DNA from: a virus
Length of the DNA stretch: 31,100 nucleotides
Virus record (IMG/VR): IMGVR_UViG_3300020192_000057
Coordinates: 1 to 31,100 of that record
Strand: one strand, 5' to 3'
The notes beneath the pieces were generated by a model. That model was not told where the DNA came from and searched no databases. It was given only the letters and a program-made list of their open reading frames with translations. Position 1 is the first letter of the stretch; each line of letters begins with the position of its first letter. Below are positions 1-31,100 of this stretch, in pieces. The position numbers and the translations under genes are program-made.

Positions 1-58
1 CTTTTCTGCTAATCCCGTAGCCCCAAAGGGCGCCGTATAAAAATCTAAAGGAACCGCC
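1..58. other. Short leader upstream of the terminase genes
   Basis: This stretch has no start-to-stop coding signal. All three + frames meet a stop within it, so it may hold the last codons of an upstream gene or be non-coding. A purine-rich ribosome-binding site (AAAGGA, about 46-51) sits just ahead of the ATG at 59. A short AT-rich patch at about 36-46 resembles a -10 box, but I see no convincing -35 partner, so no promoter is called. Confidence 0.5.
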
Positions 59-487
59 ATGCTTCAACGAGGGCGAAAGTCGGGCGCCGCGCTCGCGGTC
101 GTTCCCGGGGGGCAGGCTCGTCTGGCTCCCACGGCTGGGTTGACCCAGGGTGAGCGGACGGTCTGGCTGGCGACGGTGAACAGTAAGCCGGCAGACTGGT
201 TCGGGTCGGAGCACGTTCCCCTGCTGGTCAACTACTGCCGGCACGCGGCTCGAGCGGATCTGCTGAACGCCCAGTTAGCCGCTTTCGAGCCGGAGTGGCT
301 GAAGACGGACGAGGGGTTCCGCCGGTTCGAACGGCTGGGGAAGATGTTCCGGGACGAGACGACGGCCATCAACAATCTGGCCCGGGCCATGCGGCTGACG
401 CACCAGTCGCTGTATCGGGCCGACAAGGCGGCGACCCTGAGTGCTGGCGTCAAGAGTGACAGGCCTTGGGAGCTAAGCGCAAGCTGA
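59..487 (+). CDS. terS: Putative terminase small subunit (P27-like)
   Basis: This 142-residue protein probably recognises phage DNA and loads it onto the large terminase for packaging. The assignment rests mainly on position (directly upstream of and overlapping the large subunit), size, and a helical, charged layout: a disordered basic N-terminus (about 1-30), a helical core (about 45-115) and a basic C-terminus ending with a short W-E-L segment, as P27-type small terminases often do. The ATG at 59 follows AAAGGA at good spacing. The last 22 bases overlap the large-subunit gene, consistent with translational coupling. No enzymatic motif is expected. Alternative small-terminase families cannot be excluded from sequence inspection alone. 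Confidence 0.75.
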   Translation: MLQRGRKSGAALAVVPGGQARLAPTAGLTQGERTVWLATVNSKPADWFGSEHVPLLVNYCRHAARADLLNAQLAAFEPEWLKTDEGFRRFERLGKMFRDETTAINNLARAMRLTHQSLYRADKAATLSAGVKSDRPWELSAS

Positions 488-1983
488 CGCGCGGCCAGCG
501 GAACGCCCGCTGGATCGAGGAGTATTGCTTCATCCCGGAGGGGAAGTTCGTCGGCCGGGCGGTCAAGTTGACCAGCAAACAGCGTGCATGGCTGTTGCGG
601 ATTTACGACTCGCCGACCCGGACGTTCCTCCTGACGATGGGTCGCAAGAACGCCAAGACGGCGTTCGCGGCTTTCCTGCTCCTGCTCCACCTGTGCGGCC
701 CGGAGGCGAAGCCGAACAGCCAGCTTCTGAGCGCGGCGCAGTCCAAGGATCAGGCGGCGCTCCTGTTCGACCTCGCGGCCAAGATGATCCGCATGTCTCC
801 TCGACTGGCTGCGGTCGTCAGGATCCGGGACACGGTCAAGGAATTGCTCTGCCCGGAACTCGGCACGCTCTACAAGGCGTTGTCGGCTGACGTCGCGACG
901 TCTTTCGGCAAGTCCCCAGCCTTCGCGGTTCACGACGAGCTCGGCCAGGTCAAGGGTCCGCGCTCGCAGTTGTATGAGTCGATCGAGACCGCGGCGGCCG
1001 CCCAGGAGGAGCCGCTATCCATCGTCATCAGCACGCAGGCGCCGACCGACGCGGACCTGCTATCAGTGCTGATCGACGACGCGCTTTCGGGTGCGGACCC
1101 TCGGATCAAGGTCGAGATGTTCACCGCATCCCTGGATCTGGACCCGTTCTCGGATGAGGCGATCCGGGAGGCGAACCCGCACTTCGACGAGTTCATGAAT
1201 CGGGAGGAGGTCCGGAGGCAGGCCGCGGATGCAAAGCGGATGCCGAGCCGGGAGAACGCCTACCGGAACCTGATCCTGAACCAGCGGGTCGAGTCCAAGG
1301 CGCCATTCGTCAGCCGCGAAGTCTGGATGGGTAACGGCGACAAGCCCGAGGAAATCGGGAAGGCGAAGGTCTGGGGCGGCCTCGACCTATCGAGCGTGTC
1401 CGACCTCACCGCGCTGGTCCTGGTCGCCAAGCTAGAGACCTGGGACGTACACCCGACCTTCTGGCTTCCCGCCGAGGGGCTGGCGGAAAAGTCGCGGGTG
1501 GACAGGGTGCCCTATGACCAGTGGGCCAAGACCGGCGCGCTGCAGACGACGCCCGGCGCGTCTATTGAATACGAGTTCGTCGCCGAGCACCTTCGGGGCG
1601 TGTTCGATCGCTGCGATGTGCAGGCGATCGCCTTCGACCGCTGGAACATGAAGTTCCTCAAGCCGTGGCTCGAGCGGGCCGGGTTCACGGCGAAGGAACT
1701 GGAGAAGTTCATCGAGTTCGGGCAGGGCTTCGTGAGCATGAGCCCGGCCATCCGGCAACTGGAGTCGATGCTGCTGGAAAAGAAGATGCGCCACGGCGGG
1801 CACCCCGTCCTGAACATGTGCGCCCACAACGCCACAGTGCAGAGCGACCCCGCCGAGAACCGCAAGTTCGTCAAGGCCAAAGCCTCCGGGCGCATTGACG
1901 GAATGGTCGCCTTGGCGATGGCTGTCGGCGTCATCCCGACGCAAGCCGAGCGCAAGCCGACTCCCTCGCTTGCCTTCCTCTAG
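466..1983 (+). CDS. terL: Terminase large subunit (ATPase/nuclease)
   Basis: This 505-residue protein is the packaging motor and nuclease that pumps DNA through the portal and cuts concatemers. The N-terminal ATPase shows the unusual Walker A typical of HK97/P27-type terminases (GRKNAKT, residues 59-65) and a Walker B with catalytic acid (AVHDE, about 154-158). The C-terminal RNase H-like nuclease shows its acidic set: the GLDLS motif with D307 and D313, D391 in AFDRW, and D478 in GRIDG. The length is normal. The only start matching the N-terminus is TTG at 466, inside the small-subunit gene; the ribosome-binding site is weak, so expression probably depends on coupling to the upstream gene. 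Confidence 0.95.
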   Translation: MGAKRKLTRGQRNARWIEEYCFIPEGKFVGRAVKLTSKQRAWLLRIYDSPTRTFLLTMGRKNAKTAFAAFLLLLHLCGPEAKPNSQLLSAAQSKDQAALLFDLAAKMIRMSPRLAAVVRIRDTVKELLCPELGTLYKALSADVATSFGKSPAFAVHDELGQVKGPRSQLYESIETAAAAQEEPLSIVISTQAPTDADLLSVLIDDALSGADPRIKVEMFTASLDLDPFSDEAIREANPHFDEFMNREEVRRQAADAKRMPSRENAYRNLILNQRVESKAPFVSREVWMGNGDKPEEIGKAKVWGGLDLSSVSDLTALVLVAKLETWDVHPTFWLPAEGLAEKSRVDRVPYDQWAKTGALQTTPGASIEYEFVAEHLRGVFDRCDVQAIAFDRWNMKFLKPWLERAGFTAKELEKFIEFGQGFVSMSPAIRQLESMLLEKKMRHGGHPVLNMCAHNATVQSDPAENRKFVKAKASGRIDGMVALAMAVGVIPTQAERKPTPSLAFL

Positions 1984-1991
1984 GAATCCCC

Positions 1992-3950
1992 ATGGACCGT
2001 GCATACGCGCTGATGAACTTCAAGGCGGTGAACGAGACCACCACCGAATGGGTGATCGAAGGCATGGCCTCGACCCCGACTGCCGATCGTATGGGCGACG
2101 AAGTCGATCCGATGGGCGCCAAGTTCAAGACCCCGATGCCGCTGCTTTGGCAGCACGACAGCCAGAAGCCGGTCGGCCGGGTGGAGTTTGCCAAGCCCAC
2201 AGCGAATGGCATTCCCTTCCGCGCGCACATCCCGAAGATCGCCGAAGCGGGCGTCCTGAAGGACCGCGTCGACGAGGCCGTGCAGTCGATCAAGTACCGC
2301 CTCGTCGCGGCCGTGTCGATTGGCTTCCGTGCCTTGAAAGATGGCATCGAGCAGCTGAAAGGCGGCGGCCTCAAGTTCACGTCTTGGGAGTGGCTGGAGC
2401 TCTCCCTGGTGACGATCCCGGCAAACGCCGAGGCGTCGATCACGTCCATCAAGTCTCTCGACAGCGCTCTGCTGGCCGCGTCAGGCCGAAAGCGAAGCGA
2501 TGTCCACCCCCCCGGCGCTTCGGGGACCAAGCAGCAGCCCGCCTCTGGCGGGTTTTCTTTTTCCCGAAGCCCGAAAGGCAACCCAATGCAAACCATTTCC
2601 CAACTGCGCGAAGAGCGCAACACGAAGGCCAACCGAGCGCAAGAGCTCGTCGACCTTCGCAAGGGCGAAAGCCGCCCGTTCACCCAGGAAGAGCGCGGCG
2701 AGTTCGACGCGATCAGCCAGGAGATCGAAGACCTCGACGACGAAATCCGCGTCAAGAACTTCCACACCACCAACGCATCGGCCGCCAGCGTCGTCGACGG
2801 CAAGTCGGCCGAGGGCGCCTCGCGCAGCCGCGGCGGCATCTCGTTCGTCCGCAAGTCGGATCCCGAGGACAAGTTCAAGGGCCAAGCCTTCGTTCGGAGC
2901 GTTATCGCGAAGGCGATGGCCATCATGAACCAGACCACGCCGTCGGCGATTGCCGAACATCGCTGGGGCAAGACCAATCCGCAGCTGGTCCAGTGGATCA
3001 AGGCCAACGAGGTCGCGGGCGGCGGAACCGGCTCCGGCGAGTGGGGCGCGGAGTTGGTCGCGATGGACGGCCGCTACAGCGGCGACTTTCTCGAGTTCCT
3101 CTATGGCGCGACTGCTTTCGACAAGTTGCCGTTCCGCGAGGTGCCGGCGAACATCACCATCAAGGGCCAGGACGGTGAGGCGACCGGCTACTGGGTCGGC
3201 GAGTCGAAGGCGATCCCGGTCACGAAGCCTGACTTCTCGACCGTCAACCTCACCCCGCTGAAGGTCGGCGCGCTGTCGGTCGTCTCCAACGACCTCATCC
3301 GCTACTCGAGCCCGGCTGCGGAAGCCCTCGTTGGCAACGCGCTCCGGGAAGCGAGCGCCAAGCGGATCGATCAAACGGTCTTCTCGACGAGCGCGGCTTC
3401 TGCCGGCGTATCGCCGGCTGGCCTGCTGAACGGTCTGACGGCGATCGCGACCACGGGCACGGATGAGGCCGCGGTTCGCGTGATGATCTCGGCACTGTAC
3501 GCGCCGTTCATCTCCGGCAAGAACGCGATGGGCCTGTATTTCGTCATGGGTCCGGCCCAGGCGAAGGCGATCTCGATGCTGGTCAACTCGCTCGGCCAGA
3601 CCTCCTTCCCGAGCATCAACGGGATGGGCGGTTCGCTCCTCGGTGACAACGTGGTCGTCGGCGACAACATCGATGGCAGCCACGTGATCTTGGTGAAGCC
3701 GTCCGAGATCTACAAGATCGGCGACACGGGCTTCGAGGTCTCGGTCTCGCGGGAAGCGACGATCGAGCAGCGCTCTGACCCGACCGGCGCGACCGATACG
3801 CCGGTGGGCATGAACGTCACCGGGATGACCTCGATGTTCCAGGAAGACAGCACGGCGATCAAGGTGACCCGCCACATCAACTTCGCCAAGCGGCGCAGCG
3901 ATGCGGTGGCCTTCACCGAGACGGCGGACTTCCAAGGCGTTTCGAGCTGA
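1992..3950 (+). CDS. Prohead protease fused to HK97-fold major capsid protein
   Basis: A single 652-codon frame encodes two head proteins. Residues 1 to about 165 form an S78-type prohead protease that matures the shell: His55 in the WQHD motif, Ser109 in AVSIGF and an acidic residue in WLELSL (about 136) fit the catalytic set. Residues 199-652 form an HK97-type major capsid protein with a charged helical delta/scaffold region (about 199-300) followed by the shell domain. The linker (166-198) is Pro/Gly/Ser-rich and is encoded by DNA that contains a terminator-like hairpin. An internal ATG at 2586 behind AAGG would give a stand-alone 454-residue capsid protein. Protease-capsid fusions are known in this family; whether both a fusion and free capsid protein are made is open. 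The ATG at 1992 follows AGGA. Confidence 0.93.
   Translation: MDRAYALMNFKAVNETTTEWVIEGMASTPTADRMGDEVDPMGAKFKTPMPLLWQHDSQKPVGRVEFAKPTANGIPFRAHIPKIAEAGVLKDRVDEAVQSIKYRLVAAVSIGFRALKDGIEQLKGGGLKFTSWEWLELSLVTIPANAEASITSIKSLDSALLAASGRKRSDVHPPGASGTKQQPASGGFSFSRSPKGNPMQTISQLREERNTKANRAQELVDLRKGESRPFTQEERGEFDAISQEIEDLDDEIRVKNFHTTNASAASVVDGKSAEGASRSRGGISFVRKSDPEDKFKGQAFVRSVIAKAMAIMNQTTPSAIAEHRWGKTNPQLVQWIKANEVAGGGTGSGEWGAELVAMDGRYSGDFLEFLYGATAFDKLPFREVPANITIKGQDGEATGYWVGESKAIPVTKPDFSTVNLTPLKVGALSVVSNDLIRYSSPAAEALVGNALREASAKRIDQTVFSTSAASAGVSPAGLLNGLTAIATTGTDEAAVRVMISALYAPFISGKNAMGLYFVMGPAQAKAISMLVNSLGQTSFPSINGMGGSLLGDNVVVGDNIDGSHVILVKPSEIYKIGDTGFEVSVSREATIEQRSDPTGATDTPVGMNVTGMTSMFQEDSTAIKVTRHINFAKRRSDAVAFTETADFQGVSS
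2536..2562 (+). terminator. Terminator-like hairpin inside the protease-capsid frame
   Basis: A CCCGCC/GGCGGG stem (2538-2543 with 2547-2552, three-base loop) extends by a G-U and an A-U pair and is followed by TTTTCTTTTT. In form it is a rho-independent terminator, yet it lies inside the fused reading frame, between the protease part and the internal ATG at 2586. It may partly terminate transcription, define an mRNA 5' or 3' end, or be a relic of a former intergenic space. The hairpin is seen; the function is inferred. Confidence 0.6.
2580..2588 (+). promoter_or_regulatory. Possible internal ribosome-binding site and start for capsid protein
   Basis: An AAAGGCA purine stretch (about 2574-2580) lies a few bases before an in-frame ATG at 2586. 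Starting here would yield a capsid protein whose first residues (MQTISQLREER) look like a natural N-terminus of an HK97-type capsid precursor. This would allow the capsid protein to be made in excess over the fused protease. Confidence 0.5.
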
Positions 3951-3959
3951 TAGAGGACT

Positions 3960-3988
3960 GGCCCGCTGGCTTCGGCTGGCGGGCCTTT
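3960..3988 (+). terminator. Hairpin terminator after the capsid gene
   Basis: An 11-bp stem, GGCCCGCTGGC (3960-3970) with GCTGGCGGGCC (3975-3985), has two central G-U pairs and closes on a TTCG tetraloop, followed by TTT. It begins ten bases after the capsid stop codon and ends before the next ribosome-binding site. It probably reduces readthrough or protects the 3' end of the abundant capsid message, since essential head genes follow on the same strand. Confidence 0.8.
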
Positions 3989-4008
3989 CGCATGACAGGA
4001 GTCTTCGA

Positions 4009-4350
4009 ATGAGTGTTTCCATGATCGTGAAGAAAGCATTCCGGCCGGGAGGCAGCAATTCGCCGCTTCTCCATCCCGGGAACTCATTCGAAGCCTCCGG
4101 GCACAGCCAAGCCAAGCTGTATCGCGCGTTGGGCTGGGCGCAAGACGCGCCGGTAGAAGTGAAGTTGTCTGAGCCCAAGCGCGAAACCCCGCCACCAGTT
4201 CCGGCCGTCCCCATGAAGCGGACCTATACGAAGCGAACCGCCACGTATCAGACGCGCGACATGGTCGCCGAGGGTCAGCGAGAGCGCGCCCTTCGTTCCG
4301 GCGCGGAAGAACTCAAGCCGGCCGAAGTCAAGCCGTCAGAAGACGAATGA
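4009..4350 (+). CDS. Small hypothetical head-region protein
   Basis: This 113-residue product is not recognised. The start is set at the ATG at 4009 because AGGAG (3997-4001) lies at proper spacing and the sequence upstream in the same frame runs back into the capsid gene and terminator. The N-terminal half is Gly/Ser/His-containing and moderately hydrophilic. The middle is proline-rich (about 60-70) and is followed by a basic Tyr/Thr/Lys patch and an acidic, lysine-rich tail, suggesting a mostly disordered accessory protein. It sits between capsid and portal, so a minor head role is possible. It overlaps the next gene by ATGA. Confidence 0.7.
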   Translation: MSVSMIVKKAFRPGGSNSPLLHPGNSFEASGHSQAKLYRALGWAQDAPVEVKLSEPKRETPPPVPAVPMKRTYTKRTATYQTRDMVAEGQRERALRSGAEELKPAEVKPSEDE

Positions 4351-4574
4351 CTCCAGTTCAGAAGGCCGCCGCCGTCGCTTCCAGCGCAGCCCGTGCGTTC
4401 CTCGCGTTCGCGCTGTCCGCCGTTCTGTGGTTGGTCCTGCTTCTGATGGGTGGCGTCGGCCTGCTGGTCGGCGGCGTGTTCATTCTTGCCGGCCAAGGCT
4501 GGGCGATGGTCACGGCTGGATTTTTGATAATCGTCGCCGTGTTGTTCGTCGGCAAAGGAATGAGCAATGCCTGA
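4347..4574 (+). CDS. Small two-helix membrane protein
   Basis: This 75-residue protein is mostly hydrophobic, with two predicted membrane segments (about 18-38 and 40-68) and a short charged end. It shares ATGA with the gene before and overlaps the portal start, so it is translationally coupled to the head genes. I do not recognise the family. A membrane protein between capsid and portal is unexpected for virion assembly. It could affect superinfection, membrane potential or lysis timing, but no motif supports a choice. It is not the obvious holin, which lies at 29263. Confidence 0.7.
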   Translation: MTPVQKAAAVASSAARAFLAFALSAVLWLVLLLMGGVGLLVGGVFILAGQGWAMVTAGFLIIVAVLFVGKGMSNA

Positions 4575-5979
4575 AGTGACGATCTTCTCGGCGATCTCGA
4601 GGAGCGTCCTGCCGCATGTCAAGGCGGCTCCGCTGGGACTACAGGCGGTCGCCGACAGAGGTTGGTCGACACAGTGGTTCGGACGATCGCCGTACGATTT
4701 CCAGCGCGATATCGAGATCCGCCACGACGCCGTGATGGCGAACTGGGCGGTCTTCGCGTGCATCACGCTCATCGCGAGCGACATCGGCAAGCTGCGCCTG
4801 CGCCTCGTCGAATACACGCAGGGCATCTGGCGCGATGCAGAAAGCCCGGCGTTCACTCCGGTGCTTCGCAAGCCGAACAAATTCCAGACGCGGCAGAAGT
4901 TCATCGAATCGTGGATGGTCTCAAAACTGAGCAACGGCAACGCCTACATCCTCAAGGAACGCGACAACCGCGGCGTGGTCACGGCGATGTACGTGCTCGA
5001 TCCTTGTCGGGTGAATGTGCTCGTCGCCCCGAATGGCTCGGTCTACTACCGACTGAGCGACGATGCCCTGGCCAAGGTGGCGGACGACGAGCAAGTCGCC
5101 GTGCCTGCGAGCGAGATCATTCACGACACGATGGTCTGCCTGTTCCACCCTCTGTGCGGGGTGTCCCCGATCTACGCTTGCGGCCTGGCGGCGACTCAGG
5201 GCCTCGAGATTCAGACGAACTCGGCCAAGTTTTTTCGCAACATGAGCCGCCCGAGCGGCGTGCTGAGCTCTGACCAAGAGATCACCGACGACTATGCTGC
5301 GGCGCTGAAGAAGCGCTGGGACGAGAACTACTCGAACAACAACCAGGGCAAGGTCGCCGTCCTCGGCGGCGGGCTGAAGTACCAGGGCCTGACGGTCAAC
5401 GCCGTCGACTCAGACATGGTCAGCCAACTGAAGATGTCGGCCGAGATGGTGTGCTCGACCTTCCACGTCCCGGCCTTCAAGGTCGGGATCGGCGCTCTGC
5501 CTGCCGGCCAGAAGGTCGGCGACATGAATCAGATCTACTACACCGACTGCCTGCAATCGCTCATGGAAGCGGCGGAGGCGTTGCTCGACGAGGGCCTCGG
5601 CCTCGACGAGAAGAAGGAAGGCCGCCAGCTGGGGACCGCCTTCAACCTCGACGACCTGCTGAAGATGGACGGTGCGACGCAAACGACCGTCCTTCGCGAT
5701 CAGGTCGGAGCAGGCATCCGCCACATTGACGAGGCTCGAGCGGTGTTCGATCTGCCGCCGACTCCTGGCGGCAATACCTCGTATCTTCAGCAGCAGAACT
5801 TCTCGCTCGAGGCGTTGGCGAAGCGCGACAGCGGCGACGACCCGTTCGGCGCGAAGCCTGCACCCGCCGCGCCAGTGCCAGCTGTTCCGCAATTGCCGGC
5901 GCCTGATCCCGAGAAGGCTATCGCGGCATTCACCAAGGCCATGATCGCGCGCCTCGATCAGGAGACCGCGTGTGGCTAG
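4567..5979 (+). CDS. Portal protein (HK97 family)
   Basis: This 470-residue protein is expected to form the dodecameric ring at one capsid vertex through which DNA is packaged and to which the connector binds. The HK97-type signature is clear: an N-terminal region with the segment running VFACITLIASDIGKL (about 59-73), a mid region with SNGNAYI and the SPI/ARG-like segment at about 200, the KFF-N-M-RPSGVL segment (about 220-233), and the conserved stretch around GALPAGQ and the following NQIYYTDCLQ (about 307-330). The C-terminus is proline/alanine-rich. The length is normal. The gene follows the capsid gene instead of preceding the protease, which is an uncommon order. The ATG at 4567 overlaps the upstream gene. 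Confidence 0.93.
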   Translation: MPEVTIFSAISRSVLPHVKAAPLGLQAVADRGWSTQWFGRSPYDFQRDIEIRHDAVMANWAVFACITLIASDIGKLRLRLVEYTQGIWRDAESPAFTPVLRKPNKFQTRQKFIESWMVSKLSNGNAYILKERDNRGVVTAMYVLDPCRVNVLVAPNGSVYYRLSDDALAKVADDEQVAVPASEIIHDTMVCLFHPLCGVSPIYACGLAATQGLEIQTNSAKFFRNMSRPSGVLSSDQEITDDYAAALKKRWDENYSNNNQGKVAVLGGGLKYQGLTVNAVDSDMVSQLKMSAEMVCSTFHVPAFKVGIGALPAGQKVGDMNQIYYTDCLQSLMEAAEALLDEGLGLDEKKEGRQLGTAFNLDDLLKMDGATQTTVLRDQVGAGIRHIDEARAVFDLPPTPGGNTSYLQQQNFSLEALAKRDSGDDPFGAKPAPAAPVPAVPQLPAPDPEKAIAAFTKAMIARLDQETACG

Positions 5980-6193
5980 GGACGGGCGGGACGGGCTCGA
6001 TGGCGACCCCGGACGCCCGGGTCCGCCCGGTCCGCCCGGTCCGCCTGGGATCGGCATGCAAGGCCCGGCCGGCCCGCCGGGGGATCGAGGCGCTGACGGC
6101 AACGACGCCCCGCTCCCGCGCGCCTGGCGTTTCGAGGTCGAGCGCGATGACGACAAGCTCCTGATCGCGCTGATCGTGACTCCGATTTTCTGA
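5972..6193 (+). CDS. Short collagen-like protein
   Basis: This 73-residue protein contains a run of Gly-X-Y triplets (about residues 5-44), including GPPGPPGPPG, followed by a small C-terminal part with alternating charged and hydrophobic residues. Collagen-like triplets usually mean a trimeric rod, and in phages such rods occur in tail and head fibres. It starts at GTG 5972, eight bases inside the portal gene, with AGGAG (5960-5964) at good spacing, so it is likely translated. A second, longer collagen-like gene lies at 9690. Virion location is inferred from context. Confidence 0.75.
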   Translation: MARDGRDGLDGDPGRPGPPGPPGPPGIGMQGPAGPPGDRGADGNDAPLPRAWRFEVERDDDKLLIALIVTPIF

Positions 6194-6206
6194 AGGAACA
6201 CCCGCT

Positions 6207-6611
6207 GTGAGCAAGTCAAACACCACCGAAAACGACTTCATGGTCTACACGTTCAACGCTACGGCGTTCCCGTGGGACGCGACGGCCAGCCTGCGGGTCC
6301 ATCTGCACACCGCCGACCCCGGCGAGGCCGGGACTAGCGCGACCAGCGCGGCGACGTACACCGACTATTTGCCCGTGACCGTGACCCGCAACGCCGGCGG
6401 CTGGACCGTCTCGGGCAACCAGGCGAGCAACGCCGCCTTGGTTCAGTTCCCGCAATGCACCGGCGGCTCGAACACCATCACCCACGTCAGCATCACACCC
6501 CTGGCAACGACGCAGATCCTGTACTCGGGGGCGCTGTCGTCCTCGTTGGCGGTGTCGTCGGGCATCCAGCCGCAGTTCGCCATCGGCGCGCTGACGATCA
6601 GCGAGGATTGA
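6207..6611 (+). CDS. Gp80-like putative virion decoration or fibre protein
   Basis: This 134-residue, Thr/Ser/Ala-rich protein has the pattern of the Gp80-like family of phage structural proteins. An N-terminal segment resembling 'LHTADPGEAG' is followed by a Tyr-Thr-Asp-Tyr strand, a beta-rich core, and a C-terminal end of the 'GIQPQFAIGALTI' kind. The 27505 gene contains two similar domains. It starts at GTG 6207 behind AAGGA (6194-6198); an in-frame ATG at 6240 is less likely because it lacks a ribosome-binding site. Its place between portal and connector suggests capsid decoration rather than tail fibre, but this is inference. Confidence 0.65.
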   Translation: MSKSNTTENDFMVYTFNATAFPWDATASLRVHLHTADPGEAGTSATSAATYTDYLPVTVTRNAGGWTVSGNQASNAALVQFPQCTGGSNTITHVSITPLATTQILYSGALSSSLAVSSGIQPQFAIGALTISED

Positions 6612-7478
6612 TTGACGGGTTTCGCTAACCTAGCGGCGCTGGTGGATGCGGAGTTGGAGGGCAGGAGCATCACCGTCTTTCGCAAGGTCCCGGCCGTTGT
6701 GACTGTCGCGGGCGTCTGGTATGACTACAGCATGGCCCCGGGCAAGCCGGCGCCGCAATACTACGCAGCAGCACCGCTGACGGCCCAGCCCCTGAGCCGG
6801 TCGGCCGATGGCGGCTTGGATCACGGCGGCAACGTCGGCGGCGGCGTGAAGTACCTGCGCCGGCTGATGGCGATGTGCGTCACGGCGGGCGGCGTTCCGC
6901 AGAACTTCCGGCTGCTCGACTACCTCCTGTTCTATCCGTTCGTGGATATGGGCACGGCGGACAAACAGGACATGACCAATGTCCAGACGCTGACCCGCTA
7001 CATCGGTGGCGCGGGCGTGCAGATGATGGCTGTTCTCGTGGCCCCGCACGGGCTGGCGGGCGATACGTTCGTCGTGACCTACACCAATTCAGAGGGCGAC
7101 GCGGGTCGAGTGACCCCGCTGCACACAATGACCACGGGGACGGCGGTCAACGGGACGATCCTGACCACTTCCGCGAACCTCGCCGGCTCGGCGGGACCGT
7201 TCATGACGCTGCAGGCCGGCGACACGGGAGTGAGTTCGATCCAGAGCGTGCAATGCACGGCCGGAACGGATGTGGGCCTGTTCACTCTGGCCCTCGTCAA
7301 GCCGCTGGCCAACTTCACGTTGCGCGGCAGGGATGCCCCGGTCGAAGTTGACTACCTCATCGACTTTTCGCAGGTCCCGGCCATTGTGGACGACGCCTAC
7401 CTGAATTTCATCTCATGCCCCAGCGGCTCGCTCTCGGCGGCCGCGCTGGTCGGGACTCTCGAAGTCGCCTGGGACTAA
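6612..7478 (+). CDS. Putative structural protein, paralogue A
   Basis: This 288-residue, Gly/Ala/Thr-rich protein has no hydrolase or membrane motif. It aligns with the next gene product along nearly its whole length: shared G-x-WY-x-Y and GG-V segments in the N-terminal half, VP-x(4)-LLD-x-L-x(2)-YP near residue 95-110, then GVQ, a (V/I)TYT(N/D) strand and a G-x(2)-TP segment, and a C-terminal domain with (A/S)G-x-FGPF-like and AGD-G motifs. It therefore looks like one of two tandem surface or decoration proteins. The start is TTG at 6612, immediately after the previous stop, with GAGG (6604-6607) ahead. Homologues would be needed to give a name. Confidence 0.7.
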   Translation: MTGFANLAALVDAELEGRSITVFRKVPAVVTVAGVWYDYSMAPGKPAPQYYAAAPLTAQPLSRSADGGLDHGGNVGGGVKYLRRLMAMCVTAGGVPQNFRLLDYLLFYPFVDMGTADKQDMTNVQTLTRYIGGAGVQMMAVLVAPHGLAGDTFVVTYTNSEGDAGRVTPLHTMTTGTAVNGTILTTSANLAGSAGPFMTLQAGDTGVSSIQSVQCTAGTDVGLFTLALVKPLANFTLRGRDAPVEVDYLIDFSQVPAIVDDAYLNFISCPSGSLSAAALVGTLEVAWD

Positions 7479-7490
7479 GGAAAGCTACAA

Positions 7491-8633
7491 ATGGCAGGTT
7501 TCTCATCGCTGGACGACTTCCTCAACGAAGTGACCGTCAACGGCAAATTCTGGCGCACCGATTGGAACAAGCTGACTCATGCCGTGGGCAGCGAGGCCGC
7601 CGGCTTCTGGTACGCCTACCCGCACTCCACCGGCAACCCCAGCGCGATGACCCTTGGCGCGGTCGGCACTGCCCTTGCCTGGCACCCGGCACACGACCGG
7701 CTGGCCGGGTCCATGCCCATTGGCGGCGATGTCAGCCCCGACACGAAGCACATCATCAACGCCAGCGCCTTCTCGGCGGTGGCCGCGTCGGTGCCCAAGG
7801 TGTTGATGCTCGTGGACATGCTCGGCTGGTATCCGATGACGAACACCACGCTGGGCGGCGATCAGGCCCTCGTCAACTCTCGGACGTTCACCGCGACCGC
7901 CGCCACCCCGACCGTGGTGACGTTGGCTGCGGGCTGGGACATGCAAACCCGGACCTGCATACGCCTGACCAACTCGGGCGGCGCGCTGCCGGCGGACCTG
8001 TTGACGGGCACGAACTACTACTGGAACCGGCTGTCCGCCACTACCGGAAATCTGGCGCTGACTCACGCCGACCTTGATAACGCGGTCTACGTCGCGGCCT
8101 CTGGCACCGGCACCGGCACGCATACGGCCACGATGTACATCGACCGCTCGCCCACTCCCGGCGCGGGCGTGCAGGCGTTCATCACCCCGTCCGTGGCCTT
8201 GGGCGCGGGCACGCCGAACATTCGGATCACCTACACCGACGCTGACGGCAATCCGGGTGCGCTCACCCCTGCCACGCTGCCGATCAGCAACGCCAGCTCG
8301 CCGATCGGGCAGGTTGATGGCAGCGGGACGGCGGCCGGCAAGTTCGGCCCGTTCCTTCCGCTCGCCGCGGGCGACAAGGGCATGAGGCTGGCCGAGCAGT
8401 TCAACTATTCGGCAACGCACGCCTCGGGCACGGCAAACCTGATCCTGGCTCGCCCGCTGTTGACCTTGCCGCTGACGACCGTTGGCGTTGCCGGCGAGCG
8501 CGACCTGCTCAACCAGGTCCCGTCCCTGCCGCGCGTCTTCGATGGCTCGTGCCTCGTGTGGCTCGGGTATGCCGGAGCCGTGACCACGGCGGGCTCGAGC
8601 TATTTCGGGCATCTGGACTTCGGTTGGGGTTGA
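7491..8633 (+). CDS. Putative structural protein, paralogue B with inserted module
   Basis: This 380-residue protein is a diverged tandem copy of the protein at 6612. The flanking parts (about 1-130 and 220-380) match it. Residues about 132-217 are extra: a Thr-rich beta module with a 'LP-x-DLLTGTNYYW' segment and a G-T-G-T-G-T-H-T end, of a kind seen as a shuffled unit in many phage structural proteins. The start ATG at 7491 follows AAGGAAAG. It probably forms part of the virion surface, since it lies in the run of repeat-rich genes between portal and connector. The exact role is unknown. Confidence 0.72.
   Translation: MAGFSSLDDFLNEVTVNGKFWRTDWNKLTHAVGSEAAGFWYAYPHSTGNPSAMTLGAVGTALAWHPAHDRLAGSMPIGGDVSPDTKHIINASAFSAVAASVPKVLMLVDMLGWYPMTNTTLGGDQALVNSRTFTATAATPTVVTLAAGWDMQTRTCIRLTNSGGALPADLLTGTNYYWNRLSATTGNLALTHADLDNAVYVAASGTGTGTHTATMYIDRSPTPGAGVQAFITPSVALGAGTPNIRITYTDADGNPGALTPATLPISNASSPIGQVDGSGTAAGKFGPFLPLAAGDKGMRLAEQFNYSATHASGTANLILARPLLTLPLTTVGVAGERDLLNQVPSLPRVFDGSCLVWLGYAGAVTTAGSSYFGHLDFGWG
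7884..8141 (+). other. Inserted beta-rich module in paralogue B
   Basis: This coding segment (residues about 132-217) has no counterpart in the adjacent paralogue and interrupts an otherwise continuous alignment. It reads as a self-contained Thr/Gly/Tyr-rich beta domain ending in alternating Gly-Thr. It could be a recombined surface domain. Confidence 0.6.
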
Positions 8634-8636
8634 GGG

Positions 8637-9401
8637 GTGGCCCTTCTCGGCAGGTATTCGGTTCTGTACAAGTCGCCGGGCTCGATGCTCGGTGGCGCGA
8701 CCAACGTCGGCTCGGACCGAGGCGCGCAGAACATAGCATCCCGGCAGCGGGCCCGCTTTGCCAGTGCGTCGTGGTCCCGCAAGTCGAGCGTGCCGGAGGG
8801 CTACCGGCCGCCCTACTCCATCATCATCGCTGTCCGTGATGGAGAGATCGCAAGCCGCGCCAGAACAACCGGAACCGGCGCGCTGACCGCAAGCGCCGCC
8901 GGCGGCAAGAACGGCGCCGCTGATTTGGCCGGCTCGGGCACGATTGTCGGCCTGGGTCAGTTGATCGTTTCGGCGGTCGCCGCTCTGGTTGGCACGGGCA
9001 CCCTGACTGGCAATGCCATTGCCAACCTGCTCGCGGTCGCCGCGCTGGCGGGATCGGGCAACGTCGTCGGGGCGCTGCTCGCTCTCGGCCTGCCGGCGGC
9101 GGCGCTTACCGGGGCCGGCACCCTGGCTGCCACCCGCTACGCGACGGGCACGCTGGGTGCGAGCATCACGCCGTTCACGGAACTGAGCCCGCAAAGCCTT
9201 GCGACGGCGGTGTGGGGCCAGATCATCGAAGCCGGCTACTCAGCCGAGGAAATCGTCAGGCTGCTGGCGGCGCACGCTGCGGGCGACGCGACGGGCCTCA
9301 ACGGCAGCACGGCATTCGTCGGCATTGACGGCTCCACGGTCCGTATCGAAGGCACGACGGACGGCGCAACACGGACGATCGGCAGCCTGAACGGATCGTG
9401 A
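8637..9401 (+). CDS. Repeat protein of unknown function, likely structural
   Basis: This 254-residue protein starts at GTG 8637, three bases after the previous stop. The N-terminal part (1-78) is Arg/Ser-rich with a hydrophobic strand near 60-67. Residues 79-178 consist of five consecutive 20-residue repeats, each opening with G-(T/S/A)-G and a small polar residue and otherwise made of Ala, Leu, Val and Gly. The C-terminal part has a 'F-TELSPQSLATAVW' segment known from other phage appendage proteins, then a glycine/threonine-rich end. The repeats may form a solenoid or glycine-zipper helix bundle. I infer a structural role from neighbours and repeat style. Confidence 0.65.
   Translation: MALLGRYSVLYKSPGSMLGGATNVGSDRGAQNIASRQRARFASASWSRKSSVPEGYRPPYSIIIAVRDGEIASRARTTGTGALTASAAGGKNGAADLAGSGTIVGLGQLIVSAVAALVGTGTLTGNAIANLLAVAALAGSGNVVGALLALGLPAAALTGAGTLAATRYATGTLGASITPFTELSPQSLATAVWGQIIEAGYSAEEIVRLLAAHAAGDATGLNGSTAFVGIDGSTVRIEGTTDGATRTIGSLNGS
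8871..9170 (+). repeat. Five tandem 60-bp coding repeats (20 residues each)
   Basis: Residues 79-178 of the protein at 8637 divide exactly into five 20-residue units beginning GTGALT, GSGTIV, GTGTLT, GSGNVV and GAGTLA. The units have diverged in sequence but show no length change, which points to a structural constraint on the repeat length. Confidence 0.85.
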
Positions 9402-9402
9402 T

Positions 9403-9690
9403 TTGAGCTGGCTAGGAGATTGGTTTGGTGACTGGTTCGGCCGATGGTATGGGTCGGGCGAAGATGCCGGCCCCTCGGCGTCTTTGCATGGGTCTAGCTC
9501 GGTCAGTGCGGTTCTTGTCGGTGTGCAAAACACGACGCCGCCGACCATCATCGGCGCAGGCTGGCGGCCCCAGCGCATCCCTATCGACCGTGGCCGGTTC
9601 CCGAGCCTGCGAACCATTCGAGACGAGGAAGACATCATCGTCGCGACAGTCATGGCCGCGATCCATGCGGGCATCCTGAAAGCCAAGTAA
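9403..9690 (+). CDS. Small Trp-rich hypothetical protein
   Basis: This 95-residue protein begins at TTG 9403, one base after the previous stop. Its N-terminus is a striking aromatic repeat, WLGDWFGDWFGRWYG (residues 3-17), followed by a Ser/Val-rich stretch, a 'TPPTIIGAGWRP' segment and a helical acidic-to-hydrophobic end. Its small size and Trp/Gly/Asp repeat suggest a short aromatic anchor or stacking motif, but no function is known to me. It overlaps the next gene at TAATG. No strong ribosome-binding site is visible, so coupling is likely. Confidence 0.6.
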   Translation: MSWLGDWFGDWFGRWYGSGEDAGPSASLHGSSSVSAVLVGVQNTTPPTIIGAGWRPQRIPIDRGRFPSLRTIRDEEDIIVATVMAAIHAGILKAK

Positions 9691-10844
9691 TGATCGAATA
9701 TTCAATGATGGCCGACGACCTGCTCCTCTCGGTGCGGGGCTTCGTCACGCGCAGTCTTGGGCCTTTGCTCGAGCGCGTGAAGGCGCTGGAGGAGCGACCG
9801 CTGATCCACGGGAAGAACGGCGCGGACGGCCTCAATGGCAAGGATGGCGAAGCAGGCTTGGCAGCAAGGGACGGCGCCGATGGCAGGGACGGGAAGTCGG
9901 TCAGCATCGACGAGGTGCGCGAGCTCGTGAAGCTGGCGACCGAGGCTGCATTCGCCGGAATGCCGAAGCCGAAGGACGGCATCGACGGAAAAGACGGCGC
10001 GCATGGCCAAGATGGCCAGCCCGGCTCGGCTGGCGAGAAGGGCGCGGCCGGCATCGACGGCAAGGATGGCGCGCCCGGAATCGAAGGTCAGAAGGGCCTC
10101 GACGGCAAGGCTGGAGTCGATGGTTCGCCGGGAGAAAAGGGTGCAGCCGGCATCGACGGGAAAAACGGAGGCGATGGCCTGAATGGCAAAGACGGCGCTC
10201 CGGGGATTCAAGGCAAGGACGGCGCCGATGCAGTAGACGGCAAGGACGGCGCTGACGGCCTCGCGGGCAAGGACGCAACCCCAATCGACGAGGATGCGCT
10301 GGTCGCCCGCATCGCCGAAGTGGCCGTGAAGCACATTCCGGTGCCCCGCGACGGCATCGACGGCAAGGACGCAGACGAAGAATCGATGATGGCCCGCGTG
10401 CTGAAGGCCATTCCTGCACCGAAGGATGGTGTCGACGGCAAGGACGCGGCGCCGATCGATCCCGAGCGAGTGCGCGATATGGTCAAGGCCGAAGTCGCCT
10501 CGATCCCTCGCCCGGAGAACGGCCGCGATGGCCGTGACGCAAAGGGCAAGGACGGGACCGACGGTCTGTCTATCGACGACTTCGACATCGAGCAGAAGGA
10601 CGACCGAACCATCGTCGTCTCGCTCCGCAACAAGGACAAGCAGGTTGCGCGCGAGATCAAGCTGAAGGGCCTGCCGATCGACCGCGGCGTTTACAAGTCT
10701 GGCGCTGCCTACCAAGAGGGCGACGGGATCACTTATGGCGGATCTTGGTGGCTAGCGCAGAAGGACACGAGCAACACGCCCGGCGATGCTTCCGGCGATT
10801 GGCGCCTGGCCGTCAAGCGGGGCCGCGACGGTAAAGACGCATGA
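9690..10844 (+). CDS. Collagen-like fibre protein with C-terminal carbohydrate-binding-like end
   Basis: This 384-residue protein has a short N-terminal helix (about 6-38) for trimerisation or attachment, collagen-like Gly-X-Y blocks (about 41-69 and 97-195, rich in GKDG and GIDG), and four amphipathic helix modules (about 71-93, 198-217, 229-243, 257-274), each followed by a P-x-P-(K/R/E)-(D/N)-G-x-D-G step. The last 50 residues (Y-x-G-x-x-Y near 335-341, G-GSWWLA near 350-356, a final D-W-R-L) resemble the small aromatic carbohydrate-binding domains found at the ends of phage collagen-like proteins. It is probably a trimeric head or tail fibre. The ATG at 9690 overlaps the upstream stop; an ATG pair at 9705 is an alternative start. 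Confidence 0.8.
   Translation: MIEYSMMADDLLLSVRGFVTRSLGPLLERVKALEERPLIHGKNGADGLNGKDGEAGLAARDGADGRDGKSVSIDEVRELVKLATEAAFAGMPKPKDGIDGKDGAHGQDGQPGSAGEKGAAGIDGKDGAPGIEGQKGLDGKAGVDGSPGEKGAAGIDGKNGGDGLNGKDGAPGIQGKDGADAVDGKDGADGLAGKDATPIDEDALVARIAEVAVKHIPVPRDGIDGKDADEESMMARVLKAIPAPKDGVDGKDAAPIDPERVRDMVKAEVASIPRPENGRDGRDAKGKDGTDGLSIDDFDIEQKDDRTIVVSLRNKDKQVAREIKLKGLPIDRGVYKSGAAYQEGDGITYGGSWWLAQKDTSNTPGDASGDWRLAVKRGRDGKDA
9975..10274 (+). repeat. Collagen-like triplet repeat region
   Basis: About 33 Gly-X-Y triplets, dominated by GKD, GAD, GID and GAP, form the longest repeat block in the window. At DNA level it gives a near-repetitive GGCAAGGACGGC pattern that could mimic direct repeats. It is coding and in frame throughout. 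Confidence 0.85.
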
Positions 10845-11560
10845 GCTACTACATCGACCCCATCTTCTGGCGGGCAAGGTACGTAGTCCCGCTGCCGCCC
10901 GGGATCAAGGTCATCTCGACCACGGCCGGGCCGATGATCTCGCTCGAGAAGCTGCGCCAACAGTGCGAGCTCGTGGCGATCGACGGCGACTCCGACGCCG
11001 ACTCACACCCGGACGACGAGTTGCTGATCGCCTACCTCGACGCCGCCATTGAGCACGCCGAGGACTTCACCGGCCTTGCGATCGCGCTGCGGACCTACGA
11101 GATGGCGCTGGACAGCTTCCCGTGGTCGAGCGCCTGGACATCTCGCGGCATCGAACTCCCGCGGCCGCCGTTGATTCGCATCGACAGCTTCTTCGCCACC
11201 GCCGCCGGCAGCGAGGGGGAGCTCGACGAAGGCGACGACTACCTCGTCGATGACTACCGCACCCCGGCGCGCATCGTTCCCGTGACGTCGTGGCCGAGCA
11301 TGACCCGGGCGACGAACGCGCTCAAGATTCGCTTTACGGCGGGCTACATGACCCCGGCCTATGAGGAGGCCTCGGACTTCTCGGCATCCGACTACGCGGG
11401 CGCGCAGCAACTGCCCGCGGCGATCCGGCAGGCGTTGCTCCTCATGGTGCGGCACTTCTGGGAGCATCGGAGCGATTCTGTCGACAAGACGCTGGCGACG
11501 ATCCCGAACGGCTTTAAGGATCTGCTCCGGCCGAAGAAGGTCATCTTGGGCATGGCGTGA
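10841..11560 (+). CDS. Head-tail connector protein (gp6-like)
   Basis: This 239-residue protein is expected to bind the portal ring and start the connector. The gp6-like pattern is seen after an unusual leader (1-30): a helical part with the segment LLIAYLDAAIEHAEDFTG (about 61-78), a strand and an 'ELPRPPLIRIDSF' segment (about 102-114) typical of the family, a 'IRFTAGY' strand (about 165-171), and 'LPAAIRQALLLMVRHFWEHR' helices near the end. The family is often shorter (about 100-190 residues), so the N-terminal 40 residues are extra. It overlaps the collagen-like gene by ATGA. Confidence 0.87.
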   Translation: MSYYIDPIFWRARYVVPLPPGIKVISTTAGPMISLEKLRQQCELVAIDGDSDADSHPDDELLIAYLDAAIEHAEDFTGLAIALRTYEMALDSFPWSSAWTSRGIELPRPPLIRIDSFFATAAGSEGELDEGDDYLVDDYRTPARIVPVTSWPSMTRATNALKIRFTAGYMTPAYEEASDFSASDYAGAQQLPAAIRQALLLMVRHFWEHRSDSVDKTLATIPNGFKDLLRPKKVILGMA

Positions 11561-11895
11561 TGGGCGAGCGTCGGCACTGGGTGACTTTCGAGAGCCCGGA
11601 GACGGAGATGGATTCGGACGGCGCCCAGGTCGATACGTGGGTTCCCGCGTTTCCGCTGAACCACCGGATGCCGTGCCAGGTCCGGGCGCTGTCGGGGCGC
11701 GAACTCTTCGCTGCGCAGGCGTCGCAATCGAAAGTTTCGACAGAGATCGTCACGCAGTACCGGCCAGGATTCAAGGCTTCCATGCGAGGCCGGCTTGGCG
11801 CGGAGGTGTTCAACATCGAGGCAGTGATCCTCGACCCGGAGAGCCGGAACCGCACGATCACGCTACGATGCAGCAGCGGGGTCAACTTGGGGTGA
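11560..11895 (+). CDS. Head closure / head-tail adaptor protein
   Basis: This 111-residue protein fits the head-tail joining family that closes the connector after packaging. It has a 'HWVTF' first strand, a 'W-x-PAFPL-x-x-RMPCQVRALSGRE' segment, a Gln/Ser helix, an 'IVTQYRPGFKASMRG' strand and a final 'VILDPESRNRTITLRC' strand pair. The start is ATG at 11560 sharing bases with the upstream stop (TGATG); GTG at 11557 is also in frame. Position directly after the connector supports the call. Confidence 0.85.
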   Translation: MGERRHWVTFESPETEMDSDGAQVDTWVPAFPLNHRMPCQVRALSGRELFAAQASQSKVSTEIVTQYRPGFKASMRGRLGAEVFNIEAVILDPESRNRTITLRCSSGVNLG

Positions 11896-12470
11896 AGTAC
11901 CCGGAGCGGCCGGCGTGGTCTGGCCGCACGGTGGTCTGCATCGCCAGCGGCCCGAGTCTCACGGCAGAGGACGTCGAGACGGTCCGGGAATCGAAACACC
12001 CGGTCATTGTCACGAACACGACCTTTCGCCTGACTCCGTGGGCCGACGTCGTGTTCGGAATGGACATGGCCTGGTGGAAGATGTACGGCAAGGAGGTTGC
12101 CGAGGTCTGCACGGGCCGGAGGATGTCGACCTCGCACGCCGCTAGAGCCTACGGAGCGGAGTCGCTGTGGCAGACGCCGTGGTTCCCGCAAGCGATGAAC
12201 TCGGGCGCGGCGAGCGTGGGGCTGGCGATGGCGTCTGGCGCGGCGAAGATCGTGCTGCTGGGCTTCGATTGCCAGAAGACAGGTGGCAAGACTCACCACC
12301 ATGGCGACCACCCGAAAGGGCTAGGTAACGGGGCATCGCTGAAGAAGTGGCCGAAGCACTTCGAGACTCTGGCGAAGGACGCGCAGAAACGAGACTGCAT
12401 CATCGTGAACGCAACCAGGGAAACCGCCCTGCGATGCTTTGAGCGAGTGCCGCTACAGCTGGCCCTATGA
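11892..12470 (+). CDS. MptE/DUF115-like Rossmann-fold protein, possible sugar transferase
   Basis: This 192-residue protein has a glycine motif, CIASGPSL (residues 16-23), right after the first strand, a second strand 'PVIVTNTTFRL', and a NSGAAS(V)GLA helix (about 103-111) followed by a 'IVLLGFDCQK' strand and a His-rich loop (about 134-140, with HHHGDHP). This pattern occurs in MptE/DUF115-like phage proteins, which are distant relatives of sialyltransferase-type folds; the reaction is unknown. The GTG at 11892 overlaps the head-closure stop; an in-frame ATG at 11868 is the alternative. It is the first gene of the sugar and methylation cassette. Confidence 0.7.
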   Translation: MKYPERPAWSGRTVVCIASGPSLTAEDVETVRESKHPVIVTNTTFRLTPWADVVFGMDMAWWKMYGKEVAEVCTGRRMSTSHAARAYGAESLWQTPWFPQAMNSGAASVGLAMASGAAKIVLLGFDCQKTGGKTHHHGDHPKGLGNGASLKKWPKHFETLAKDAQKRDCIIVNATRETALRCFERVPLQLAL

Positions 12471-13240
12471 GGCGGACGATTCGTGGCGGGACGGGGCTAG
12501 GGGACGCTCTCTACGTGCAGAGCGTGTGTCGGCATCTGGTGGAGAAGGGGCAATCGATCCGGGTCAATAGCGCATGGCCCGATGTGTTCCGGCCGCTCGG
12601 CGACAAGTGCGCGGTCGCGCCGTTCAGTCGCACAGCACAGGTCGTCGCGCACTACCCGTCCCGAAAGTGGGCGACCGATACGACGCAGTTCGAGGACTGC
12701 TGCATCACGGCCGGTGTGCCGAAGAACATCGACTTGCGGCTGGATTGGAAGCCGACGAATCAAACGCTGATCGACAGCATCGGATCGCGGCCGTTTCTCT
12801 GTGTCCAACTTCCGCGCACTCCGATGGGTCGCACGGATGGATTCGGCGCTGAACTGCTGCCGGACTGCAACGTGATCCAGAAGCTGATCGACAGGCTGCG
12901 GGAGAGGTTCTGCATCGTTCAGATCGGCTCCGGCCGGCCGTTGCACAAGTTCCACGGCATCGACGTAGATCTGGCCAACAAGACCACCGTATCGGACTTG
13001 CTCGATGTGGCGACCGCGGCCAGTGGGTTCCTCGGCTATGTGTCGTTCATCGTCCCGCTGGCTGAGTCGCTGTCAAAGCCTGCCCTGCTGGTCTGGTCGC
13101 GGCGAGGATTGAAGGCCGGTAGCCACTTCATCCGAGCGGTGACGCCGAAGAAGGTGTTGCACAAGCCGAGCTCGAAGTTCCTTTGGGACGACGCGACGGA
13201 ACAAGAGATACGGGAGGTGGCCGATGCGTTCATGCGATAG
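12467..13240 (+). CDS. Glycosyltransferase family 9-like protein
   Basis: This 257-residue protein resembles GT-B heptosyltransferase-type enzymes. The N-terminal GGTGLGDALY loop (residues 7-16) matches the acceptor-side motif of GT9, and the C-terminal half shows a nucleotide-sugar-like segment: a 'IVQIGSG' strand (about 149-155), then a small-residue region with D-L-L-D-V and a 'PLAESLSKPALLVWSRRG' stretch. It is shorter than cellular GT9 enzymes (about 330-350), and the usual D-S-G/H-x-A catalytic segment is altered, so the substrate and activity are uncertain. It overlaps both neighbours (ATGA at the start; 17 bases at the end), consistent with one coupled operon. Confidence 0.72.
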   Translation: MRRTIRGGTGLGDALYVQSVCRHLVEKGQSIRVNSAWPDVFRPLGDKCAVAPFSRTAQVVAHYPSRKWATDTTQFEDCCITAGVPKNIDLRLDWKPTNQTLIDSIGSRPFLCVQLPRTPMGRTDGFGAELLPDCNVIQKLIDRLRERFCIVQIGSGRPLHKFHGIDVDLANKTTVSDLLDVATAASGFLGYVSFIVPLAESLSKPALLVWSRRGLKAGSHFIRAVTPKKVLHKPSSKFLWDDATEQEIREVADAFMR

Positions 13241-13907
13241 CAGTCTCCTGCGCGAAACGTTCCACGGGAAACGTGTTGCCATTGTCGGCAGCGGCCCCGG
13301 CTCACTCGACAACGCGCCGGGTTTGGTGGATTCGCACGATGTCGTCGTTCGCGTGAACAACTACAAGACCGGCAAGGCTCAGGGCTACCGTTGCGATGTG
13401 TTCTACAGCTTCTTCGGCGGCTCGATCCTGAAGCCGGCCTTCGACCTGCAGCGCGACGGCGTGAAGCTCTGCATCTGCAAGTGCCCGAACTCGAAGTTCA
13501 TCGAGTCTGAATGGCACAGGAAGAACGGCAAGATGCTCGGGACGGACTTCCGCTACATCTACAAAGCGCGTGCCAACTGGTGGTTTTGCCCGACATACAT
13601 TCCGGACCGCGCGGAGTTCATGGAGGTCTTCGAGATGCTCGGCAAGCACATCCCGAGCACCGGCTTCTCGGCGTTGCTGGCTGTCCTCGCGCACGCGCCG
13701 GCCAGCATCTACCTGACGGGCTTCGACTTCTTCGCCTCACGCATTCACAACGTGAACGAGCCTTGGCGGCCGGGGAATCCGGATGACCCGATCGGGCATG
13801 CGCCGGAACGCGAAAGAGCGTGGCTTGCAGAACATTGCGACATGGTCACGATGGACGACAGGCTTACCGAAATCATGGAGGATGCGGGTGCAGTACTGGA
13901 CGATTGA
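13224..13907 (+). CDS. GT29-like (sialyltransferase-fold) glycosyltransferase
   Basis: This 227-residue protein shows the layout of GT29-type transferases. An L-motif-like segment (about 18-46) begins VAIVGSGPGSLDN and continues with VDSHDVVVRVNN; an S-motif-like segment (143-169) begins IPSTGFSALL and ends with YLTGFDFF; a His and a Glu (H192, E195) lie downstream, where the family carries its VS motif. In animals these enzymes move sialic acid from CMP-sialic acid; for phage and bacterial members the donor is generally not known. Transmembrane and signal segments are absent, so it would act in the cytoplasm. It overlaps the GT9-like gene and is followed directly by a methyltransferase. Confidence 0.75.
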   Translation: MRSCDSSLLRETFHGKRVAIVGSGPGSLDNAPGLVDSHDVVVRVNNYKTGKAQGYRCDVFYSFFGGSILKPAFDLQRDGVKLCICKCPNSKFIESEWHRKNGKMLGTDFRYIYKARANWWFCPTYIPDRAEFMEVFEMLGKHIPSTGFSALLAVLAHAPASIYLTGFDFFASRIHNVNEPWRPGNPDDPIGHAPERERAWLAEHCDMVTMDDRLTEIMEDAGAVLDD

Positions 13908-14454
13908 AATGGAAAAGCAGGTCGGGTTTCGACTCCAGACCTTGCTCGATAGCCCGCAGTTGCTGAGCGCCTATCGGCAGTTCGGAGGCCAGCCGTTTCG
14001 ACGCTCGAGCGTGTTCCATGGGCTCGAGGGCTTCTTGCGCGAGAACAACATCGCCGGCCGTCGTTGTTTCGAGATCGGCACATGGAATGGCCTCACCGCG
14101 GTCGTGCTGTCCCAGTTCTTCGCCGAAGTCGTGACCGTCGACATTGCACACAACGATCTGAAGCACGAGATCATCAAGCATCTCGGCATCACGAATATCC
14201 GATGCGTGGAAATCGACAGCAACGAAGACAAGGCGAGGGTCTTCGCTGACACGAAGTTCGATTTCGCGTACCTGGACGGAAATCACGCACAGGACACCGG
14301 GGGCGACTGGAAGCTGACGAAGGGCTGTGGCCGAGTTCTGTTTCACGAGGCGTGGCCGTTTCAAAAACCAGTTTGGGATCTGCTCCATTCGCTGCCAGAA
14401 GATGAGGTCGTCTGGGGCGGTGATGGTCTGGCGCTGTGGAGGCGGCAGACGTGA
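13888..14454 (+). CDS. Class I SAM-dependent methyltransferase (first copy)
   Basis: This 188-residue protein has the SAM-binding motif FEIGTWNG (about 61-68), an acidic end of strand 2 (VTVDIAH, about 82-88) and a FAYLDGNH segment (about 126-133), as in small-molecule or sugar O-methyltransferases of the Methyltransf_24 kind. Its core aligns with the product of 14939, indicating duplication. GTG at 13888 is preferred because GGAGG (13877-13881) lies six bases upstream; ATG at 13909 is an alternative. It overlaps the GT29-like gene. The substrate is unknown; a sugar hydroxyl is likely given the neighbours. Confidence 0.78.
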   Translation: MQYWTIEMEKQVGFRLQTLLDSPQLLSAYRQFGGQPFRRSSVFHGLEGFLRENNIAGRRCFEIGTWNGLTAVVLSQFFAEVVTVDIAHNDLKHEIIKHLGITNIRCVEIDSNEDKARVFADTKFDFAYLDGNHAQDTGGDWKLTKGCGRVLFHEAWPFQKPVWDLLHSLPEDEVVWGGDGLALWRRQT

Positions 14455-14942
14455 CCTGGCCGACCAGCCTCTACGAATACAAGGGACAGATGTTCCCCGA
14501 GTACCTCAAGACCGGCAACGCCTGCCAGTTCGTCACGCCGCTGGCCAAGGAGTTCTGCGTCGGCATTGGCCTCGACGTAGGGGCGGGCAAGTGGCCGCTG
14601 CCGGGAGCCATTCCTGTCGATGCCAAGGACGGCCGGGACGCGATGGAGTTGCCGCACGGGCAATACGACTACGTGTTCAGCAGCCACTGCCTCGAGCATC
14701 TGGCGAACCCCATCGCAGCCTTGGAGCACTGGCGAACCCGTCTACGGTCGGATGGTGTTCTGTTCCTGTCGCTGCCGCACCCGTCGATGACGTACTGGAA
14801 ACCTCAGCACTGCCGCAAGCATCTGCATTCGTGGCGGCCCGAGGAAATGGCCGAGATCGTCCGCGACCTCGGGTTCGTTGCTGTGATCCACAGCGAGCGG
14901 GATCTGTCTTGGTCGTTTCAGGTCGTCGGAAGGAAACCATGA
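14451..14942 (+). CDS. Methyltransferase, Methyltransf_11-like
   Basis: This 163-residue protein has a short SAM motif LDVGAGKWP (about 41-49), an acidic residue after strand 2 (PVDAKD), and the FSSHCLEHL segment (about 76-84) typical of type 11 methyltransferases, followed by 'LRSDGVLFLSLPHP'. It is at the short end for the fold. The start is taken at GTG 14451, which overlaps the upstream stop and has GGAGG (14438-14442) eight bases before it; GTG 14436 is possible but would place the start upstream of that site. It is the middle one of three consecutive methyltransferases. Confidence 0.78.
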   Translation: MTWPTSLYEYKGQMFPEYLKTGNACQFVTPLAKEFCVGIGLDVGAGKWPLPGAIPVDAKDGRDAMELPHGQYDYVFSSHCLEHLANPIAALEHWRTRLRSDGVLFLSLPHPSMTYWKPQHCRKHLHSWRPEEMAEIVRDLGFVAVIHSERDLSWSFQVVGRKP

Positions 14943-15490
14943 CCATCAAGGATCGAATCGTCGAACTGCACGGAGAGTCGTTTCTCCGCAAGAGCGCCCT
15001 GAACATTCGCGACGGCGAAGGCGTGTTCCGGGAATTTCTCGAAGGCGCCGGGTATCGCACGATCCTGGAGATCGGCACCTACAAGGGCATCTCCGCTGCA
15101 TGCATGGCGCAGTACTGCGAGAAGATCATCACGATCGATCTGGCGCACGGCAAGCTCGAGACGAACGGCGAGGATCACGATCGGCATGCATTCTGGGAAT
15201 CGCTCGGCATCGACAACATTGAGTTCCATGCGGTCGCCGACGATGAAGAGAAGGCGAAGCTGATCGCAGGGTTGGAGTTCGATCTAGCCTTCGTCGACGG
15301 CGCGCACGATACCGAGGGCGTTCGGCGCGACTTCGCTCTCGTCAAGCACTGCGGCGCGGTCCTGTTCCATGACTATGATGACAGCGGGCCGCAATTGGAG
15401 AAGCGCAACGCCGTCTATCGGTTCGTCAACAAGCTCCCGGCGCATCAGCTCCGGGTGCTCGACATCTTCGCGCTGTGGACCGATTCATAG
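14939..15490 (+). CDS. Class I SAM-dependent methyltransferase (second copy)
   Basis: This 183-residue protein carries LEIGTYKG (about 43-50), TIDLAHG (about 65-71) and an AFVDGAHD segment, then a 'CGAVLFHDY' strand. It matches the product of 13888 motif by motif, with the same IGT-x-x-G, D-(I/L)-AH and CG-VLFH features, so the two are paralogues separated by a different methyltransferase. It starts with ATG 14939 behind AAGGA and overlaps the stop before. A sugar O-methyltransferase role in the cassette is plausible; the substrate is unknown. Confidence 0.8.
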   Translation: MTIKDRIVELHGESFLRKSALNIRDGEGVFREFLEGAGYRTILEIGTYKGISAACMAQYCEKIITIDLAHGKLETNGEDHDRHAFWESLGIDNIEFHAVADDEEKAKLIAGLEFDLAFVDGAHDTEGVRRDFALVKHCGAVLFHDYDDSGPQLEKRNAVYRFVNKLPAHQLRVLDIFALWTDS

Positions 15491-16122
15491 CCTCGCTGCC
15501 GGCCGAGTCGGACGGCGACTTGATGCTGTGTCGCGACTTCGGCATCGCCTACCAGCAAGACAGGACGAACCTGTGCGCGTACGACGATGCCTACTACGAC
15601 AAGTGCAAGTCGTACGAAGGCCAGCAGATCGCGCAGGCCATCAACGCGGGGCGCGTGGCGCTGGTCAACAAGTACGTCGGCCTGGGCAAAGTGGTCGACG
15701 TAGGCATCGGCTCTGGCGAGTTCATCCGCCTGCGCCCGAACACCTGGGGCCACGACGTGAACCCCGCCGGCATCGAGTGGCTGAAGCGCAACGACCTCTG
15801 GGCGAAGAACCTGCAAGGCTTCGCCGGCGCCACGTTCTGGGACGTCCTGGAGCACGTCGAGACGCCGGAGGAATACCTGCAGCAGATTGGACTGCATGCC
15901 TTCGCCTTCGTGAGCATTCCCCTGTTCTACGCGCTGGGCGCGGTGCGGGCATCGAAGCATTACCGGCCGGGCGAGCACCTGCAGTATTTCACTGAGCAGG
16001 GCTTCATCGACTGGATGGAGCGCCACGGCTTTCGCCTCATGCAGATGCAGGACTTCGAGATCAGGGCGGGTCGAGAGTCGATCTACAGCTTCGCTTTCAG
16101 GCGGTACAGATGGCCGGTCTGA
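15475..16122 (+). CDS. Methyltransferase, Methyltransf_23-like
   Basis: This 215-residue protein has a SAM motif VVDVGIGSGEF (about 73-83), D94 in GHDVNP, the FWDVLEHV segment (about 121-128) and a C-terminal 'GEHLQYFTEQGFIDWMERHGF' region, all typical of type 23 methyltransferases acting on sugars or small molecules. The N-terminus has Cys/Tyr-rich features (CRDFGIAYQ; YDDAYYDKC) also seen in phage relatives. GTG 15475 overlaps the previous gene but lacks a clear ribosome-binding site; in-frame ATG 15523 is the alternative. It is the last gene of the cassette and overlaps the tail-completion gene. Confidence 0.8.
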   Translation: MDRFIASLPAESDGDLMLCRDFGIAYQQDRTNLCAYDDAYYDKCKSYEGQQIAQAINAGRVALVNKYVGLGKVVDVGIGSGEFIRLRPNTWGHDVNPAGIEWLKRNDLWAKNLQGFAGATFWDVLEHVETPEEYLQQIGLHAFAFVSIPLFYALGAVRASKHYRPGEHLQYFTEQGFIDWMERHGFRLMQMQDFEIRAGRESIYSFAFRRYRWPV

Positions 16123-16613
16123 AGATGGAAATGCAACTGCATGGGTTGACCGGCGTGCTCGAGACGCTGAAGTCGCTCCCCGCCGAGGTCGTCAGCAAAC
16201 GCGGCGGCCCGGTCAAGGCCGCACTGCGCAAGGGCGCGAACGTCATTCTCAAGGCCGAGAAAGCGAACCTTCGTGCGGTCATGGGGCACCGGACGAATGG
16301 CGAGCGCCAACTGTCCACCGGCCTGCTGTTGAAAAACCTCGTCGCCACCCGCGGCAAGCCGAGGGGCGTCAACGGCGAGCGGTACATCGTCCGCGTGAAG
16401 CGCAAGAACTATCCGCGCAAGGGAAAGAACGTCAGCACGGTCAAGGTCGCGCAGCTGCTCGAGTACGGCAGCAGCAAGCAACCGGCGGAGCCTTTCATCC
16501 GGCCGGCGTTCAACGCCAAGGCGGCTGAGGCGATCCGCACCATCGAGATCGAGCTCGTCAAGGGCGTCAAGAAGGTCGCGGCGAAGCTGGGCCAACAGAA
16601 CAAGGGGCGCTGA
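16110..16613 (+). CDS. HK97 gp10-like tail completion protein
   Basis: This 167-residue basic protein fits the HK97 gp10 family, which acts at the head-tail or tail-terminator junction. It opens with a 'LHGLTGVLETLKSLP' helix, then a 'K-ALRKGANVILKAEKANL' helix, a strand-rich middle with many Lys/Arg, the 'LLEYGSSKQPAEPFIRPAFNA' segment (about 120-140) that marks the family, and a C-terminal helix. ATG 16110 lies 12 bases inside the last methyltransferase. Its position resumes the structural order that the sugar and methylation cassette interrupted. Confidence 0.88.
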   Translation: MAGLKMEMQLHGLTGVLETLKSLPAEVVSKRGGPVKAALRKGANVILKAEKANLRAVMGHRTNGERQLSTGLLLKNLVATRGKPRGVNGERYIVRVKRKNYPRKGKNVSTVKVAQLLEYGSSKQPAEPFIRPAFNAKAAEAIRTIEIELVKGVKKVAAKLGQQNKGR

Positions 16614-16993
16614 TGCTTCCTCCGGTTTTCCAGGCGCTGAAGGCCTCTGCGGCGGTCAAGGCCATCGTCGGCAGCAACCCTCCCCGCGTCTATCGCCACG
16701 GCCGGGTGCCCGAGGGCACGCCAGAGCGGCCGATCATCGAACCCTTCGTCACTTGGTTCATGGTCTCGGGCGTGCCGGAGAACAACCTCAGCGACCCGCC
16801 GCCATGCGATCGCACGACGGTGCAAGTGGATTGCTGGCATCGCACGGATTCCGGCGTCGAGCTTCTGGCGACCGCGGTTCGCGACGCGCTCGAGGTCATC
16901 GGCGTAATGACCGCGACGCAGATCGACGACTTCGAAACCGAAACCAAGTTCTTTCGGATGTCGCTCCAGGTCGACGTCTTCATCAATCACTGA
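16613..16993 (+). CDS. Tail terminator / completion protein (DUF3168-like)
   Basis: This 126-residue protein fits the DUF3168 tail-completion family: a short helix (FQALKASAAVKAIVG), an 'RVYRHGRVPEGTP-PFV' segment, and strands including 'TVQVDCWHR' and the C-terminal 'FFRMSLQVDVFI'. Proteins of this type cap the tail tube and join it to the head. It starts with TGATG overlap, and a terminator-like hairpin follows its stop codon. Confidence 0.85.
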   Translation: MLPPVFQALKASAAVKAIVGSNPPRVYRHGRVPEGTPERPIIEPFVTWFMVSGVPENNLSDPPPCDRTTVQVDCWHRTDSGVELLATAVRDALEVIGVMTATQIDDFETETKFFRMSLQVDVFINH

Positions 16994-17016
16994 TCCTCTC
17001 CGTTTCCCCCACCACC

Positions 17017-17040
17017 GGCCCGCTGAATGCGGGCCTTTTT
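17017..17040 (+). terminator. Hairpin terminator before the tail tube gene
   Basis: A perfect 7-bp stem, GGCCCGC (17017-17023) with GCGGGCC (17029-17035), a five-base loop and TTTTT. It shares the GGCCCGC/GCGGGCC core with the hairpin after the capsid gene. The tail-tube ribosome-binding site (GAAGGA, 17045-17050) follows at once, so readthrough or a processed 5' end for the tube message is implied. Confidence 0.8.
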
Positions 17041-17056
17041 CATTGAAGGAAGCATC

Positions 17057-17557
17057 ATGGCTGTCATTCAAAACCAGTTCGAAACCAAGGGCACGCATCT
17101 CTACTTCATCGATGCCGTGACCACCACTGACCCCACTGTCACCAAGCTGACTTGCCCGACCGGTATCACCGGAATCGGCGGCGGCACGAAGGACAAGATC
17201 GACACCACCTGCCTCGATGAGACCGGTGCGTATCGGACCAACGTCGGCGGCTTTGCCGACCCCGCGGAACTCTCCGTTCCGTTCATTCTGTACAAAGGCG
17301 ACGGCTCGCACCAAGCCCTGTTCCTGTTGCGCGACTCCGGCGCGACGGTGAGCTGGATGCTTGGACTCAGCGACTCCATCGCCGTGCCGACGCTCGACAG
17401 CGACATGACCGCGCTCGTCACGCCGGCCGCCCGCACTACCTTCGCATTTTCCGGCTACGTCACGCAAGTGACATTGGACGCGACGATCAACGAAGTCATC
17501 CGCGGCACCCTCACTATCCAACCGACTGGCACGACGACCCCCTACTGGGCGTCGTGA
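17057..17557 (+). CDS. Major tail tube protein
   Basis: This 166-residue protein is expected to polymerise into the tail tube. It matches the lambda V-type tube family in size and pattern: an early 'GTHLYFID' strand, a 'GIGGGTKDKIDTTCLDETGA' segment (about 44-63) characteristic of the family, a 'FADPAELSVPF' strand and a C-terminal 'TNQVTLDATINEVIRGTLTIQPTG'-like segment. ATG 17057 is chosen for its GAAGGA site; the frame extends upstream only into the hairpin. It lies directly before the frameshifted chaperone genes, as expected. Confidence 0.9.
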   Translation: MAVIQNQFETKGTHLYFIDAVTTTDPTVTKLTCPTGITGIGGGTKDKIDTTCLDETGAYRTNVGGFADPAELSVPFILYKGDGSHQALFLLRDSGATVSWMLGLSDSIAVPTLDSDMTALVTPAARTTFAFSGYVTQVTLDATINEVIRGTLTIQPTGTTTPYWAS

Positions 17558-17901
17558 TGGACTGGCTGCTGACGCAGCCGGGCACGGTACGGGCTGAAAC
17601 ACGCCCATTCGGTGACGGCAAGGATCACACCTTCCACTTCAAGGCTCGCGCGCCGAACGAGATTGCTGCCCACTTCGGAGCAGTCCAGGCGCTGACCAAG
17701 GACGGCCAGACGGCCGAAGCCGCGGTCGCGGTGCAAAAGGAGCTCGCGCGATTCATCGCCGATTCCCTTTGCAACGAAGACGGCACGCCCATGCTCGACG
17801 CAAAGAAGGCCGAGCAGATCGCCCCGGTTCTGAAGAACGAACTGCGCGCGATCATCGTCGACGGATCCAGCAAGACCGTCTCCGAACTGGGAAACGTCTA
17901 G
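17557..17901 (+). CDS. Tail assembly chaperone G-like
   Basis: This 114-residue protein corresponds to lambda gpG, a chaperone that coats the tape measure protein before tube polymerisation and is not retained in the virion. It is recognised by position between tube and tape measure, small size, and the frameshift signal at its 3' end. Features include an N-terminal strand pair (FHFKARAP), an alanine-rich helix and a helical C-terminus. ATG 17557 overlaps the tube stop; GTG 17554 is also in frame. Most ribosomes should stop at TAG 17899-17901. Confidence 0.85.
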   Translation: MDWLLTQPGTVRAETRPFGDGKDHTFHFKARAPNEIAAHFGAVQALTKDGQTAEAAVAVQKELARFIADSLCNEDGTPMLDAKKAEQIAPVLKNELRAIIVDGSSKTVSELGNV

Positions 17902-18218
17902 CAGCCAAGGGCGAGGAATGGTTCTGGCACGTTCTCGCCCTCGCACTCGGCGGTCGCACGATCGCCGAGTGGAAAGCCGCAATGGCGGCCGACCCGGTGG
18001 AGTTCGAGAGCTGGAAGGCGTTCTACACGCTGCACCCCTTCGACGACCGCTCACGATTCCACCGGCCGGCGGCGCTGATGGCGTCCATGGTGGGCGGGAA
18101 CGAGGTCGGCGACCTGCTGGACTGGCTCGACCGCAAGCCCGCTCCAGAGGCGGGCTACAGCGACGTGGACCTGTCGTTCATGAAGGCGTTCGGCGTGAAA
18201 CCGCCGCGTAAGGACTGA
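17557..18218 (+). CDS. Tail assembly chaperone G-T fusion made by -1 frameshift
   Basis: About 220 residues: codons 17557-17895 in the G frame, then a step back of one base so reading continues CGT-CTA-GCA from 17895 to the stop at 18216-18218. The T part (about 107 residues, with a 'GEEWFWHVLALALGGRTIAEW' segment and a 'PFDDRSRFHRPAALMASMV' segment) has no own start codon near its beginning, as in lambda T. The G-T form links the chaperone to the tube protein and tape measure during assembly. Confidence 0.88.
17889..17895 (+). promoter_or_regulatory. Programmed -1 ribosomal frameshift slippery site
   Basis: GGGAAAC occurs in the correct register (G GGA AAC in the G frame), fits the X-XXY-YYZ rule, and lies two codons before the G stop. 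The lambda G/T site is GGGAAAG, so this is close to the canonical form. Confidence 0.9.
17908..17941 (+). promoter_or_regulatory. Hairpin that may stimulate the frameshift
   Basis: AGGGCGAG (17908-17915) pairs perfectly with CTCGCCCT (17934-17941), 8 bp with an 18-base loop, starting 12 bases after the slippery heptamer. The spacing is slightly longer than the usual 5-9 bases. The large loop could also pair downstream as a pseudoknot. Confidence 0.55.
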
Positions 18219-18220
18219 GC

Positions 18221-20428
18221 ATGGCAGCAGGCAGCATCACCGTCGATCTGTTGCTCAAGACGGGCACGTTCGAGACAGACACCAAGCGTGCCGGTCAGAA
18301 CCTCAGGCGGCTTCAGAAGGACGCCGAGGCGGTCGGCCGTGCTATCGGTGTCGCGTTCGCGGCTGCGGCCGTTGCGACGCTCGCCTTTGCCAAGAGCCAG
18401 ATCAACCAGCTCGACGCGCTGAACGACCTGTCCGACGCCACGGGCTCGACGGTCGAAAACCTGAGTGCGCTCGAGGACGTGGCCCGGCGCAATGGGCAGT
18501 CGCTCGACGATGTGACGGGAATCCTCGTCAAGTTCAATGCCGCCCTGAAGGAAACTGACGGCAAGAACGGGATCAGCCTCGCGCTGCAGTCGATCGGGCT
18601 GAGCGCGAAGGAACTGCAAAGCCTCGACCCGGCCGAAGCCCTGCGCCGCACTGCGGTCGCGCTCGCCGGATTCGCAGATGACGGCAACAAGGCGCGGATC
18701 GTTCAGGAACTGTTCGGCAAGTCCGTCAGGGAAGCCGGCCCATTCCTGAAAGACCTCGCGGAGCAGGGCAAGCTAAACGCGACGGTCACTACCGAGCAGG
18801 CGAAGGCGGCGGAGGAGTTCAACAAGCAGATATTCGGCCTGCAGAAGAACGTCGCCGACGCTGCCAGGGCCATCCTCGGTGACTTGATCCCGGCGATCAA
18901 TGCGGTCTTCCGGGACGTTCGCGGCGGATCGTTTTTCGACAACATCTTCGGCACGCTCGGGCTCGGCACGTCGACTGCGGCCGAGGCGCTGGTCAAGAAC
19001 TCGACCCGGATCAACGACTCGATTGCCGAAACCACCCGGTCAATTGCCAAGCTCAAGGAATCGGCCGGCAACAGCGGGAACATCTATGCTGAGAAGGGCA
19101 TTGCCGATCTAGAAAAGAAGCTCGTCGGCCTGCGCACCGAAGCCGCGGCCGCCGAAAAGCAGATGATCCTGCTGTCGGGGTTGAACAAGGGCTCCGGTCC
19201 TGCGAAGCCGGATGCGCCGAAACTTGGCCTCCCCCCGCTTCCGAAGCCGGCGAGCGGCACGGATCCCTTCGTGGCCCTCATCAAGAGCGCACGCGAGATG
19301 CTGGCGGTCGCCAAGGCATCCACCGAGGCCGAGGGCGATCTAAGCCAGGCGCAGACGGCGCGGGTGAAGATTCAGGCCGACCTGACCGCCGGCACGCTCA
19401 AGCTGACGAAGCCGCAGAAGGAACTCCTGTTCCTGACGCTCGAGCAGGCCGACGCCTATCAGCGCGAGGGCGAACTGCAGAAGCGATCAACGCAGGCGAC
19501 CATCGATGCATTCTCGGCGCGAGAGAGCTTCCTGCAGCAGCAGAAGGCCGTCACTGATTCCTTGCTCGACGAGGTAGTCGCCGCCCGCCAGCAGGCTACG
19601 CAGTTCGGGGCAACCGCGGCCGCCATCGAGGCGCAGGCGATTGCCAAGAATCGGGCGGTCGCAGCATCCAAGGAACTGCTCGCCATCGCCCGTGAGGAAC
19701 GGGACGAACTTGACCCCATCGCGGCCGAGTACCGCAAGCAGGCGGCGGCCATCAGAGACGCAGCCAAGGCGCGCGAGGAACTGATCGCCAAGCAGAACCT
19801 GCTCCTGAACGATCCGACCGCGGGCGCCGAGCAGGCGGTCAAGGACTACCTCGAGGCCATCAGCAAGGCCGGGCTTGCGACGCATGACGCCATATCCAAC
19901 GCGCTGGCCTCGCTCGAGGACTTGACCGTCGAAGCCTTGCTAGGCGGCGACATCAAGTCGGCCGCGAAGAGTCTGGTGAATCAACTCATCAGCGAGTTCT
20001 ATCGGTTGCAGGTCGTCCGGCCTTTGCTCGCGTCGATCTTCGGCGGCGGCGGGGGCGGTGGACTGGCGGCGCTCCTGAAACTGTTCGGCGGCGGACAGAG
20101 CAATCTGCAATTGGGCTCGACGACGATCACGCCTCAGCTGGTCGGCGAGTTCGCCACGGGCACGCCCTACGTTCCGAAGACGGGTCTCGCGCTGGTCCAC
20201 GAGGGCGAGCGCATCACGCCGCGGGCGCAAAACACGGCCGGCTCCGGCGGCACTGTCGTCGAGGTTCACAACTACTCCGGCGCCACCGTGCGCGAAGAGT
20301 CGAGCCAGCGCGGCGACAAGAAGCTGACCCGTCTCATCATCGGCGAGATCGCCCGTGATTCGCGCAGCGGTGGCGTGACTCGTCAAGCAACCCGGGAGGC
20401 GGTCGGCCCGAGACCGCGCAGGGGGTGA
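18221..20428 (+). CDS. Tape measure protein
   Basis: This 735-residue protein sets tail length and is expected to pass into the host envelope at infection. It has the usual layout: a basic helical N-terminus (1-36), an Ala-rich hydrophobic segment (about 40-57), long helical and coiled-coil stretches with heptad-like Leu/Ala/Glu patterns (roughly 170-600), a glycine run (about 607-614), and the lambda H-like C-terminal segment with 'FATGTPYVPKTGLALVHEGE' and a basic tail. Using about 1.5 angstrom per residue, a general rule for these proteins, tail length would be near 110 nm. The start ATG 18221 follows the T stop by two bases. Confidence 0.93.
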   Translation: MAAGSITVDLLLKTGTFETDTKRAGQNLRRLQKDAEAVGRAIGVAFAAAAVATLAFAKSQINQLDALNDLSDATGSTVENLSALEDVARRNGQSLDDVTGILVKFNAALKETDGKNGISLALQSIGLSAKELQSLDPAEALRRTAVALAGFADDGNKARIVQELFGKSVREAGPFLKDLAEQGKLNATVTTEQAKAAEEFNKQIFGLQKNVADAARAILGDLIPAINAVFRDVRGGSFFDNIFGTLGLGTSTAAEALVKNSTRINDSIAETTRSIAKLKESAGNSGNIYAEKGIADLEKKLVGLRTEAAAAEKQMILLSGLNKGSGPAKPDAPKLGLPPLPKPASGTDPFVALIKSAREMLAVAKASTEAEGDLSQAQTARVKIQADLTAGTLKLTKPQKELLFLTLEQADAYQREGELQKRSTQATIDAFSARESFLQQQKAVTDSLLDEVVAARQQATQFGATAAAIEAQAIAKNRAVAASKELLAIAREERDELDPIAAEYRKQAAAIRDAAKAREELIAKQNLLLNDPTAGAEQAVKDYLEAISKAGLATHDAISNALASLEDLTVEALLGGDIKSAAKSLVNQLISEFYRLQVVRPLLASIFGGGGGGGLAALLKLFGGGQSNLQLGSTTITPQLVGEFATGTPYVPKTGLALVHEGERITPRAQNTAGSGGTVVEVHNYSGATVREESSQRGDKKLTRLIIGEIARDSRSGGVTRQATREAVGPRPRRG

Positions 20429-21318
20429 CCCTCCCGCTCATCTTCCCGCCGAGCTCGCTGCCCCTGTTCCTGGGGCGCGGGATTGGCGTCACGCTCGGCG
20501 ACGACTTTGCGGGCGTGGCTCGCGGCAGCGGGCACAGCCGCAAGCGCCCGAAGTCCAGCGGGAAGCCACGCACGGTGTCGGTCACGTGGCAGCTGACCTA
20601 CGCGCAGATGATCGAGCTCGACCTGTGGGGCGAGCAGGCGCTGAACGTCTGGACCGAGGAGTTCACGGCCGAGGTGCCGAACATGGGCCCCGGCCGGCTG
20701 TTCTGGCGGGCTCGCTGGGCCGAGATGCCGCGCATGAGGCCGCAGGGCACCCCGCGCGGGCCGGAGTGGGCGGTCACCGGGACACTGATCCTCTACGGCG
20801 AGGGTGCAGCCAGCAGGCCGTCGACGGGCGCACTGAGCGGCGAGATTCTGATCGCGCGGCTCGGCTCCGGCTTGCTGGTCCTGCCCGCCACGCCGCTGGC
20901 GGGCGAGATTCTGATCGCGCGGATCGCGGTCACGCTGCTCGCGGGCGAGATCGTCATCGCCCTGACGTCGACCATCCTGCCGCTTGCCGGCGAGATCGTC
21001 ATCGCGCGCACGGGGTCGGGAAGCCTGTCAGCGGGCGGCGGAGGCGGAAGCGGCGGAACGATCATCGTCGGCGAGGCGGACGGCACTCCGCTTCAGGCGG
21101 TCGCCACGATCCTGTTCCCGAACGGGACGCTCAGTATCGACTCGGACGATACGGCGATCTACACGCCGTCTGCGAGCGGCAGTGGGAAGCAGACGTTCTA
21201 TCAAAGCAGCGACCCCGGCACCGATGCTTCGATTCACGACGACTGGATCGATAGCGATACCGGAATCAAGTACACGCGGATCGATGACGGTTCGTCGATC
21301 CAGTGGGTGGAGTTCTGA
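20425..21318 (+). CDS. Distal tail / fibre-like protein with GEI repeats
   Basis: This 297-residue protein starts at GTG 20425, overlapping the tape measure stop. The N-terminal domain (1-125) has a 'YAQMIELDLWGEQAL' helix and a 'WAVTGTLILYGEG' end that resembles the N-terminal domain of the protein at 22635. Residues about 136-201 hold four repeats of (L)-(S/A)-G-E-I-(L/V)-I-A with variable spacers. A glycine linker (203-211) leads to a C-terminal part with an Ile/Thr-rich strand region and a 'DDWIDSDTGIKYTRIDDGSSIQWVEF' type ending known in phage fibre proteins. It is probably a minor tail component; exact role unknown. Confidence 0.68.
   Translation: MTLPLIFPPSSLPLFLGRGIGVTLGDDFAGVARGSGHSRKRPKSSGKPRTVSVTWQLTYAQMIELDLWGEQALNVWTEEFTAEVPNMGPGRLFWRARWAEMPRMRPQGTPRGPEWAVTGTLILYGEGAASRPSTGALSGEILIARLGSGLLVLPATPLAGEILIARIAVTLLAGEIVIALTSTILPLAGEIVIARTGSGSLSAGGGGGSGGTIIVGEADGTPLQAVATILFPNGTLSIDSDDTAIYTPSASGSGKQTFYQSSDPGTDASIHDDWIDSDTGIKYTRIDDGSSIQWVEF
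20830..21027 (+). repeat. Four degenerate GEI(L/V)IA coding repeats
   Basis: Within the protein at 20425, the segments SGEILIAR, AGEILIAR, AGEIVIAL and AGEIVIAR begin at residues about 138, 159, 173 and 188. Spacing is 21, 14 and 15 residues. The pattern suggests alternating strands of a small repeat domain. Confidence 0.75.
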
Positions 21319-21413
21319 TGCAGTTTCCGACAAGCCCAGCCGTAGGAGATCGCTACACCCTTGCCGGCCGTGTCTGGGAATGGACCGGCGCTTCTTGGAA
21401 GCGGGTGGTCTAG
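21318..21413 (+). CDS. 31-residue protein, short paralogue of the next gene
   Basis: A complete small frame: ATG 21318 (sharing bases with the upstream stop) to TAG 21411-21413. The product begins MQFPTSPAVGDRYTLAGRVW and continues to a W-x-W-x-G-x-x-W-K-R end. This FP-x-SP-x-x-x-D-x-Y ... W-x-W-x-G-x-x-W-K-R pattern matches the first 31 residues of the next gene and is a recognised small phage motif, usually found at the ends of fibre-type proteins. Tandem similarity and clean stop/start coupling argue that it is real. Confidence 0.7.
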   Translation: MQFPTSPAVGDRYTLAGRVWEWTGASWKRVV

Positions 21414-21626
21414 ATGGCGATCAACTTTCCCGATAGCCCGGCGCTGAACGATACGTACATCGTTGCGGATCGCGTCTGGTCCTGGGACGGCTCCGGGTGG
21501 AAACGGATCATCAACGCTGGCCAGGTCGTGTCGGTGTTCATCCTCGCCGGGCCGTTCGTCGATGATCCCCTGGCGCTGCCGGTCCCGCTGGGGCTGGCGT
21601 CGTTTGAACTGGTCAACTATGTGTAA
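21414..21626 (+). CDS. Small 70-residue tail-associated protein
   Basis: ATG 21414 starts directly after the previous stop. Residues 1-32 repeat the FP-DSP-x-x-x-D-x-Y ... W-x-W-DG-GWKR motif of the 31-residue neighbour; the last half is hydrophobic and loop-like with a Pro/Val/Leu pattern. The motif is common in short phage proteins next to fibre genes and in fibre C-termini. No enzymatic function is suggested. It may be a detached fibre domain. Confidence 0.68.
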   Translation: MAINFPDSPALNDTYIVADRVWSWDGSGWKRIINAGQVVSVFILAGPFVDDPLALPVPLGLASFELVNYV

Positions 21627-21641
21627 AGGCGGGATCCACCA

Positions 21642-22631
21642 ATGAGCGCTACCCTTAGCTGGGCCAGCAGCGGCGCCGGCACCAAGACCGGCACGACGAA
21701 CGCGCTGCTGATCGACGACATCGACACGCTCGTGACATCGAAGTCCGGCGACGCGACGTTCAAGTGGGAGGTTGCCGGCAAGTCCAACGCCGGCACGCCG
21801 CGCTATCTCCTGCTGCGGCGCAAGGATGCCAGCGCCGGGCGGATCGGCATCATCATCTGGGACTCTGCGCCGGCTGCGAACAACGCCGCGATCCTGGACG
21901 GTGCGCCGACGAACGGCGCCGTGCAGTTCGTGTGGTTCCCCAACGGCACCGGGACAACGCTCTCGAACCTCACCGCTGCCTCCGGGACGATCTGCGGCAC
22001 CGATACCGGCGTCGTCAAGTGCGTATCGCCGGGCACGGTCGCCAACATCTACGGCGCGAGCTACCAGTGCTTCTACTTCGACTCTGCCGAGGCGATTGTT
22101 TTCTGTTTCCAGAACCCTGCTGTCGCCTTGACCTTTGCGGCCGGAGTGGGTGACATTCTTGTAGACGCTGCTGACGCAGCACATGGCGGATCGTTCGCAA
22201 CTACTAGCACCAACCCATTCAACAATTTTGGCACCAGTAGCAATGTCCCGTTTCCATGGACGACTTCGACGACAGCCGCGGGACTCTCGACGGGTGGCGG
22301 AACTGTTCGAACCAACTATGGCAGCAGCAACAGGCAGTATTTCATGGCGTGGATTCCTTCGGGTACATGGGTTGGACAGACCCCGTCGGCCACTGATGTG
22401 CTGACCGAAACGGGGGCGAACAAAGCATGGTTCCTTGCCCCGCAGCTACTCGGCCAGACCAAGGGCGAGGGTCCGGTTCTGAAGCTGCGCCAGATCGCAT
22501 TCGGCCCGGGCGGCACCACTGCCCCGCTGACGGCATACAACACCACCGGCCCGGTCGTCGCCGCGCGGCAAGCGACGATCTCCACCGCGGGCGGCAACGG
22601 CCCGCCGTGGATGGTGAACTTCAAGGTCTGA
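21642..22631 (+). CDS. Hypothetical tail-region structural protein
   Basis: This 329-residue protein, rich in Thr, Ala, Gly and Ser, has an N-terminal beta-rich domain (about 1-170) and a Thr/Ser/Gly-rich low-complexity part (about 180-230) followed by a further strand-rich domain. I do not recognise the family. It lies between fibre-like genes, so a minor tail or fibre role is likely. The part from about 22140 to 22400 is less GC-rich than the surroundings. ATG 21642 is preceded by a weak GGCGGGA site. Confidence 0.62.
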   Translation: MSATLSWASSGAGTKTGTTNALLIDDIDTLVTSKSGDATFKWEVAGKSNAGTPRYLLLRRKDASAGRIGIIIWDSAPAANNAAILDGAPTNGAVQFVWFPNGTGTTLSNLTAASGTICGTDTGVVKCVSPGTVANIYGASYQCFYFDSAEAIVFCFQNPAVALTFAAGVGDILVDAADAAHGGSFATTSTNPFNNFGTSSNVPFPWTTSTTAAGLSTGGGTVRTNYGSSNRQYFMAWIPSGTWVGQTPSATDVLTETGANKAWFLAPQLLGQTKGEGPVLKLRQIAFGPGGTTAPLTAYNTTGPVVAARQATISTAGGNGPPWMVNFKV

Positions 22632-22634
22632 GCG

Positions 22635-23693
22635 ATGACTGTCGGCACGTCCCTCGTCTTCCCGGCCGGGCTTCCCTGCCCGCAGGAACTGCCGACGCAA
22701 TCGGCGGAACGGCGCGTGCTGAACGATGCGCTGACCGAGGCGCGGGTCGGGCAGACGGACAGACTCGATTACGAGGACTACGTATTCCCGCCCTACAGCC
22801 CGGCGCAGGCGCTGGAGCTAGACGAGTTCTGGCGCGTGACGTTGAACAAGGGCGGCAAGTGGTTCTCGACACTGGCCCCCTACTGGCCGAGACCCGAGGG
22901 CCGAACACCGGCAGCGCGTCGATTCATCGGCCCGCCGCGTTGGGAGTTCATTCACACGGGCAAGCCGGAGATCGGCTACTGGCGCGTGAGCGGCACGTTC
23001 GAGGTTCGTGGCGTCGGCGAGCTTCCGGTCGAGCCTGATCCGCCTTCGGCGTGGAATCCGCTGGACATGATGTCCGCGCAGGCGCTTCCCGTATGCGTCG
23101 ATCTGACAGAGGGATACCGCCTTGCCACTCGCAACACCGTCTTGCCGGACAACTGGGAGTCGGGTGTTCGTGGGGAGCGGTCGCGCGGCGGCATCGCCGG
23201 GCAGCGGTTCTACCTTGAACTCGAGATCGTCAGTGTCGGCAGCGGTATCCCCAGCGCGAATCAAGGTATGCAGTGCGGGCTTGTAGACGGTGGACAGACG
23301 AATGTTCTATCCCGGCCGCCGCCCTCGGATAGCTCCGAAGCCACCGGGGCTGGACAAGCCTTGGCCTATGTGCTGGCATACAGCCGGCTCGACGGCGTGG
23401 TGTTTGCGAGCGAACCGGCGCCCCCGACGCAGTCCGGGACGTTCGTCACGCAGATGCAGGCCGGCGATATTTACGGCTTCGACTGGCTCGTCGGAACATC
23501 GATCACAGTGCGGCGCAATGGGGCAGGAGCCATCGTCGCACCGGTGACATCAACGTCGCAACTGTTCCCCTACTTCAGCGCGGGCCTGACGCTGGTCGAT
23601 GCAACGAATCTCGGGACCAGCGAGTCGGTCCGCATCCGCACCGGCAAGAAGCAGCAGCTCTACCGCCCAGCCGCGGCAATCGCCTGGGGCTGA
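22635..23693 (+). CDS. Minor tail protein with SPRY-like C-terminal domain
   Basis: This 352-residue protein has an N-terminal domain (about 1-140) with 'YSPAQALELDEFW' and 'YWRVSGTFEVRGVG' segments, matching in layout the N-terminal domain of the protein at 20425. The rest (about 155-340) resembles a SPRY/concanavalin-like sandwich: a 'GQRFYLELEIVSVGSG' strand pair, a 'MQCGLVDGG' strand, then 'MQAGDIYGFDWLVGTSITVRRNG', as in SPRY domains (G-D-x-x-G ... x-F-x-x-N-G). Such domains bind protein or glycan partners. Distal tail location is inferred. Confidence 0.65.
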   Translation: MTVGTSLVFPAGLPCPQELPTQSAERRVLNDALTEARVGQTDRLDYEDYVFPPYSPAQALELDEFWRVTLNKGGKWFSTLAPYWPRPEGRTPAARRFIGPPRWEFIHTGKPEIGYWRVSGTFEVRGVGELPVEPDPPSAWNPLDMMSAQALPVCVDLTEGYRLATRNTVLPDNWESGVRGERSRGGIAGQRFYLELEIVSVGSGIPSANQGMQCGLVDGGQTNVLSRPPPSDSSEATGAGQALAYVLAYSRLDGVVFASEPAPPTQSGTFVTQMQAGDIYGFDWLVGTSITVRRNGAGAIVAPVTSTSQLFPYFSAGLTLVDATNLGTSESVRIRTGKKQQLYRPAAAIAWG

Positions 23694-23696
23694 CCG

Positions 23697-24245
23697 ATGC
23701 CGCAATTCAAAGCCCCGCGCCACGGTGTCACGATCGCCGAGGCCTTCCACGAGGCAGCCAACATCGCACCCGACGACACGCTGATCCTCGACACCTTCGA
23801 GCTATGGCACCCGAGCCTTGCGGCGCCGATCTACGTCGTGAGCAACTTCGAGGCGCTGCTGGCCACGAAGGAATCCGGCGCCGACCGCGACCCGAGCGTA
23901 CAGGTCGAGTTCCTGGCCGCGCCCGGCATCACCCTCCAGCGCCCGACCGAATCCGACGCGGCATCGCCGGGCGAGATGGAACTCGTGGTGCCGAACATCT
24001 CCGGCGTGTTCTCGCGCGCGGTGCGGGCTGCCCGGGGCTCGGCGTCCCTGTGGGAGATCATCGAGCGGTTCTACGATGCGGCAGACACCGGCGCCCCGTC
24101 GCAGACCCCGATGAAGCTCACGGTGGTCGGCGTCGAGATCACCACGCGCACGGTGACGATGCGCTGCGCCTTCACCGACCAGGCGAACTTTGCCATCCCG
24201 CGCATCACCTTTCGGCGCGCGGCATATCCGGGGCTCGTGCGATGA
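23697..24245 (+). CDS. DUF1833 family tail protein
   Basis: This 182-residue protein matches the DUF1833 family, found next to tail tip genes of lambda-like phages. It shows a 'DTFELWHPSLAAPIYVVSNFE' strand pair, an acidic middle, the 'VPNISGVFSRAVRAA' helix and 'LWEIIERFYDAADT' (about 118-131), and a final 'TVTMRCAFTDQANFAIPRITF' segment. It is likely functionally equivalent to lambda L, linking tube and tip. ATG 23697 follows the previous stop by three bases. No metal-binding cysteines are seen. Confidence 0.85.
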   Translation: MPQFKAPRHGVTIAEAFHEAANIAPDDTLILDTFELWHPSLAAPIYVVSNFEALLATKESGADRDPSVQVEFLAAPGITLQRPTESDAASPGEMELVVPNISGVFSRAVRAARGSASLWEIIERFYDAADTGAPSQTPMKLTVVGVEITTRTVTMRCAFTDQANFAIPRITFRRAAYPGLVR

Positions 24246-24640
24246 CCTGGGTCGCCTCGCTCATCGGCAAGCCCTACGCTGCAGACGGGCAAGGGCCGGA
24301 CGCATTCAACTGCTGGGCGCTGGTCCGCCACGCACTTCAGATCGGCCACGGGCTCGAGGTCCCGGTCCTGGCCATGGACACCGAGGAGGGATGGCGAGCG
24401 ATCGGCCTGCGCGCGAAGATGGCACGGGAGTGGGCCGTCACGGCGGGCCGGGCGAGGGCGGGCGACATTCTCTCGATGGTCGGTGCGCGGCGCGATCTGC
24501 ACGTCGGCCTGTGCCTCGATTCGGTGCGCGTGCTCCACACCTCCGCCGACTCCGGCGAAGCGCGCGTGCAGCGACAACAGGAGCTTCGGTTCCTCGGCTT
24601 CGACCGCTTCGAGGTCTGGAGGCACCAGTGCTCGACCTGA
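24242..24640 (+). CDS. NlpC/P60 tail-tip peptidase (lambda K-like)
   Basis: This 132-residue protein has the NlpC/P60 pattern: Cys24 in FNCWALVRH, His87 in LHVGLCLD and a third polar residue at His99 in VLHT. In lambda-type tails such proteins act during tip assembly and may trim peptidoglycan at entry. It shares ATGA with the DUF1833 gene. The gpJ-like gene starts 13 bases before its end. The protein at 28373 has the same motifs in the same order, so the phage carries two members of this family. Confidence 0.87.
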   Translation: MTWVASLIGKPYAADGQGPDAFNCWALVRHALQIGHGLEVPVLAMDTEEGWRAIGLRAKMAREWAVTAGRARAGDILSMVGARRDLHVGLCLDSVRVLHTSADSGEARVQRQQELRFLGFDRFEVWRHQCST

Positions 24641-27489
24641 TCCCCTACGAGCGCCGGCCGGGCGCCCTTGTGCGGTTCAGCACGCCACGAATGGGCGTGT
24701 GCTCGAACCCGATGCTCGAGCTTTCGTCGACCGAAATGCACGACGTCCCGGTCGGCGTCCGGTTGCGCGACTTCGTGATCGAGGCGCGGGGGCCGGTGAC
24801 GTGCCTGAAGAACGGCGAATGGCTGCTCCGGGACCACTGGGACGAGAAGACCGCGCCGGGCGATGTCATCGTTTGGTGCGTGTTTCCGCAGGGGCGGGAG
24901 ACGGTGCGGCTGCTGCTGCAGGTTGCGACTGTCCTATCGCTGTTCATCGCTCCAGCTGCTACGCCTTACCTGACCGGCGTGAGCCTCGCATTCAACCTAC
25001 TCGCTCCCCCGCGCCAGCCGAACATCAACAACGAAGCGCCCGGAAGCATCTACAGCGCCGCGCTCGCCGGCAACGCCGCGAGACTCGATCAGCCGATTTG
25101 GAAGAACTGCGGGCACGTGAAGATCACGCCGCCCTTCGCGGCCATCCCCTACTTCGTCAACCTGCCGCGCGCCGACGCCGCGGACCCGCTGCTCGACACG
25201 GAGCAGTACGGCTATTTCCTCTACTGCGTCGGGATCGGCGATCACGCGGTCGTCCGCACGCTGATCGGCAAGACGCCCGTCAGCAGCTACCAAGACGTGA
25301 TCGTTGCTCAGTACCTCGCGCCCGGCGAGCAACCATCGACCGTCGAAGCGAACGTCCTCACCTCCTCCGAAGTGGCTAACCTCGAGCTCGCGACCGACAT
25401 CAACGGGGACGGCATCTACGTCGGCGGCTACGTGGCCTGCCGGCCGCAGGATCGGGTGACGAAGATCGGGATCGACGTGGAGGCGCCGCAGGGTCTGGGC
25501 CACATCACTTCGGGCGGGAGCGATGATCTGGTCGTCGCCTGGGAAGTCCAGGTCCGCGAGATCGACGACTTCGGCGTGCCGGTCGGCGAGTGGACGCCGG
25601 TCGGCAACGAAAGCCGCGAGTACGACACGAACTCTCTGCAGCGGTGGTCGAACGAGTACACGCTCTCTGCACCGATTCGCGCCGAGGTCCGGCTGTACCG
25701 GACGAACCCGAAAAACAAGGACAGCGACGCACGGGATCAAATCAACTGGGCCGGTTTGCGGGCAACGCTCGAGGCGCCGGCAACGCTGAACCCGAACGCG
25801 GCGCACTACGAGCTGGTCATCCGCGCCGGCAAGCAGCTCACGGCCGAGAGTCAGCGCGACTTCTCGATGCTGGTCAATGGCAAGTGCCCGATCTGGGATC
25901 CGGACACCGAGACATGGTCGGCGAACGTCGTCCACCGGAACCCGGCATGGTGGCTGGTCGACCTGTGGCGGAACGAGGCATGGGGCCGCGGCTACCCGGA
26001 TCGGGAGATCGACCTCGTCGGCATGGCGGCGCTCGCGGCAACCTGCGACGAGCGACAGGATCACTTCGACTTTTCGTTCAGCACCTCGATCGATCTGGCG
26101 GAAGCGGAACAACTGATCGCCCGCGCCTGCCGCTCGCGGGCCAGCCAGCCGCTCGGGCTGCATACCGCGACCCGAGATGAACTCGTCACCGACCACTTCA
26201 CGATGTTCTCGGCCCGCAACACGCAGCCGGAGAGCATCGTCCAGACCGAGGACTTGCCGAGCCGGGACCGGCCGGACGCGATCATCGTCACCCATCAGGA
26301 TCACATCCGCTGGGACCTGACGGAGATCATCTGCTGGGTGCCGGGCGCCGATGTTCCTTCCGACGGCGACCCGGCGAACCCGTTGTTCATCCATCTCGAC
26401 GGCGTCATCGGCGCCAAGCAGGCCGAGCGCGAGGGACTGGCCATGGCGGCGAAAGTCGCCTACCGCGGGCTGAAGTTCGGCCTGACGACGGAGATGGAGG
26501 GCTTCCTGCTCCGGCACATGGACACCGTCCGCGTTCAGCCCGACCTTCCGGAGTACGGGGCGAGCGGCGACGTGACGTACTGGGACCCGGCGACCCTGGC
26601 CATGGAACTATCCGAGCCGGCGGACTTCAGCGAGGCGCCGATCTACATCACGCTTCGCCGCGACGACGGCAGCATCACCGCGCCGGTCGAGGTCACCGCG
26701 GGCGTGAACCCGACGACGGTCTACCTACCGGCCGCCCCCGACTTCGACATCATCTTCGACGACGGCGGGCGAGAGCGGCCGGTCTACTTCCTCGGGCCGC
26801 TGTCGAGTGACGAGCTCTGCAAGGTAGAGGAGATCGCCGATGGCGGGACGACCGACGAGGGCGCCCAGCTATTCGACGTTCGGCTCGTCATCGATGACCC
26901 GCGCGTTCACGCCGCCGACAACGCTCTATTGCCAACCCTGGGCGAGATCCAGGACCCGATCGACGACGGCACCGACATTCCGTCCGAGGGCGGCGGAACG
27001 GCCCTGCTTGTTCGCCTGAACGCGCGCAGCATCATCGGCGGGCTGGGCGGCGACTACGGCGGCATAGCCGAGTTCTCGCTGTTCGACGACGGCACCGCGG
27101 CGATGCGCGAGAAGGGCACCGTAGGCGCGCCTGTGACGACTGCCCTGTCGGGCGAGTGGATCAACGTCGCGCCGGTCGAGCCCGCAGACGCCGCGCTGTT
27201 CGAGGTCTACGCCGAGGACATCGGCGGGATGGGCGCGGCGATTGATGCTGCCGCCGGCGCCTCGCTCGTCGGCACCACTGGCGCATGGCTGCCGATGAAC
27301 GCAGACCGGATCTGGACGCTCACGATCGACCCGGCAACCTATGACGGCCCGAGCACGATCAACCCAAACGAGACGATGGCGACGGCCATCCTGCGCGTGT
27401 CGATCAAGCGGATCAGCGCGGCATACATCCTCGAGACGCGAAATATCGCCCTGCAGATCGTCATCGGCCCCGGCGGCGGTGGCGCATAA
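24628..27489 (+). CDS. Tail tip / host specificity protein (J-like)
   Basis: This 953-residue protein is the large tip protein that contacts the host receptor. The N-terminal part has a hydrophobic segment (about 93-126) as in other J-like proteins; the middle contains the conserved 'AALAGNAARLDQPIW' stretch and a long beta-rich central region with 'WEVQVREIDDFG', 'WSNEYTLSAPIRAEVRLYR' and 'YELVIRAGKQL' strands; further on are 'NPAWWLVDLWRNEAWGRG' and the segment around HMDTVRVQPD. The last 180 residues are beta-rich and the likely variable receptor-binding end. GTG 24628 is chosen for GGAGG (24618-24622) five bases upstream and because the frame before it lies in the NlpC/P60 gene. Confidence 0.9.
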   Translation: MLDLIPYERRPGALVRFSTPRMGVCSNPMLELSSTEMHDVPVGVRLRDFVIEARGPVTCLKNGEWLLRDHWDEKTAPGDVIVWCVFPQGRETVRLLLQVATVLSLFIAPAATPYLTGVSLAFNLLAPPRQPNINNEAPGSIYSAALAGNAARLDQPIWKNCGHVKITPPFAAIPYFVNLPRADAADPLLDTEQYGYFLYCVGIGDHAVVRTLIGKTPVSSYQDVIVAQYLAPGEQPSTVEANVLTSSEVANLELATDINGDGIYVGGYVACRPQDRVTKIGIDVEAPQGLGHITSGGSDDLVVAWEVQVREIDDFGVPVGEWTPVGNESREYDTNSLQRWSNEYTLSAPIRAEVRLYRTNPKNKDSDARDQINWAGLRATLEAPATLNPNAAHYELVIRAGKQLTAESQRDFSMLVNGKCPIWDPDTETWSANVVHRNPAWWLVDLWRNEAWGRGYPDREIDLVGMAALAATCDERQDHFDFSFSTSIDLAEAEQLIARACRSRASQPLGLHTATRDELVTDHFTMFSARNTQPESIVQTEDLPSRDRPDAIIVTHQDHIRWDLTEIICWVPGADVPSDGDPANPLFIHLDGVIGAKQAEREGLAMAAKVAYRGLKFGLTTEMEGFLLRHMDTVRVQPDLPEYGASGDVTYWDPATLAMELSEPADFSEAPIYITLRRDDGSITAPVEVTAGVNPTTVYLPAAPDFDIIFDDGGRERPVYFLGPLSSDELCKVEEIADGGTTDEGAQLFDVRLVIDDPRVHAADNALLPTLGEIQDPIDDGTDIPSEGGGTALLVRLNARSIIGGLGGDYGGIAEFSLFDDGTAAMREKGTVGAPVTTALSGEWINVAPVEPADAALFEVYAEDIGGMGAAIDAAAGASLVGTTGAWLPMNADRIWTLTIDPATYDGPSTINPNETMATAILRVSIKRISAAYILETRNIALQIVIGPGGGGA

Positions 27490-27504
27490 CCCGAAGGAGT
27501 CAGC

Positions 27505-28368
27505 ATGTCCTATTTCAGCAACCACGGCGAGAACAAATGGATCGACTACTTGCGCGGGCAGGGGATCACGCTGCCGGCGAACTGGTTCCTCGGCCTCCTG
27601 AGCGCCTTCGCAGACGGCTCGGTCACCGAGCTCTCGGGCACCGGGTACGCGCGGGTCTCGCGCGCGCGGTCCCTGGCCAACTTCGCCGGGACGCAGAGCG
27701 CCGGATCGATCCTGGCCAGCACCGGCACCAGCCACACCTCGAGCAACAACGCCGCGGTCTCCTGGGGCACGCCGGGCGCGAACTGGGGAACTGCGAACTT
27801 CGTCGGCTTCTTCGATGCGTCGAGCGGGGGAAACTGCTGGTTCGTGGTCCCGATCGCCGCGGTCGTCATCACAACCGGGAGCCCTGACCCGGTTCAGGTT
27901 GCCTCCGCCGGCCTGTCGATCGTCCTCGGCCTCACCGGCGGACTGTCGGACTACATGAGCAACAAGATGCTGGACCTCGAGCTACGCGCGCAGGCATTCG
28001 CGCTGCCGTCGCCGTGGTACTACGCCCTCTACACGGCGACGCCGAGCAACAGCGGCGGCGGTACGGAGATCAGCGGTGGCAGCTACGCCAGGGTGTCCTT
28101 CACGCCCGACGACCTGACGATGTACAGCACGCAGCTCGACACGGCGGCGACGTCCAGCGGGACCGCCGGCCGGACAGCGAACGTCGCCGCGATCACCTTC
28201 CCGGCACCGACGGCTGACTGGGGCACGGCGGTCGCCTACGGTATCTTCGATGCCGCCAGCGGCGGGAACCTCCTGTTCTGGCACGCGCTCACGACCAGCC
28301 AGAGCATCGTCAGCGGCGGGCCAGCGCCCAGCTTCGCCAGCGATGCATCTGGCATCACGCTCGCCTGA
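27505..28368 (+). CDS. Duplicated Gp80-like tail fibre protein
   Basis: This 287-residue protein consists of two Gp80-like domains, about 10-142 and 154-287. Each has a first strand with W/Y (NWFLGLL; WYYALYT), a G-x-YARVS strand, a central W-G-T-A segment, a G-(F/I)-FDA-SGGN loop and a C-terminal 'S-G-x-x-x-A-S-A/D-G' end. The alignment shows an ancient internal duplication. The protein at 6207 is a shorter relative. A strong AAGGAG site precedes the ATG. Position after the tip protein supports a fibre role; protein-protein or glycan contact is possible. Confidence 0.78.
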   Translation: MSYFSNHGENKWIDYLRGQGITLPANWFLGLLSAFADGSVTELSGTGYARVSRARSLANFAGTQSAGSILASTGTSHTSSNNAAVSWGTPGANWGTANFVGFFDASSGGNCWFVVPIAAVVITTGSPDPVQVASAGLSIVLGLTGGLSDYMSNKMLDLELRAQAFALPSPWYYALYTATPSNSGGGTEISGGSYARVSFTPDDLTMYSTQLDTAATSSGTAGRTANVAAITFPAPTADWGTAVAYGIFDAASGGNLLFWHALTTSQSIVSGGPAPSFASDASGITLA

Positions 28369-28372
28369 CCGG

Positions 28373-28789
28373 ATGACCAAGCACTGGGCCGCCGAGTTCA
28401 TCGGGCGGCCGTGGTCACCCACGTTCAATTGCTGGTCGCTGGTGCGCGAGGTGTTCCTTGTGCGCTGGGGTGTCGAGATGCCGGAGCTCGGTGTCGGCGA
28501 AGTGCATGCGGCCGACAACGTGGCGCTCCTCAAAGCCGCGGCCGAGGTCTCCGGCTGGCGGCCGGCCGACGGCCCTCCCCAAGACGGCGACATCGTGCTC
28601 TGCCGAGACGTCACAGGCAAGCGGCACGTCGGCGTGATGATCGAGCAGCGCGGTTGCCTGCTGCTGATGCACAACGAGGGATACATGTCGCTCCGCAAGG
28701 GGGTGTCGGTTCCTATCGGTAGCGTGCTTGCCCAGCTTCTCCATGAGGCTATCCAACTGACCGAGATAGAGCTCTGGAGGCGTGCATGA
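28373..28789 (+). CDS. Second NlpC/P60-like protein, possibly lysis-related
   Basis: This 138-residue protein carries Cys20 in FNCWSLVRE, His85 in RHVGVMIE and His100 in LLLMHNEG, matching the catalytic set of NlpC/P60 enzymes and of the paralogue at 24242. It lies after the fibre gene and just ahead of the lysis genes, so it could be a cell-wall peptidase for lysis or a second tail-tip hydrolase. It lacks a signal peptide and transmembrane segment. The ATG at 28373 is four bases after the previous stop. Confidence 0.8.
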   Translation: MTKHWAAEFIGRPWSPTFNCWSLVREVFLVRWGVEMPELGVGEVHAADNVALLKAAAEVSGWRPADGPPQDGDIVLCRDVTGKRHVGVMIEQRGCLLLMHNEGYMSLRKGVSVPIGSVLAQLLHEAIQLTEIELWRRA

Positions 28790-28824
28790 AAAACCCTTCG
28801 TCGCTCTTCTTCACTCTGCGCTGA
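28786..28824 (+). CDS. 12-codon minicistron with strong ribosome-binding site
   Basis: ATG 28786 overlaps the NlpC/P60 stop (ATGA) and is five bases after GGAGG (28776-28780). The frame reads MKNPSSLFFTLR and stops at 28822-28824, three bases before the next ATG at 28828. The next gene has no good ribosome-binding site of its own, so this minicistron may feed ribosomes to it by reinitiation. Coding for a functional peptide is doubtful. Confidence 0.45.
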   Translation: MKNPSSLFFTLR

Positions 28825-28827
28825 GCC

Positions 28828-29244
28828 ATGCCAGACGACCGACGCTCCGGGCCGCCAGAGCGGCGCGACCCGGGCCGCACCGAGTTCGACGTTCTCCAAG
28901 CCGATCAGGACGAAACGAAACGCTGGCGCGAGGAGACCGATGCATGGCGTCACGCGGTTACCCGCAAGCTCGAAGTCGTCGCTGCCCAAGGCGACCGCCT
29001 CGCCGTGGCCAACAAGCGCAACAGCGAAGGCCTCGAAATCGCCCTGCGCGAGCTCAAGTTCAACAGCCAGACGACGCAGCGCATCGAGGCCAGCACGTCC
29101 GACCTCGTCGTCATCGCCAAGAACTTGGATGGCTTCGCGAATACGTGCATCTGGTTCGCGAAATGGATCGCCGCGCCGGTCTCACTTCTAGCCCTTGTCG
29201 CGAGCGCCTTCGGCTGGGTATCGAAGAACTGGCCCACCCTTTAA
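28828..29244 (+). CDS. Coiled-coil protein with C-terminal membrane anchor, XhlA-like
   Basis: This 138-residue protein has a charged helical region (about 20-100, with heptad-like hydrophobics and many Gln/Arg/Glu) and one C-terminal membrane segment (about 107-131). This topology and its place just before the holin match XhlA-type lysis-associated proteins, which sit in the inner membrane with the coiled coil in the cytoplasm. No catalytic motif is seen. The assignment is by topology and context only; other small accessory membrane proteins have the same form. Confidence 0.62.
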   Translation: MPDDRRSGPPERRDPGRTEFDVLQADQDETKRWREETDAWRHAVTRKLEVVAAQGDRLAVANKRNSEGLEIALRELKFNSQTTQRIEASTSDLVVIAKNLDGFANTCIWFAKWIAAPVSLLALVASAFGWVSKNWPTL

Positions 29245-29262
29245 CCACCGAGAGGAACCCCC

Positions 29263-29604
29263 ATGGACCCGACCACGAAAGAGAAGCTGCAGATCAACGT
29301 CAACAACGCCTGGAAGATGGCCTCGAACTGGGTCATGGCTGCCGCCGGCATCGCGTTTGCGATCTACCTGCAGTTGCCGCTCGAGCAGCAGCAGACGCTG
29401 ATTCAGCACCTGCCTGTGCCGCCCTGGCTGCTGCCGATCCTCGCCAGCGTGGTCGGCATCGTGGCCCGCCTGGTGCCCCAGAAGTCGATCACGCCGGCCG
29501 TCGCCGCCAAGAGCGAGGACGCCCCGGCTCTCGACAGCAGCGGCTTCCCGATCGCCACCGGCCCGGCGCCGTTGCCGCCGATCGATCCGCACGACAAGCC
29601 ATGA
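29263..29604 (+). CDS. Putative holin (two membrane segments)
   Basis: This 113-residue protein has an N-terminal charged helix (1-19), a membrane segment at about 22-40 (SNWVMAAAGIAFAIYLQL), a short Gln-rich loop, a second membrane segment at about 52-71, and a proline-rich hydrophilic tail. Size, topology and location before the muramidase support a holin that permits endolysin access to the wall. It starts at ATG 29263 behind GAGAGGA. A two-segment holin with both ends on one side is expected. Confidence 0.75.
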   Translation: MDPTTKEKLQINVNNAWKMASNWVMAAAGIAFAIYLQLPLEQQQTLIQHLPVPPWLLPILASVVGIVARLVPQKSITPAVAAKSEDAPALDSSGFPIATGPAPLPPIDPHDKP

Positions 29605-29609
29605 ATCGG

Positions 29610-30356
29610 TCAGCGGCTGGCGTGCGGAAGGTAGCTCTCGCGTGACCGACGGCTCGGAAGCTTGCCGCGGTGCGAAACCGCAATCTCGGGCTCGATGCCA
29701 CTCTCAATCCGCATCCACGCCGTCGTCACGCCCACTCCGAAGTGCCGCGCCGCTACCGCCAGCGAGTCGAAGTAGACGCCGTCCACGGTCACCGAACGGT
29801 TCGTCCGCTTGTTCTCGCCACCCTGCTGCTCGGCGGTCGCCCATCGGCAATTCGATGGCTCGTAGTGGCCGTCTGGGTCCTTGCGGTCGATGCTTTGCAT
29901 CGACCTTGGACGCGGCCCCATGTCGGCAAGGAACGCTTCAAACGAAGTGTCCCAACGCTCACAGACGTGTATTCCGCGGCCGCCCCAGTTGGCGTAGTCC
30001 TTGGACTTCGGGGACTGACAGCGCCTCTTCATGCCCAGCCAAGTCAAGTACTCGACGCTCTTTGCGCCGCGCCGCCTGTGGCCGTGACGCGTGACCGTCG
30101 CGGCGCGCTTCTCGATAAAAGCCTTGTCGGCGCCGAGGTGGCGGCTCCATTCCGCAGCCAAGCAGCCACAGGACCGGGTGTCGCCCTTGCGCAGGTTTGC
30201 GCTGATGGCGACGAACTCGGTGCCGCAGTCACACAGGCAGTGCCAGTCCGATCCGCCGGACAAGCCGGGCCTTGGCTTGGCCTTCCGAAGCACGACGCAG
30301 CGGCCGAAGCGCTGCCCTGCGATGTCGATCAATTTCATGCGTCTATTTTCGACCAT
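29610..30356 (-). CDS. HNH-type endonuclease-like protein, antisense in the lysis region
   Basis: This 248-residue protein is the only minus-strand gene. The N-terminus has a Cys cluster (CLCDC at 40-44 and CGC at 63-65), a likely zinc site, preceded by a G-x-RFGR segment. The centre has the phage homing-endonuclease pattern: H91-G, a 'YLTWLGMKRRC' helix, GGRGIHVC-RW (125-135), 'SFEAFLADMG', SIDRKD (155-160) and NCRWAT (169-174). The C-terminus (about 190-225) is a NUMOD/AP2-like DNA-binding helix set. The start at 30356 has GAGG five bases upstream on that strand. It sits between holin and muramidase and looks like a selfish, laterally gained gene. Confidence 0.85.
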   Translation of the reverse strand: MVENRRMKLIDIAGQRFGRCVVLRKAKPRPGLSGGSDWHCLCDCGTEFVAISANLRKGDTRSCGCLAAEWSRHLGADKAFIEKRAATVTRHGHRRRGAKSVEYLTWLGMKRRCQSPKSKDYANWGGRGIHVCERWDTSFEAFLADMGPRPRSMQSIDRKDPDGHYEPSNCRWATAEQQGGENKRTNRSVTVDGVYFDSLAVAARHFGVGVTTAWMRIESGIEPEIAVSHRGKLPSRRSRESYLPHASR

Positions 30357-30395
30357 GCCACCTCAACCAGCAACCGTTCCACATCGAGACCCGCT

Positions 30396-30863
30396 ATGAA
30401 CTTCGACACCTCTTTCGAGAAGCTCATCGGCCACGAGGGCGGCTACGTCAACCACCCGGCCGACCCGGGCGGCGAGACCAAGTACGGCATCACGAAGCGC
30501 ACCTATCCGGGCGAGGACATCCGGGGCATGACACTGGCCCGCGCCAAGGAGATCTACCGGCGCGACTTCTGGGGACCGGCCGGCTGCGATGCTGTGCCGG
30601 AGCCGGTGAAGTTCGACCTCTTCGATGCCGCCGTCAACTCGGGCGTGCGCCAGGCGATCAAGTTCCTGCAAGGCGCGGTCGGCGCCAAGGCGGACGGGCT
30701 GCTCGGCGCCAAAACTTTGCAGGCCGTCAATTCGATGGCGCCCGACCGGGTGCTGATGCGCCTCGGCGCCACGCGCCTTATTTTCATGACGAACCTGGCC
30801 ACCTGGAAAGACTTCGGTAAGGGCTGGGCTCGCCGAGTCGCCGAGAACCAGTTGTCGGCCTGA
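30396..30863 (+). CDS. Endolysin, GH108-type muramidase
   Basis: This 155-residue protein is a GH108-family N-acetylmuramidase that cleaves peptidoglycan at lysis. The N-terminal signature is clear: HEGGYVNHPADPGG (about 13-26), with the catalytic Glu at E14 next to H13, followed by TKYGITKRTY (28-37). Further conserved parts are 'DFWGPAGCD' (about 57-65), 'FDLFDAAVNSGVRQAIKFLQ' and a C-terminal 'GWARRVAENQL'. It has no signal peptide, so export depends on the holin. The ATG at 30396 is preferred; the frame continues upstream only through the antisense endonuclease gene, which would not be a plausible N-terminus. Confidence 0.92.
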   Translation: MNFDTSFEKLIGHEGGYVNHPADPGGETKYGITKRTYPGEDIRGMTLARAKEIYRRDFWGPAGCDAVPEPVKFDLFDAAVNSGVRQAIKFLQGAVGAKADGLLGAKTLQAVNSMAPDRVLMRLGATRLIFMTNLATWKDFGKGWARRVAENQLSA

Positions 30864-30897
30864 CCCCTTCCTCCACCGTCCACGAAAGGGACATCTC

Positions 30898-31100
30898 ATG
30901 CACTACCTGAAACGACCGCAACTCTTTCTCCTGGCCTTCGCGCTCGCGCTGCTCCAGGCTTGCGCCGGGCTGACGCCGGACACGTTCAACAAGAAGCTCG
31001 CCGCCGGCTACGCCACGGTCCAGACCGTGAACGAGAGCGCCGGCTCCCTGCTCACGGCCAACAAGATCAGCAAGAAGGACGCGCAGAACGTCGTCGACAC
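30898..31100 (+). CDS. Phage lipoprotein, cut by the window end
   Basis: The first 67 residues are visible: a basic start (MHYLKR), a hydrophobic signal helix (LLAFALALL) and a lipobox L-Q-A-C with Cys at residue 22, then a helical part that reads KLAAGYATVQTVNESAGSLL. The lipobox predicts outer or inner membrane anchoring after signal-peptidase II cleavage. Similar short lipoproteins often follow phage muramidase genes. It could be a spanin-type or other lysis accessory protein, but the C-terminus is missing and no inner-membrane partner is seen here. Confidence 0.78.
   Translation, partial: MHYLKRPQLFLLAFALALLQACAGLTPDTFNKKLAAGYATVQTVNESAGSLLTANKISKKDAQNVVD

Follow-up and report, generated by a model that had tools for sequence, protein, structure and literature searches.

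Why should a phage carry genes resembling those for sugar transfer and methylation among the genes that join its head to its tail? We addressed this question in a window of 31,100 nucleotides, the whole stretch analysed from the viral record IMGVR_UViG_3300020192_000057, in which an earlier note had placed a seven-gene cassette between a head-closure gene and a gp10-like gene. All seven ORFs were recovered at that place, on the + strand at 11892-16122, between Hc1 and the HK97-gp10-like neck gene. The features of the region are as follows:

9690..10844, + strand: collagen-like protein, upstream of the neck genes (PF01391, E=4e-18)
11557..11895, + strand: Hc1 head-closure protein, left border of the cassette (PF05521, E=9e-19; phrog_25, E=2e-18)
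11892..12470, + strand: GTa, MptE/DUF115-like protein with a predicted sialyltransferase fold, 192 aa, GTG start, 4-nt overlap with Hc1 (phrog_4603)
12467..13240, + strand: GTb, putative GT-B/GT9-like glycosyltransferase, 257 aa (distant homology to D3/PAJU2 proteins, conserved order)
13224..13907, + strand: GTc, predicted sialyltransferase-fold enzyme, 227 aa, with GT29/GT42-like conserved positions
13909..14454, + strand: MT1, predicted class I SAM methyltransferase, Methyltransf_24 (PF13578, E=2e-5, 26.1 bits)
14436..14942, + strand: MT2, predicted class I SAM methyltransferase, Methyltransf_23 (PF13489, E=1e-12)
14939..15490, + strand: MT3, predicted class I SAM methyltransferase, Methyltransf_24 (PF13578, E=2e-11, above cut-off)
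15475..16122, + strand: MT4, predicted class I SAM methyltransferase, invariant last gene of the cassette (phrog_6564, E=8e-51; PF13489, E=1e-11)
16110..16613, + strand: Ne1, HK97 gp10-like neck protein, right border of the cassette (phrog_5, E=3e-12)

The junctions within the cassette overlap by 4, 17, 19, 4 and 16 nt, with a single 1-nt gap just before MT1. A scan of positions 9600-18300 returned no sigma-70-like promoter (0 versus 1.3 in shuffles) and only one strong + strand hairpin-T site, at 17017, past the tail terminator gene. The overlaps of 4-19 nt and the lack of such a promoter in this interval bear out the proposal that these are coupled genes of the late operon. The structural block encloses several co-directional glycosyltransferase and methyltransferase genes, as in a glycan module embedded among virion genes. 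No clear membrane segment was recognised in any of the seven proteins (highest 19-residue hydropathy 1.71).

Matches to the Methyltransf_23 and Methyltransf_24 profiles place MT1-MT4 among the predicted class I SAM methyltransferases: MT2 and MT4 pass the cut-off of the former and MT3 that of the latter, which MT1 misses by 0.2 bits (26.1 vs 26.3). MT1 and MT3 are paralogues with 35% identity, and the cyanophage homologues of MT2 adjoin genes for a heptose kinase/adenylyltransferase and a glycosyltransferase.

The predicted structure of GTc (AF2 model, pLDDT 90.6) indicates a sialyltransferase fold: its best Foldseek matches are GT42/GT29 sialyltransferases (TM about 0.5), and named sialyltransferases make up 41 of the first 42 PDB matches, with E-values from 1e-5. 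At the sequence level, GTc falls below the cut-off of the GT29 family PF00777 (E=0.024, 14.5 bits vs 23); 10 of 18 homologues match this family at E<=0.1, all sub-threshold, the best with E=0.002. Seven positions (G22, P25, N30, R43, H175, H192 and E197) are invariant across 79 sequences and are candidate catalytic positions that may correspond to sialylmotifs.

GTa matches phrog_4603, named 'alpha-2,3-sialyltransferase' (E=2e-51), and is homologous to D3 orf7, PAJU2 ORF10 and P1 pmgO, while its score against the MptE-like family PF01973 stays under the curated cut-off (19.9 bits vs 34.6). Its model (AF2, pLDDT 89.6) also suggests a sialyltransferase fold, less firmly than for GTc, being equally close in Foldseek to CstII (1ro8, E=4e-4) and to 8sd5 (E=3e-4), the pterin pyrophosphokinase HPPK of M. 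jannaschii. When the GTa and GTc profiles were compared with PDB sequences, nothing convincing emerged, the best for GTa being CstII at E about 0.3. The predicted sialyltransferase-fold enzymes would be an addition to the phage repertoire.

For GTb, a profile HMM detects D3 orf12 (E=3e-18) and PAJU2 ORF11 (E=3e-15), and a relative of these was named a GT9 heptosyltransferase by its depositor. As GTb itself matches no Pfam or NCBIfam family, and Pfam, PF01075 included, is also blank across 19 GTb members, the label 'GT9-like' is weakly based. Neither PDB nor host GT9 profiles lent support to a GT9 assignment; against the host's own heptosyltransferases the best alignment had E=0.003 and a probability of 11%. 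The gene classes first proposed are supported overall, with the GT9 label of GTb the weak member.

We then turn to the relatives, in which gene order was examined across 88 environmental contigs. GTb immediately precedes GTc in 75 of 75 cases and GTa immediately precedes GTb in 60 of 61; MT4 is the last gene, downstream of GTc, in 67 of 67, and variation is confined to the middle methyltransferases. The dN/dS ratios of the seven genes, 0.15-0.47, indicate purifying selection throughout. Because the order is near-invariant and selection acts on every gene, the arrangement is not due to chance: the cassette is a real, selected module.

GTc relatives are encoded in 101 IMG/VR stretches. GTc, GTb and MT1 find no match among 50,697 phage records, and cellular homologues of GTc amount to two loci in the genome collection, both phage-like (one of them in the only genome with GTc among 369 class relatives), along with two weak matches (25%) on Paracoccus plasmids. 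Nor do the genes behave as common single-gene cargo of unrelated operons, since the core genes remain grouped even in a jumbo phage of an unrelated lineage and the MT2 relatives of cyanophages lie in sugar operons. The same region in relatives carries additional genes for Methyltransf_24, FkbM and TylF O-methyltransferases, a sulfotransferase, GT2, GT8 and GT9 glycosyltransferases and a hexapeptide acyltransferase. Methyltransferases, sulfotransferases, acyltransferases and glycosyltransferases of these kinds are the usual source of diversity in glycan capping.

The cassette is probably a late glycan-decoration module of a tailed phage that makes a methylated glycan on the virion. As it recurs with its gene order kept in dozens of relatives and, reduced to three genes, in well-known Pseudomonas phages, a methylated sugar coat of the virion is the most likely product. 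The conserved order, the selection and the gene content of relatives support virion decoration, one of the two roles suggested in the earlier note, as the leading idea. We infer the enzymatic activities, the sugar donors and the virion as target as follows. GTa, GTb and GTc would use activated sugars supplied by the infected cell to assemble a short glycan, for which one or several virion proteins of the same operon are the most likely acceptors, with transfer in the cytoplasm ahead of virion assembly; MT1-MT4 would then O-methylate it using SAM. GTa-GTb-MT4 is the widely shared core, with GTc and the variable middle methyltransferases as diversifying additions, so that related phages would bear differently capped glycans. 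Such a coat may benefit the phage by shielding it from binding factors or by changing its adsorption.

An alternative is that, late in infection, the enzymes alter the host surface (the LPS core or the capsule), which might for instance prevent superinfection or the re-adsorption of released virions. GT9-like enzymes and CMP-sugar transferases usually act on the LPS core or oligosaccharides, soluble peripheral enzymes could work at the inner membrane, and the MT2 relatives adjoining heptose genes in cyanophages fit as well. However, the cassette sits in the late virion block with no promoter of its own, and such a block, unlike serotype-converting genes, is normally silent in lysogens; moreover, the cassette lacks a flippase, a polymerase and a membrane transferase. 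A change of the host surface therefore appears unlikely, and less likely than decoration of the virion.

Within virion decoration, the donors might be precursors of the host LPS inner core: GTc, and perhaps GTa, would use CMP-Kdo rather than CMP-sialic acid, and GTb would use ADP-heptose, in which case the virion would bear a capped mimic of the LPS core. We regard this version as speculative and rather unlikely. It fits with no nucleotide-sugar synthesis gene being recognised in the cassettes, with the heptose genes beside MT2 relatives and with one host MAG, possibly incomplete, that encodes KdsB (next to LpxK) as well as GT9 enzymes but no NeuB. Against its simple form, a second cassette phage was binned, with some uncertainty, in an Anaerolineaceae MAG that encodes NeuB and lacks GT9.

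As to the substrate, the collagen-like protein, encoded two genes upstream of Hc1, would be a specific candidate, in the manner of Bacillus BclA, which carries methylated glycans. Its G-X-Y tracts tend to be longer in cassette-bearing relatives (median 28 vs 12.5 triplets, p=0.08). Yet four relatives with the cassette (L011, L012, L020 and L114) have a collagen-like protein free of any G-X-Y tract, D3-like lineages lack the gene, and 23 of 45 portal-anchored contigs have the gene without the cassette. The special link first suggested is thus not supported: most relatives encode the protein whether or not they carry the cassette, and several cassette-bearing ones lack it. This co-occurrence pattern rules it out as an obligatory partner and leaves it a possible, non-obligatory substrate, with a role as the specific one quite improbable. 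The Ser/Thr content of virion proteins showed no convincing shift (smallest p=0.02 in several tests, uncorrected and free of tree control), and with differences this small it was discarded as a clue to the substrate.

Finally, modification of phage DNA or a nucleotide precursor as anti-restriction hypermodification, in place of a protein glycan, is very improbable: glycosylated DNA occurs in phages and a sub-region of MT3 matches a phrog named DNA methyltransferase (E=7e-6), but no base-modification synthesis gene was recognised within the 31-kb fragment, the cassette methyltransferases match no DNA-methyltransferase Pfam family, and what relatives carry at this place are genes for sugar-type O-methyltransferases, sulfotransferases and acyltransferases.

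Virion decoration also accords with several known systems. D3, PAJU2 and Psp6 each have the core trio within their head/neck block. PAJU2 (ORF10-12) and D3 (orf7, orf12, orf13) have homologous GTa, GTb-like and MT4 genes in the same order in the neck region, with GTb distant (profile E about 1e-15 to 1e-18), and this core is already annotated 'alpha-2,3-sialyltransferase ... methyltransferase'. In PAJU2, the trio falls between Hc1 and the neck protein, with the fused protease-capsid layout of the cassette phage, whereas in D3 GTa precedes the adaptor gene. Both have three genes rather than seven, lacking GTc and MT1-3. With this smaller version at the same site, and that many environmental stretches with GTc relatives, the place and kind of the cassette are less uncommon than had been supposed. 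In the literature searched, no function was found reported for this trio; the virions documented there as glycosylated are those of mycobacteriophages, and none of those papers describes the D3/PAJU2 kind. A free-standing GTa-GTb-MT4 trio occurs in the unrelated Klebsiella jumbo phage Eowyn.

P1 pmgO is homologous to GTa (32% identity, hhalign 99.96%), and its run pmgO-pmgP-ppp-pmgQ includes an annotated glycosyltransferase, pmgQ; P1 differs in lacking MT4 and GTb and in keeping the pmg genes in a separate late operon. That pmgO, pmgP and pmgQ are not needed for lytic growth (PMC10695390) is what one would expect if they served decoration and not assembly. The cyanophages S-T4 and Sf-CH8 have an MT2 homologue (39-42% identity) within a sugar-modification operon; unlike the cassette, their islands carry heptose and nucleotidyltransferase genes of their own, and GTa, GTb, GTc and MT4 were not detected among the S-T4 genes tested.

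A functional parallel comes from Corndog and the cluster O mycobacteriophages, where, as here, an O-methyltransferase (gp35) and tandem glycosyltransferases (gp36-38) are set in the virion block. In Corndog, the O-methyltransferase and three transferases lie between the portal and protease genes (PMC4351075) instead of in the neck, the hosts are actinobacterial, and mycobacteriophages within the 50,697 phage records offer no match to GTb, GTc or MT1. Enzymes of this kind in cluster O are reported to modify the capsid and tail tube (PMC11600133, citing Freeman 2023), and the enzymes themselves were not found in virions (PMC4351075, PMC11600133). The neck locus of a large group of environmental phages would hold a glycan module that is conserved, under selection and diversifying; with its three-gene core in the laboratory phages D3 and PAJU2, and a P1 relative as well, glycosylation of virions can be tested directly in tractable systems. 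The locus is best read as a variable glycan-decoration site that would act on virion proteins, comparable in function to the Corndog set.

On this 31.1-kb IMG/VR virus fragment, the siphovirus late block has genes for terminase, a fused protease-capsid protein, portal, a collagen-like protein, adaptor and head closure ahead of the cassette, and for a neck protein, tail terminator, tail tube, tape measure, tail tip and endolysin after it. The cassette (11892–16122, + strand) comprises three glycosyltransferase-like genes, GTa, GTb and GTc, followed by four SAM methyltransferase genes, MT1 to MT4. The earlier note had set these seven genes between the head-closure gene and the gp10-like neck gene, and this placement is correct, with neighboring genes overlapping or abutting. 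Its further remark that no promoter is visible also held, as a search for an internal promoter-like site in the cassette found none; the earliest strong + strand hairpin-T site lies beyond the tail terminator gene. The G+C content of the cassette is about 59–63% versus mostly 63–68% in the flanks, a drop that fits an acquired module.

Several features of the surrounding late block are seen in the same stretch. A single ORF (1992–3950) encodes the protease fused to the major capsid protein, as is likewise the case in PAJU2. The tail assembly chaperone (17554–17901) is overlapped by a downstream frame with tail-protein similarity (17769–18218), an arrangement that matches the expectation for a programmed frameshift. 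Gp80 ("podophage GP4 fiber I") domains were detected in two proteins (6207–6611, E = 3e-17; 27505–28368, E = 5e-56) that are widely separated within this one siphovirus late block.

Comparison with environmental relatives establishes that the seven-gene module is real, conserved and under selection. IMG/VR scans anchored on MT4 (473 relatives) and GTc (101 relatives), with 80 of each kept, were combined with earlier scans and with GTDB and phage loci to give 95 non-redundant loci, or 88 without the named phages. A scan anchored in this way presupposes that its anchor gene is present but leaves order and place free. The conservation of gene order, which the earlier note had proposed as a check, is borne out: GTb lies directly 5' of GTc in 75/75 cases, GTa precedes GTb in 60 of 61, and MT4 is downstream of GTc in all 67, the only recognized genes intervening between the latter two being cassette genes. 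The middle methyltransferases vary, with 0, 1, 2 or 3 of them in 15, 21, 26 and 5 contigs, respectively. Close relatives are among the contigs, so none of these order and number counts represents independent events. Two layouts were observed: in the fused protease-capsid lineage the cassette follows the adaptor and head-closure genes, and in a D3-like lineage it lies between the capsid and adaptor genes. The cassette genes show dN/dS values of 0.15–0.47 against their homologs.

Among named phages, the GTa–GTb–MT4 core is carried by D3, PAJU2, Psp6, Mulvp2 and the Klebsiella phage Eowyn. In the last of these, a jumbo phage, the three genes form an isolated trio (L251:4512–6597) with opposite-strand genes on either side. 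Across 50,697 phage records, GTb, GTc and MT1 had zero matches and MT3 a single partial one; MT2 has matches in cyanophages, where it adjoins heptose kinase/adenylyltransferase and glycosyltransferase genes. In a portal-anchored control set, at least one of GTa, GTb and GTc was present in 20 of 45 contigs, an upper estimate because a contig qualified either by having 6 kb of downstream sequence or by carrying a cassette gene; the site is thus occupied often, not always. Sampling 48 unassigned ORFs of the region recovered methyltransferases (Methyltransf_24, FkbM, TylF), sulfotransferases, GT2, GT8 and GT9 glycosyltransferases and hexapeptide acyltransferases, along with capsid proteins and homing-endonuclease motifs.

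The transferase genes differ in how closely they can be tied to known families. GTa matches phrog_4603, its MptE-like match being below the cut-off, and its structure model is near the Methanocaldococcus jannaschii pterin pyrophosphokinase HPPK and the sialyltransferase CstII alike. Pfam and NCBIfam searches returned no family for GTb, which is homologous to D3 orf12 and PAJU2 ORF11; a depositor named one relative of these GT9, and on our own reading GTb looks GT-B-like. In one relative, a diverged tandem copy (28% identity; L003:4388–5140) adjoins GTb. GTc is well modeled, with a predicted sialyltransferase fold and candidate active-site positions that are invariant across 79 sequences; its score against the GT29 profile is formally below the cut-off. 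The GTa profile aligns with that of GTc (hhalign 94%). Among the methyltransferases, MT1 and MT3 are paralogs sharing 35% identity. In four relatives, MT4 carries an additional methyltransferase domain fused at its C-terminal end (L010:10683–11822, L021:6746–7885, L022:3867–5006 and L024:11564–12727), with PF13489 detected in two stretches of the first.

The combination of transferases and capping enzymes, placement in a late virion operon and variable ends argues for a cassette that would put a glycan on the virion, a reading drawn from gene content and context in which we infer activity, donor, acceptor and benefit alike. The earlier note had linked the cassette to the collagen-like protein, which, in a co-occurrence test as acceptor, proved not to be an obligatory partner. 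The C-terminal part of this protein (9690–10844) is conserved in PAJU2 ORF7, which is devoid of a G-X-Y tract; hence, an older protein of the neck region may have gained the collagen repeat by insertion.

As nucleotide-sugar synthesis genes were not recognized in the cassettes, the donors should be supplied by the host. One betaproteobacterial MAG, possibly incomplete, contains a cassette locus (L027) and has KdsB, which by our reading of the ORFs adjoins LpxK and Adk, and GT9 heptosyltransferases; NeuB was not found in it. This would favor CMP-Kdo and ADP-heptose as donors, an assignment we consider improbable. A second MAG (Anaerolineaceae, with uncertain binning) has NeuB and lacks GT9.

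The presence of cassette relatives in P1, D3 and PAJU2 makes virion glycosylation testable in these phages; in P1, the GTa-type genes are dispensable (PMC10695390). The cassette is an expanded variant of the three-gene block of D3 and PAJU2. For the Corndog set, phage virion glycosylation is reported to proceed from genes inside the structural block (PMC4351075, PMC11600133). The function proposed for the cassette would be comparable to that of these mycobacteriophage virion-glycosylation genes.
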